Positions 1-64,000 of a stretch of DNA of 64,000 bases are shown piece by piece; the first letter of the stretch is position 1, and each line of letters starts with the position of its first letter. Both the position numbers and the translations under genes were made by a program. This stretch comes from Pyropia yezoensis (lineage: Eukaryota; Rhodophyta; Bangiophyceae; Bangiales; Bangiaceae): NCBI GenBank assembly GCA_009829735.1, contig CM020618.1, forward strand, positions 19,205,346 to 19,269,345. The letters are read 5' to 3'. Below the pieces are notes generated by a model. It ran no database searches, was not told where the DNA came from, and saw only the letters and a program-made list of their open reading frames with translations.

Positions 1-822
1 AGGGACCTTGGCAGCCTTGACCTAGCGCCGTCCTCCTCATCGGACCTGCTCACATGGTCAGCCCGTTTCGAGGCCGACTGTGTTCGTCGCACACCCCTTG
101 CACGCACAGCATGGACGCAGGAGAAGCCCGCGGCGCTGTCACAGAACGCACACGATGTCACTTTGCGCGTACACCGGACCGGCGCGACCACCTTGCACCG
201 TCCGACCCCAGACAGCACCACCACCACAGAAGATTGCCCAGCGATAAACGTCTCCATCGGCCCCTCCGTGTCCCAGTCCTCCAACTGCTTGATCTCACCA
301 GTGGTGTTTGGTACAGCAGGTGCTGGCGGTGTGTGGCTGTCAAACAGCATGGGAAGCCGCTAGCGCAAGGCTGCCTCCGAAATCCACAGGCGCCGGCTCA
401 GCCGCTTGATCGTCCTGGAAAAAACAATGGAGTGCTGGCATGCGGCGTCAACTGGGGCGGATCGAGCACGCCGGGCGTGGCTAGTTCTCCCAAGACACGA
501 GCAGCAGACGTGCCCCTCGTCGCTCAGCCACGTAGTCACCACTGCGGGTGAGCGTCCCTTGCGGCCAGGATCCGCTACCCCGTTCACGTACCGCGTCAAC
601 ACAGAAAAGGAGAACTTGAGGGGCCACACTTCACCGCGGTAGTACTCGGCCGTGCGCTCTTGCAAGTCCGAATGCAGGGACTCCAGGAACGCCGACGCGG
701 GCCGCTGCTTGATGACCCGCCGCACAAATGTCTCAAAGCCGTAGTTGAGAATGCTTTCGCACACAGCCCGCATCATACCGGGGGCTAGGGTGTTCCAAGT
801 GTCTCTTCGCGTCCCCGTTGGT
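1..822 (-). pseudogene. SWIM zinc-finger protein fragment, broken, runs off the left edge
   Basis: The minus-strand frame from about 822 to 363 encodes a protein-like stretch ending in a SWIM-type zinc finger. The pattern C-x-C, about 18 residues, then C-x-H is visible as CSC and later CQH. A TAG codon at 360-362 ends it. The same frame then stays open to position 1 with equally protein-like sequence, including a second cysteine cluster (CAFC, then CVH about eight residues later). The most economical reading is one gene with a nonsense codon. Upstream of about 822 the frame loses protein character and plausible pieces appear in other frames, so the 5' part is decayed or spliced. SWIM fingers are common in MULE-type transposases and in host chromatin proteins. 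No DDE core is visible here, so transposon origin is inference. Confidence 0.5.
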
Positions 823-2441
823 CGCCCCGTGCCGCCGGTGCGCCCCCCCGTACGCATTTGTTGCGTTGGGTCATCTTCGGTCCCGCGCAGAGCAGGTCCG
901 ACGGGAGCCCCAGCGGCCACGTACGATGCGCGAGACACAACAGCTGCACGACGCCGTTGTGGAGATGGAACGGGAACGCCGTACACGCGTCCTGCTAGGC
1001 ATCCGCCAGGCGACGCCCGAGGAAAGCAGCTACCAGGTGTTGTCAGGTCTGGGGCAGCAAAAAAACCGACGGGGCGCCCCTCCTGGGGAGCTGTACGCGG
1101 CGGGCAGCGGACTCCAAAGACGCGGGCAGATGAGCGACGCCGGTAGAACGCCTCTGGCGTCGACGGGCCTCCAGGGAGCGTGGGCGTGGAAGTTGAAGCT
1201 GCGTTGAGTGACAGGCCCGCCGAGGGCAATCGGCTTTGAGACATGGCGCCGTCCACACTGCGGGCGCATCACCGCCGGGGGTCCTGCCCATTCGTCCGCG
1301 AGGGGGCGCTACGCTGCCAGCTCGCGACGGCCCACTCTGCGGACACGCCACCGCCACCGCCGCCGCGACGGGATCTGGCATAATCCGTCGGCAGGGAGAA
1401 GGGCTCCGACACGCCACACCCCCACCGACCTTCACCGCTGCTGCGGTGCCAGGTTCACGGCCCCCGCAATGCAAGCAAAGCCTCTCCGTGCCCTAGTCCC
1501 GGGAGAGCGCCTCGCCGCCGCTTCGGGACAGTGGTCGACGCCGGTGGAGACAATCCGTCAACCGGAGGAGTACGAGCGCCTCGCCACGGCCGCGCGCCGG
1601 TCTCGGACCCAACGTGGGCCGACCCGTCAACGGGGGGGGCTGGCGGACGCCACGCCGCCGCCTCGCCCCCACCCTCAATGCCGCCACGCCAGCTGCCGCC
1701 ACGCCAGCTCCACCGCCGCGCGACGCGTTCCGCGCCGATCCGTGCGCCAGAGGCGAGGGGGGCCGCGCGCCACAGCCGTGCGGCAGCCACCTGTGCAGGC
1801 CGCGCCAGCTTGCGACTTCCCCCGCTGCCGCCACGTCAGATCCACCGCCGCGCGACGCGTTCCGCCTCGATCCGTGCCCCGGGGATGGCGAGGGGCCGGG
1901 CCACGGCCTCGTTGCGGCCACCGCTTCCTCAAAACCGGCGGCGGCGCCACCGTGATGCGGACGGCGGGCGCCACCGGTGGGCGTGCGTCGCGCCGGCGCC
2001 ACGTGAGGCCCGCCGCCACTCGCAGGCCGCGAAAGCTACCGCCCCAAAGCAGTCTCAGTCACAAAGCGGAGACACAGACGGGCCGACACGGCCACGCATG
2101 GACAGGGTGTGTGCTCGGGTGGGGGCGTGGACGACGGATGCGGGGGTGCGGCGGGGGCGAGGACGGTGGTGCCGCGGCGATGGATGGGCATACTGGTGGT
2201 TGTGGCACGTCGGGATGGATTGCTGTAATGCAAAACCTCGGCCCAATTAAAACCATACACGAAGCATTCCATAAGCGCTTAGCCACGGCAAGAGGTTCCA
2301 TGGAAGCCTGCCTTTTTCTCAGTTGCCTCACCCCCGCCCCGTCGCCGTTGGTACCTCCGCGGTTCCAGTAGGGCTGCTTTCCTTCTCCACCGCTTGCACT
2401 CTCCCCCCTCAGCCGGTGGTGACCCACACTGTGCCTGCCCA
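823..2441. other. GC-rich intergenic DNA, no supportable gene
   Basis: Open frames occur on both strands but read as Arg/Pro/Ala-rich composition effects with no domain, signal peptide or consistent frame. The only structure I see is the two-copy repeat near 1.7-1.9 kb, listed separately. Confidence 0.5.
1694..1920 (+). repeat. Two-copy direct repeat, 132-bp spacing
   Basis: A segment containing CACCGCCGCGCGACGCGTTC begins at 1711 and recurs at 1843, with matching sequence continuing through GATCCGTG. The spacing is 132 bp. The first copy is preceded by a smaller duplication, GCCGCCACGCCAGCT repeated once. Confidence 0.6.
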
Positions 2442-2619
2442 CGGCGACCCCACCCCCCCCCCCTCCCCCCCCCCCCCCACCACCGCCGCAGTGCCCATCA
2501 ACGGGGACCCCCCCCCCCCCCGCCTCCTCTGCGGCGTCCACCCCCACCCGCAGCAGCACCCCCTCGGCACGGACGGTGGCGACCCAGCGGCGGGCGAGCA
2601 CCAGCACCCCCCGCGGGGG

Positions 2620-2650
<31 letters not shown>

Positions 2651-5259
2651 GGAACGACGCCCCTGACGAGCGCGGCGGCCAGGCCCGCGGGGTCCTCGTC
2701 CCACGCCACCGCCCGCCCACACACCTGCTCCTCGGCGGCGGCGGCGGCAATCGCCGCGCCCAGGGCGCCGCCGCCGCCACCGCCGCCGCAGGCCCCATTG
2801 CCGTCACCGGCGGTTGCGATGAAGGCGGTTAGCGCCGACGCCACGTCGGCGGGGGTGGCCGCCTCAAGTGGGATGCGGACGCCCGCGGGGGGGGGAGCGG
2901 CGGCGGGGGGCCCACCGGCGCCCGCGCCGGCGCCGGCGCCGGCCGCGCCCGGCGGCAGCGTACCCCCCCCGACCGTGTCGCCCGTGGGCGGCGCGTCGCC
3001 CAGCTGCCCGCCGGCACCCGCCACGCGCGCGTCGGCGGCCGGCCGGCCGTTTGGCCTGCCCGCCCCCCCGCGGTCGTCTGCGTCGAGCGCGGCGCGCACC
3101 TCCTTGACCGCCGACGCCACGTCCGCCAGCTCCATCGCCAGCTCGGCCCACGAGCCCCACCGTTCCGCCACCGCCTCGGCGGTGGCGGCTGCGTCACCCA
3201 GCGCCCCCGCCCCTGCCACGCCGCCGCCGCAGCCGCCGCCACCACAGCCGCCGCCGCTGCCGCCGCCGAGCGCGTCGGGCACGCCCACCCCCCCCCCCCC
3301 ACGGCGGAGAGGGCGCCGAGCACCTCGGCCGCCGCCCCCAGCTCCCCGTGGTTGACCAGGAACGCCGTCGCCGCGGCGCCGACGCCCTCCCACACGGGGG
3401 AGGCGGTGAGGGCCACCTCCACCCCCGCCGCGACGGCCCCCCCCACAAACGGCAACAGGCACAGGCCCACCTTGGCCACCCCCGCCGCCAGCGCGCGGCG
3501 GTCACGGGCGCGGAGGGCGGCGCGGAGGGCGGTGAGGTCCCCCGCCAGCGCCGCGACCGCCTCGTCGGCGGCGGCGGTGGACGCGTCGAGGCGGGCGTAC
3601 AGGTCCCCCACCGCCGCCCGCACCGACGCGGCGATGCGGTAGGCCGAGTAGAGGACGGCCACGTGGTGGCGCTCCAGCAGGCCCCGGCATGCCGCGTCAC
3701 GGACGAGGCCAACGCCGAGGGCCACCTCGTCGGGGGCGAGCGCGTCAAACGGCTCGTGGTAGACGTGGGCAAACCAGCCGTCCCGCTGCGCAGCGCCGGC
3801 CGCGTCGGGGATGCCAACGGCGCCACCGTACGCGTCGGTGGCGGCGACGGTGGCGTTGGGGCGGGTGGTGGCCACCACCCCGGCGTCGGCGGCCAGCGCC
3901 AGGATGGCATGGGCGGCGAGGAGCGATGCAAAGCACCGCACGCGGCCCGGGGAGAGGAGCTCCGCCTCGACGGCGGCCAGCGTCAGGCTGTCGGGGTCTG
4001 TCAAAAAGCCGCGGTACGCCGCCCGCAGTTGCCTCGCGGGGCTGTCCTTGTCGGCGCCGCCGCCGGCGCCGCCGTCACAGCCGGCGGGTCCGTCCGTAGC
4101 CTCGTCGGCACGGCCGAGGCCGTCGGCCCTGGCCGACGACGGCTCCCGCCCCGCCAGCAGGGCCACCATCATGCCCCCGTCACGGCGCCGACGCGCAAGG
4201 GCGGCGGCGGTGCCTTTGCGCCACCGGCTGCCGGGGGTGGCGCCCCACGCAACGAGCACCCGCACCGTGTCGGGGTGGCCATTGGCCACAGCCAGTGCCA
4301 GGGGGGTGGCGCCCTCTTCTTCGTCGGCCGTTGCCGCCGCTGCCGCCGCAGCCGACGCCGCGGCGGCCGCCTCCACCAAGTCGGACGCCAGGGAGGCGGC
4401 CGCCTCAGCCCGCCCGCCGCTGTCACCGCCGACCGCGCCGCCGAGGCGCCCAAACACCAGCCGCGCAACGCCGCCGACGGCGGCAGCGGGAGTCGTGGTC
4501 GCCCCCACAGCGTCGACGGCGTCGGCCTCGTCAGCCGACGCGGGCGCCGTCGCGCCAATGTCAGTCGCCACGGTCGGTGGGGACCTCGACGGCAACAACG
4601 CCGCCGTCGCGGTCGTGCCCACCACCGCGCCGCCGCCAGCGGAGGGGGTTGTGGTGGCACCCTCTGTCGCTGCGGGCGCGACAGCGTCTGCCGGCAGCCC
4701 CCCCCCCGCCAATGCCGCCGCCGCCGCCACCGGCCGCGCCCACCCGCCGCCGCCCAGGCGCCCCAGCACCGCCCGCGCCACCCCACCCCCCGGCTGAGGT
4801 GGTGGCGGCCGCTCCCCCGGGGTGACGGGCGACGGCGTGCCCGCCGACGACGGGCCGCCGCCGCCGTCAGCGGCGGCAGCGGCAGCTGTGGCGAGGGACA
4901 GGTGGCCCAGGTCGGGCGCCGACACACCCGCGCCGCCGGCCGGCCGCGGCGGCGGCCGGGCCCCGTCCGCAGGGCCGCCGGCCGACGCGCCGTCGGCGGG
5001 TGGCGAGCCGCCGGGGGCGGAGAAAAAGGGGACCGCCGCGCCCGCATCGTCGCCGCCCGCGTCGCCGGCGGCGGCGGGCGGTGCCGCCGCGGCGGGCGCC
5101 GGCGCCGACCGGCGGCGAAACAGGCCGCGCACCCGCGACGGGTGGCGTGCCGGCGCGGCGCCGTCGCCGGCCGGCCGACCACCGCTGGCGTCCCTGTCTG
5201 CGGCCGGCCGGGGCGGCGAGCCGCCGCAGCTGCTGTCGGCCCCGTCTGCCAGAGCAGGG

Positions 5260-5302
<43 letters not shown>

Positions 5303-6299
5303 ACGGGGCGACGCCACCGCCGGCGTCGGCGTCCGCGTCGGCGTCGAGCGCCACCCGCGCCGTGTTCCGCGTCAGCCGAAACGGCCCCCGCCCGCTGTCG
5401 CTGCCGTCGCTGCCGTCACTGCCCAGCGGGTTGGCGGCGGCACCCACCCCCACCGCCTTGGCGTCGGCCGAGGGCGCCGCGGCCCCACCGTCGGCACACG
5501 TCACGCCGCCCACGGCTCCATCCGTGGCCCTCTCTGCCGCCGACGGCTCTGCCGCCACCCCGGCCGTCGACGCCGCCATCCCCGTCGGCGGGCGCGCCGC
5601 CACCCCCTCCCAGCCGGGGAGTGCGGTCAACGACGCGCGGCGGGGGTCATCGCCTGCGCCGCTCGCCCCCCCCCTCCCCCCCCCCCCCCACCGCAGGGCA
5701 CGGAGCCCGGCCCCCCCCCCCCCCCACCATCTTCCCGCCGCCGGCGCCGCAGCACGGCGTTGCCGTCGGCGCCCGCCGCGAGCAGCGCCGCCACCACCCC
5801 CGCCCGCCCGCCCGCGGCGGCCGCGTGGATGGGCGCCACCCCGCCGACCGACGGGGCGTCGACCGCCGCGCCCGCCGCCAGCAGCGTCGCCACCACCGCC
5901 TCCCGGTCGGCGGAGGGGGCGCCCGCCGCGGCGGCGGCGGCGGCGGCGGCGGCGCCCAGCGGCGTGGCGCCCGTCGCGCCCCGCGCGTCGACCGGCGCGC
6001 CCGCCGCCAGCAGCGCCGCCACGGTGCGGGGGTGGCCCCGCCGGGCGGCCACGTGCAGCGGCGCGTCCCAGCCGGCAGCGGCTCCCCCGCCGCCGTCCCT
6101 GGCGCCGCCGACGCAGACGCTGCCGCCGCCGCCGCCATCTCCGTTTGCGGTGGGGGGCACCCCCGCCGCGGGCACCCCCGCCGCCAGCAGCGCCTCCACC
6201 ACCGGCGCGTGGCCGTGGGTGGCCGCCGCCAGCAACGCCGCCGCCCCGTGGGGCGGACCACCCGCCGCCGCCCCTGCCTGCGCTCCCCCCGTCGCCGAC

Positions 6300-6333
<34 letters not shown>

Positions 6334-6550
6334 TGGCCTCGAGCGCGGCCGCCACCCCGTCGACGGCGCCCGCAACGGCGGCGGCGACCAGCGGCGGCAG
6401 CGCCACGTCGCCGCCCGTATCACCCGCCGACAGCGGCGGCGGCGGCGGCGGCGGCACGCCGCCGGCAGACGAGGCGGCGGCGGCGCGTGCGCCGCCTCCC
6501 CCCGGCGGCCGGTGGCCGCCGGGCGCCACCGCCAGCAGCGGCACCCGCAT
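2442..6550 (-). CDS. Ankyrin-repeat protein, long, Ala/Gly-rich, in three frame segments
   Basis: The start is ATG at 6550-6548. Segment 1 (6550 to about 5730) shows at least four ankyrin repeats with the A-A-x-x-G-H-x-x-V-V-x-x-L-L-A-A-G-A core, for example HAPVVEALLAAGVP and GVAPIHAAAAGGRAGVVAAL. Segment 2 (about 5640-3300) has a disordered Ala/Pro stretch, another ankyrin unit (TPLALAVANGHPDTVRVLVA), then about 300 residues of Ala-rich helical sequence. Segment 3 (about 3290-2442) continues the helical and Gly-rich sequence. The frame changes fall in C/G homopolymers at about 5660-5725 and 3288-3301. They could be homopolymer length errors, polymorphism or short introns. Ankyrin repeats bind proteins; the partner is unknown. 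The 3' end is uncertain because the last frame stays open past 2442 into sequence that looks non-coding. Confidence 0.65.
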
Positions 6551-6680
6551 CGTTGCGTGATGGGGGGGCGGGGGGGGGGGGGGGGGGGGGGGGGAAGAGG
6601 GAGGGGGAGGGGGGGGGGGGGCGGGCTCAGGCTAACCGGACACAGGGCGGGCGCCGACTACAGGGGGGGGGAAGAATGGC
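6551..6680. repeat. Poly-G tracts just upstream of the ankyrin gene
   Basis: Several uninterrupted G runs of about 8-20 bases, read on the plus strand, sit within 130 bp of the ankyrin ATG. They are potential G-quadruplex formers on the plus strand, the non-template being C-rich. A promoter role is inference from position. Confidence 0.5.
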
Positions 6681-8023
6681 GGGAGTGGCCGACCCGCGGC
6701 GGCGGTCGCCTTGAAGTGATGGCGGCGGGGGGGGGCGTAGCGGGGCAAGGGGATGGCGGTCCTGAAGGGACGGCGGCGGCAGGGCCACCGAGGGGGAGCA
6801 CGCCCGTGACTGGGCGGGCGACGGGCGGGGGGGGGGGGCGACGCACGCCGACGGGGGAGGAGGGGGAGGGGGGGACAGGGGGCGCCGCCCCGCCGCCGCG
6901 CGGTGCGACGGGATGACTCCCCCACAAAAGGGGGAGGTGTGTGGGTGGGGGGGGGGGGGGTGAGGGGGGAGGCGCGCTCCGGCGGGGAGGGGCAGCAGCG
7001 GGCGGGCGGCGGTCGCCCCCGCCGCGCCAAGCCCGGCTGTCCGCATGCCGCCACACGCCCGTGCGGGGAGGGCCGGTTGGCCGCGCAGCCGGGTGGGAGG
7101 CGCCAGCCGACGGGGGAGAGGGCAGGGGGGAGGGGGGGGGACCCGACCACCCCTCCCATCCCCACCGGTGGGCACACAGCTCCCGGCCCTGGCCCCGCCG
7201 CTGTCGAGCCGCGGCACCCCCGCCGACGCGGCGGCACGGCAACGTATGTAGGCGGCGCGTCTGACGCCGCCGCCCACACCCCCCCCCTTCCCCCCCCCTC
7301 CACCACCAACCACGCGGAGACTGGGAGCGCCGTCGTGACTGTGGTGGAGTGTCCGTGCTGGCGCGGAGGAGACGCGTGCAGGCAGCAGCGGCTGGCCGCC
7401 AGCGCGCAGCGGCCGCCGCGGCGGCCGTCGGCAGACGCGGCCGGTGCGTGGCGCGCCCGCGGCCGACGCTGCCGGTGGGGCATCCACGCGGGGTGGGTCG
7501 GCGGCCACGCAGCGCCGTCGGACGCGGCGGCGGCGGCCCAATCAGGGACTCCGTTTCCATCCACGCCCAAGTCCATGGGTGGCCGCGGCACCGTCTGAGG
7601 CGGGCCGCGCCCCGACCGCCGGCCGGTGCGTTGCTGCGGCCGCGGCCGCGTGCGTGCCGCCTTGGCCCCGCCGCCCCCCCATTCCCACCCGGGTGGGTAC
7701 GCGGCTGCCCTCCCCCGCCACGCCCCCCCCCCCCTTCGCCCCCCCCCCCCCCCGCGACCGTCTTCTCTCCGTGTCCCCGCCCCTTCCGTCCTCCCCATCG
7801 GCCCCGCTCTCGGCGGTGTCGGTCCCCCTTGTCCCCCGCCTGGCCCCCGCCACCAGCGCCGGACCAGCCTTGCGCCAAGCACCCGCCGCAGCGGACACAC
7901 TGCTGTGTCTGGCGGCACGCTCACCCGCAGCCTGCCGTCGGGAACGGTGCTGCCGCGGGCCCTGGGGGGGGGCGTTGGGAGGGGCGGAGTTGGGAGTGGC
8001 TTCCGGCTGGCCGTTTTGGTGGC

Positions 8024-8225
8024 GGTGCCGGTAGCCGTGGCGGTAGCAGTCGTGGCGGTGGCGGTGGTTGAGCCCGTGGCGGTGGCGGTGGTGGTGGCGG
8101 TTGGGGCCGTGGTGGTGGCGGTGGCGGTGGTGGTGGCTGTGTCGGTGGTGGCGGTGGCGGTGGTGGCGGTGGCGGTGGCGGTGGCGGTAGCGGTGGCGGT
8201 GGCGATGGCGGTGGCGCCACCAATG
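8024..8225 (+). repeat. GGTGGC-type hexanucleotide minisatellite
   Basis: About 200 bp are built almost only from GGTGGC/GGCGGT units with occasional GGTAGC variants. The plus strand is purine and T rich with marked strand asymmetry. Its plus frame reads Val-Ala repeats and its minus frame Pro or His-Arg repeats, which explains the spurious open frames here. Confidence 0.8.
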
Positions 8226-8572
8226 CCGGTGCAGGTGTCGGTGCCTGTGGCAGTGGCAACAGCGGCGGTGCGGCGACCGCGGGTGGCGGCCGCGACGCCG
8301 GGCTGACTCCGCCGCGGCACGCGCGGTGCGCCCGCCCGACGCGGCCCGCCGCCCCCCCGCCGTCGTCGCCAGCTGCTCAGCGCCGTCCTCGTGACGGCCG
8401 CCACGTCTGTGGGGCTGGGGGGGGGGGGGGGGGGGGTTGCGTCGGCGGCCCCCCCGCACGAGGTGCGTCGTCCCCCCGCCTGTTGTGTCCCGTCGGGAGG
8501 CGGGCGCGCTCCGCCCTGCCGCGGTTGGTGCAAGAGCCCGCCGCCGTCGCTGCTACCCCCACCGCTGCTGCC

Positions 8573-8762
8573 GCCACCGCCACCGCCACCGCCGCCGCCT
8601 CTGCCGTCGGCACGGTCGGCACCACCCCGGCCCTTCACGACAATGCTGCTGCCCGCCCCGCCACACCGCCACCGCCACCGCCCCCGCCCCCGCCTCTGCC
8701 GTCGGCGCGGTCGGCACCACCCCTGCCTCTCACGACGCTGCTGCTGGCCGCCCCGCCACCGG
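8573..8762 (+). repeat. Imperfect 95-bp tandem duplication
   Basis: CCTCTGCCGTCGGC begins at 8598 and again at 8693. About 80 flanking bases match with scattered substitutions. The 95-bp period is not a multiple of three, so the duplication shifts any reading frame through it and argues against coding. Confidence 0.7.
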
Positions 8763-9964
8763 CGCCCCCGTCCCCCCGGGTGGCCGCTGCCGACGCACCG
8801 CGGCCGGCAGCACCTGGTGCGGGGACGGACCGGGTCCCCGGCGGGCGCCACGGCAGCCACGGCGGCACGGGGGGGGGGCGGTCGGCTGGCCGCCGCGGCT
8901 GGCCGTGGCGGCGGCGACGGGCGGTGGGTGGCGGGCGGAGGGGAGGGGAGGTGGCGGGGGGATGATGTGGTGGTGGGGGGGGGAGGGGGGGGGGGGCGTC
9001 ATCCCCGCAGATGTTGGGTGTGCGCCGCCCCGTGGCGGCTGTAGGTTGCCCGCCGCGTCCCCCGCTTGACCCGCCGCCGCCGTGCGACGCGCCCGCCCAC
9101 ATGTCGCGTGCCGTCGCCACGGGCGTTGCGTCCGCGACGGCCGCGCCGGCTCCCCATCCCCCCCAGTCCACTGGGCGGCTCTTCAGCCACGTCCACTGCG
9201 CTCCTACTCTGTGCCGCCGCCTTGCACGGCTCCGTCCCTGTGGCTTGCTGCGTGCCCTTTTTTCTTTTGGCTCCTCCTCTCACGCCCGCGTTGTCTCCCG
9301 TCGCACGCCTGCGTCGTGGGTGATGCCTCTTCGTATTTTCTCGCTTTGGCCCGGCTACGAACCTTTACTGTCTGCCAGTGTTGTGCGCACGCCCCACCCC
9401 CCCCCGCCCCCCTGTCCGACTCTTGCACCTGCTCCCCTCCGCTCTCCGCCTCCCTCGCGCCGCCTGTGCCCCCTACCAGTTCCTCTTTTTGGCCCCCCTC
9501 CCCCCTGCCCCATGAGCTCCTGTGCCCAGTACCATATTCCTCCTTCCCCCATGTCCCTCCCCCCTGCCCTAGTTATGAGACGCGCCTGCAGCTCGACAAG
9601 GTATGGAGTGACATGGTGGGAGAGGGACCGTAGGCAGAACAGTAAACGACGTCATACACGGGAAACGGTTCCAAAAGCCTGCGTGCCCCTGCCCGGGCAC
9701 GGCCCACGCATGCGAGCCTGTCGGGCTGAGATGCCGGGCGGGGTAGCGCCCTTGCGCACTCTGTCTTAGTGGAGCGGCCACAGGGCTGCATTGACCCCCC
9801 ATGCCCCTGTCGGTCTCTCCGACGGCGTCCCCCCCCGATGCGTCATGCCAACCAACGCCCCCTCCCTCGTCCTCCTCTCACGCCCACTCCCCCCCCCCCC
9901 TTACCCCTTGTTCTTTCCACTCGCTCCAGCAGCACCCCACCCTGGCGTCCAGACTGGGTATGAC

Positions 9965-10093
9965 ATGCCCCGCGACAAGCGCCGTCGGGTCACGAGCGGC
10001 CAAAGACCGAAATGGGAATTGGCGGAAAGAGTGGGGAAAATGTACAGGGCCGTGCAAGGCTATCGGCGCAAGGCTACTGTACCGCAAGATTAA
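9965..10093 (+). CDS. Possible 42-residue basic protein or first exon
   Basis: An ATG with a purine at -3 opens a short frame beginning MPRDKRRRVTSG and ending in TAA. It is Lys/Arg-rich and its composition is unlike the Pro/Ala shadows around it. The local DNA is less GC-rich than its neighbours. It could be a small gene, the first exon of a spliced gene or a transposon remnant. I do not recognise it. Confidence 0.25.
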   Translation: MPRDKRRRVTSGQRPKWELAERVGKMYRAVQGYRRKATVPQD

Positions 10094-12311
10094 TTTTGAA
10101 CAGCCCTGTATTATGTATGTGACACACTTTGGCTCCGGTCTTTAAGGTATCAAAATGTATGGAGCCGGTAGCCCCGGCTGTTTGACAACTGCCAGTCATA
10201 ACGCTCTGGAGCGGGCTATGATAACGCTATCTATTTCCTTTCTCTTGTATTTCTTTTTCCCTTGGACGTCCGTTGTGTCGGAGCAACGTGCGCATTCCGC
10301 GGCACGCGACAGGGATGCTACGTCTCTCTGGTCAGCGGCCGTCTGCCCCGCCCCCCCCTCCACCATACAGTGCCGCCGCCGTGCGGGCAAACGCCCACCG
10401 GCGGGATGCGGCCGCGAGGCGTGGCCACAGCACGTCCCGCGGGTGGCAAGCCTCGTCGGTGAACCCACCCCCCCCCCACCGTAGCGGCCTTCCCCTTCTG
10501 GCAGCAAGTGAGGCGGTAACCGCGGCGGGGGCAGCGCGGCGAGCCCCCCCCCCATTCCCCTTCCCCATCAGCGGGCCCTACCCTCCCTCACGCTCGCCAC
10601 GGCGCCTCGCCCTCCGCCACCCACCCCCCGGCCACCGCTGGGGGCGCGGTCTGCCGCGCGTGCGGCCGCCCCCTACCATCTCCGACCCCCCCCTAAACGC
10701 TCAACTCTGACTTGGTAAGATCCGGATGGACCCCTCGGTGGGGATCCCCATGGCCGCGCTCGCACACGTGCTCCGACAGCCGCCGCCGGCAGCAGCGACG
10801 GCCAGAGCGGCGGGGGACGCAGTCACGGCGGCCGCTGCTGCGGCGGCGCCGCCAACGGGCCGGGCGCTGTCGCCGCCAGCGGTGGTCCGGGACAGGACGG
10901 CCGGCGGCAGGGGCCGGCGGCAGCAGCGGACAGCGCACGGTGGCGCCCGCCAGCACCGCCGCGACCGCCGCGTCGTGGCAGCGCAACGCGAGACCGGCAA
11001 CCCCCCCCGGGCGCGTCGCCCGACGGCACCACCCGCGCGCACTCCACACTCGGCGGCGGCGGCGCTTGCAACGCGCGCTCCCTCCCCGCGACGGCATCCC
11101 ATACCCACACGGTGGGGGGCATGGCTGGTGGCGGCCGCATCGCAGCTCGCCCAGGAGAAGAGAGGCAGCCGCCTTGCACACCTGCGCCCCGGCCGTGGGC
11201 GGAGCACGGGGGCGATGCCGGACTTGCACGCCGCGGCGACGGCCGACCGAGCGTGCGAGCGCCCGAGCGCGCTTGCCACGCACACTCCAAGGCGGGGCCA
11301 TTTCCGCGGGGGGGTTCAGAGGCGCAGGCGGCCCGCCGCCGTGCCGCTGGGCGACACCGGCGGGGGTGCGTTTAGGAGGGGCGCCTCGTCGGGGGTGGGA
11401 GCACTGCGGGACAGCCGCCGCGCGACTGCCGCGAGCAGGGGCGCCCACGCGTCAATCGTCGGCCCATGGACGCAGCCCGCCGTCGCCGGTAGGGTCGGCC
11501 GAAATCATGGCAGTCAGGATGACCTCCTAGGCACACGGCAAGGGGTACCAGCCACGCCCTCCCGTGGATACGCCCAAAACACCGAGTAGCAGCACATCCC
11601 CGCCCCCGACCGAGCACAAGAGACGGTCAAGACGCGACGCCAGCGCTCGCCGGGCCTGCGGGACACCCTGCGAGGGGTGGGGCCGCCGCCACGTCCCGCT
11701 GCGGCGGCGGCCCGCGCGCCGCGATGACCTAAATAGACACGGTCGTGGCGCTGGGGGGTATGGCCCCCTGCGTGGCTATGACGGCGGCAGTGATGGTAGG
11801 GGAGGTGGCGACGCCAGCGGTCACGCGCACCGCCCGCCGCCTGCCACGGCGCGTCGGCGCCCGCGGGGACGGCCTGCCGCGGTCGCCATGATGCCGGCCG
11901 CTGGGCAGTAGGGCTGCTTGCCGCCGCCCCCCCCCACGCGCGTGCCGTGGCGCACCGCCACCACGGTGCGCAGCGCTGTGGTGCCTCCACTCCCCGTCCC
12001 TTCTCCCCCTACGTCCCCATTCCCACCGCGCATCCCCACTGTCGCCTAGATGACCCGCCTCGCGCCACCCCCACCGCCGCCGCCGCCGTTACCGCCGCCG
12101 CCGCCGTCGCCGTCGCCCCCGGACGCAGGCCCGCCGGGCGCCGGGACGGCAGCGGCGTCGGGCCCACCACCGACGGACGTTGCCGTCCCCCGATCGGCCG
12201 TGCGTCGGCGCCGCCACCGCCCGCTGCGACGGCGGTGGCGACGGCGGCGGTGGCCATGACGGCGCCACGGGGGACCCCACTTCACCTCGTCGGTGGCATT
12301 GTAGTGGACCG
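10094..12311. other. Intergenic, no clearly supported gene
   Basis: A T-rich pyrimidine tract lies at about 10,225-10,262. A plus-strand open frame at 10,726-11,589 (start MDPSVGIPMAALAHVLRQ) has a protein-like beginning but quickly becomes Arg/Ala-rich with no domain. The same stretch is open on the minus strand, so I do not call it. The 12,050-12,260 part is CCG-rich. Confidence 0.4.
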
Positions 12312-12548
12312 TCATAGCGCCGGGTCGTACGACTCGGTTGACGACGGTGGTGGCGGCGGAGGAGGAGGAGGCGGGGGCGGCGGTGGCGGCGGCGGCGGCG
12401 GCGGGGGCGTCTGTTGGGGTTGGACCCCCGCTGCCAAGCCTGGCCCCACCGCCATCACATACGAGACGAGGCCTGCGTCGGTGAGCCTTGCCCAGGTGTC
12501 GGCATCCTCCTCGATAGTGGCACGGTCCAGCGGCGGGTTTTCCGCCAT
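12312..12548 (-). CDS. Hypothetical protein N-terminus with poly-Pro tract
   Basis: The ATG at 12,548 starts MAENPPLDRATIEEDADTWA followed by about 22 further residues of normal, acidic, mixed composition. This is unlike the composition-driven frames nearby. It then enters about 22 consecutive prolines and stops at 12,312. Just after the proline tract, protein-like sequence continues in a neighbouring frame (around 12,315-12,250), so the CCG/CCC tract may hide a length error or the gene may be spliced. No family is recognised. The true gene is probably longer toward lower coordinates. Confidence 0.35.
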   Translation of the reverse strand: MAENPPLDRATIEEDADTWARLTDAGLVSYVMAVGPGLAAGVQPQQTPPPPPPPPPPPPPPPPPPPPPSSTESYDPAL

Positions 12549-15500
12549 GTAGGAGGAGCCTGGGTGGGTAGAGAGAGAATCGTGGGGAAAAGAGGTGTGG
12601 ATGGGACGGCGGGGGGGGGGGTGAGACGGTGGCAGTGCGGCTCAGGCCGGCGAGGCGTCACGGGGGGTAGCGGCCAAGGTGTGGGAGGTGGAAAGGAGCG
12701 CCGCCGTCTCAACGGCTCGCACGGTGGGCCCTCGGCAGCAGCGGCGCAACGGCAGTGGGGTGGCGGGGCGCCCGTTTATAGGAGCGGACGCACCGCCCCC
12801 GCCCTCACCCCCCCCCCCACTCTCCGTCGCTAAAGTAGCCGCAAAGCTGGCTGCTACCGCTGGCGCCTGCCCGTTGCAGCCCCGTGCACACGTCGAGGGC
12901 AGCGTGTGCGGCAGTGTGGGCTGTGGCGGCGGGACGGACGCGTGGGATCCGGGTGGGGGGGGGGGGCAGGCCGTCCGGCGTGCCACCACTGGCGCTGCTG
13001 CGGTCGAGAGAGGCTTGGCGGGCCAGGGAGGGGACGTCAGGGGTGTGAGCGGTCGGGACTGCCCGCCCGCCCTGGCAGGGGCGGGGGACACCTTCTGTGA
13101 GAGGGTGGGCGGGCCGGCGGGCGGGCGTCGCCGTGCGTGTCGGCAAGAGGCGTGGGAGCCTGGGCGTCAGGGCGCGCCCGCTCATGGCCCCCGCTCCTCT
13201 ACACGGGAGAAGGTGGAATGAAGCGGCGGCCGCCGCCACTGTCATCGTCGCACGGAGAGAGGGGGGGGGAGACGACAGGGGGGGGAAGGCTTGCCACCGC
13301 TCCCACGGTGTCAGGCGAGTGACAGCCGTGGCCGCGCTCGCGCTTTGCTCGATCGGGGGGGGGGTTTGGGGGGAGAGGAGCATAGTCTGGAGCAGAGGGG
13401 GCGCTGGAGGGGGGGGCGAAGGGAGACCACCAGCGAGCAGCACGCCCCCACCGCCTACGTTCCCGGCTATGCTAAGATATGGGGCTGGGCGACTGTACTG
13501 ACCACGAAGGGGGAGAGGGTAGGAGGCGGGGCAGGCCATCGCCCCCCCGCATTCTCCTCGGCTGCCAGAGGCGAAGGCCGACAGCTGTCGAATAGCACAT
13601 GCTGGCGCGCCGGCCGGGCCCCCAAGGGGCGTGGGGGGGGAGGCGCGCATGGCCCGCCCGCAAAAGGGGCGGGGAATGCGAGCCCCCGCCGCAAGGCGAG
13701 CGGGAGGCCGTTGCAGCACAGCCAAGCGCATCCCAGCGCACCCCAGCCCAGCCCAGCACCCCCCCCCCGCTTGCCCACATCCCACGCCCAGGCCAACACC
13801 GTAAACGGTGCGGGCGGGGCCCTCTCGTCCGGTGGCCACCCCCCTCCATCCGGATGGACCATCGCAGCAGCTTGGCGCGAGTCAAAAGACATGTGTGAGG
13901 CGGCCGCCGACGCGCGGGATCAGTCTGGCGGCGCTGGCCGCGGCGGACGAGGGCGGGACGGACCTGGCCGCTCGGGATCGCCAGCCTCGCGCGCGCGCAC
14001 GGCCACCACCCCCCGCAGCTGCAGACTTTTGGCCTGGCGCGGGGGGGCGGCGCGCTCGTCGGCTGGACAAGCTCCCGCTCAACGGGGTGGCCGTGTCCCC
14101 GCCACCGGCACAACGCGGGGGAAAGGGGGGGAGGGGGCCTGAAGGAGGGACTGTGGGGGGCTGGGCGCACTGTATCTGGCTATGGATTGTATGTACCGCA
14201 GATACTGTACTGAGGGCCCTGTCCAGATGGGCGCTGCCCCGTCGTCTGTTCGCGACTGTCATGCCTCGGGGGCCCTCCCCTGTTGCGCACGTGGCCACCT
14301 GTCACCAGTCACGCGTCAGGCGACATGTCCCCCACCGACCGACACTGTGCAATCTGCACCCACCGGTGGCGGTCCCGTGGGTCCCCCGCCAACTTTTGAC
14401 CTTGACGGTCCCTTCTCCCGCCCCGACTGGCACTGTCATCAACGCTGTGGCGTGGCCCCGCCCCCTGCGCGGTCCGCCAATCACGCTTCGCAGCATGAAC
14501 ACCATGTTCATTGTTGCCCGTTGGCGTTTCTATGTGGTCCTTGGGCGCAACTGCGCCCGAGCGTCCTCCCCTCCGACACCCCAGGCTTGCAGAAAAAAGT
14601 ACACCCTGCGTGCCAGTACTTTCCGCGCATGGCTCGCGTGGCAGCTGGCGGGGGCAACTGACGCGTCTTTAATATCTTTCCTAGGCTTGGCCTTGGGGAA
14701 GGGGGGGGGGCGTCGGCGAACGTTCGTTGGTCAGGCCCCTCAGGCGGAGCACCTGGGGCGATGTAAGATTTTTTTTGGTGGCCAGCCGGCCCAGCATGTC
14801 ATGCTGGAGGGGAGCTGGCGTGCGCCCACCCCAACCCCCGTCCCCGTCTCTCTCTCTCTCGCCAAGGAACCGCATTTTTGCTTTTCCACAACGCCCGCTA
14901 CGCGTGCGCGGGGAGCGGTTTCAGGCCGCCGTTGCACTGGGGCGCTGCAGCGTTAATTAATGTGTGGTGGCCAGAGGCTTGTCAACGCAGCGCGGCATCA
15001 GAGCCATCTCGTTGTCTGCAGAGGGCGTCGGGGTGGGAGTGGGCGGAGTGGGGGGGAGGGCGGGGGAAGAGGAGTGGGAGGAGGTGCAGGGGAGGTGCAA
15101 CCGCCCAGGGGGCGAGGCAGGAAGGACTTGGATTCTTCCGGTCGGGATTTGCGAGGTCTTGTCAGCCTTGGCACGAGCGGGCCCCAGGGGAAGGGCCTCG
15201 CCTGAGGGAGGAGGAAGGCAGCGCCAGCCGCTACGGGAAGAGGTGAGCAGAGCAGCAGGGAAAGGGAGAGGGCGTTGGGGGGCAGGGCTAGCGGTGAGCA
15301 CCCCCGCGCCACCCCGCCGCCTGGCGGCGCTTTTGGGTGCGAAGCGTTGGTGGCGGTGACTGGGAGGATGAAGGCGGTGGCTGTGGGTGGGGGTGAAGGA
15401 AGGCCCGTTGGGCTCTTTTTTTGGTTGGTGATTTTTCTTCTTTTTCTGCGGTGGTGTTTGATAGCTACGTCCGGCTCGTGTGTGGCACGTGGTGATTCCC

Positions 15501-16056
15501 ACCGTCCTTTCGCATCCCCCCCAACCCTCTCTCCTCCTCCTCCCGGTAGAGAGGGGGCTGTCTTTCGGCTGCCATCCACTCGCTGCTCCTACCGGTCACG
15601 AATAAGCACTGACTGGCGAGTCTCTGTGGGTGTGAGGGCGACGCGGCCGTCCAACGGCACCAGCGCAAGCGCGGACGCAGGAGGCAAGGTGAAAGTTCCA
15701 CGGAGAGAACACAGTGGCACACTATATAGACTTTACTACCCAACGGGCCGTCGATGGATGGCCCCATCGCTACAGAAGCACACACACCCGTCGGCTACGC
15801 GCACCTCTCTGACCGTCGCAACGCTGTGCAGAGGACCCTCCATGCCGCCGCCCCTCATCGAACCTTAGTCCAACAAAGAGCGGCAGCAGCCCCCGACGGG
15901 CAAGCCCGGTGGCCATAGTGGTCGAGCGCGGGGTGGGAGATGACACTGCCGACCGCGGCGCCATCCACCGAGACAACTAGCAGCCGACGCGCCGCGCCGC
16001 CGCCGGCCAGGTGGTGGTGGCGGCAGCGGCGGCGGCTACAGCAGCTGACGACCGGG
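12549..16056. other. Intergenic, no clearly supported gene
   Basis: Open frames on both strands are Pro/Arg/Ala-rich with no domain. Around 14.3-14.9 kb the DNA is less extreme and contains a CCAAT motif (GCCAATCA near 14,475), but no consistent reading frame follows it. A T-rich tract lies at about 15,416-15,450. Confidence 0.4.
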
Positions 16057-16185
16057 TCACTTCTTGCAGGTGCAGCCGCCCTTGCCCTTGCCATACGGAT
16101 AGTAGTAGCACTGGTAGTAGCACGGGACGTAGCAGTAGTAGTAGGTGGGGCGGCAGCACACATAGGTGCACCCGTGGCCGCACAT
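16057..16185 (-). CDS. Cys/Tyr-rich 42-residue peptide
   Basis: The ATG at 16,185-16,183 sits in a strong start context (CACCATGTG), and the frame ends at TGA 16,059-16,057. Of 42 residues, 9 are Cys and 11 Tyr, arranged in blocks such as PTYYYCYVPCYYQCYYYPY, and the tail is GKGKGGCTCKK. Nearly all Tyr and Cys codons end in C (TAC, TGC), the bias expected of host genes. The frame is also open upstream, so extra N-terminal residues or a spliced 5' exon are possible. The composition suggests a metal-binding, disulfide-linked or tyrosine-crosslinked structural peptide. No known family is recognised and no membrane helix is evident. Confidence 0.5.
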   Translation of the reverse strand: MCGHGCTYVCCRPTYYYCYVPCYYQCYYYPYGKGKGGCTCKK

Positions 16186-17620
16186 GGTGATGAGGGTAGT
16201 GTTGGTGGTGGCGGTGGGAGAGTTCCGCACAGGCCGCGCAAGGCGATGACCCCTCAACAACAATGTGCGCAGACAGGGGACGGAGGGCGGGCCAGGGGGC
16301 GGGTGCCAACGATGGCAGGGTGGGGGAATGGCGGTTGGTGTGTTCCGCGGGTGGTCGCCAGCGTTGACGCGGTCGTACAGCGAGAGAAGGGGAAGGCGTT
16401 GGGAAGCAAAGCGCGTGGTGGGGAGGAAAGAGCAAAAGAGAACAGCCGCGAGCGGTGGGGCAGCGCTTCGAAGTGCGCCGCCGAGGTGCCCACCACCGGG
16501 GCACCGCTTAAAAAGGCACAGCGACCAGACTGGGAGCGCCGCCCTGTTGTGACGGGCTGTCTGCCGTGCGAAGGGCGGGGGGGGGGCTTTTGGGGGGCTT
16601 TTGGGTGGAGGAACAAAGGGGGGGGCCTGCGGGCTGTCTGTGACGCCGCTGCGGGTGCCGCCGGGCGTGTCCCGCCGGGCGTGTCCCGCCCGGCGTGTCC
16701 CGCCGGCGGCGGGGCCTCTCCCGGCCAGCTGGCCGACAGACAGAGGGGGGGTACAAAATAGCACGGCCGGGGCGGCACCCGCCGCTCCTTCCGCGTGCAC
16801 CCCCCCCACCCCACACGCCCACGCTCCCGACGGTGGATTGTGTGCGTGGCGTGCAGCGTGTTTGTGGGCGGCGCTCCCTGCTCCCCCCCCCCGTGGGGTG
16901 CAACGATGAATGCACGCGGCTGGCGGCGACGGGGGGGCACCACGGCTCCGCCGAGGAGGGGGGGGTGGGGATGCGGGCCAATCGCCTAGACCATCGCCCC
17001 GCCCCCACCACCCCCCGCGCCGGTGATCCCCGCTGCCAATACGGGTGGCGAGTGGGGGCGCGCCGGGGTGGACCGCCCAAAAAGGGTGGCAGCCGCGTGC
17101 CGCGTGTCGTGTCTTCCCCCCCCCCCCCCCACCCCCACCCCCCTTTCTAGACGGAGGATTCTCCGCCCCCATCCTCGTCAGGAGACGTCCCTTGGCCCCA
17201 CCCGTCCGTCCCCCAGAGCAGACACTGGTATGTAAGCGGCCTGGACGGCGCCCCCCCCCCCCGCCCCCCCACCCACCCCTTCCCACCGCTGCGCGCAAAC
17301 GCTGGGGAGCCCTTGAGAGGGGAAGTCCGCTTCCACCCCGCCTGCAAGGTGTCGTTGGTTGGGTGCCGCCGCCGGGCGGTAGGGGGGGGTGGGTCGGCAG
17401 CGGCGTCGGTGGGTGGGGTGGTGGGTGGGGGGGGGGTGGGGGGAGGCGCGTCCACGCCTCCCGCCCCCGGCTCTCTTGGCTCCTGTGAGATTCCCGCTGT
17501 CGTAGAGCACCCCAGCCACCCCGCCCCTCCATCTTGCTGGCAGGACGGAAGGTGGGGGGGGGGGGCGGGGGGGGGCCGGCCGTCCCCCTCGGCGCGGGCC
17601 CCCCTTCCGCCGCCTCGACT
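16186..17620. other. Intergenic; 14-bp triple repeat, no supported gene
   Basis: This lies upstream of the Cys/Tyr-rich peptide. CCGGGCGTGTCCCG or a one-base variant is repeated three times at 16,661-16,702. Poly-C tracts lie near 17,117 and 17,252. Open frames here are low-complexity. Confidence 0.5.
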
Positions 17621-17650
17621 ATCGTCTCCTTCACTGACAAAGGAATCGAG
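17621..17650 (+). repeat. Left terminal inverted repeat of the 10.3-kb transposon
   Basis: It begins ATCGTCTCCTTCACTG. It matches the reverse complement of 27,914-27,943 at about 24 of 30 positions without gaps. Confidence 0.6.
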
Positions 17651-17772
17651 GCATCGATTCGACGGGTTCTGGGCGTCCCTCAGTCGATGCGTTCTGGGGG
17701 GTCCACGATGGGCTCAGATGGGCTTCTCGATGCCCGACGTTCGATGGAGTGGGGTCAATCGAGTAGATCGAA
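17645..17772 (+). repeat. Left subterminal TCGA-dense zone
   Basis: Eight TCGA tetramers occur in about 130 bp, mostly as ATCGAT, TCGATG or ATCGAG. Subterminal clusters of short motifs are transposase-binding sites in CACTA-type elements. That role is inferred here. Confidence 0.6.
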
Positions 17773-18260
17773 GGCAGTCTCGTGGTTTCTGGGCAGTCGC
17801 GTGACTACTTTTTTGGCAGGCAGCCGGAGTGCCGCTGGCGTTGTCGTCCCATCCCCGGTCCGGGCGGGCCCGGACCGGGGGGGGCGGGTGCGCGGCGCGG
17901 GCCGTCGCCGGCGTGCGCTGCGGGATGGATCCTCTCGCCGGGGCGCTACGGGGGGGTTTTACCTCTCGCGCGCAGGAAAGGGAGCACGCGTCCCGCAGGC
18001 AGGCGGCCTGGGCTGGGAGAACACAACCAGAGCTCGGCAGCGGTACCGCCACTCTCACCGCCCTCCACCAGCCGATCCCACCGGCACAGGACGGCACACA
18101 CTCGTCAGCTCGCCGGTGGCGGCGCCATCGGAGTGCAAGAGCAACTCCCCCCCGCCCCGCGTACGCGTGCTCTCTGAAGCCCTTATCGCCCACACAGGAC
18201 CGACCCCACATGGCGGAGGTGCCGCAATGCCGAAGCAGTGGCTGCGTGCTGCCCCGCCGC

Positions 18261-18630
18261 CAAGTGTGCAAGAAGCGTACACCCCCCCCACGCGTCACGC
18301 ACTCCAACAAAGTCGTCCACCACCACTCAGCGGTGGTGTAGCACGACCCCCCACGCCAAGTGTGAAAGAAGCGTACACCCCCCCCACGCGTCACGCACTC
18401 GAACAAAGTCGTCCACCGCCACTCAGCGGTGGCGTAGCACGACCCCCCACGCCAAGTGTGCAAGAAGCGTACACCCCCCCCACGCGTCACGCACTCCAAC
18501 AAAGTCGTCCACCACCACTGAGCGGTGGCGTAGCACGACCCCCCACGCCAAGTGTGAAAGAAGCGTACACCCCCCACGCGTCACGCACTCCAACAAAGTC
18601 GTCCACCACCACTAAGCGGTGGCGTAGCAT
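18261..18630 (+). repeat. Four-unit 96-bp minisatellite with an internal hairpin
   Basis: Units start with CAAGTGTG at 18,261, 18,357, 18,453 and 18,549, an exact 96-bp period for three steps, with a final shorter unit. Each unit carries an inverted repeat (CACCACT, 3-4 bases, then GGTGG) able to fold into a hairpin. Units 1 and 3 have GTGCAAG while units 2 and 4 have GTGAAAG, indicating duplication of a 192-bp pair. It lies between the left end and the 3' end of the minus-strand gene. Confidence 0.9.
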
Positions 18631-18828
18631 GCAGAAAATATATGGCTGCGTGTGCCGTACTGCAGCGCTCGTGCGCCCACGCCCTGATACCGTAATGGCC
18701 AGATCACCGGCGCCCATCGCTCTAGACAGGCGCGAGTCGCCCGCAAGCCGCAAGGCCTGCCATCAACGCGAGCAGGTCCCGCCCACGACCGCCAGACGCC
18801 GCACGACCGAGCCCCCAGAGGGGCATGA

Positions 18829-21378
18829 TCACGGCCGGGCGAGTGCCTCGGCAGCACGAGCGGCTGCGTCCGCCTCGGCGTCGGCGGCTCCCACCGCAGC
18901 ACCACCAGCTGCAGCCCCGGCGTCAGCTTCGGCTAGCGCGCCCATAGCCGCCTCCTCTGCGGCCATCGTGACCTGGTCCGAGTACAGCTTCTCGTACGAG
19001 TCGTCGTTGTCGCCGTTCGGCTGCGTCCGCGCCGCGTCGTCGCCGTCGACGAGCAGTAAGCCATGATGCACCTCCTTGTCATTGTGGAGGATGCTGTCAA
19101 CACGGAACAGCTCCACGCGCCAGCTCGCGTAGCACGACAAGTCGACATGGCGCGGCTTGCGCACGTTGGTGTAGATCAGCGCCTCCAGGTGTTGGCGTAC
19201 AAAGCTGGACATGAGGGCGTACCACCCCGACGTGCAATGCAGGATGTCTTCTTCACCGACCGTGCGTGCCTTCTCCATTCGGCTGCGTGCTCCAAGGTGG
19301 GTGTAGTTCACATCCATGGCCTTCTTGATCCCGCTCCGGCCCGTCAACGACTTGGTGTACGCGTCGTCGTTGTACCACTCCAGCGCCTTGGTCGCATCTA
19401 GCGAGTCAAGCGGCACTTTGATCGTGTTGAAGTACGCCACGACGGCCCGCTTCTTGAGGGCCTCAATCAAGTGCGGCAGCACCTGGCCGAGCGGCACGAA
19501 CGGCTTGACCCGCTCCACCCGGTCCTTTCCCTTCTTGGATCTGAAGCTGCCCACGTTGGGCTTGTCAAACGCCTTGAGCAGCCACTCCTCCGCCTCATCA
19601 GCTTCGTCCTTTCGATGCTCCATGGTCTTGTCAATCATGAGGTTGAAAACCTCGTCCCCATCCAGGTACACGTCGCGGTTGATGACGGCCCAAGCAGTGC
19701 GCTGGGTAAGGTCGTCGTTCATGAGCCGACGGATGGCGCCAATGTCTCTCAGGATGAAGGCAGGGGTGTCGATTGGCACAGCGGGGTTGGCGCCTCGAAT
19801 GGTGCGGCCCGTACGGAAGCCCAAATCAGCCGGGCCCGCGGACGCAGATGCCCCGCTACTACCTCCAGATGGCGGCCCCCCGCCCGGGTGGCTCACCTGC
19901 TGGTTGGCGTTCACGTGCTGCTGCTTCGTCAGCGCCTTCATCTCGGCAAAGCCTTGCTGAACGGTGCTGCGCAAGGCCGTGACCGACCGCGCCAGCGCTT
20001 CGATGGAGGCACCCTGGGTTTGTAGACGCCGCCCCGTGTCCCCCACGTGTCCCTCCAGAGTGCCCAGGCGCTTGGTGAGAGTTCCGACGGACGCGCCAAG
20101 CCCCCGTACGGACGCCGAGTATGCCACCGCATCCTCGTCGACAGCAGAAGCAGGGACGCCATAAGCAGCAGTCAGCGTCATACTGCTGCCAGGGGTATGA
20201 GGGCCACGCCGGCTTTGCGTGGCGGAGGCCGCGGGAGAGCGTGATGCTGGCGTACCAGTGGACCCCACCCCGCCGGTCGGAGGCGGGCCGCGGCGATGAG
20301 TTGAGTTGCCAGCGGATGACCGCGCTCCAGGTGATAGGCTGCCCGCAACGGACGCCTCCGTCGGCGGCGGCGCCAAAGTCTTGCGATTGCGCGGAGCCCG
20401 AGCAGAACGCGGTGCGGTAGCGCGACGCTGGGGCGCGGCAGGCGCCCGTGCACCGGGCACCGGCTGCAGCGCAGCCGTGGCAGGCGCAGGGGGGGGGCGT
20501 ACCCGCTCACCGACCTGCGTGTCGTCGACGTTGAAGAATTGCGTTCCGCCCTCGTCGCCCTGCCCAATTGCCAAGGAGGGAGCGGCGGTGGCGTCAGGCG
20601 CCGCCCCCAAGGTCCGACCTGCGCGCGCCGCGGCTGCCATTCGCCGCTCCTCGTACTCAACAGGTCCCATGCCAGGCGGTGAAAGCGAGGTGCTTGGCGT
20701 CTGGCGCACAGGGGGGGGGGTCACAGGGCGCGGGAATGGGGGTGGTTGCGACATTGCGTCGGGAACTGCCTGCCCACGACCCTCCGGCGCCCCGGGAAGG
20801 TGACGAGTCGTACCAGGGTTGGGGCTGTCGAGCGGTGGCAGCGCCACCTGCGCCTGGTAGGCGGCCACGCGGTCGGCAGCACCTTGCAGGTAGTAGTCAG
20901 GCCGCGTCAAGTAGTCGGACGACACGTCGGCCTGCGTCGCTATAGGAGGGAGTGCAAGTGCGCCCGGGGGCAGCTGGGACGGGGCCACATTGGCGAGCGG
21001 TGCAGCCGTAGGCACACTCTGCGGCGTGGAAGGTCGGTCGGCCAGAGGGAGCGCGCGGAATGAAGCAGGTCCGGCAAGGCGCGGCAGGGATGGAGCAGCG
21101 TCAGCAGGCGGTGCAGGGGAGAGGGCACCCTGCGCCGGAGAGGGTTGGCCCAACGGCGGCACGCCAGTATTGGTGGGCCCAAGGGGCACGCGCCGCATCA
21201 GGGCGCTCAAGGGAGGAAGGCCCAGAGGCCTGGCTCGACTCGCAGCAGCTCGCAGCTCATCCTTGGCGCGGCGATCCGCATCAGTAGGCTGCGGGGAGGG
21301 TCCAACACGAGCGGCCTTGGGAGGGGTGGGCGCACGACCAGGAACAGGTGGGCCACGCTTGGAGCTGCCGGGAGGCAT
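18829..21378 (-). CDS. Transposon-borne coiled-coil protein of unknown function, 849 aa
   Basis: The start ATG is at 21,378 in good context (CACCACCATG) and the stop is at 18,829, with no interruption. Residues 1 to about 400 are Pro/Ala-rich and probably disordered. Residues about 415-490 have a heptad pattern (SVRGLGASVGTLTKRLGTLE, then QGASIEALARSVTALRSTVQ) predicting a coiled coil. Residues about 515-800 form a compact mixed-composition domain with conserved-looking stretches such as DIGAIRRLMNDDLTQRTAWA and HHGLLLVDGDD. The tail is Ala-rich. It is divergent from the transposase inside the same inverted repeats, so an accessory role (DNA binding, multimerisation of the transposition complex) is plausible. 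I recognise no family. Confidence 0.8.
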   Translation of the reverse strand: MPPGSSKRGPPVPGRAPTPPKAARVGPSPQPTDADRRAKDELRAAASRARPLGLPPLSALMRRVPLGPTNTGVPPLGQPSPAQGALSPAPPADAAPSLPRLAGPASFRALPLADRPSTPQSVPTAAPLANVAPSQLPPGALALPPIATQADVSSDYLTRPDYYLQGAADRVAAYQAQVALPPLDSPNPGTTRHLPGAPEGRGQAVPDAMSQPPPFPRPVTPPPVRQTPSTSLSPPGMGPVEYEERRMAAAARAGRTLGAAPDATAAPSLAIGQGDEGGTQFFNVDDTQVGERVRPPPAPATAALQPVPGARAPAAPQRRATAPRSARAPRNRKTLAPPPTEASVAGSLSPGARSSAGNSTHRRGPPPTGGVGSTGTPASRSPAASATQSRRGPHTPGSSMTLTAAYGVPASAVDEDAVAYSASVRGLGASVGTLTKRLGTLEGHVGDTGRRLQTQGASIEALARSVTALRSTVQQGFAEMKALTKQQHVNANQQVSHPGGGPPSGGSSGASASAGPADLGFRTGRTIRGANPAVPIDTPAFILRDIGAIRRLMNDDLTQRTAWAVINRDVYLDGDEVFNLMIDKTMEHRKDEADEAEEWLLKAFDKPNVGSFRSKKGKDRVERVKPFVPLGQVLPHLIEALKKRAVVAYFNTIKVPLDSLDATKALEWYNDDAYTKSLTGRSGIKKAMDVNYTHLGARSRMEKARTVGEEDILHCTSGWYALMSSFVRQHLEALIYTNVRKPRHVDLSCYASWRVELFRVDSILHNDKEVHHGLLLVDGDDAARTQPNGDNDDSYEKLYSDQVTMAAEEAAMGALAEADAGAAAGGAAVGAADAEADAAARAAEALARP

Positions 21379-22887
21379 GGTGGTCGGTGTGATGATGGGT
21401 GAGGAGCAGCGGGGTGGGTGGCAGAGTCAGCGGCGGGGGAAGGGGAAGGGAAGGCCAAAAAGCAGGGTACAAAACGGTCGGCAATGGTAGAGAGGGAGGG
21501 ACACGGACGAGGAGGAGGTGGGGGGACGCGGCGGTACAAAGTGCGGTTCTTATCCTGCAGAGAAGCAGCATGGGGGATGCTCTCGGGCGCCACAAATCGC
21601 GCGGGTAGCGCGCGTGGGCAAGAAAAAACGGCGGGCCAAGCGGCCAGACGCGGTGGACCTCCTCACGCGCGCGAGGGTCGGAGCATGTTGGCACGAAACA
21701 TGAGATATCTCCCGCACGCTGGCGCAAAGGAAGACAGGCGCCGACCCATGACGGGCGCACCCCTCGATCGTGCGCCGCTTGGCGCGACGTGAAGGAGGGG
21801 GTCGGACAAGGGCGCCTGCGCAGCGTGCGGCAGCTCGGCATGGCGCTCGCGGGCGTCCCTCGGACGGCGATCAGAAACGTACCGGACGCGAGCTTGGCAC
21901 TCCCCCAGCACCTCCAAGTGGTGGGTGTCTCGTGATTGCCGGGCAGGCAGACGCCCGCCGCGCCGACGTCGTTACTCGGTTTGAAAAAGGAGCCGATGAG
22001 CTCCCGATTGGGTGCGCCTAGGGTGGCGGTGCCGGGGGTGCGCCGGGCGTGCGCAGGCGAAGGGGCACGTCAAGCGCGCGCCTGCAGACGACATCGTCCG
22101 CGGCTCGTACGAGCCCACCCTGGCGCGAGCACGGTAGAAGTCCAGTTCCAAGTCTGGATTATTGTGGGGCTTGCAGTCTTTCAGTCCGAAGGTCGTCGTG
22201 GTTGACAGATCGAGATTTTAAGACGGTACAGCCATTGGCCCTGTGGTGTCCATCAGCCACAGGGCTGTAAGTAATTTGGCCGGCTCACGTGAGTTCGAAA
22301 CACAGTCGTCGCAGTTCTGATATTAAGTCCAAGTCATGCTGACACGCCGGCACGATGACCTCCACAGCACCTCGTCGTGGACGACGCTCCACCTGCTTGC
22401 ACACTCTACGCGACTGGCCCGCCATGTACGCCTGCCGGCTGCGTGCGTCCCTCTCTGCTCCCGCGGGGGGACTTCCCGCTCCACTGCCGAGTGTTCCCGC
22501 GAGTTTTTCTGGCAACCACGACCGGGCACGTCGGCGACTGCCGTGCAAATTTTTGCGCACACGCGGCGGCCTCTCGGTGTGCTTTCCTGGCACGGCAGCA
22601 GTGCTATCTGTCATAGGACTGTGGGCGTGGGCGCTGTCTATGTGGCGCTCTGGTGGCCGGTGGGTTTTGGTGACGGCTGCTATCCCGCTCGCGTATCCCT
22701 CCCACGTCGGCTGCCACAGGCTTCGTGTCGTCTTTCGCGCCGCGATGGGGGCTGTTTTTCGGGCAGCGCCCGACGAGATGCCAGCTCGCCGCTTGGCCGC
22801 AGCCTGCGGCGTTTCCCACGCTCTTTCGTCTGCGCGTGACGTCGCGCTCATCCCCGCGCCCCAGTCGGTTTGCCATGCGGTACGACG
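21379..22887. promoter_or_regulatory. Divergent intergenic region of the transposon
   Basis: About 1.5 kb separate the two divergent start codons, so it should contain both promoters. It is less GC-rich than the flanking host DNA, with short AT-rich patches near 22,215 and 22,318. No clear TATA element or further gene is seen. Confidence 0.45.
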
Positions 22888-25800
22888 ATGTCGGACGTGC
22901 CGATTTCGTCCTACAAGCTCGCGTGCCTGCTATGTGGGTGCCTGTTGTGTGGCCGGGCTGGATTGAGGACACACATGCTGCGCAAGCACGGCCGGTTGGC
23001 GGCCCACACTGAGCGGCTGAGAAAACCTTTCAATGAATCGCACCTGGCAGCGGGCTCCATCCCTGGCGATGACGAGACGGCGGCTGACCTCTCCCTGTCG
23101 ACCGCCGCCGAGACTGACGTGGCCCGCTCGAGCTGCGTGGGTGACGAAGCTCCCAGCTCAAGCGCTGTGCCGAGCGAGGGCGGCAGCAGGGACGCTGCCG
23201 CAGGTGGCGTCGGCCTGATGCACAACATGGGCGACATTGCCTACGATGCGGCCGTTGGCGACAAGAACTTGTCATCGGATGGGAGCTGTGGGGACCCTGC
23301 AGACGTCGACGCTCGAGTGCACGCGGCCACCGATTCCGAAATGCGCGCGGGCCAGGCGGTGGCGCCCGGTGCACCCCTTCCCAACTGCCAGCCGGGAACA
23401 GGGCAGGACGCCGCGGGTGCCAGCAACTCCGAGGCGGCAGCCGGGACGCGCCATGCAACCATTGCTGCTGAGGTGAGGGCATACTACGAGAGCCTCAACG
23501 ACTGGCCCCAGTCTGTGCCTTTGCTCTTCCTGAAAAAGGCCAGGCGCGCAAGCAGCTTCGATTCTTTTCGTTTGAGAGAGCTGGAGCGGTTTACGCTGGG
23601 GTCGTGCGGTGGGTCTGGGCTGACGCTTGAGGACCAAGCTCGCCTCTACCGCTTGCTGGACATCTGGGATGGAACTATGCCTGGGATGCCCATTGACGAC
23701 GGCCACGAGCAGACCCTCCGCGACGCCTTCTCCACCTGCAATTCCTTCAAGGTCGCAATCCGGGACGACATTGACAACGCGGTTATGGATGCCGGGTGGC
23801 GGAAGGTCGTGCTGGTGGAGGGCGGTATGGAGCTGGTTGCGTACTTCAGGTCGGCACTGGCCGTGGTGCTGCGTTCGTTGCTGGACGCCGACCCGGAGAC
23901 GGTCAAGCTCTGGAGTGGAGGTGAGCAGCCTGCGCCGCCATCCGAGACGCGCGAGACACCACTGGACGGCGATGCTTTCCGCATGAACGAGCAGATGCTC
24001 GTCAACGACCAAGGCCAGCAGTGCTTCGTTTTGGGCCTGCACGTCTTTAGTGACGCGAGCCAGGTGTCCTGGTCTGGAGGTAAGCATGTGTGCTTCTTTA
24101 AGAGCTTCTCGGCTGGGAACCATGGTGTGCAATCCCCTTTGTTGTTCTTTGGTTTGAAGTGACTGACGATTGACTATTTGTTCCCCATGTTATGTCGTGT
24201 AGCCCACAAGTTGTACCCACTGCGCGTGCGAGTTGTGAACATTGCGACCAAGAAGCAGGAGTGGATCACCGTGGCGTACATTCCCATGGTGCGGAAGCAG
24301 AAGGAGGCAGCGGCTGACGAGAGAGGACGTGAGCGGCGCTCAGCAGTGCTGCAGAGAGTTCTGTACCTCGTTTTTCGGTCGACAATCTCCGCCAGCCGGG
24401 ACGGGGTCGGCATTGAGTACCAGGCACGGAAGCTGAAGGCTTTTCCTCGAATATTGCTTTATCTGTGCGACTACCCGGAGGAGAAGGCCGTGCTTGGCCT
24501 GAAGTCGGGCCAGACCGCACTTCCCTGCTCCACCTGCGACGTGAACGTCGCGGAGATGGGGGGACCGCAGGCCCTGACCGCGCAGGAGCGAGACGCGGTG
24601 CAGCTCCTGGACAACCAGCTGGAGGCCTTTCGCCTCCGTGTACAGCACCGCCTTCTTGAGCGACGCAACTACTTGGAGCGCCTGCATAGCCTGCACAGCA
24701 CTTTGCCAGCGCTAGCCGGCATGGCGGGTCTGTCGTCGGCGCCTTTCTTGATGTACCAAGTTGTGGGCTTCGATGCCCTTCACGTACGTGTTTTTGTAGG
24801 CTGCCAGCGACAGGGAGGGCTGCATGTGTGTACAGCGGCGTGTGCCAGTGTAGAGCGCGGTGGTAGCTGTGGCGTCGCCTGAGGTGGTGGTGCGTGATCA
24901 CTAACCATGACGTCCCAAGGGCGCGATTGCTAGCCCTCATGGTTCTCGTAGGCACAGGTGCTGGACGCCGGCGTCACCAGGGAGCTCGTGCAGCGGCTGG
25001 TCCGAGTCTTCCCGTACATTTGCCGTGACAGGTACCCGTTGTGTGGCAGTATGGCGGCAACCTGTCGCATCGCCAACAGGAGGTTTGAGTATATGGGGCG
25101 GCGCAGCCGAGCGAGCGCCCTTCCACCAGGGTACGTGCTGTGTGTCTGCGGCTCTCTTTTGAGTGAAGCAGACGAGTCTCCTACACCACTTGAGTCCTCC
25201 ACGGTACGGCACTGACGCATCTACCGCTCCTGTCTGGTTGCTGTGACCGCTTCCTGTTTCTCGTGGCATTTTCTATAGTTATCTCATTGCTGCCACCGAG
25301 ACCCAGGCGACATTCACAGGAAAGCAGCAGCGTGCCGGTGTGTACATTATTCCTTTTGCTGTCGCCGGTCTGTTCGGTCTCGGTGGCGAGCGTCCCCCCC
25401 GTCGCAAGGCAACACCGGCAGCACGTGGAAGAGGTGGGAGACGGCGCGAGACTTGTCGTCGGCGTGCACCCGCTCGCAGCCGTGCTGGAAGCCCTGAGCC
25501 TCCCATTGACCAAGCTCCAACTGGCAACCCCGGCGCCCCAGACGAGGACGCGCCGTTCTTGCTGCAGCCGGACGACGAGGACGTCGAGCTTCCCGAGAGC
25601 TTCAAGTTCGACTGGGATGCGTACCGCGCCGCATTTGGCGAAACGCCCATGCAAGACGCCGTCACCGCCATGTTCTCCGAGTACGCCGTCCTGTACGCGC
25701 GCCTCGCAGGCTGGGTGACGTCCACCAAACCGGCACCCATGACCGTCAGCGAGGGCAAGGACGTATGCAAGCAGGCGGAGGAGTTTGTGTTGAACTACAT

Positions 25801-26794
25801 GACTCCCATCCTGGGCCCCCTCCACACGAGCAAGGTGCACAAACTCCTATGCCATGTCTTGGACTCCATCAAGATGCACGGGAACTTGCAGAATGGGAAC
25901 ACGAGCACCAACGAGTCAGAGCACAAGGTGGACAAGAAGTTCTACAGGCGTACCAACAAGAGCATTGCGACGTTCACGGCCCAGATTGTGCGGCAGTCTC
26001 AAGGCACGCGCGAGGTGCTCAAGCGCCTGGAAGCAGAAGATGCAGAGTTGCTGCGATCGAAGCCGGCCACCGTCGGTGCTTCCGCTGCTACGCTAGCTGC
26101 TGCAGCCGGCGGTGCCGCGGGTGCACCGCCACCCCGTCGTGCTCGGCAACCTCCCGTGCGCGGCGCACAGCTGCCCACCTTGATGCGCGCCCGTTTGCGC
26201 ATGACTGTGGACAGCTTGTCGCGGCGGCCGGGCTTGGGGAGCATCGGGAGGGTTCTCAACCGCCCAGCCAAGTTTAAGCTCGGCGTCACGCAGAGCAAGG
26301 CGTTCGTCGCCGAGTTGGACTGCGGCGCGTCCCTGAAGCAGATTGTGCGCGCGTCGTCCTCTTTCCGAGGCACGCCTTGGTATGACGCGGTGGTGTACAC
26401 GCTGGAAGACGACTCGAGCACTACCCAGGGCAGCGACGACGACAAGAGCGACACGTCCGTGCAGTACATCGGCGAGGTCAGGGCCATCATCCGTGCGAAG
26501 GGCGAGGACTGGGCCGTCATCTGCAACATGGCGCCAGAGGAGGCTGCCCCCCCCTGCCCGCTTTCTGCACGAGAGTGCACTCCCGTCAAGTGGGCGGTAC
26601 CGGCCGACGGAGAAGATTGGTCCATCACGGCCGTGCCGTTCCGGCGCATTGCGCGCGTCGTGCACATCGTACCCGACTTTGAGGACCTCCTCAAGCGCCG
26701 CGGGTTGCTCGGTCTTCCACCCGCTGCAGGAGGACCTCTGGCCGACTTGCGTGCCATGAGGTACTTTGTTAATGCATTTTATCCGTGGGGGTAG
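22888..26794 (+). CDS. Plavaka/CMC-like DDE transposase, four exons
   Basis: Exons are 22,888-24,079, 24,203-24,783, 24,958-25,130 and 25,279-26,794. All introns are GT-AG (123, 174 and 148 bp) and phases join cleanly to give about 1,153 residues. The N-terminus has a short zinc finger (C-x2-C, seven residues, H-x4-H) at about residues 15-35. The core shows VFSDASQVSW (first Asp, about residue 387), a YP motif and IATKK...AYIP after the first intron, then PRILLYLCDYPEEKA (second Asp, about residue 486) with a nearby CSTC pair. The putative Glu lies in NGNTSTNESEHK (about residue 857). This order matches fungal Plavaka and related CACTA-like transposases. The C-terminal 300 residues are lineage-specific. 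Transposition of this element is the inferred role. Confidence 0.8.
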
Positions 26795-27143
26795 CAAGCC
26801 CTGTTTCCATCTCCCTTCGTGCGTCCTTGCTTTGAGAGTGTGCCACAGGCTTTGTCATGGAACATGTATGTGGACATACCAAGCTCTCTGCCCCCGCTCT
26901 GGCTACTAATCCGTCAACAGCACGTCAGCATAAAATACCCGCGGGCTGCGCTCCACGACCATCGCCTGGACACAAGCGCGAGCAAGCACAATAACTCGAA
27001 CAGCATGTGCCTTGGACTGAGCGCATACTAAGACGGCATGCACCAGAGGAACAACAAGACCATGGAGCGGTCGGTCGCAGCAACACAGGGAACGTGATCA
27101 GCAGATCCCACCGGGCGCTGGCTGGGTGGTATAGTGCGAGAAC

Positions 27144-27362
27144 CTATTGGCGTGTGGGCTGCAACGCAAACAGGTCGCAACGGCGACCCGCCGTGAGGAC
27201 CAGAGCGGGCATGTGTTGGCGTGCGGGCGAAGCAATCAACGCAGAGTCCTGGCTACCGGTCGTGAGAATCAGTGCGGGGAGCTATTGCCGTGGAGATATA
27301 GCAAGCACATCCCACCAGCACCGGCCGACGAGACCTGCGCACGCACCTGCTGGCGTGCGGGC
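27144..27362 (+). repeat. Degenerate tandem repeat of about 65-70 bp near the right end
   Basis: Variants of TGTTGGCGTGCGGGC start at 27,144, 27,214, 27,282 and 27,347, with similar flanking words (GAGAAC, GAGAATC, GAGACC) upstream. The units are too diverged to align fully by eye. They mirror the repeat-rich zone at the other end of the element. Confidence 0.4.
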
Positions 27363-27778
27363 TGGACGGCCACCCCATCCAGCTAGAACATGACGGCGCG
27401 GGCCAGTGCCGGCGGCTGGTCTAGCGCCGGAAGGAACACCGGCAGCATCCGCAGGCCATCGCTACCAGTCACCTCCGCCGGTCGAACAGGCAGGACGATA
27501 ACCACGGGCACCAGCACGGCGCGGGCACGCCGACAAAGAGCAGCGCAGGGGACAACGAGTCCTCACACAGGCCGGTTGCCGGGGCCTGCAGCAGTGCCCT
27601 AGTTGGGTGACGACCACGAAGAGCGACCCCCCGCACTGACCCAGAGACGGCAGCCGCGCGACAGCTGAGCGGCGTCTGGCCTGAGCTGTAAAGTACACGC
27701 TTGCAGTCAGAGAGGCTTCACCCCTGTCTTTGCCATTGGTCAGATGCGATCACGTGACAGACCTCTCGTGATTCTAAG

Positions 27779-27925
27779 CACATCGAGACTCCATCGGTCA
27801 GTCGGAGTGCTGCGTTCGGCAGCAACCCGCAGTGCATCGATTCGAGCTGTCGATGTGCTCGCATCTCACAATCGATTCGGTGGGCGATGCCTCATCGAAG
27901 GCCTCGATGGGCTCTCGATTGGATT
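27779..27925 (+). repeat. Right subterminal TCGA-dense zone
   Basis: Eight TCGA tetramers occur in about 145 bp, as ATCGAG, ATCGATTCGA, GTCGAT and similar. Density and spacing match the left end. Confidence 0.6.
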
Positions 27926-27943
27926 GCCTGTGAATGAGACGAT
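27914..27943 (-). repeat. Right terminal inverted repeat of the 10.3-kb transposon
   Basis: Read on the minus strand from 27,943 it begins ATCGTCTCATTCACAG, mirroring the left end. Confidence 0.6.
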
Positions 27944-29013
27944 GTCTCCGCTGGGAGGCGCAAAAGACAGATTTCTACATACGGCATGCTATGCACAGCA
28001 CATACCCCCGGTACCGACCCCCCCTGGATGGCACACCCGCCACCTTGACTACCCCGATGGGGATTCCCCATTGGGCGGTTGACCCTGTGGGCGGGAGCAC
28101 AGCTGGCACCCGTCTCGGGTCGGCCCGTCCGCCCCCCCCCGCCCCTCTGCGCGCGCCCGCACGACCGCGGCGTTCCGTGCGCCGCGGTCGCGGCCGCGGC
28201 GTAACGCGCCCCGCGCGGGGCGCGCGTGGAGGGGGGGCGGGTGGGATGGGGGGAATGAGGGGCGGTGCGGAGCGCCTGCGTGAGGCGGGGAACGGCGCGT
28301 GGGGGGGACGGGGGGGGGAGGGGGGGTCGCGCAGACCAGCTGCTTCCCCGCCGGCTGCAAAGGGCTGGCGACGCCCGCCCCACCACGCGCTCCCCCGCGT
28401 CAACCCATCGCCGTCTGCCCGTTGTGTGGCCGCATCCAGCCGGTCCGTTACAGGGCGGCCATCTTGATGAGTGACGGTGGGCGGTTCCTAACCGCTCCCC
28501 CTCCCCTGGCTGCTCGTACGGTGGCGCCCCGTTGTTTCGTGACACCGCCGCTGCGGCGGCGGCGGCCGCCGCCACCCCACGAGCTGTCGCGCGTGCCCGG
28601 AGGGCGGGTTGCGCAAGGCGCGGGGGTGTGGGAGTGGGGGGGGGGGGGGGGGGAGGGGAGCTCTATTGTCCTCACGATAATGCTGACCGACGACGTTCCG
28701 ACGACACGCCGCCGGTGAGGTGGGCACACCTCTGGCGACGACGCCATCCCGGGGAGGTTGGGGCGAGGGGGGGGGGGGTCGGGCGTCGGGCGTCGGGCGT
28801 CGGACACGCCCGCAGACTCTTGCCGACAGGGCGCCACTCAAACAGCCTGGAAGAAAGAACTACACCAAACCACTCATTTTATGCCGCATGGTCTCAAGCG
28901 CCGAGGCGGCTCCTATCCACTCTGTATGTACAGTACACGCTCTCCTTGGCGGTCACGGCCACGCGCCACAGATCCGCCGATCAAGCTCCACCGCCACCTC
29001 CCCCCCACGGCCC
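27944..29013. other. Intergenic GC-rich DNA, no supported gene
   Basis: It holds poly-G tracts near 28,300, 28,640 and 28,770, and a 7-bp GTCGGGC-type repeat at about 28,779-28,803. Open frames on either strand are low-complexity. The 3' end of the malectin gene faces this region. Confidence 0.5.
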
Positions 29014-32000
29014 TCACTCGGCAAAGCTGGACACAGACACCCACGACACGGTCGCCACGTCCCGCGACGCGACCAGCCGCAGCGTGATGCTCGTCGACGC
29101 CGTCACGAGGGCGTCCAGCTCCAGCTGGCTCCACCGCCCGCCGAGGTCACCCACCAGGTCCACGTCCTTGGCCAGCACCACCTCCTTGCGGCCGTCCACC
29201 ACCAGCGAGACGCTAAACACCCGCACCCCGGCGGCGGTGTGGACCAGCTCCTGCAGGCCCACAACTACCGCGTGGTGGCCGGGGACCGCTACTGGCAGCG
29301 CAAACGCCATGTCCGCCCCCGTCCGGGCGGATGCCCACAGCTCCCCGGCCACAGACGGGTGGGCCTCGTGCGTGTCAGAGGAGGCGGCGCCGGCCAGCAA
29401 GTAGGCCGTGTCATTACGTCCGCAGCTAAAGACGGTGCGCGTGACAGGGAGCGGCGCAGCCGCAGCGGGGGCAAGCTCCATCCACACAGGCGCCGCCCAC
29501 TGCGCGCTCGGCACCGCCGAGGCATGGTTGCCCGACGTCGACGCGATGCGGATCTCATTGACAAAGGGTGGGCCGGTCACATCTGCGGCAGCCGCCGCCA
29601 CAACCACCGTGATCCACCGTGCCGCGTAGAGCCGCGAGGCAGACAGGGTCAGCGCCTCGGTGCTAACAACGGCATAGACGTCGAGGTCAGACGCGAGCAG
29701 AGACAGCGGCTGCACGTCGCTTCCCACGGAAACATTCAGCCGCCGGCCGGCGCCACCGCCATACACCTCACGGAAGAGGAGCTGCACGTCGTAAAACGCG
29801 GCGTGAGGGACCGGTACCGTGTAGACGAGCGGGAACGCCACGGCCGCCGACTGCCGCTGCGTCAGCATTGGGTCGACCGCCACCCCGGCCGAGACGCCCG
29901 GCGGCGACCGCAATGACGAGCCCTGGGTGACCACCGCCGCGCCCTCCTCCCGAGACGGCGCGAGCGGCGTGCCGCTGCGGCGAATGACGCGCGGTGCATC
30001 ACCCGTCTGGGGCCCGTCAGGCGTAACCGCGACGCTCGGCCACGAGTAGCCCGTGTCCGACGGCCCCCCACAGTCGATGGACAGAACCACAGGGGCACCC
30101 GCCGCCACTGGTAGAGGCGCGGGCGTCTTGACCGCCACGGTTGCAGGGCCGGGCCCCGTCGCCAAAGCGGGTACCAACGTTGGGGGCGGCGTGACCGTCG
30201 GCGCGGGCGCCACACTGGGGGTGGCAGCCGGCGTCTGCGCCGGCATAGGAGCCGGCATCGGGTCCCACGACCGGGACCGCGAGTCACTGCGGGCTTGCGC
30301 GACAGGCGCAGGCGAGGGAGTCGCCACCGCCTCGGGCGCCGGGGCAGGCGTCTGTGTCGGCTGCTCAGACGCCACCTGCGTGGGGGCAGGCGTCGGAGCA
30401 GGAGCAGGCCCAGGCGTTGGCTGTGGGGCAGGCACCGGGGTCGGTTCCGAGGTAGGCGCAGGCGACGGTTCTGGAGCAGTAGTGGAAATGGACTCCGGGG
30501 AAGGCGCTGGCGTAGGCTCAGTGGCGGAAGTGGGCGTTGGCTCAGGTGCAGGCGCAGGCGTCGGTTCCGGCGAAGGCGTCGGTTCCGATGTAGGCGTGAA
30601 GGTTGGCTCGGGGGTAGGCACGAGAGAAGGCTCGGGGGCGGGCGTTGATGTTGGCTGAGGGGGAGGCGCAGGCGTCGATTCCGGCGCAGGCGTCGATTCC
30701 GGCGCCGGCGTCGGTTCCAGCGCCGGCGTCGGTTCCGGCGCAAGCGTCGGTTCCGGCGAGGGCGTGGGAGTTGGGTCAGGGATAGGTGAGGGAGTCGGCG
30801 CGACGGTGGCGACCGGCGAGGGTGTCGACCGCCGGGAGGCAGTCGCGCGAGGCGGTGACGATGCCGTCGCAGATGGTGTCGTCAATGGAGCCAGAGCCAC
30901 CAACCCTTCCTCACCCTTCTCAACGCTGACCGGGCGGACGTCCAGGCGGCTTAGCATCGGGGAGTTGATAACCCGACCGATGATGACTGACAACCGTCCA
31001 CCTTCTGCGACGGTTACGGTCGACGACAGGGACAAAATGGCGTCCTTCCCAACCGCCGCATAGACGTCTACAGCCGACCAGTCCACAACGCCTGTGTTGC
31101 CCAACACGGCTGCGTCCTTCCCAGCGGGAACGGTGGACACAGAAAAGACGCGCTTGCCAGGAGCAGAGAAGTAGAGCTCGGCAAAGTAAAGAGTCACGCG
31201 GTAGGTGCCAGGGTGGCTGACCGCAAAGTCGTAGGCGAGGTTCCCACGGAGCGAAAAGCGCAGGGTTCCCAGGGCGTCATAGGCAGTTGGCAGCGCAGGG
31301 TAGATGCGCGTCGCTGGCAAGTCCCGAACAAAGGCCGAGTCCCGAACAACGCCGTGGGCAACGTCGCCGCCGCCCCCACAGTCCACCTTGAGCGAGTACT
31401 GCGGCGCTGCGGCCGTCGACGCCACCGCCTCGGTGCTGTGGATCTCCACAAACGCCGCCATGGGGTTGTTGACAATTCGGCCAAGCAGCAGAGACAGCTT
31501 GCGCTCCTCGCCGACTGTTACCAAAGCGGTCAGGCGTAGCGCCCGGCCGCGGCCAACCGACGCAAACACATCCACCGACGACCAGTCAGAGAGGTCGCCT
31601 CCCACAGAGTGGGCGGCTGGCAACGTGGCCACCGAGAAGACCCGCCGACCGACGGAGGAAAAGGCCAGCTCCACCGCCCAAAACGTGATGTTGTACGTCC
31701 CCGACGCGGGAAGCGAGAACGAATACACCAGATCCCCCGTCGTTGCGTATCGCAGAGAAGCCCCTGGGTCGGCTGCCACAACCGGATGCGTGTACGTCCG
31801 CGATGCACCAATGTTGCGCACAAAGGCAGCGTCGGTGACGAGGCCGTCGTGGGCATTACCGGAGCCACCACAATCGAGGCGCAGCTCGCCCGCCGACTTG
31901 GAAGTCGTCGCCCGCCGAGGACCCGGCGTCGGTGGCGGCGCGGCACCTCCAACCTTGCGGACTTCAATCAGTGAAGCCTCTGGGTTCTCCACCACCCGCC

Positions 32001-32670
32001 CCAAGAGCAGCGACAGTCGGCGATCAGTGTCGCTCACCTCCACAGTAGTCATCATGACAAGCACGCGCTCCGCACCCACCGTCGCGTAGATATCCACCGC
32101 CGACCAGTCGGTCACGTCGCCCGGCACCGGCACGCCGGAAGGCTCGGTTGCGACAGAAAAGATGCGCCGCCCTACCCCCCGCAGTGGTGGCGCCACTTCT
32201 TCAAAGTAGACGGTCAGGTTGTAGACGCCGCCAGAGGGAAGGTCAAAGTCGTAGATGAGGTCCCCTGTCGGCGCGTACCGCACCACGTTCATTACGTCCT
32301 TCTCTTTGGCGTCGGGCCGTTTGTAGGTGCGCGACGCAGCAAGGTCCCGCACGTAGGGTGCGTCGCTGACCGTCTTGAGGGCAGGGTCCTTGTCGGGGCC
32401 CGCACAGTCCAGGCGCAGGAGGTAGTCCTGCGACGACAGGTCCTTCGCAGAGTTTACCAGCGCCGCCAGCGCAACGGCCGAGTCAACACCCCCGGCGCCA
32501 CCGCCCCTGGCGCGACGTACCACCGTGTTCAAGACTGGCACAGCGTTCTCGCTACTCATCAGGAGCCCATCGTGAGTAGTAACCACCGCCGATGCACAGG
32601 TGGACGCCAGCGCTGCGGCCACCACTGCCAGGTACAAGAGTTTGGTCATCCTGACGCGGCTGGATATCAT
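29014..32670 (-). CDS. Secreted protein with five malectin-like domains and a Pro-rich stalk
   Basis: The first ATG is 32,670; a second at 32,649 directly precedes the signal peptide core MTKLLYLAVVAAALASTCAS. Malectin-like domains lie at about residues 80-238, 260-410 and 423-583. They are recognisable by openings such as LRLDCGG, the GTYNITFW / GVYNLTVYFEE strands and GKRVFSV, and by closings such as RLSLLLGRIVNNP. Residues about 613-850 are a Pro/Thr/Glu repeat (TPAPEPTP type), likely an extended O-glycosylated stalk. A fourth, more diverged domain (about 857-1037) and a fifth (about 1073-1218) follow. Malectin domains bind carbohydrate, so a cell-wall or extracellular role is likely. A pyrimidine tract ending in CAG just before the ATG could be a 5'UTR splice acceptor. 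The next gene upstream is the GMC oxidoreductase on the same strand. Confidence 0.85.
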   Translation of the reverse strand: MISSRVRMTKLLYLAVVAAALASTCASAVVTTHDGLLMSSENAVPVLNTVVRRARGGGAGGVDSAVALAALVNSAKDLSSQDYLLRLDCAGPDKDPALKTVSDAPYVRDLAASRTYKRPDAKEKDVMNVVRYAPTGDLIYDFDLPSGGVYNLTVYFEEVAPPLRGVGRRIFSVATEPSGVPVPGDVTDWSAVDIYATVGAERVLVMMTTVEVSDTDRRLSLLLGRVVENPEASLIEVRKVGGAAPPPTPGPRRATTSKSAGELRLDCGGSGNAHDGLVTDAAFVRNIGASRTYTHPVVAADPGASLRYATTGDLVYSFSLPASGTYNITFWAVELAFSSVGRRVFSVATLPAAHSVGGDLSDWSSVDVFASVGRGRALRLTALVTVGEERKLSLLLGRIVNNPMAAFVEIHSTEAVASTAAAPQYSLKVDCGGGGDVAHGVVRDSAFVRDLPATRIYPALPTAYDALGTLRFSLRGNLAYDFAVSHPGTYRVTLYFAELYFSAPGKRVFSVSTVPAGKDAAVLGNTGVVDWSAVDVYAAVGKDAILSLSSTVTVAEGGRLSVIIGRVINSPMLSRLDVRPVSVEKGEEGLVALAPLTTPSATASSPPRATASRRSTPSPVATVAPTPSPIPDPTPTPSPEPTLAPEPTPALEPTPAPESTPAPESTPAPPPQPTSTPAPEPSLVPTPEPTFTPTSEPTPSPEPTPAPAPEPTPTSATEPTPAPSPESISTTAPEPSPAPTSEPTPVPAPQPTPGPAPAPTPAPTQVASEQPTQTPAPAPEAVATPSPAPVAQARSDSRSRSWDPMPAPMPAQTPAATPSVAPAPTVTPPPTLVPALATGPGPATVAVKTPAPLPVAAGAPVVLSIDCGGPSDTGYSWPSVAVTPDGPQTGDAPRVIRRSGTPLAPSREEGAAVVTQGSSLRSPPGVSAGVAVDPMLTQRQSAAVAFPLVYTVPVPHAAFYDVQLLFREVYGGGAGRRLNVSVGSDVQPLSLLASDLDVYAVVSTEALTLSASRLYAARWITVVVAAAAADVTGPPFVNEIRIASTSGNHASAVPSAQWAAPVWMELAPAAAAPLPVTRTVFSCGRNDTAYLLAGAASSDTHEAHPSVAGELWASARTGADMAFALPVAVPGHHAVVVGLQELVHTAAGVRVFSVSLVVDGRKEVVLAKDVDLVGDLGGRWSQLELDALVTASTSITLRLVASRDVATVSWVSVSSFAE

Positions 32671-34279
32671 GCGACTGCAACAGGGGAGGGGAGCCGCAGG
32701 GTGGTGGCGACAGCACGACACCCACCACAGAGAGGAAGAAAGTCCGGCTCACAGGCGGAAACCAGCCGTCACAGAGACGGCACCGACCGTGCTGCGCGGC
32801 AGCAATGGGAAGCTGCCACGGAAGACGGGCCGCTCCTCTGTCGCACCAACTCCGACGACCTCATATACCGCCTTCCACGGAGAAAGGGAGTGCCCTGCCC
32901 GTTCCTTGAACATCGCCCAGGTCCGCCGGCGCCACAAAAGGTGCCAGTCGACAGCTGGTCAGAGGCCCCCACGCTCACGCCCCTCTCCACCACGCAAGCA
33001 GACAAAAACCGCGCGGACAGCCATTGGCCAGCATCACACCAGCAGCGGTGGACGCCCCCGCCCCCGCCCCCAAATCCCAGCAGCCCCCCAACAGTCGCCA
33101 CCAGGGGAGCCAGGTGCACACAGCCTCTCCCTCGCCAACGTCATCGGTAGCCGCGGCAGCCCAAATTACGGCCGCCCTACCACACCGCAGATACTGAAGC
33201 GGGGACATCATCCTCCCTCGCCCCCCCGCTCCCTGCTCCTTCACAACACTCCGGGAAAGCAGCGGTGTGCCGTGACGTGCTCTGCCCATCTCACCTCATC
33301 CCAGCCAACAGACCGCCCCATAGGGCACCGAGCGCCGCACGCCTGTCTACAATCAGCGTCAGAGGGGAACAAGAAAAATATGGCAGCAGCGCCAGGCAAA
33401 AGCACCCAGTGGGTGAGTGGCCACTCACCCCAACCGCCAACGTGCGCTGGTAAGGCCAACGGATGGGGCAGAGGCCCGCAGCGGCGAGGAAGGGCGGTCG
33501 TAACGGCTGCTCGTCCCCAATTCCACCGCCACCGCCGGTCGACCGTGGTGAAGGCGCACCCACACGCAACGCCACGAGGATCAGCCGTGTAGCGCCGGCG
33601 TGACGGCGTGACGTCATCAACGATCACCGTTACATGCCGGGCCGGGCGTGCATGCGCCCAAAGTTGGCCGGCCCTACATAGCTACATGGGAGCTGCAGAC
33701 CAGAGCTGGACAATGGCCGGCCCCGCGGGGGCTGCGAAGACCAGCGCTGGCCAGCGAATAAGAGGCCCTTGTCTGCGGCAACCAAGGACGTCCTTCCAAT
33801 TTGCCCACATCCACACGAGATGACCAACTGACCAACTATTCGGGAATGCGGTACTGGTCGAATACATATCGAGGGGAAGGACGGTCAATCGTGGTGATGT
33901 CGTGAAATTATATACACAATTTCTTTCACGCTCGCTGACGAGAAATAGACAATGAAATTCGTAGCGCTCAGATCGCATTCGGGACTGGTGTGCCTCGCTC
34001 CCAGGATCAAGTTGGAGCGAAAACTGATGCGCATCGGCGGCCGCATCGAACCCCCGGTCTGAGCACGCCCCGAGCTCGAAAATTCCGATGCGGGGCCTCA
34101 GCGGAAAAAGTCCCTAGCTAGCGGACCATTCGAACAGGCTCCCGCCCGCGGGGCAAGCCTTTTGTCCTTCTCGCTCTAGCTATCGGCCTGTGCGCCATAA
34201 GGAGGGCAGCTATGGCGGTCTCCCCTTCCGTCTATGCTGTGGGCATGCCCTCGCCACACCATCATGCAGACCCCCGCGC
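32671..34279. other. Upstream region of the malectin gene, no supported gene
   Basis: About 1.6 kb separate the malectin start from the end of the GMC gene. From 33,820 to 34,130 the DNA is unusually AT-rich for this window and contains a small perfect inverted repeat (GAAATT, eight bases, AATTTC at 33,902-33,921) and several TCGA words. It may be a relic of a small transposon. No gene is called. Confidence 0.45.
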
Positions 34280-35980
34280 CTACTGCCCCCGGAACTGGCG
34301 AATGAAGGCCTCGGAGGCATGCTCTGCGAGCATATAGACTGACGCCATTGGTCCCGCCGACCGTGGCATGGCCGGCAGCGCCGACGCGTCCACCACCCAT
34401 AGATTGCCGACCCCCTTGACACGCAGCGTCGCTTCCAGGACGCGGCCGACGCTGCAGCCGCCGACCAGGTGAGCGCCAGACGTTGCGGTGCGGCGGACCA
34501 GCTCTTCGGTCAGCCGGGTGTCGGCACCAGGCACCGTCTCGGTCATTCCAAATGCTGGGCGAAAGCCTTCCACCACCGCCTGCAGCTTCCGCATGCAGGC
34601 AAGGAGGGTGGCCATGTCGCGGCGGTTGCCCAGCAGGTTGGTCTCCACACGGGGCGGCGTAAGCGGGTCCGTCGCCGCCGCGCCCACCGGAAGCGACAGC
34701 CGCCCTCGGGAGGTAGGATTGGCCAGACACCCCGAATTGTACTCGGGCTTGCCAGGCACGGACGACGCAAACCCGGCGGGAAAGTACGCACCTTCGCCTG
34801 TGGTCACTCGGCCGAGCCCCACCGACAAGGCGGCACCGAGGGGGCCCCCGCGGCCCGCCCGCCACCTCCGAAGCGTCGCGGGGTCTGCCAGGAGCGTCGC
34901 GTTGTTGACCGCCGCCAGCGGCACGCCGTCATAGGCGCCAACGACCCTGCCGACGGAGCGGGCCAGCAGCCCCTCCCCGACGGGCAAGTCCACCACCGGC
35001 CGCACCCCCGCCGACCGCAGCGCCTGGGGGCGGCCAATGCCCGACCGCAGCAGCAGCGGCGCCGACCCGTACGGCCCCGCAGCAGTAATGACGCCCAGCC
35101 GTGCGCGGAGGGTGGTGGTGCGCGGCGGGCGGCCGTCGCCCGCTGACGCGGTCGGCACAACCTCCACGCCAACCACACCGACGAGGCCCCCGCGCCGCCC
35201 ACCGCCGCGTCCGTGGTGTGGCGCCAGCACCACCCTCGCCACCGTCACCCCCTGGCGGACGACCAGGTTGCGCGCGCACGCGCCGCGCGCGGCGGGCGCC
35301 ACGTACGCCCGCCCCGCGTCCACCCGGCGGCCGCGGCCGTCAATGGCCAGCCGCTGGAGCCACACCCCCCGGCGGGACTGCGGCGCGCCGCCGCCCGCGT
35401 CAGTGACGCGGGGCAGCCCCGCGGCGGCGGCGGCGGCGACCCAGTCGGTCAGGTACTCGTGGCGGAGGCCCCGCGGGGGCACCCGCACGCCCAGCGTCGC
35501 CGCGGCGCGCGCGTAGGCGCGCGCCGCGACCGTCGCGGTGAGGTGGGCGACCCCCCACGCCGCGGCGCCGGCGCCGTCGTCGGCCGGCTCGGACCACTGG
35601 GCCGCGTTGACGGCCGACGAGCCGCCCAGCGTGGCTCCCGTCACCAGCGCGACCGGCCGGCCGCGGAGGCCCGCGTTGGCCGCCGACGGGAAGGCCGCCG
35701 CCACGGACGGGGTGGACCACGAGCCGGCGACGAGCCGCGGCGACCGCACCAGCAGCTCCTCCGTCGCGTTGCGTGGGGCGCCCCGCTCCAGCAGCAGCAC
35801 TCGCACGCGGGGCAGCGCGGCACACAGCCGCGCAGCAAGGACGCACCCGGCCGTGCCGCCGCCAATGATGATCACGTCCGCGTCGGGGGGGGGTGACGCG
35901 TGGGTGGCGGCGACCAGTAGCGCCGTTGTCACAGCGGCGGCTAACGCGGCCATGGCGTGGACCGCGCCAGGGCGGACCAT
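34280..35980 (-). CDS. GMC-family FAD oxidoreductase, secreted
   Basis: ATG at 35,980 gives 566 residues, the usual family length. A signal peptide occupies about residues 1-29. The FAD-binding loop is IIIGGGTAGCVLAARL (residues 37-52) and is followed by LLLERG. GMC signature 1 is GATLGGSSAVN (115-125). Signature 2 is GPYGSAPLLLRSGIG (302-316), with Ala where Pro or Ser is usual. The first catalytic His is in SGAHLVGGCS (His504), followed by NLWVVDASALPAMP. In the final motif, where the family has a second catalytic His or Asn, this protein reads SAGPMASVYMLAE, with Met at the aligned position. Family members oxidise alcohols, sugars or choline. The substrate cannot be read from sequence. Intronless. 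Confidence 0.88.
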   Translation of the reverse strand: MVRPGAVHAMAALAAAVTTALLVAATHASPPPDADVIIIGGGTAGCVLAARLCAALPRVRVLLLERGAPRNATEELLVRSPRLVAGSWSTPSVAAAFPSAANAGLRGRPVALVTGATLGGSSAVNAAQWSEPADDGAGAAAWGVAHLTATVAARAYARAAATLGVRVPPRGLRHEYLTDWVAAAAAAGLPRVTDAGGGAPQSRRGVWLQRLAIDGRGRRVDAGRAYVAPAARGACARNLVVRQGVTVARVVLAPHHGRGGGRRGGLVGVVGVEVVPTASAGDGRPPRTTTLRARLGVITAAGPYGSAPLLLRSGIGRPQALRSAGVRPVVDLPVGEGLLARSVGRVVGAYDGVPLAAVNNATLLADPATLRRWRAGRGGPLGAALSVGLGRVTTGEGAYFPAGFASSVPGKPEYNSGCLANPTSRGRLSLPVGAAATDPLTPPRVETNLLGNRRDMATLLACMRKLQAVVEGFRPAFGMTETVPGADTRLTEELVRRTATSGAHLVGGCSVGRVLEATLRVKGVGNLWVVDASALPAMPRSAGPMASVYMLAEHASEAFIRQFRGQ

Positions 35981-38210
35981 CTTGTCGGGGAGGGGGTGGT
36001 TGGGGGGGGGTGGGGGGAGGGGGAGAGGGAGAAGGGAGCCGATGGGAAATGGCTCAGGGAGCTATACGCGTGGGCACACACCGGCGGCGTCGCACAAGGG
36101 TGACGGCTCGGCCGTGGTTACGGTGGCGACCCAGGGAGCTCCTTTCAAGAGCCGCCAACGAAGCGAAGGACGGGGGGGGCAGAACGAGGTGCACGCTCGT
36201 TGGGAACTGCCCTCCCGCACCAGCTCGACTGTTAGGTACCTCCATTACATTCTCAGGAAGCTGCTACCCCTCCCCAGCGGCATCCCGCGTCGCCTGCCGG
36301 TTGGCGCATTGTGCGCTGGCACCACACTCTCTATAGGATCCGCCGCCCCCCCTCGCTGTCCGCCCCCGGGCGGGCTCCCCCCCCCCTCCTCCCCTCGCCC
36401 GTGTCGCTGGGCCCGGGCGTGCTACAGCGAATGAGTGGTCCTCACGAACGCGCCAGTGAGGGGGCCAGCCTAGCACAGCTCACTCTGAGCTGGCTGCCGC
36501 AACGGGCCTCTGCCAGACCAAGAAAAGAGAGGGTGGGCGGCATCATTCCTCGCGACGGTCATGCCATCACGATGACGGGCTCCCCCACGATGACGGGCCG
36601 CCTCACGATGCGTGGCACAGCCGTCAGCACCCACCCGGCCAACCTCACCTCATCCAATTGGGCACTCACCAAACGGCGGACCATTCCAAGGCCCGCCCCG
36701 CACGCGTTTCTCTGGCCATCCCGGTCACATCGAGGGCGCGGAAGTATGGTCTCTGGGGTGAGTGCGGTGGTCCGTCCTCCCTCACTCTCACCCGCCAGCC
36801 CGTATGAACGGTGACCTCGTTGCCGCGCGCCCGCCATCCACCCCGGATCCCCTCCACTGCCGGCCGCCAGTGTGCCCGGACCCCCAACGGTTGGGGTACA
36901 GTACACCCGCTGGTCTCCTCCTCCCCCCAGTCGCCACGCCAGTGACAACTGCAAACGTGGTGGGGAGGAGGTGCAGCGGCGGCAGCCGCAGGTGGATCTC
37001 CCAAGCAAGGGGCGGCCGTGGTGGGGAGGGACAGGGCATAGTGGGCACCACACCGCGCCTCTTCTCCTCCTTCATCGATGCCGCGGGGGGGGGAGGGGGG
37101 GGCGAGCCGAGGTACGGTCGTAGGAGACTTGGCAAACAACAGGGCGACCCACATTGGGTGGTGGGCGAGCAACAAGCATTGCCGCACCGCGTTCTTGCTT
37201 TGCTCACTTTGAGCGTGCCTGCCTGTTTAGAGGGCAGGGTGGGGGGGGTAGGTAGCTGCGGAGCGCGCGTGCGTGGGAGGGCACTCTGACAACCGCTCCA
37301 TGGCATGAAGGATCAACGATCTCGGGCCATGCAGGGACGGTCGACTGACGCTTTGGATAGTGCTTTGGGAAAGCGGTGGGGGCCCTAGTGTCTGGATGGG
37401 GTTACGGTTCCTGTGCGCACGGACAGCCACGACACCGACGCGATTCTGTTGTCTCTTTTCCCCTGTTGTTGCAGTCCCGTGGTCGGGGACGCACACTGTT
37501 GGTGGGTCGAAGAGCAAGGGCACATGGACACAAAGGCACAAGCGGGGCGATGCTGCGCGCGACCAGCTGGCGGTGGGGACCGTAACGACCACTGACCGCA
37601 GCTGTAGGTGGCGACGGCTCCACACGAGGCCAGTGACACTTGGTGTTTCGTTACCACACTCTGCATACGACAGCGGCTAACGGTCCTCACGCAAGGCTGC
37701 GCGTCAGTGGCTGCCACCGCTGACATTGAAACACAAAGAGTGGTCGATCTCCCATTCCAGCAGACAGCGGTACGTGCGCCCATGATGGAAGGGAAAGCGG
37801 TAGCATGGATGGGCACGGAAGGGCGTTTGCGCCCCCTCTTGGATGGTCCGGAGCGTAGTCCCGCTGGGGGCTGTGGGGGACAATCCGGTTGGTGGCCACG
37901 CCCGAGAAGGCAGGTGCGCAGCGTCGGAGGCGCGGCTGGCAGGGTCCACACGGGAGCTTGGCGAGGGCGGTGGCGGGAAAAGAGCGCGCAACAGCAGCCT
38001 GGTCGAGGCGCTCTCCGTCCTGCGAGTGGTGAAGAGAAGAAAGAATGATAGAATAAAGGTAGCTCTGCATCATGGCTACCATCCGAGGGACGGTCGCATC
38101 ACCGCCCCTTACCGCCGACGGTCGCATCACCGCCCCTTCAAAAAAAAAAAGACCATCCACGAACCCACTCACTATACATAGAAAAACACAGAAGGAATAA
38201 GAAAGGCGCT
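35981..38210. other. Intergenic, no supported gene
   Basis: The poly-G rich stretch at 35,987-36,030 is upstream of the GMC start. A threefold ACGATG(ACGGGC) repeat with about 18-bp spacing lies at 36,570-36,612. A minus-strand frame of 41 codons ending at 36,559 (start MVRRLVSAQLDEVRLAGW) looks partly protein-like but has no support. The rest is featureless. Confidence 0.45.
38089..38138 (+). repeat. 28-bp direct repeat, two copies
   Basis: GACGGTCGCATCACCGCCCC begins at 38,089 and 38,117. The second copy runs into a 10-base A tract. Confidence 0.85.
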
Positions 38211-38669
38211 TCAAAACAGTTCCCACCCCGGGTGCATCACCACCTCTGCCGCCTCGCGTTCTGGGGGTGGCACTGGCACAAAGCCGTCGCGCCCGCCTCT
38301 CCTCCTGCCGCCGCCGCCGCCGCCGCCGCCTCGGCGCAGCGCCGCGGCCGCCGCGGCGGGGCCCGCGCAAAAAGCCTCAAACGCCATGGCCGCCGCGGGG
38401 GCGCCCTGCTCGGCCAGCACCATGGGCGCTAGGTGCCACACCTCGGGGGCGGGGACCACCATGGTCACCACCGTCGGCGCCAACGCTCGCCGTTGTTGCC
38501 GGCGGGCCAGGGGGGACCGCCCCACCGGTCGTGCGGTGCCGCCGACCGTGGCGTGCGAGAGGGGGGCGCCGGCGCAGCGCCGGGTGGGGAGGCCCGCCGG
38601 CGTGGCCGTGAAGGCGATGACGGGGGAGGGGTTTGTAGGTGGGGGATGGGGGGCGCGACCGGCCGCCAT
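38211..38669 (-). CDS. Hypothetical protein, paralogue A of a divergent pair
   Basis: The frame starts at ATG 38,669 (context CAATGG) and ends at TGA 38,211, giving 152 residues. The C-terminal half contains WHLAPMVLAEQGAPAAAMAF, an Ala run, a Gly/Arg run and the ending EAAEVVMHPGWELF. The protein encoded at 40,925-41,452 has the same order: LSPMVRAEQG, an Ala/Gly stretch, then a VVMHP ending. The two genes point away from each other. No signal peptide or known domain is seen. The family is unrecognised and function is unknown. The upstream polypyrimidine tract may conceal an additional 5' exon. Confidence 0.5.
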   Translation of the reverse strand: MAAGRAPHPPPTNPSPVIAFTATPAGLPTRRCAGAPLSHATVGGTARPVGRSPLARRQQRRALAPTVVTMVVPAPEVWHLAPMVLAEQGAPAAAMAFEAFCAGPAAAAAALRRGGGGGGGGRRRGGRDGFVPVPPPEREAAEVVMHPGWELF

Positions 38670-40924
38670 TGTAGAGGGGGGGTGGGGGGGAGGGGGGGGG
38701 GGGGGGGAGGGGGGCGGGAGAACAGCTCACCGACGAGCGCAACGGAGTGCGAAAAGGCGGGGGCGGGGATGAGCAGCGCCGATCCGGAAAGGAAGGGGGT
38801 GACGGAAGACGCGGATGGACGGGCGCGTCGAGGGAGCAGGGAGGGGAGGGGATGGTTGACGACGGAGCGCGGAGGTGGGAAGGGTGTGAAGTAGCGTCTG
38901 ATGTGGCGGACGCGGCAGTGGGCGCACGAAGCGGCCGGTGAAGACGTGAAGGCAGGGAGACCGTGGTGCGCACAGCAGTGGTGGTGATATGGGAGCGGCC
39001 CCCCCCGAGCGGCTCGCGCAGGCCTGCCGCGCCACAACCCTCGTCTCGCCCACCCCCCCCCCCCCCCCGCCAGTGGTGGCACCAGTGGACACCCACCGCC
39101 AGCAGCGGGTGTGGCGGCACGGCAGCGCACACGTGCCCCCCCCCCCCCCCACAGCGCCCGCGGCGCCGTGTGCGGTCGGCCCGTCATTGGCCTCCTCATC
39201 ATCGGCGGCTGGCCGCCACAGGCGCGGCGGGTGCGGGGCCAGCAACCTGGTGGGCCGCCTTCGTGCGGCATCCTTCGTGCAGCCACCTTCGTGCGGCCAT
39301 TGGGGGGGATTGGCCCCCCCCCCCACCCCGCACAGGACCCAACAGGGAACAGCGCCCCTCCCCCATGGCCATTCAGCAAACGGCCGCACGTATTCGTGCG
39401 GTTAGCCGGCGGCATCTTCCATGGCGAGGCGGAAAGGAGGGAGTCAAATGACAGGCTATGTACTTCAATTGGGCCCGCAGAGGGAGCCCGTTGGCGGAGC
39501 CCTCTGCTGCGCGATTGCCGCACGAAGATGGCGGCGGCGGCCGGCCGTCGCGCCGCGCCGGCGAGGGCCGCGCGAGGAGCATGGAGGTGCGGCCTGGAGA
39601 TTGGAGGGGGGCCCCGCGGTGCGCCTGTGCGCAAACCGCCACCATGCCATTCTCCCGCGGGAGGGCGCCCTCTTTGGATCGAGACTGGCCAAAACCGCCA
39701 CCCGCCGGGCCAGATGCACAGCGGCGCCCGCGCATCGTCCACCGCGACCGCGCTGTGAAAAACAGGGCCGCCACCGTTGTCATTGTCAATGGGGTCATGT
39801 GGCCCCCCCGCTCTATGCGGTGAGACACACCCAGCCCGGCAACACCCCGTGACGCCGGTGGTGGCCCGCCGTCCCCGCGGGGACTCGGCCGTGGCGGTGG
39901 TGCGACGCGGTCCCCCGCTGGCACCCCCCCGCAGGTGCCTGGACCGGCACACGATGCCTTCACGTCGCCTCCCAGCGGGTGACCCACAGGCCCGCGTCCG
40001 CGTCGTGCAGCCGGCGGCCCGCCCCCCCCCCGAGCCGGCCCGCTGTCCGGCGGCGGCAAGGCAGCCGCGCGGGGACCCAAGCTCCTCCCCCGCCCCTCCC
40101 CCCATACCCGCGCTGTCAATGGGAGCGCTGCGCGCACCTCCCCCCCCCTGTTGGCGTCCCTCCCCCCTTGGCCTCGCCGTCAGCCGATGGCTGTGGCTGC
40201 CGACGCTATCTACCCCCCGCCCCTCAAGCACGACACAGGCTGCGCTCTGGCCAGCGCCGACCCACCGACGTGCTGCTCGCCCCTCCCCTGTTGGTGTCGC
40301 TTCGTGCAGCTGGCGGCCCGCCCCTCTGCCCTTCCGGCCGGCTGACGCGCCGCGGCCGTCGGGCGCGCAGCGACGGCGTGCCTGTACCACCCACCTGCGC
40401 CCTCTCCCCCTGCTCCTCCTCCGCGAGGTCGTTTGGCCACCGTATACAGCGGCTGCCAACGGGCCCTCCGTACCGCACTACACGCGCACGCGGCTGCCTG
40501 CGCTGGGGCGCGTCGCGTGGGGGCTTGGCGGTGGTGCTGCTGTCGCGCCCGTCCCGCCACGAAGCGTCATCTGAGTGGCGGCCAGGGCGCGGCGTAGGGG
40601 GGGGGGGGTGGTGGTGGTGCGGCGCCAGACGCGCGGCGGCGTGGTGGGAGAGCCCTTTTTTAATGGCCCCTCGGGCGCGGCGGTGACCGTCGCCTCAAGC
40701 GGCAGCACGTCAGGCGCAGCGCCACGGTCGTGCTCTGCCCACACCCCCTCCCATCGCGCTAGTCTGCCGGCCGGTCGTCGCGCCTGTGGGCCCTCGGCTT
40801 CCACACCATTTTGTTCTCCGCCGTGTCCCCTTTTTTTTTGTACCTCCCGCTTCCCCCCTTGCGCCGGCCTCGACCTTCCTCCCCCACGCCACACGTCCCG
40901 TTGCCGCTCCTGAGCTAGCTAGCC
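38670..40924. other. Divergent intergenic region between paralogues
   Basis: About 2.25 kb lie between the two start codons and should contain both promoters. A CTTCGTGCGGC-type repeat (three imperfect copies) lies at 39,258-39,297. A 59-codon plus-strand frame at 39,644-39,823 starts in an ideal context (GCCACCATG) and reads MPFSRGRAPSLDRDWPKPPP onward. It is a possible small gene but unsupported otherwise. Long minus-strand open frames here are Arg/Gly/Pro composition effects. Confidence 0.4.
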
Positions 40925-41452
40925 ATGGTCCCTGCTACGGTGGCCTTTGTGCCCCCCCTTCCCTCTTGGCAGCACCGCTCCCACTGCTGCCCCGCTGTTG
41001 CAGCCACCACCTTCACCCCCGCCGCCAAAACGCCCGCCCCCGACCGCCGCCGCGCGGCCGGCGGCCCCCCTGCGGCCTCTGTCGCTGCCCGCCACCCCCC
41101 CTTGGTGTCTGTGTATGCACGACATGGTGGCAGCAGCAGCAGCAGGAACAACAGCAGCAGCAGCAGCAGCGGCAGCAGCAGCAGCGGCAGGAGCAGCAGC
41201 AGCAGCAGCAGCAGCATCGAAAGGGGTGGCCGGCGGCCGGCGTCAACCCCCCCCCCCCGGTGGGGCCGCCTCTCACCCATGGTCCGGGCAGAGCAGGGGG
41301 TTGCGGCGGTTGCGGTGGAGCTCGAGGCGTTCCTGGTGGCGGCCCACGGGGGCGGGGGGGTGGTGGGGGCTGCCGCCGCCGCCGCCGCCCCGGCGGCCGT
41401 CCCCACGGCCGTGGGGGTGGTGGTCATGCACCCGCCCGTCAGCGCGTGGTAG
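40925..41452 (+). CDS. Hypothetical protein, paralogue B, with poly-Ser tract
   Basis: ATG at 40,925 lies in a strong context (GCCATGG) and the stop TAG is at 41,450-41,452, giving 175 residues. A CAG/AGC repeat encodes a Ser-rich tract of about 30 residues in the middle. After it come LSPMVRAEQGVAAVAVELEA, an Ala/Gly run, and the ending VGVVVMHPPVSAW. These match paralogue A (38,211-38,669, minus strand) in order and in the words PMV-x-AEQG and VVMHP. The Ser tract is absent from paralogue A. No known domain is recognised. Confidence 0.5.
   Translation: MVPATVAFVPPLPSWQHRSHCCPAVAATTFTPAAKTPAPDRRRAAGGPPAASVAARHPPLVSVYARHGGSSSSRNNSSSSSSGSSSSGRSSSSSSSSIERGGRRPASTPPPRWGRLSPMVRAEQGVAAVAVELEAFLVAAHGGGGVVGAAAAAAAPAAVPTAVGVVVMHPPVSAW
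41131..41214 (+). repeat. CAG/AGC trinucleotide repeat
   Basis: About 28 triplets of CAG with GGA, AAC and CGG interruptions, read in frame as AGC (Ser) by the surrounding gene. The interruptions split it into pure runs of at most eight. Confidence 0.85.
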
Positions 41453-42184
41453 CATTCTCCCCCACTCCCCCCCTTCCCCCCCCCCTGCCCATCACACGCG
41501 CGCGTCAGGTGGCAGCCCGTGGCGCCCCACCGCTGCTCGTGCCGGCCCCACCGCGCCGCCCACGGTAGGTGGGCCCGCCACCGGCCGGCGGCGTGCGGAG
41601 CTCACGCGGGGCCAAGCGAGGTGCTATTTCCCCCTCTTTTGGTTGTAGCCGACGTGAGGAGGCGGGGAGCGGGGCGGCCAGGGGGTCTCAAGCCGGGCGA
41701 CGAGGCCCGCGCCGAGGAGAGCGGGGCCAGGGGGGGGGGGGGGGGGGGGGCGGGGGGAGCCCGCCCCCCCAACCCGCCCGTCCTGTCCCGCCCCGCTTGC
41801 TTGCGCTGCCCCGACGCCCCCCACCGACCCACAGCGACGGGCGGTGCGCCCCCGCCGCGGCGGCTTGAGCGTTCAAGGCTGGGAGGGGGTGCGGGAAGCG
41901 CCGAGCCGCTACGGCCGTTGGAGCCGCAAGGCCCTCCAGCCCCCCCTCCCCCCCCCCTCACCCGTTCCTGCTCCTGCAGAGGCGCGCGTGCCGCCACGCA
42001 CACCACCCCCACGCGGGGGAGGCGGCAGGCCGGCGTGCGCGCGCGTGAGCGCCGACGCGCCTCCTCCCCCTGCCGTCGACTCTGCCGGCACCCCCTTGCG
42101 CCGCTGCCGGCGGAGCCGACCTTCCGTCCCGCCACCCCCCCTCCGCCGCCGCCGTCGCCGCCGCTGCCGGTGGGTCCCAACGCG

Positions 42185-42225
<41 letters not shown>

Positions 42226-42818
42226 ACCGCCACCGCCGCCGCCGCTGACGCGGCGGGTGTGTACCCCCCCCTCCCCCCCCCGCCCGACGCTGGGCGCCCG
42301 CCGCGTGTGAGGGCGCCCGTCGCGGCGGCGGCCCTTCCCTCCGACGCCCTCACGCCGGGGAGGGGGGGCAGCTGTCGCCGGCGCGTGGAGGTGTGTAGCA
42401 CAGGTGAGGGGAAGGGGGGGCAAGAGGTCCGGGGGGGGGGCGGGCCGCAGGGGAGCGGAGTCCCGCGCCCGCCCCGTGCACGCCCGCCGGCGGGCCGGCC
42501 CTCGTTGGGCGAGATGTAAAGGGAGTGCGCCGTGGCCCCACTACGCCCCCTGGATGCTCCGTGGCCACGGCGCGCCCTGCCTTTTTTTGGTCATCGCGCC
42601 CTTGTCTTTTTTCTTGTTTGAAGTACTCCTTTTCTCGACCCCGTCCGTGCGGTGGGTGGCGGCGGACCACGCCTCAGGCCACCCGCCTGGCACCCCCTCT
42701 CCCAGCCACAGGGTTACCGTCGCACCCGCCCAACGGCCCTCCCCCCACCCCCCACCCCCCCACCCCCCAACACTTTCACGCTGCCCCCCCCCCCCCACCC
42801 CCAGACACATCCGAGAGG
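41453..42818. other. Intergenic, simple-sequence-rich, no supported gene
   Basis: A CCG triplet run lies at about 42,186-42,245, poly-G near 41,730, and poly-C near 42,760-42,800. Open frames on both strands are Pro/Gly/Arg-rich mirror images of each other without any domain. Confidence 0.45.
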
Positions 42819-43028
42819 TCACCTCTGCTCCTCCCCCTCCCCTGACCCCCCGCCTGGCCCTCTGTCGTGCCACCGCCGCGTGGGCGCGGGGTTGAGCAGC
42901 TCGGCAATGGACAGCTGCCGCCGCCGCGGGGGCCCTCCCCCCGCCCTTTCCCCGCCACCATCGCCGCTACCACCACCATCGCGGCCGCCGCCGCCACCGC
43001 CGCTGTCGTTGCCACCGCCACCCCAGTC

Positions 43029-43059
<31 letters not shown>

Positions 43060-43459
43060 CCGCCCCCGCCGCCCCCGCCACCGCCACCGCCCCAGCCGCC
43101 ATCGCCTCTGTTGCCACCACCACCTGCTGCCGCCGCGGCGGCGTCTGTGGCGGCGGCGGCAGCAGCGGTAGCAGAGGTCGCAGCACGGGCGCCGGCGGCC
43201 GCCGACTCGCCCGCGACGGGCAGTGGCGGCCGTTGCGGCGACGGTGGCGGTGGCGGTGGGGACGCCCGCGGCGGGCGTTGAGGGGATGGTGGGGGCTGTG
43301 GCCGGAGGGAGCGCGGCGGCCGCGGCGGCCGCGGCTGCCGTGGCCGCGGCGGCGTTAGCGGCACGATGGGCGCAGAGAGAAGGGCCACAAACGCCGCCAC
43401 CGCCGCGGGGTCGGCGGGCGGGCTGTCGCTGTCGCCGGTCGAGCCGCGACCGTCGTTGT

Positions 43460-43523
<64 letters not shown>

Positions 43524-43770
43524 GCCGCCGCCATCGCCTTGGCCGCCACCCCCACCAGCTGCCGCCGCGGCGGCGTCTGCGGCGGCGGCGGCCGCCGCCC
43601 TCGCCACCGCGAGGACCGTCGTCGGCGGCGGCAGCAGCGGCCGAGACGCCGGGTGGCTACCCGTTACCGCGCCGCTGCCGCCGCCTCCACCGTCGCCGCC
43701 GCTGCCGGCGGTGCTGGCCCTGGCAGCCGCCACGTCGGGCCACCCGCCCGTGGCGGTGGCCGTGTCGGCA

Positions 43771-43807
<37 letters not shown>

Positions 43808-45395
43808 GGGGGGGGGGGGCGGGGGCGCCCAGCCGGTGCTCCCCCGCGTCACCCACAGTGGGAGGGAAGTCGAATCGGAGGTGCTGGTCTGGTTGCCCCC
43901 ACTCTGCCCCTCCTCGGTCGTCGCCCTCCCCCCTGAGGCGAGGCAGCTCTGGCGTGGCGGGGGTGGCCCCCACTGACAATGAACCTGCCGGCCACGCCGC
44001 CGGCGTCCGGTTGCCAGTCCAGCCAGGCCAACCGTGGCCGCCGCCGCCGGCGGTGGCCGCGGGTTGGGGCTCGTAGCGGGTGGGGGAGCGCTCGCCGGGA
44101 TAGGTGGGGGACGGTGTGGCGCCCGTGGGGGACGGAGTCGCGCCCGTCCCCTCCCCAGCTGCTTGCCGTGTGTCGACCCCTGCGCCGCCGCCGCCGGCCG
44201 CCCCTCCACCCCACTCTGTCGCCTCCCCTGCGGCGGGCCGCGACGCCTTGCCCTGCCGGTACGCTGCCGCCGCCGCCCCACCTGGTGGGGCGTCTCCCCC
44301 GGGGGGCCCCCGCTTGCGCGCCGCCGCCGCCGCCGCCACCGCCGCCGCCGTCGCCGCCGCCGACAGCGCGTCGGCCTTGCGCGCCGCCGCCGGCGCGTTG
44401 GCCCTCCGGGTCCGCCGCCCTACCGCCCCGCCGCCGTCGACGCGGCCGCCCCTGCCGCGGCCGCGGCCGCCACCGCCACCGCCGCCGCCGCTGCCGACAG
44501 CAGGGTCGGCGGTCATGCCACGCGCCGCGGGCGGCGACGCGCCGTGGCCAGCCGGCGGTCGTGAGGGGGACAGCGGCGGCGGCGGCGGCGGCGGCTGGGA
44601 CACCGGCCGCCCCTGTGGCGGCGACGGCCGGCGCTGCTGCTGCTGCGGCGATGGGGGCGGCAGGGGCGGCGGCGGGGACGCACGCCGCCGAGGCCGGGGC
44701 GGGTGCGTCTGCGGGGGCGCCCGCCCTCCCGGCGCCCCCCCCGCGGCTCCCGAGGCAGACACCCAGTAGCCGCCCGCGGGCGGCGGGGCGCCACCACCCC
44801 CTTCTGCGGGGCTGCCCGCCACTGGCCGCGGCGCAATAGCCCGCGCGGCAGAGGGCGGCGGCGAGCTCCACGGACGCGACGGCGGCGGCTGCGGCGGCGG
44901 CAGTGACGGCGACGGCGACGCTACCGCCGCCGCCGGTTGGTGCCGCACCCACGCCGCTGCCGCTTCCACGGTCGGGGGCGGGGGGGAGGCGCGGGCCGCC
45001 CCCTCCCCGCCGCGGCCGTCCCCACGGCCGTGACGGCGGCGACTGGCGGCGGCCCGGCCGTGTCTCCCGTCGGTGACCGCTGCCGCCGCCGCCGGCTCCG
45101 CCGCGCTCGCCAGTAACGCCTCCGCCACCGCCGAGCCGCTGCCGCGGCCGCGGTGGACCCCGCGGCGGCCGCCGCTACCGTCATCCGTGGTGCGTCTGCC
45201 GCCGCCCCCGTCGCCGGCGGCGGCGCCATCCACGCCCCCACCCTCACTGGTGCCGTCATTGGGTCGGCCGTCGCCACCTCCGCCCCCTCCACCCCCGTCG
45301 CCGCCACCACCACGACCACCACCACCGCGGCTCTCGGCGCCGTCGCTCCTGCCGTCGCTCCCGCCGTCGGCGAACGATGCGTCGCGCCGATTCAT
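42819..45395 (-). CDS. Large Gly/Ala/Pro-rich disordered protein with a SIAELLNP tail motif
   Basis: From ATG at 45,395 (start MNRRDASFADGGSDGRSDGA) to the stop at 42,819 is 858 codons without a break, despite many G/C repeats. Uninterrupted length through such repeats supports coding. Most of the protein is low-complexity and must be disordered. Ordered-looking islands are AAVAAFVALLSAPIVPLTP and the C-terminal RRRQLSIAELLNP followed by a basic/Gly tail. SIAELLNP-like words occur near DNA-binding regions of some fungal transcription regulators, but that is only a resemblance. The region around 43.08-43.62 kb holds a 144-codon in-frame duplication. The start could lie further upstream because the frame remains open to 45,827. 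Confidence 0.5.
43081..43622 (-). repeat. Internal duplication, 432-bp spacing, in frame
   Basis: GCTGCCGCCGCGGCGGCGTC begins at 43,126 and at 43,558, with matching poly-CCG and CCAGCCGCC-type flanks on the same side. The 432-bp offset is 144 codons. The protein therefore repeats an Ala-run, Gly-run, Asn/Asp module. Confidence 0.7.
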
Positions 45396-47296
45396 GCGCG
45401 CCGCCGCCGCGGTCTCGCAGACCCCGCGTCTCCCCCGCCCCGTATGGTGAAGCCCACCACTGCCGTCCCTGGTCGGCTCGGCACGGGAGGGGGGGGGGGG
45501 GAGGTTGGGGGAGGCGGAGGAGGGGGTGTGTGGTGGGGGGTTGTCGTGACAGTGTCTCGGACGGCCTACTTCTACAGCAGCGGCCGCATGCCTGCAGTAA
45601 TGGGCAGGGAGGGGGAAAGGAGGAGGGGGGGACGGCAGCCCAGCGTCAGACGTTTGGTGTGTGGCCACCTGAAGTCGTGGTGGTGGTCGTGGCGGGTGAC
45701 GGGGTTGAGGACGGCGGCCACTGCACCATCGGCGGGCGGGGGGCCGCTGGTTCGGGGGAGGGGGGGGGGAGGGGTTGCCTCTGGCGGTCCTCACACTGGC
45801 GCGAGGGGGGTGCTGGCCCCCTTCCACGGCCTCCTAAGCGCCACATGCATAGCGAACAGAAGGGGCACCCCCTGTCCAGCCGCGTCAGGGACATTATGGA
45901 TGTGCCCAGCCGAGCTCCGTCTGGACGTGCCCCCTGGCTCCCCACCCGTCCCGCTTGCCGCCCCCCGCGGCCTCTCGCCCCACCTCCCACTGTGCAAGGC
46001 CCCCGCAATCACGTCGAGGGGGTCCCTCGGAACCCCCCTCCCAAGGCAAATGCCATCACCACAAACGCGCTTAGAAGGGCACGGTCTCCGTTGGGCAGCA
46101 GCACGCGCCGTCGAAAAGCAGGCTGATACCTCCCTATCTGTCTAGTGAGAGGTGCGCAGCGCGTGTCCCCCACCCGCCCCCCCCCCCCCCCCCCCCTTTC
46201 ACATCGCGCCCGAGGCCTCTTGCCGTGCCCGTGAGATAGAGCCTAAGTGGCACATGCGTTTGGCTCCAGTGGGAGGGGGGCGACACCCGGCATCGTGGCG
46301 CTTGGGTACCTCGTCAACGCGGTGGTCACAGCCGCGCGGCCTTGCACGAACGCTGCCACCGCAGAGTGGTCCGTGCCGGTGGTTGCTGTGGCAACTGGCA
46401 GCCCCACCGGCTTGCGTGAGCCCCTGCGTGACAAGCGGCCACGCGGGCAGTCGGGCGAAGCGGGCAGGGGTGGGGGCGGCCTGGGCCGGAGAATGAGGCA
46501 CCGCCAAGTTGGGCGCCCAACTGCCCAGGTAGGGGGGCCCCCGGGGGGGGGGCCCCCCTATGGACACCCCGTCCTCCCCCCCGGGGGGGGGGTGGGAGGG
46601 GGCATCAACAGCGGCGCCCTCTTTGGGGAAGAGGCCCAACGGTGGGGGCTGGCGGTCTCGGCGATGCGGGCGGCGGCTGCAGGGAGGCTTATACGGGCGG
46701 CTCTGGGGTGGCTGATGCAGAGTCTCGAGGGGGGCCACGCGCTCGCGAGGCGGGGCCGTCCCGGCTCACGGCTGGATCTGGAAACACGACCAGGAAGCAC
46801 CCGCAGCGACGAGGCCCGCCCGTTTGGGGGGAGCCCGCCTCTCGACGGAGGGGGCGGTGGGCTCGCGGCGTGCTCGCGGCGTACCGCGGAGTGCAGCATT
46901 CCCAGTATCCTCCCGGCCCCCCCCCCCTTAAGCCTGCAGGCAAGGCAGGACAACGGCGGGCTCGCCGACCAGCCGGCGAAGATCCATGAGAAGCGCCTCC
47001 CACGAGCGGGAATGCGACCAGGTGTGGCCAAATCAGGAGAACGGCAGCCCGTCTGTTGGTCGCTTCTGGCGCCCATAGATCATCATTTTGGTGGGGCAGC
47101 CCACGTACTGGACCGTCAGGTGTGTCCTCAAGAGTACAAGCGCAGGAGGACCAGGCTATCGAGCGGGACTGTCGTTGGGTGCCAACGCTGTCGAGAGCGC
47201 CACTTCCTGATAGATGGTTGGTTTTCTCACGACGACCATACATGTATACAGGCCTCTCATTGGCTCCCGAATATGCACACACGTTGACGGCAACTA
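45396..47296. other. Intergenic, no supported gene
   Basis: It contains poly-C at about 46,180-46,197 and a G/C self-complementary block (GGGGGGCCCCCGGGGG-type) at about 46,535-46,557. Open frames are low-complexity. The pogo-like element begins at its right boundary, next to a TA dinucleotide. Confidence 0.5.
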
Positions 47297-47323
47297 CAGT
47301 CAGTATCCAGTTATATGCGCCCC
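47297..47323 (+). repeat. Left terminal inverted repeat of the pogo-like element
   Basis: It starts CAGTCAGTATCC right after TA. It matches the right end at about 20 of 27 positions ungapped, and more with one single-base gap. Confidence 0.7.
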
Positions 47324-48047
47324 GGTTATATAGCATGCAATATAAGTGGGAGGATCGCTGTCGGCTTTTTCACCAACTCGATCGCCGATTTTCTCGATCG
47401 TTCACCGGCATACAGTAACGCAATCCAGAGGAATTGAATTCTTGCGAACATAAGGTGGCACGGGACGGGGGGGTCCTTTGGGGTGCGCCGTCACCGAGGA
47501 CCCCACCGTCGTCGACCCCACCGTCTTAACCCCACCGCTGTCACCGCCACCACCATCGTCCCGAATCATTCTTGCCCCGGCGTGTCGACGGCACGGGGCC
47601 TGATTGCGGTTCGGTGTTTCACGTGCTTTCCAGGGTGGCTTGATTGCGGTGTGGTATCCCTCGTGATTCTCACGGGGATTCTGCTTCTCGGCGAGTACTT
47701 GTGTGTCGATGGGCACTCGTGAGGCTCCAGGTCCCCGACGTCGTTCTCTTTTCTTTTTTGCTGGGTGTCTTTTTGCAATGGATCTTGATCTGTTTTTGTT
47801 CTTTTCCGAGCTCGTCATTTTGTGTGCGTGTGCTAGTCTGTGTGCCGCTGCCGTTGCCTTCCCCAGAGATCCACACCTCTCCCAGGACAGCCCAGCATGG
47901 CGCCGTGTGAGCGATGTCGCTTCCGCGGCTGCGGCAGCAGCAGCAGAGGAGGTCTGTCCCGTTGCGTCACGTGACACCATACATATCATCCAGATAGCCG
48001 CTCGAGCACCAACAGCAGCCTCCAAGACGGCTTTGGTCGGGGATAAT

Positions 48048-49790
48048 ATGGAGCTTTCGGACGTTCCCTGGGCGATGTCTACATCTGAGGACGCTGCGAA
48101 GGCAGCGGAGCAGGGCACTGGTGGTCAGTCGGCAGACGAGCGGGGTGCGCGTGGCGTTGAGCGACACGGGCGGGGAGGCCGCCGAGGCCGCGGCCTAGGC
48201 GGCGGCCACCGTGGGGCAGGGCTGCGGCCGGGCGGGGCAAGGCGTGGGCGGGATATTGAGCGCCCTCGGTCAGACAATGGTCGCAAAACCCGGACATCTG
48301 TGCCTTTGGGAGACAAGATCGCTCTTATTGATATCAAGGACGCGGGCCACACGTGGCCCGAAGCCCTGGCCATGTTTCAACTCGACATCAGCTGCTCGGG
48401 TGCTCGCGCTATCTACAAGCGGCAGGACGAGTACAAGCGCCGGGCGGCCGCGTCGGAGGACCTGTCGTCGTGCCGCGCACGCCGGTCGTATTTTGAGCAG
48501 GTGTCTCAAGGCCTGTGGGATTGGTACCAGACCTTACGGCGGTTGGGAGCTCGGCACGTGAGCGTGTCTGGTGGACTCCTTGAGGCCCGTGCAAGGCGCA
48601 TCGGGACGGAGCTAGGTGTGACAGGCTTCAAAGCGTCGCGTCATTTTATCCAGAACTGGGCCAGACGCTACAAACTGCGCAACATAGCATTGTGGGGTCA
48701 AGGTGCGTCGGCAGACATCGCGGGGTCGACGGGGAGAGTATCCGAGATCCGAAAGGAACTCGAGGTCTACCCTCCCGATCGTATCTACAACATGGACGAA
48801 ACTGGGCTGTTCTACCGGTGCACCCCTAACCGGTCCTACGTACAAGCAGGCCAACGGCGGCAGGCAAGAGGTACCAAAGCAATGAAGGCTAAGGACCGCG
48901 TCACCCTCGTTTGGGCCTACAACGCCACGGATAGCCACAAGATCCCGGTCGCATTTATTGGCAAGGCCAAGCAGCCGCGGTGCTTCAAGCCCCCCCGTCA
49001 GGCGTGCCCTGTGCCGTACTTTTCTCAAAATAATGCGTGGATGGATGGGGTCATCTTCAAGTCCTGGTTTGAGACAGTTTTCCTGCGATCTGTACGCGCG
49101 CGCGTTACTCTTCCTGTGGCCTTAGTACCAGGCAATTGCGGGGCGCATGAGGAGCTTGCGAGCGAGCAGGTCAAGTTCATCGCTCTTCCACCAAACTGTA
49201 CGTCCATCTACCAGCCGCTGGACATGGGTATCATTGCCTGTCTTAAAAGACGGTACAAGTGGAGGCTGTTGGACCTGGTTGTCGGCGCTTTTGACTCTAT
49301 GGGGGGCACAGGAGCCTCTCAAGATCCGGTGGTTGGTGCAAATGCGGGGGCAGCGAATGCAGCCGTGGTTCCGGTGGCCGGCGAGGTGTCGCGCGCGGCT
49401 ACGGGTCGAGTGGCGAGCGTGCCGGTTGCCCCAGCGAGCGCGGGAGCGGACCACGTGGCGCCGCCCGCCCCGGCGAGTGTGGAGCGCGCGGCAGAAGAAC
49501 CGTTGGTGCTCGAGGCGGGCCCGGCGAGAGCGATGGTAGCGGACGCGACCGGCGGTGGCGGCGTGACCGCGGCAGCGGGCACTGGATCAACGACGCAAGG
49601 ACGTGGGTCGGGCCCGGCTCACGAAAGTAACGACGCTTCCGGGTCACTCCCTGCTGCGGCTGGGCCGGGAACTTGGGGCTGGGCGTCGGACTCGCTCACT
49701 GCATCAAATTCCCGGCCGGCCGCCCGTCCGCGCTCACGCGCTTGTGCACAGGCAGTGATTCGCGGTGTCAGGGATGGCGCCACTGTGTGA
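48048..49790 (+). CDS. Pogo/Tigger-like transposase with altered catalytic triad, 3' truncated
   Basis: The start is ATG 48,048 (or 48,075); the frame is open upstream to 47,703 but reads like leader sequence. Domains: an N-terminal helix-turn-helix (DKIALIDIKDAGHTWPEALA), a CENP-B type second helix-turn-helix ending KASRHFIQNWARRYKL, then the DDE core. The first Asp is in RIYNMDETGLFYR, followed by RVTLVWAYNAT and KQPRCFK. The second position reads ALVPGNCGAHEE, with Gly where this family has Asp before Asn. The third Asp is in PPNCTSIYQPLDMGII. A long Ala/Val/Gly-rich extension follows to the stop. The expected C-terminal helices are missing here and appear at about 60.0-60.4 kb beyond the inserted retroelement. 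With Gly at the metal-binding site it should be catalytically dead. Confidence 0.8.
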   Translation: MELSDVPWAMSTSEDAAKAAEQGTGGQSADERGARGVERHGRGGRRGRGLGGGHRGAGLRPGGARRGRDIERPRSDNGRKTRTSVPLGDKIALIDIKDAGHTWPEALAMFQLDISCSGARAIYKRQDEYKRRAAASEDLSSCRARRSYFEQVSQGLWDWYQTLRRLGARHVSVSGGLLEARARRIGTELGVTGFKASRHFIQNWARRYKLRNIALWGQGASADIAGSTGRVSEIRKELEVYPPDRIYNMDETGLFYRCTPNRSYVQAGQRRQARGTKAMKAKDRVTLVWAYNATDSHKIPVAFIGKAKQPRCFKPPRQACPVPYFSQNNAWMDGVIFKSWFETVFLRSVRARVTLPVALVPGNCGAHEELASEQVKFIALPPNCTSIYQPLDMGIIACLKRRYKWRLLDLVVGAFDSMGGTGASQDPVVGANAGAANAAVVPVAGEVSRAATGRVASVPVAPASAGADHVAPPAPASVERAAEEPLVLEAGPARAMVADATGGGGVTAAAGTGSTTQGRGSGPAHESNDASGSLPAAAGPGTWGWASDSLTASNSRPAARPRSRACAQAVIRGVRDGATV

Positions 49791-50533
49791 GGAACCACCC
49801 ACACTTGGGCAGCCCTCAACGTACTCGTGATGGTGTCAGCGACCCGTGGCAGCCAATAAGGCGAAAGGGTGCGGGGAAGAGGATGGAGATGGTGACGGTG
49901 GTAGGTCTGGGGAAGAAAACGGCGCGGCGTCGGTGGTGATCAAGGGGGGTTCAAAGGGTTAAGGTCGTCTTTTGTCTGTGTCTGTGGTTGCCCCTCCGGT
50001 CTCCCCCGGTGGCGCCGACACTCACGCACTATATACTCGCGTCGGGGCACCCCAGGCGCCCCAAAGCATGCGTTTCCCCGTCGCGCCGCCGGTAGGCACC
50101 AAACGGCCCAAAAACAAACCATAGCTCTAATAACAAAGCATGGGCGAGCGTGCGCACTAAAGGACTGCAGCCCCAGTTTGCCCCAAACGAAGGGGTCTGG
50201 CGTGCGGCGCCTAGTGCGCCGTCCCAGCCAGCCCCAGACGCCAGTCGGTCCGAATGTGCGAGAGGCGCGTAAGCACGTTTCGATCGAGTCGACCGAATCG
50301 GCCAGCCTGCTAGCCAGTCACATCGCTGCAATGCCGCAGCGAGGACATTCTAACGGACTCGGCAGCAGTCGCAGATGTGGCCCGTCATGTGTGCTGACGG
50401 TGGCGCCTTTCGACAGGCCATGATGGGTTGTCGATGGCTGCTGTCGTGCGGCCAGCAGACACCGTGAGACAGCGGCTGACTCATCCTGAGTCTGGAAGGT
50501 ACACCGCGTCATGCGCCACAATACAAGGAAACG
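49791..50533 (+). other. Non-coding interior of the pogo-like element before the nested insertion
   Basis: No frame with protein character is seen. A TCGA cluster (GATCGAGTCGACCGAATCGG) lies at about 50,282-50,302. This may be an intron or 3' part of the interrupted transposase gene. Confidence 0.4.
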
Positions 50534-51002
50534 TGTGGCAAAAACCACTCGCACACGAAACACCCAAGTTGGGGCGGTGCGCAAGGGCTGCCTCCCGTGT
50601 CGGAGGAACCGGAAGAAGTGCAAGTCGCACACACTCTGTCCCTGTTGTGGGGCAATCCCCCCACTATCAAACAAGAAGATGGTGTGTGGGCCAACAGTTT
50701 CTTGGTCGGGACGGGGAAGCAAGGCCAAGCCCAGCTGTCCCTCCCCTTATCCCCCTAGGGTCCCCTCAGAATCTCGCCACTCAGAATCTCCCACCCCAGC
50801 ACCTGCCCACCGGGCCACACGAAAATTCAAGACGATGAATGCAGAAAACCCGCAAATCTAAGTTGGATTTACTACAAAGCTAACTATCCCAAACTTAGGG
50901 AATATGGACCCAAATGCAGGGGGAGGAACGGGTCAGGCTAGTGGCCTGCCGCCCCTTGCATGGCACGTGTTGCCCCCCTACCTGGGGGTCAATACTGCCA
51001 CA
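50534..51002 (-). repeat. 3' LTR of the chromovirus
   Basis: 469 bp with 7-bp inverted tips (TGTGGCA/TGCCACA). In element orientation it is the downstream LTR because the polypurine tract abuts it. Confidence 0.92.
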
Positions 51003-51015
51003 CTCCCCTCTCCTC
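51003..51015 (-). other. Polypurine tract
   Basis: On the minus strand GAGGAGAGGGGAG directly precedes the 3' LTR. This is the expected plus-strand DNA priming site. Confidence 0.8.
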
Positions 51016-51337
51016 AGTTCCGACCGACCCGGTCGGCCCTGCGAGGGGGCGTAAAAACGCACGTCTCGGCGTTGGGGGCGCGACTTGCTGTCCCCCTGGT
51101 ACGTCACGTGGACGTGGAGGCGGTCACGTTGACCGCCCCTCTCCTCAAGCTTGCCCACTCGGCAGCTTGCTATCCTCGGTTCTTACCTCATTACCACCAA
51201 CACATCCTCTTCACCTTACCCTGGGCCGCCCCACGCTGGGGAGGCCACCCATTTACCCGCGATCCGAGCCCCCCTCAACTCGAGGTGGGTCTTGTGCAAC
51301 TGCAACCAGGTCGTCTCTCCCTAACTTGGGGAGAGGC

Positions 51338-53281
51338 ATGGTGACCCCGGGGGTGGAGACTGACTCCCTGGATCAACGTATGCAGGACACCTCTTACGGT
51401 GTAGCGCCCGCCGGAACTTCCGGCGGGGGCTCTGCGATCGCTCCGGGGGATGGGACTCCCGCGTCACCCGGCTTTGGGTTGGCGGCGGGATCTCCCCCGG
51501 AGACGGGCGGCGTCATCCCACGGGAGGCCTTGGGACGGTGGTTTTACCCCGCTTGGCCTCTGCATGAGGAGGGGTTGACTGTTCTCCGCTGTGGCCGACT
51601 TGGCACAGCGATGAGTCGGGTATGGGACCGCCTACGGGAGAATTTCTCCCGTAGGGTCGGGTTTCCTCCCGACTTCAGGACGGACCAGTTTGCCTTCCTG
51701 GATGAGGGTGAGGTCGAGGACGTGCAGCGGGCCAAGGCCATGGTGGACCGCGGGGGTACTTTCCCGGGCACCGGCGACGTGCCGACCTTCACTTAGGACG
51801 CGGTGGCGACTCGCCCCCCGTACCTTCGCGTCGTCGATCCGCACACTCATCACTTTGATGTGCGGATGGAGAAGGACTTCCGGCGAGGTCCCTACTTGGT
51901 GACCTCGGCTCAACTTGAGTTTCCGCAGCAGTCCGCTGCTAGCAAGGAGCAGTACTATCCCAAGATGCCCGAGTGGTGGCCTCAAGTAGAGGTCCCCTAC
52001 GGGTTTCCGGCTTTACTTCCCCGGTTGCTCGATCACTTCGGCTCCACCATGTTGGCGGCTAGCCCGGACCACCTGGTGTTCGCCATATTGGCAACCCAGT
52101 GGCTCCTCGAGGTCATGTCGACCTGTGTGTCTTGTGTTCAGCGGCGGGGGATGCTCTGGCATCTCGCCCCCCGGCTTATCCAAGGTTTGGAACAGCTCAC
52201 CTCTCAGCTAGTTGCTGAGGGGTGCTCATCAGGACAGCTCACTCTACTTGAGGAGATGCTGCGTCTTCATAAGCTCATCGAGTGGGAGAGCATTGAGCAC
52301 AAGTTGCGCCGCTCCTCCCGCGGGCCCAAGGACGATGGCACACTTCGCCAGTTCGTCTGAGTCGGTCGTGAACTTCACGACGGCCGTGTGGTACTTCGAG
52401 AGGGGTTGGGCATCGGGGACTACCCGTGTGTCCCGGGGGTGGATCGCCACACTGCGCCTCCCCCGGACAAGGCAATCGTGATGGCCGTGCCTTCTTACGA
52501 TGACTACCTGACTCAACCCACTGCGGGGGCCCCGAGTAGGGGTCGCAGTTACTCTCGGGCTTCGCCAACTCGGCGAGCCCCTCCGCTTCCTCTTGTCCCT
52601 TTCGAGCCGCACGGGGGCATCCCGATAAGCGCTGCCGTTGAGTCGTCCACCCCGGTGTCCCCCAACTTGGGGGCCACCCTCCTGATGGTCTATCCCAAGT
52701 TGGTATTGCCGGCCACGCCCTTGACCTCCGAAATGATGATCACCCCGTTGGTGCGCACCATTTCTAGGTTGGCCGCGTCGACTGCAACCCTTCAAGTCTC
52801 CGAGACTCCTCAGCTTGAGGAGCGCGCTCGTACTGCTGTGGCGACCGCGAGTTGCGAGTCGGTAGCGGGGTGTATGACGACCGAGTTGGCTCGTATTGGG
52901 TCAATTGTGCCCCAGCCAGCCCCACTTGGGCGTGGCAAGCGTCGGGCGAGCCGGGCATACTCGCCTCCTCGCCGTCGTCGCCGTCACTCGCAGAGCTCTC
53001 CCTCCGTGTCGGAAGACGAGTTGTCTTATTCCGTCTTGGAGTCCTCTACCCCGTCGGAGACGGAGTCGGTCCGGCGTCTGCGTCGCCAACTTGCGCGCAA
53101 GACCAAGCAGAAGAGAAGCCGCGGTCGTCGCCACTTGCGCGACCGTGAGGGGCGCGACGGTTCCGACTTGGAGCCGCCGCCCCCGCCGACGGGTGGGGAA
53201 CGTTATCGGCGTGGGTCTCGCCGCTCGCCTCCACGTGAGGGCGAGGGCCGTGGTGTCGGAGAGTCTAGCATGCGTGCTTAG
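51338..53281 (+). pseudogene. Antisense additional gene (aORF) of the chromovirus, two in-frame stops
   Basis: It lies on the strand opposite to gag-pol, between pol and the 3' LTR, convergent with pol across a 111-bp gap. From ATG 51,338 (MVTPGVETDSLDQRM) one frame runs 648 codons to 53,281, broken only by TAG at 51,794 and TGA at 52,358. Conserved-looking stretches include DPHTHHFDVRMEKDFRRGPY, QYYPKMPEWWPQVEVPYGFP and LEEMLRLHKLIEWESIEHKL. The last 120 residues are Arg/Ser-rich (SPPRRRRRHSQSSPSVSEDE), like SR-type nuclear proteins. Antisense extra genes are known in plant Ogre/Retand-type elements, but I see no recognised domain. Because the frame is kept across both stops, they look like recent point mutations. 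Confidence 0.65.
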
Positions 53282-53392
53282 TTGGCAGCTGCCTATGTTG
53301 TGAGAGTGTGAGGGTTAGGGCTGTAGTTAAAAGCCACTCTGCGTACCACTTCGACTTGAAGCACTCTCTTGGCACTGTCACTTGGCCTTCCC

Positions 53393-56300
53393 TCACGTTG
53401 AAGGAGGGCAAGTGGGGTCGATATCATTCCGGGCGCAGTATGCCCGGACCTTCTCAGCGGGAAGGTCCTCCACGTATTCCCACGTATCATCCTTGGCCTT
53501 ATAGCCGAACCAACGCACCCTCAACATGGGGCGGTTAGTGTCCTCATCCCACCCGTGGTCGATGAACTTATCGAACACGTACTCCTGCGGGCCCTGTTTG
53601 GCCGCAGGTAGCGAGGGCAGGCGCCACGCTTGCAGCGCACGCGCCCAAGCTGGGTCGCCTGCAGGAGGTGGTGCAACGTTTACCACGTCCTGTCCGTTTA
53701 CTGTGCGGACCCCATCGTCACTTTCGATGGTGAACCGCCGTCCATCTGTACGAAGGACCTGGTATGGCCCCTTCGTCTGGAACACCAACTTACCCCTAGT
53801 TGGGGTGTGTGAGTGAGCCAGTACGCAGTCACCCTGCTCGGGGACGTGCTTGGCGTTACGCACCTTTTTGTCAAAAGTACGCTTGTAGCGCTTTTGCGCT
53901 TCGTCCATCTCAGCCCTGACTTTAGGGATGAGTTTTTCGAGCCTAGCAGCGAACTCCGCCTTACTCTCAGTGGGAGTAGGTGCACTGCCATCGGCCTCCC
54001 TAATTGGGAGCGGCCGCCGCACGGCAATAGACCGCACGCGACAAGGGGTCACAAAAGCGAGGGGTACTTCCCCGGTAGATGAGTGAACCTGCGAATTGTA
54101 GGCAGTCGTAAGAATAAAAATGTAATGGTCCCACGTTTTCACGTGCTCACTCACATAGTGGCGCAGCTGCCGAACATTAGTTTTGTTGAAGCGCTCCACC
54201 TGCCCATTAGTTTGTGGGTGGTAGGGGGTGGCATAGTTTGCCTGAACCCCCAACATATCCAGCACTCCCTGAAACAGTACGGACGCAAATTGCGGTCCAT
54301 TGTCCGATAGTGTACTGTCCGGGATGCCATACGCGGCAACCCAGTGATCAAGGAAGGCTGACACGACCGACATGGCCGTGATCTCTGCCAGAGGGATCGC
54401 TCGCGTAAGTTTCGTGAAGCAATCGCAGATGACCTGGAGGTACTGGTTGCCCTCCTCGGTAACTGGCAGGGGCCCAAGGATGTCCATTGCCAACGCGGCA
54501 AAGGGCTCCTTGGCCGGGAACAGTAACATAGCCGTAGTGGGCCGCCGTTCCATCAGACGGTTCTGCGCACAACTTGTGCAGGCAGCCACCCAACTGTAGA
54601 TGTCCACCACCATGGACGGCCAGTAGTACCTGGTCCTCAGGGTCTGGTACAGTTTACTAGACCCCAGGTGTCCACCTGTGGGAGCGTTATGCTCCCTCTC
54701 AAGAATACTGCTCTTGAGGGATGCGGGGACGACAAGTTGTTCGGTCCCCTGAATTACCCCCCTCCTCAAGAGGAGCCCATCGTCTCCGATGAAGAACCGC
54801 GTCTCCGCCACCGTATCCAGCGTATCCCTCTGCGACTTGCAGGAGGAGTCCTCGGCCTGGGCCTTCACCACCTCGTCCAGGGACAGGGGCAAGTACTTCT
54901 TGTTCCCTGGCGCCTCAGGGTCCAACGCCTGACCCGAGCGCGTGACTACCCCCACGATGGGGATGTCATCGTCGACTGAGTAAGTGTCCAGCCCCTCGGT
55001 AGGTACCCGAGAAAGGCCGGAGGCAAGGGCATGTTGCCTGCCAGGTCGGTACTCAGTATCAAAGTTGAAGGGTGCCAGTCGCACCCTCCACCTGTTGAGG
55101 CGGGTGTTCGTGCAATCCGTCTTGAAGATGAACTGCAACGCGCGGTGGTCACAGCGGATGAGGAACTTCTCACCCTCTAGGTAGTGACGAAGTGACGTCA
55201 CCGCCCATACCACTGCGAGTCCTTCCAACGCGGTGACTCCATAGTTCTTCCCAGCCGAGTTCAGCCCCTTGCTGAAGTATCCTACCGGCAAGTATTCCTT
55301 GTCCGGCTGCTGCTGAAGAAACACACAACCAAGTTGGTCGTAGCTAGCATCCGCGTCTAAGATGTAGTGGCCTCTCAACCTGGGAATAGCCAAGATAGGG
55401 GGGTTCAGCAGTAGGTCACGAAGAATCTCAAAGGATTCCTGCTCCACCCGACATGGGGGAGGCAGGTTCTTCGGTAGCGTCGAGCTAACTAGCCCATTCA
55501 GCGGCTTCGCCACCTTGGCGAAGCCCTTGGTGAAACGTCGGTACACGTTACACATCCCGAGGAAGCTCCTCATCTGGGTCTGGGTCCGGGGGTACTGAGC
55601 CTTACGGATGGCCCTCAAGTTCTTCTGGTTGACACTGAGGCGCCCCGGACGGACAACATGTCCCAAGTATTCCACCTCCTGAGTGAAGAGGCGGCACTTG
55701 CTCGCCTTCAGTGACACACCGGCGTCAGCAAGTAGCTTGAACACCTGGCCAAGATGGCCATTCTGCTCCTCCGGACTTCGGGAGAGCACAATGATATCGT
55801 CTAAGTACTTAAGACAGATCTGCCACCGTACTCCGGCCAGATTCATGTCCATGGCGCGCTGGAAAGTTGCCGGCGCGTTGCACAGTCCAAACGGTAGTCG
55901 TTTGCACTGGTAGGTACCACAGTGACAGGTAAAGGTAGTTTTATGCCTGTCTTCCGGGGCAATGGGAATTTTCCAATACCCCGCGTTACAGTCTAGGGTA
56001 GAGAACACGTTTGCCTCCCCCAGAGAGTCCAGACAGTCGTCCATCCTGGGTAGGAAATAACTGTGCTTCACCGTGCTCTCGTTGAGCTTACGGTAGTCGA
56101 TACAAAACCGTGGGGTCCCATCAACTTTGGGGACAATGACCACCGGACTCGCCCACTCGGCGTTGCTGGCCTCAATCACATCGAGAGCCTCCATGCGAGC
56201 GACTTGCTCCTTGAAAAGGGCCCTTGAACGGGGCCCTCCCCTGTACGGTTGTTGGTGTATAGGGGGTGCACCGGGTTTCAACTCGATCCGGTGTTGGGTG

Positions 56301-57085
56301 GCTCTCATGAGTCCCAACTGACCATCCCACAACTTGTGATATTGGTCCATGAGGCGTTCAACTTGAACCCTCAACCTGGGTGGGACATTCTCCATGTTCA
56401 CATGAGGCCGAGGAGAGGCGGCCGACTTGGCTTGATGCTTCTCCTTTCCGGACGTCGGGTCGCTACTCGCGCCCGCGTTGAGGGTGACCGCTACTACTGG
56501 TCCCTCATGTTGGTCGATATAGCCGAACTTGGCTCCCGACTTGAAGTACTTGGGCGAAGAGCTCAGGTTCATCACCTGAACCCTCCACGGGACTCCAGCT
56601 TTGGAGTCCATCGTGCCAAGGGCAACATGCACTTGGTGCTTGCGAGCAAGACGGCGGTGAGGGTACACCAACCCGTTCCCCGTATAATCAGTTACAACGT
56701 CAACGTGCGCCACCGAGTTGGGGGGCAACGTGACCTTGCGGGCTAAACGCAGAGTAGCAGTAAACCCTTCTCTCACGGAGCAAACAGGCTTCGACTGTGA
56801 GACTGTCACAGGAGCCACAGACTTTCCCTTACCAAGGATGGGGATGGTCTCCCCATTTATCAACTTGACCCAATACTCAGGGCCACAAATCAGAGGCACT
56901 TGTGTTACAACATAAGGGGTACCCAGAAGCAGGGGTACCGATATATTCTCGACTACTCCATAGGTCACGTCGACCTCATGGGTTCCCAACCTAGTTGGTA
57001 GGGTCACGGCACCAACAATGGGAAGTACCCCACCATTGATGTCAATCAAATGGTCGGCCTTAGACCTCCAGCGTTGGAGCTTCAT
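53393..57085 (-). CDS. pol: Chromovirus pol: protease C-part, RT, RNase H, integrase, chromodomain
   Basis: 1,230 codons are open. The first about 110 residues complete the protease begun upstream. RT spans about residues 270-460 with PRFCIDYRKLNE, STLDCNAGYWKI, LPFGLCNAPATFQR and YLDDIIVLS (catalytic DD, about residue 427). RNase H spans about 570-690 with ILDADASYDQLG, TALEGLAVVWA and CDHRAL. Integrase has the zinc motif (HNAPTGGHLG ... CTSCAQN, about 795-850) and catalytic Asp, Asp and Glu in LAMDILGPLP, TLSDNGPQF and NGQVERFN. The C-terminal chromodomain (VRWFGYKAKDDTWEYVEDL, about 1168-1225) would target insertion to modified chromatin in this family. The frame continues upstream across a TAA (57,095-57,097) into the protease active-site segment. 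Confidence 0.92.
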   Translation of the reverse strand: MKLQRWRSKADHLIDINGGVLPIVGAVTLPTRLGTHEVDVTYGVVENISVPLLLGTPYVVTQVPLICGPEYWVKLINGETIPILGKGKSVAPVTVSQSKPVCSVREGFTATLRLARKVTLPPNSVAHVDVVTDYTGNGLVYPHRRLARKHQVHVALGTMDSKAGVPWRVQVMNLSSSPKYFKSGAKFGYIDQHEGPVVAVTLNAGASSDPTSGKEKHQAKSAASPRPHVNMENVPPRLRVQVERLMDQYHKLWDGQLGLMRATQHRIELKPGAPPIHQQPYRGGPRSRALFKEQVARMEALDVIEASNAEWASPVVIVPKVDGTPRFCIDYRKLNESTVKHSYFLPRMDDCLDSLGEANVFSTLDCNAGYWKIPIAPEDRHKTTFTCHCGTYQCKRLPFGLCNAPATFQRAMDMNLAGVRWQICLKYLDDIIVLSRSPEEQNGHLGQVFKLLADAGVSLKASKCRLFTQEVEYLGHVVRPGRLSVNQKNLRAIRKAQYPRTQTQMRSFLGMCNVYRRFTKGFAKVAKPLNGLVSSTLPKNLPPPCRVEQESFEILRDLLLNPPILAIPRLRGHYILDADASYDQLGCVFLQQQPDKEYLPVGYFSKGLNSAGKNYGVTALEGLAVVWAVTSLRHYLEGEKFLIRCDHRALQFIFKTDCTNTRLNRWRVRLAPFNFDTEYRPGRQHALASGLSRVPTEGLDTYSVDDDIPIVGVVTRSGQALDPEAPGNKKYLPLSLDEVVKAQAEDSSCKSQRDTLDTVAETRFFIGDDGLLLRRGVIQGTEQLVVPASLKSSILEREHNAPTGGHLGSSKLYQTLRTRYYWPSMVVDIYSWVAACTSCAQNRLMERRPTTAMLLFPAKEPFAALAMDILGPLPVTEEGNQYLQVICDCFTKLTRAIPLAEITAMSVVSAFLDHWVAAYGIPDSTLSDNGPQFASVLFQGVLDMLGVQANYATPYHPQTNGQVERFNKTNVRQLRHYVSEHVKTWDHYIFILTTAYNSQVHSSTGEVPLAFVTPCRVRSIAVRRPLPIREADGSAPTPTESKAEFAARLEKLIPKVRAEMDEAQKRYKRTFDKKVRNAKHVPEQGDCVLAHSHTPTRGKLVFQTKGPYQVLRTDGRRFTIESDDGVRTVNGQDVVNVAPPPAGDPAWARALQAWRLPSLPAAKQGPQEYVFDKFIDHGWDEDTNRPMLRVRWFGYKAKDDTWEYVEDLPAEKVRAYCARNDIDPTCPPST

Positions 57086-57094
57086 CTCCTTTGG

Positions 57095-57376
57095 TTATAG
57101 CGACTTGCGTATCAAGGAGGCTCCTGACCCGGTATCAAGTACGATATGGGCACAGCATGCACGGCCGGGGGCTGGTTGCACCCGTCCAGCCACCTGGAAG
57201 TTCTCACCCGTCAGCACCGCGATGACCCGACGTGGGTTTACGTTCTTGGGGAGTCCTACCCGAGGTGGGCGGACTCCCTTAGGTCGCCGCAGTATCCGGC
57301 AGGGTTGGTTCGTCCTCTTGACCCACTTGGCCGCGGCTGCCGTTGTCAGCTTAGGACGGCCAGCTCCAAAGGTCAT
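57095..57376 (-). CDS. Chromovirus protease N-part with active-site motif
   Basis: A short frame starts at ATG 57,376, overlapping the gag stop as ATGA, and ends at TAA 57,095. It contains the aspartic protease motif IVLDTGSGASLI near its end. The TAA is in frame with the downstream pol frame and lies a few residues after the active site, where the family has ordinary sequence. It is therefore most simply a nonsense mutation. The -1 relation to gag with an ATGA overlap is compatible with frameshifting or reinitiation. Confidence 0.75.
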   Translation of the reverse strand: MTFGAGRPKLTTAAAAKWVKRTNQPCRILRRPKGVRPPRVGLPKNVNPRRVIAVLTGENFQVAGRVQPAPGRACCAHIVLDTGSGASLIRKSL

Positions 57377-59315
57377 TCGTTTCCCGCCGACTTGGCGTCG
57401 GAATCCGAGGGCGAAGGGGAAGACGACGAGTCCGAGGACGACGTGTCCGCCCCCTCCGCCGAGGGTGTGGCGACCGCCACTACCGGTCGAGGTCCACCCT
57501 CGCGGCGTGAGCGTACTTCGTTCGTAGCCGACTTCTTACTCGAATTCTTAACGAGTTGTTGAATGCGTTTACTCAACATAGGGCAATCATATGCCCAGTG
57601 GCCATCGGAGTTGCAGTTACAACACCGATGGTCAGTTCTCGGAGGAGTCCTTCCGACTTGGGGAGTAGATGAGGTACCCTGGGAAGTTCCCACGGCAGCT
57701 ACTACCCTCTCCTTGCGGATTCGGCGTGCCTCTCGTAGCTCTCTGGCCTGGCGCGCCTCCTCTCGTTCCTTGGCCAACTCGGCCTGACGCTTCTGGCGTT
57801 GTTCCTCCCGCAACTTGCGGAAGGCCTCACCTCTGCGGTAGGCGAACCTAGCCAACTCGGCCAGTGTCGCCCGGGCAGTATTATGCTCCCGGGTCTCCAT
57901 ACGGACTGACCAATGGAGTCCCTCCACAAACCGACTCTTCACCATAGCTTGTGGATGAAGAAAGCCACAAAGATTGTTGAGCTTACAAATCCGCTCCGCA
58001 AAGGACAACTCGTCGTCAGTCTCTTCCTGGTGAGCTTGCGTAAGCTCCTCGACTTGAGAAGCCAACGCTGCTTCATCCACCATGGCTCCCAACAACCAGT
58101 TGAGGAGCTCCAAATAGGACGTCACCTGACCAGCGCCTCCACTTGAGGAACTGGGCATGACGGACATAAGTTCTGTCCGGAGGTCGCCCTTGGTAAACTC
58201 CTGTAGCATATAGAAAGCCATGCCTTCACTTATGGCATTGTCGTCACAGGCGTTTGTGAAACGACGTAGAAACTCAAAGACACGGAGGGGGGGAGTTCTA
58301 TCCCACTCTGGAGCCCAAAAGAGTGAAGTGCATTCTTCTTGGCAGGGCCCATGGCTCGGGCTTGAATAGGACCGTACGCCACCGACTTGATGTGGAGGGC
58401 GTAGGTCTCACAGTCAAAGATCCTCTGGTAGACCGTGTTGGCTACCTGGATCTTGGGCGGCACCTCACGTTGAGGGAAAAGCCGCTGGGGCAATGGGGTG
58501 AGTTTACCCGCAGTGCCTGTCGTCTGCCGCGGCGAGCTTGGTGTAGCCACCGGTGTTTCCGAGGGGAACTCCCCCGTGAAGGGCGTACGCCCGACCGAGA
58601 ATGGTATAACTCCCTCGTTGGGAGTGACAGGGGTCGCCCCCTGTGCGGGGCGACCCGAGACAGGCATAGGGAGGGATTCCCCCTGCGTCTGTGGGCTCGA
58701 AAGCCCCAATCCGGTCTGGACATTGAGACCATCTGGCAAACTCGCCACAATCTGATTCAGAATGGTATTTGTCATCGTGACCACCAGGTCCGGCAAAGTC
58801 TGCCGCAACACATTGGTCGCCTCCCGACGGACAGTTTCCGCGAGGAGTGGATTATCGACTCCAGTTGAGTCTCGGTCCGTCTCCGGGAGTCCACCTGAGG
58901 GGTAACCACGATCCTCAGGGGTCTCAACCGGGGGCATGGGCGCGAGCCCATCGCCGACCAACGGAGGTCCGCCGTCCTCCGAAAGCCTAGTTGGCGACGG
59001 CTCCAAGCCAAAGTTGGCTCCAACTCGAGTGGAACCCGCGGGGACAGTCCTCACCCCTTGGGACGTTCCCGTTACGTGTACCACACGGTGGCCAGACTTC
59101 AGCCCACCAACATCAGAAGGGTCACCCGAATGAACTCCCGACTGAGTCGGGGTGGCCTGTTGCCCGCCCGCACTTCCAGACCTACTGGCTTGGGGGACCT
59201 CTAGTCCCTCTGCGACCCCAGGTACACCTACCTGTGTCTCACCAGTATTCAAAGGCACTGAAGTGCGTGCGTCACCCGTGTACTCCCCGGACGACGGGGG
59301 GTCCGAACCGGCCAT
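57373..59315 (-). pseudogene. gag: Chromovirus gag with a one-base frame break
   Basis: The first ATG is 59,315 (start MAGSDPPSSGEYTGDARTSV). Residues 1 to about 300 are Pro/Ser/Gly-rich, then the capsid-like region begins. At the run of seven G on the plus strand (58,287-58,293) the protein-like reading passes to the -1 frame and continues with capsid-type sequence (EGMAFYMLQEFTKGDL and onward). A basic coiled-coil stretch (REEQRQKRQAELAKEREEAR) and a zinc knuckle CCNCNSDGHWAYDC (C-x2-C-x4-H-x4-C) follow, and gag ends at TGA 57,373. The break could be a one-base homopolymer deletion or a -1 slip on C CCC CCC. Deletion is more likely because it lies in mid-gag. Confidence 0.75.
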
Positions 59316-59414
59316 GTTGGCTAACGATCCGTATGACACGGTCCAAGTCCACCGTTCCTCTGAGACAGAGGGCCCCCTACACCCGGGTGCACCCGGAGGT
59401 AAAGTTTACCTCTG

Positions 59415-59432
59415 TCCCCTGCTGCTCCACCA
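59415..59432 (-). other. Primer-binding site of the chromovirus
   Basis: Two bases inside the 5' LTR, the minus strand reads TGGTGGAGCAGCAGGGGA, the expected complement of a tRNA 3' end (CCA terminal). The tRNA species is not identified. Confidence 0.6.
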
Positions 59433-59434
59433 AA

Positions 59435-59903
59435 TGTGGCAAAAACCACTCGCACACGCGACACCTAAGTTGGGGCGGTGCGCAAGGGCTGCCTCCCGTG
59501 TCGGGTGAGCAGGAAGAAGTGCAAGTCGCACACACGCTGACTCTGTTGTGGGGCAATCCCCCCACTATCAAACAAGAAGATGGTGTGTGGGCCAACAGTT
59601 TTTTGGTCGGGACGGGGAAGCAAGGCCAAGCCCAGCTGTCCCTCCCCTTATCCCCCTAGGGTCCCCTCAGAATCTCGCCACTCAGAATCTCCCACCCCTG
59701 CACCTGCCCACCGGGCCGCACGAAAATTCAAGACGATGAATGCAGAAAACCCGCAAATCCTTGTTGGATTTACTACAAAGCTAACTATCCCAAACTTAGG
59801 GAATATGGACCCAAATGCACGGGGAGGAACGGGTCAGGCTACGGGCCTGCCGCCCCTTGCATGGCACGTGCTGCCCCCCTACCTGGGGGTCAATACTGCC
59901 ACA
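59435..59903 (-). repeat. 5' LTR of the chromovirus
   Basis: 469 bp, the same tips as the other LTR. The primer-binding site abuts it on the lower-coordinate side, so it is the upstream LTR in element orientation. Confidence 0.92.
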
Positions 59904-59999
59904 AAAAGATCCATGTTGCCAGGAGTGGGTTCGGCAGGATCTGAAAGGAGGGGTCCCAGATAATATGACTCAGGTATGAGGCATGGGATGAGGGTGGAA

Positions 60000-60413
60000 A
60001 TCTTTACGCGCTGCTCATCTGCAAGACGCGTCAGAGATTGTGAAGGAGGAGTGGGATGCGGTGGAGCCATCAACCATGACCCACTGTTGGGCCAAGTCTA
60101 CCATTTTACCAGACGCCCATTCAATGGACGAGACTGTAATGCACGGGGACTACCGCGCAACATCGCGGTCGCTGGGCTCGGACGCTCTTCTATTGTATCA
60201 ATGATGGCGGGTTGTCGCTTTGGAGAGAGTGCGTTTGGCAACACCACAATGCCTGCAAGAGAGACAGCCGTGCAGAGTTGGTTGATGAGGGAAGATGACG
60301 AGTGCGTGAGGGCTGCAACTGCCGACGCGGTTGTGCTTAAGAGCGAGGGGGGGGCAGACAATGCGGACATGGAATGCAATGCTGGGTCTAGTGATGACAG
60401 CGACAATGAATGA
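60000..60413 (+). pseudogene. Displaced C-terminus of the pogo/Tigger-like transposase
   Basis: One plus frame reads LRAAHLQDASEIVKEEWDAV, then PSTMTHCWAKSTILPDAHSM. This is the typical pogo/Tigger ending (helix, E-x-W, V-x-P-x-T-x-x-x-CW). From about 60,200 protein character passes to a neighbouring frame ending in an acidic tail (AGSSDDSDNE) and a stop at 60,413. It lies just beyond the retroelement, on the same strand as the core transposase at 48.0-49.8 kb and inside the same terminal inverted repeats. The frame change may be an intron or decay. Confidence 0.55.
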
Positions 60414-60547
60414 CTTGCCATTTTTCCCTTTTTTCGCCGCCTGTGCACGGATGTGCGAACCCAATCCTCTGGAACTGGGGCAATGCTGGGGTGCAAGAGA
60501 GGGGGGGGAGGTGGAGGCGGTGCAGGGATCTCGCCAAGTCAGATGAA

Positions 60548-60730
60548 GTCGAATGGCTCGATAGATGGAGAGGTCGAGAGGTGGTGATTTCAAGTCCGTA
60601 GTTGGACGCTGCCTTGAGCAATCGACCACTGGCGTACAGTCCAGTTCGACCTCAGAAGCCTGCGATCGAGAGACCATGAACAGTCCTTTCCCAGTCAAAA
60701 AGAGCACGAACGCCAGGCAATCGAGGTTCT
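60548..60730 (+). repeat. TCGA-dense subterminal zone of the pogo-like element
   Basis: Seven TCGA tetramers occur in about 180 bp, just inside the right inverted repeat. The left end has a smaller cluster at about 47,370-47,402 (CTCGATCG twice). This resembles the subterminal zones of the unrelated 10.3-kb transposon. Confidence 0.5.
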
Positions 60731-60774
60731 TAGGCCAAAGAGTTTGACTGGAACAGGGGCTACAAAGTGCCCAA

Positions 60775-60801
60775 GGGTGCAATATAAGCGGATACTGATT
60801 G
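60775..60801 (-). repeat. Right terminal inverted repeat of the pogo-like element
   Basis: Read on the minus strand from 60,801 it begins CAATCAGTATCC. TA follows at 60,802-60,803. Confidence 0.7.
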
Positions 60802-61539
60802 TACATCTTTAGCCTTGTCCTTTCATCCGGACACGAAGACCGGTGTTTCAAAGGTTAATACATGCGACTGCACCGCAGCTACATATGCACACCAGCTGGG
60901 GGTGCTGCATACGTGCAGCGCCTTCCCCCTCCCAGCCACGGCCAGCTAAGCACGGTCTGCTGGCTTGAATCTTGTGTGGGAATAAATAACTGTATTGCAT
61001 CTGTTTCGAAAGTTTTTTCCACTTAGTTTGTCTGTTTGACCTGATGATCTGGTGGCGCACGCCCTCCGCGCACCGCATTCTAGCCACACCGCTCCACCTG
61101 CTCTGAGAAGGGACCCGACTCCTGCTACTGCAACTACACCGTCGCCGCCTACCCCTGCTGTACCCCTTCAGCCGATTTCCCTTCTTTGTACCAGAACAAT
61201 GGATGACTCAAGGATCTTTGGCCAACACGGCGATTCAAGGTACGTCGGAGCGATGGGACAAACGCCCATCCCATCGTTAACACGCGTGAAGCAACGTGAG
61301 TTTCTTCTCATTTTCTATGAGCGAGAGTACTGGCGTGGCCGGCGTACCGTTGCGCGCTCACTGCTGTGGGATACATTTTTCTTGTATAGCGCGTGCCTCA
61401 GGGGGTAATCGAACACACGGAGCTGACCTTTGAGCGCGCTCTCGATGATCACCGCCTGTCATATATTTCCCATCGCAGCGCTCTGGACGTTCTGATGAGC
61501 TCTGTAAACCAAGTTGTGACCCCACGCCCAGGAAAGCCC
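60802..61539. other. AT-richer spacer, no supported gene
   Basis: A plus frame at 61,052-61,408 has an uncertain protein-like middle (MDDSRIFGQHGDSRYVGAMG) but no domain. It may be an exon or remnant of the decayed element to the right. Confidence 0.35.
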
Positions 61540-62154
61540 CTCACTTTTGTCTGTTAGCCGTGTGGGGAGGCCTTTTTGTACCCCACGCGCGCTGTGGATG
61601 AGTACGTGAGCTCCCTTGGTGGGCACGCTGTCGAGCAGAGCGCACACAAGGTCGCCGCACGCTTGAGGAAGAGCGGCAACACCCAGCACCGCTACGTGCA
61701 CTCGTCGGGGATTGCTGTGGGGACGTGCAACCGCTCTGGTGTGCAAGCACGAGCTCCTGCCAAGAAGCGGCCGCAAGCAGTCTCACCCTGCGAGTCAACT
61801 CGTCACACCGGGTCAGCTGATGCACCTGCTAAGTACGCTCCTCAATCTTCCATCCTCCACTTATTGTGGACGGGTCCAGACGCGACCACAGAGAGACTGC
61901 CATGGAGTAAGCGAAGACAGGTGTGCGGTGGATGCCGTACTTCAGCTCTGAGGCAACTGGAGCGGGATAGCGCAAACCCTGTCGACGTGGCAGTGACCGG
62001 TGGGGACAAGACACCGTCTATTCAACACGTTCGGTCATCACCTTCTGCGCTGGATTTGCTAAGCACCAAGACCTCTGCCCAAGTGCCCTTCCGCACGGGC
62101 GCAGCCGCTGCCCCCCTCCCACACCGCGCTCCCTCCTACTCGACCTTCAATTAA
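61540..62154 (+). pseudogene. Decayed zinc-finger-like transposon fragment
   Basis: A plus frame reads LTFVC, a TAG stop at about 61,557, then PCGEAFLYPTRAVDEYVSSL onward. The C-x2-C-G-x-x-F spacing around the stop resembles a C2H2-type finger at the N-terminus of a transposon protein, with the stop replacing a finger residue. The frame then stays open to 62,154 with Ser/Ala-rich sequence. It may belong with the broken transposase-like gene at 62.56-64.0 kb. The family is not recognised. Confidence 0.3.
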
Positions 62155-62295
62155 CCGCATTTGCAACTCTTTCGTGGATTGGCGGACGTTGCCGTCTCTC
62201 GCTGGACCCCATCGTCGTGTACGGCGTCGGCGCAGCCGATGCCGTCGATTGGACCTCCCCCTAGCGAAACGTCTCGTGGCTCCCTGTGGAATAAC

Positions 62296-62380
62296 GAAAA
62301 AGTACATATCGGATAGTCGGAATCGAACCCGGGCCCTTGAGAACTAAGCGGAATGGCGCGCTCAAACCAATAGGCAACCG
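62296..62380 (-). tRNA. tRNA-like Pol III unit, probably SINE head or tRNA pseudogene
   Basis: On the minus strand an A-box-like TTGCCTATTGG (62,377-62,367) is followed 38 bases later by a B box GGTTCGATTCC (62,329-62,319), then TTTTT (62,301-62,297) as a Pol III terminator. A proper seven-base acceptor stem and anticodon stem are not found, so this is unlikely to be a functional tRNA. A tRNA-derived SINE or degraded tRNA is more likely. Confidence 0.4.
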
Positions 62381-62561
62381 GGTGAAATCCCTGACATCTC
62401 GGGCCAGATTTGGGGTTTTTGTCCCCATCTCATTACGAGTACCTACCGTTTTAGGTAAGCCAATCGGTGATTATGTACTATGCCACACTCCCCTGCCACC
62501 CATGGTGTTCCTTCCTAGGTGGGGCAAGCCTGCGGCGGGCGTGGGGTGGGAGATCTAGCGG

Positions 62562-64000
62562 GATCGTGACACGCGAGGAGCTGCGCCGTGAGTTGGCAGC
62601 GTTGAGCAGTGAGCAGGGGCGGCAGGTTTAGGTTGACTCCCGCGGCGCACGCCTCGTGAGCATGCGCTGCGACCTGACCAGCTTATTGGAGGAGCTGCAG
62701 GCCAGCAGCGAATTTGTGGAGTGCTATGTGCGTGGTGAAGACGGGGCGCCAGTGGCATACACAACTCACTTTCGACCCACACCCGAGCTTCCGAACGAGC
62801 TACAATTGGACTCGACGGCTGACGTCCACGTGTGCCTCGGTATGGACAAGGGTGGGCGCGGCACTGCCACGGCTAAGCTGGTTTTAACAACACTCAACCA
62901 GAAGCGGCCGATGTCGCGCGGCAATTCTGTGATGCTTACAGCCATGCCGTGCGCAGACGACAGCAATGATGAGCTTCAAGCGATGCTGGAACCTTGGATG
63001 GGTGACGTCCCAGAGCTTTTGGAGAACGGCATTGTGATTGATGGAACTCTCCCCGCGATGAGGCTCCTCTTTACTGGCGACTTGGCTTTTTTGTATTCCT
63101 TTTTGGGGGCATCAAGGCCCCACCGCCCGGATGCCGTGTGTCTGGTGCTCGGCCGTCTCCCGTGCGAGTGCTGTCAACGCAGACCTAGCGGCAGACCACG
63201 GCCACCTACAGGCGGCAGCGGTACGACCAGCGCAACTGCGAACCATCTCCAAAAGATGATTGAAGCCTGTGCAAACCAAGGAAACCACAGCCTTGCTCGA
63301 CCTCTATCGCCATCCAAGCACCTCTCCATCGAAGCCTGCCGCTGCTCGATTTTTATCCGTCGCATATTGTAGTGGCGCCATTGCATCTCACCACTTTTTC
63401 TTTTGGGATAATCCACGCGCTGCTGCGGCTGAGCCATGACGCTGTACTCCTCGAGCAGGGCCCCGAGTCAGCACTCGCTGCCGCGATTGCAGTCGGGGCT
63501 GCCTTATTGGAGGACGTCTGAGTGAGACCAGTCCCAGACCTAGGCGGTGGATTTGAGGGCCGGGCGTGCTACCGTATTCGGCTCCGATCAGCTGTCGTGC
63601 GCGCTGCCCTGCGTCCGTTCTTGTCTACCACTCGAATGCAGGCGGTGAGCGACGCTTGGAGGCAGGGGTGCCCATTGGCGTCCATTCTGAATCGGTCCCA
63701 GGAACTTCCTGCGGCTGAGCTGGTCGCCTTTGCCCGCGGCGCTGTGGGGCTGGTGCCTCCGCTCCAGGAAGCATTTCCCTGGCTCAGCGTGACGCCCAAG
63801 CCCCACGCCCTGGCCCATCACGCGCCGGCGTTTTTGAAACGGTTCGGGTCCCTAGGCTCGTACGGGGAACAGGCTCTCGAGGCGTGGCATGGGTGGTTCA
63901 ACCACACGGTCGCCGACTGTACAGCCGACTCATTTCTGGGTACATGTTTACAGTTTGTGCGCCGCGCTGCTATGGAGCGGCAGCCTGCGGCAGACGTGGC
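62562..64000 (+). pseudogene. Broken transposase-like gene running off the right edge
   Basis: A plus frame reads REELRRELAALSSEQGRQV, meets TAG at 62,629, then continues from GTT in the same frame through ATG 62,662. It includes HVCLGMDKGGRGTATAKLVL (an Asp-bearing strand) and NGIVIDGTLPAMRLLFTGDL (second acidic strand). After about 63,150 protein character moves to other frames: IHALLRLSHDAVLLEQGPES near 63,400-63,518, then from about 63,567 to the window end TPKPHALAHHAPAFLKRFGS followed by GEQALEAWHGWFNHT. The motif PK-x-H-x-L-x-H-H-x-P-x-F with GEQ-x-x-EA-x-H is shared by an uncharacterised transposon-derived family seen widely in eukaryotes. At least one stop and two frame changes make this copy non-functional unless introns explain them. 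Confidence 0.5.

Follow-up and report, generated by a model that had tools for sequence, protein, structure and literature searches.

A probable two-gene Plavaka-type DNA transposon in the red alga Pyropia yezoensis

Positions 17621-27943 of the analysed stretch of Pyropia yezoensis DNA (hereafter the window, 64,000 bp; C1:19205346-19269345 of the 107.5-Mb assembly) appear to form an autonomous Plavaka-type transposon of the cut-and-paste kind that moved very recently, a reading of the sequence to which a probability of roughly 0.88 was assigned. The element is 10,323 bp long. A second copy with identical ends is found at C2:22652151-22662281, and neither copy has an interrupted frame in either gene, in agreement with the original prediction of an intact transposon with these bounds. 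This is an apparently working two-gene Plavaka element of a farmed red seaweed, and because its genes are intact and its ends are known, it offers a practical test case for movement in this branch of the CACTA/Transib/RAG1 clade. In nori, such an element might give rise to new mutations and might serve as a genetic tool.

Ends and copies of the element

The left terminal inverted repeat ATCGTCTCCTTCACTGACAA (17621-17640, plus strand) and the right terminal inverted repeat ATCGTCTCATTCACAGGCAA (27924-27943, minus strand) are alike at 17 of 20 bases. ATCGTCTCCTTCAC at 17621-17634 (+) and ATCGTCTCATTCAC at 27930-27943 (-) lie in inverted orientation, and exact matches to ATCGTCTCNTTCAC occur twice in the window, both at the proposed ends. 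The element has the form ATCGTC..GACGAT, followed inwards by TCGA-dense subterminal zones at 17646-17771 (left) and 27783-27918 (right) with 8 TCGA sites each. The first 200 bp of either end contain 8 TCGA sites, whereas the window as a whole averages 0.575 per 200 bp, and these two ends were the top-scoring 200-bp intervals of the window for TCGA. The inverted ends and the matching subterminal zones had both been predicted.

The genome was searched with the 20-base end pattern, allowing two mismatches, and 16 sites were obtained. The only exact 20-base sites outside the window were the two ends of the second copy (copy E, 10,131 bp), which lies on another chromosome. By BLAST, the window element and copy E were 99.96% identical over 9,501 bp and 99.03% identical over 821 bp. 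Homology began at 17620 and ended at 27944, one shared base past each end; this single extra base common to both flanks is due to chance. Global alignment gave one substitution, at 24087 in intron 1 of the transposase gene, two 1-bp indels and a length difference of 192 bp, equal to two units of a minisatellite (18258-18629, 96-bp unit, 3.9 copies in the window element) that are missing from copy E. Both copies keep open frames of 1155 aa for the transposase and 849 aa for ORF2. The prediction was to be refuted if no other genomic copy ended at these positions or if homology between copies ran through the proposed ends; instead, the similarity to copy E breaks off at the proposed bases, at the left and right repeats alike.

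A more distant relative, copy A (C1:36478797-36489860, 11,064 bp), is about 72% identical to the window element in its longest DNA pieces. Its right-end homology to the window stops at 27943, and its own two ends both carry the ATCGTCTC motif. ORF2 is open in copy A, and its transposase match contains one TGA.

Transposase and classification

Predicted splicing joined four exons with GT-AG borders on the plus strand into a single 1155-aa frame: 22888-24079 (C2H2-like finger and D389), 24203-24783 (D487, C506 and C509), 24952-25130, and 25279-26794 with the stop codon (H838, H843 and E863). The motif set is D-D-E with C(2)C (C506/C509) and H(4)H (H838/H843); the H(4)H part of the zinc motif and E863 both fall in the last exon, beyond the two Asp strands. 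Conservation was assessed in an alignment anchored on the window transposase and comprising at most 15 loci, some of which nearly duplicate one another. D389, C506 and C509 were identical in 13 of 13 covering loci (of 15 aligned), H838, H843 and E863 in 10 of 10 (of 15 aligned), and D487 in the alignment rows shown. The cleanly spliced DDE transposase of the original prediction is thus upheld at the level of predicted exons and conserved D389, D487 and E863. The zinc finger that had also been claimed stands in part: a C2H2-like finger at the N-terminus (C13-x2-C16-x12-H29-x4-H34) can be made out in the window protein and several of the aligned relatives. L010, however, has Tyr in place of its first Cys, the L018/L019/L023 type shows a gap at this place, and the finger is absent from the Pfam report on the transposase. 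At L017:6358-6501, a relative is open in frame where the window transposase has intron 1, as if the intron could be translated.

The transposase matched the Pfam family PF18759 (Plavaka) at 41.9 bits, against a cut-off of 26.3, over profile positions 101-272 of 325. A profile search against Plavaka, CACTA and KDZ models had been proposed, and in Pfam PF18759 was the sole family reported up to an E value of 10; no CACTA-type profile (Transposase_21) and no KDZ profile was returned. The Plavaka/CACTA affinity previously read from the motif order around the two Asp strands is thereby resolved in favour of Plavaka. From the profile and catalytic pattern of the predicted transposase, the element is classified as a variant of Plavaka with its own ends and a second gene, and not as CACTA or KDZ. 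For KDZ (Zisupton) elements, 8-bp duplications were sought at 14 pairs of ends and found at none, in addition to the lack of a KDZ profile on the transposase. A TET/JBP gene was found neither by Pfam in the two proteins nor in a genome search, whose controls also gave no match.

Forty ends of related elements were tabulated, partly by means of ATCGTC-containing patterns and partly by DNA similarity, and 39 of them start with ATCG, usually in the form ATCGTC, a constancy that is in part built in by the search patterns. The exception is M2_L (CATGCGTC); an end-like sequence, L076 (AGCGTC), was not entered. In the portion of PMC12730594 covering these families, the D-D-E pattern with C(2)C and H(3-4)H is common to Plavaka, EnSpm, Transib and RAG1, fungal PlavakaA is given ends of TGT..ACA with a 2-bp duplication, and fungal PlavakaB is given CATCA..TGATG with a 2-3 bp duplication. 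The present element resembles the Plavaka of that account in its transposase profile and short inverted ends, and differs from both PlavakaA and PlavakaB in its ATCGTC..GACGAT ends, its AT or absent duplication and its ORF2 (PMC12730594). Since 39 of 40 ends show ATCG, and neither TGT..ACA nor CATCA..TGATG, it falls outside both subgroups named there.

Plavaka has already been recorded outside fungi, as EnSpm-Plavaka in the green alga Auxenochlorella and as Plavaka-flanked giant repeats in Amoebidium (PMC12633428, PMC11244446, in part). The relevant sections of these accounts contain neither the present ends, nor ORF2, nor a red-algal element; in the Amoebidium repeats they describe tyrosine recombinases, and the database matches of these recombinases include red algae (PMC12633428, PMC11244446). 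Within the parts of the Plavaka literature examined, no family with these ends and no ORF2-like partner was described, in line with the earlier statement that no described family has this exact layout.

ORF2 and related elements in the genome

ORF2 (18829-21378, minus strand) is one ATG frame of 849 aa, divergent from the transposase. It had been described as an uninterrupted divergent partner, and it is open in copy E too. The protein has a low-complexity N-terminal half and a conserved helical C-terminal region, with a coiled coil predicted at low confidence at about residues 415-493. Pfam searches of ORF2 and four homologues gave noise-level matches only and no family, TnpA-like families included. 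The four homologues, at other loci, are all open and align lengthwise; identity to the window ORF2 is 50% for two of them and 27% for the other two. dN/dS for ORF2 was about 0.33 for the window against copy A and 0.32 against copy B, where dS is near saturation (1.26 and 1.39, respectively); copy A against copy B gave 0.37, and 0.27 for the C-terminal part.

A genome search with the ORF2 C-terminal region matched 89 places. For the transposase, 86 of 111 matches were clustered into 56 loci, the other 25 being short exon-3 pieces that were left out. An ORF2 match was present upstream within 20 kb at 52 of these 56 related loci, on the opposite strand in all 52, and these loci were served by 50 different ORF2 matches; the gap between the genes was 3.0-5.1 kb at 44 loci and 12-15 kb at 8. 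The layout is therefore commoner in the genome than the window alone shows. The ORF2 family, which Pfam does not recognise and whose divergent position is conserved over tens of loci, is a clear target for biochemistry.

PF18759 served as an independent profile. Of its 114 genome matches, 56 had an ORF2 match no further than 20 kb away, on the opposite strand in every case and upstream in 54. Conversely, 54 of the 89 ORF2 matches had a PF18759 match at this distance or closer; random placement, repeated in 300 trials, gave 3.75 on average and 10 at most. The other 58 PF18759 matches have no ORF2 match within 20 kb (for example C1:5281496-5282212), and the best-scoring match of the genome is among them. 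Thirty-five ORF2 matches have no PF18759 within 20 kb (for example C2:18636127 and C1:34991814). Some of these adjoin a transposase match, and the remaining lone ones may be remnants or neighbours of an unrecognised transposase.

Two-ended elements were sought with the pattern ATCGTC plus two TCGA, which gave 115 matches in the genome compared with 13 for a reversed-pattern control. The matches used reach to C3 10.87 Mb, and 16 of the 114 Plavaka loci were left out of the pairing. Among the matches listed, 64 distinct ends were recognised, some of them chance occurrences; the pattern misses the two-ended elements A, P2 and P4. At least 20 two-ended elements were paired among the matches listed, the window element and copy E included; 17 of these 20 measured 10.1-28.8 kb and 3, with neither gene, 1.8-2.7 kb. 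Again among the matches listed, all 17 large elements contain ORF2 and 16 contain a PF18759 match; the remaining one, C3:5079434-5090555, has ORF2 aboard and a transposase match at C3:5082692. In the element at C2:19447288-19469648, two transposase matches accompany a single ORF2. Of the further large two-ended elements, copy A and P4 (C3:12346068-12368619) hold both genes, and P2 (C1:2626574-2653851) has a PF18759 match and no ORF2 match, so that 19 of 20 large elements, from a set of at least 20 found, have an ORF2 match. P2 and the 58 distant Plavaka matches suggest that ORF2 has possibly been lost from some elements, has diverged too far for the search, or is dispensable for some. For ten ends, of which eight are distinct because the window element and copy E repeat each other, the outermost 200 bp contained 8-11 TCGA sites, against 0-2 in the flank.

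Short elements of 1.8-2.7 kb with the same ends and neither gene are present at C1:31675834-31678518, C2:8819903-8822584, C2:22857389-22859238, C1:19890668-19892520 and C2:25707014-25708854, and are probably non-autonomous derivatives moved by the lineage. At C2:25706961-25708854 (L067, L074), a short element begins 53 bp into a further end of this type, a possible nested insertion. In C3:12346068-12368619, C1:3252940-3273542 and C2:30224475-30244039, an inner part of 8.8-10.1 kb is repeated head-to-tail. Each of these has two transposase matches, the first two also have two ORF2 matches, and end-like sequences are repeated in the last two. They may be real tandem transposons or assembly effects.

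Target site, proposed mechanism and alternative readings

Alignment of the copies, which had been suggested as a means of fixing both the termini and the target duplication, gave exact termini; for the duplication, direct repeats of 1, 2, 3, 4, 5 and 8 bp outside ATCG were no more frequent in 14 two-ended elements than after re-pairing of the flanks. At the ATCG border, a 3-bp duplication was present in 0 of 14 pairs, a 2-bp duplication in 3 of 14 (1.8 expected) and an 8-bp duplication in 0 of 14. The duplication is therefore AT or none. The base outside AT varies among copies with identical first 20 end bases (left ends of P3, P4 and P5), which indicates that A is the last base of the element. 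At 26 of 39 ends, AT has a C before it (P = 2e-5, bases counted by eye). A single joined-flank search for an empty site returned the element's own flanks only. On balance we favour AT as the target, often as C-AT-G, becoming a 2-bp duplication, with no duplication as the alternative; a 2-bp duplication of the Plavaka type fits here only if AT itself is the duplication.

By analogy with its clade, the transposase would cut at the ATCG borders. ORF2, probably a helical coiled-coil protein, would coat the TCGA repeats and join the two ends. In En/Spm, TnpA binds the subterminal repeats, and this analogy, together with the anatomy of the element, gives such a role for ORF2 a chance that we put a little short of even. 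The structure predictions were low-confidence models that speak neither for nor against gathering of the TCGA zones; with the lack of a recognised domain, they leave DNA binding by ORF2 a conjecture. An extended reading, in which the elements form a red-algal Plavaka subgroup whose ORF2 family binds the ends by reading the CpG-containing TCGA, so that movement could sense DNA methylation, with insertion at C-AT-G and duplication of AT, is speculative and rather unlikely; its target component draws on the variable outer base and the frequent C before AT.

ORF2 might instead be an accessory protein with another task, such as choosing targets, transport or counteracting silencing by the host, and TCGA might be read by the transposase on its own, for instance through its C2H2-like finger. 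This is a serious possibility, though we hold it less than even: the transposase has its own N-terminal finger, ORF2 has no recognised DNA-binding domain and a weak model, and P2 combines both ends and a Plavaka match with no ORF2 match. Against this, the TCGA end class tracks ORF2, since among the matches listed an inward end was found within 15 kb at 20 of 50 PF18759 loci with ORF2 and at 3 of 48 without (Fisher P = 9e-5), an association that may reflect shared descent and not function. Two of the three exceptions (C1:37163983 and C1:18045384) are relatives detected in the transposase search, with the nearest ORF2 match 27 and 60 kb off, and the third (C1:2648010) is P2.

En/Spm has two genes, TnpD and TnpA, inverted ends and repeat-rich subterminal zones. 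The present element shares this two-gene plan, the subterminal repeats and the DDE clade with its D, D, E, C(2)C and H(4)H, and differs in having ATCGTC ends and no CACTA (or CAC..GTG) terminus, no 3-bp duplication at the border in the 14 pairs, PF18759 as its sole Pfam family and an ORF2 lacking a TnpA-like Pfam match, so that a CACTA/EnSpm element in the strict sense is very unlikely. Capture of ORF2 by chance as host cargo, to which its lack of a recognised domain might point, is still harder to sustain: the partner keeps one orientation at 52 of 56 loci, where the relatives' transposase pieces are about 31-66% identical to the window protein over longer stretches, and a partner under selection in one arrangement speaks against it. 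Near-identical copies number only two, as segmental duplication or an assembly artefact without transposition might give, yet their flanks are unrelated, homology breaks exactly at the inverted ends and the same end motifs recur in diverged relatives, which leaves that explanation almost no room beside recent movement of a Plavaka-type element.

Three other features were observed in the window. A 1244-aa frame at 29017-32748 (-), 1.1 kb from the right end of the element, contains a proline-rich part and four stretches of malectin domain. At 47709-49790 (+) lies a transposase frame of the DDE_1 family that includes a Tc5-type DNA-binding domain. The frame at 53393-57085 (-) encodes a polyprotein of reverse transcriptase, RNase H and integrase whose end resembles a chromodomain.
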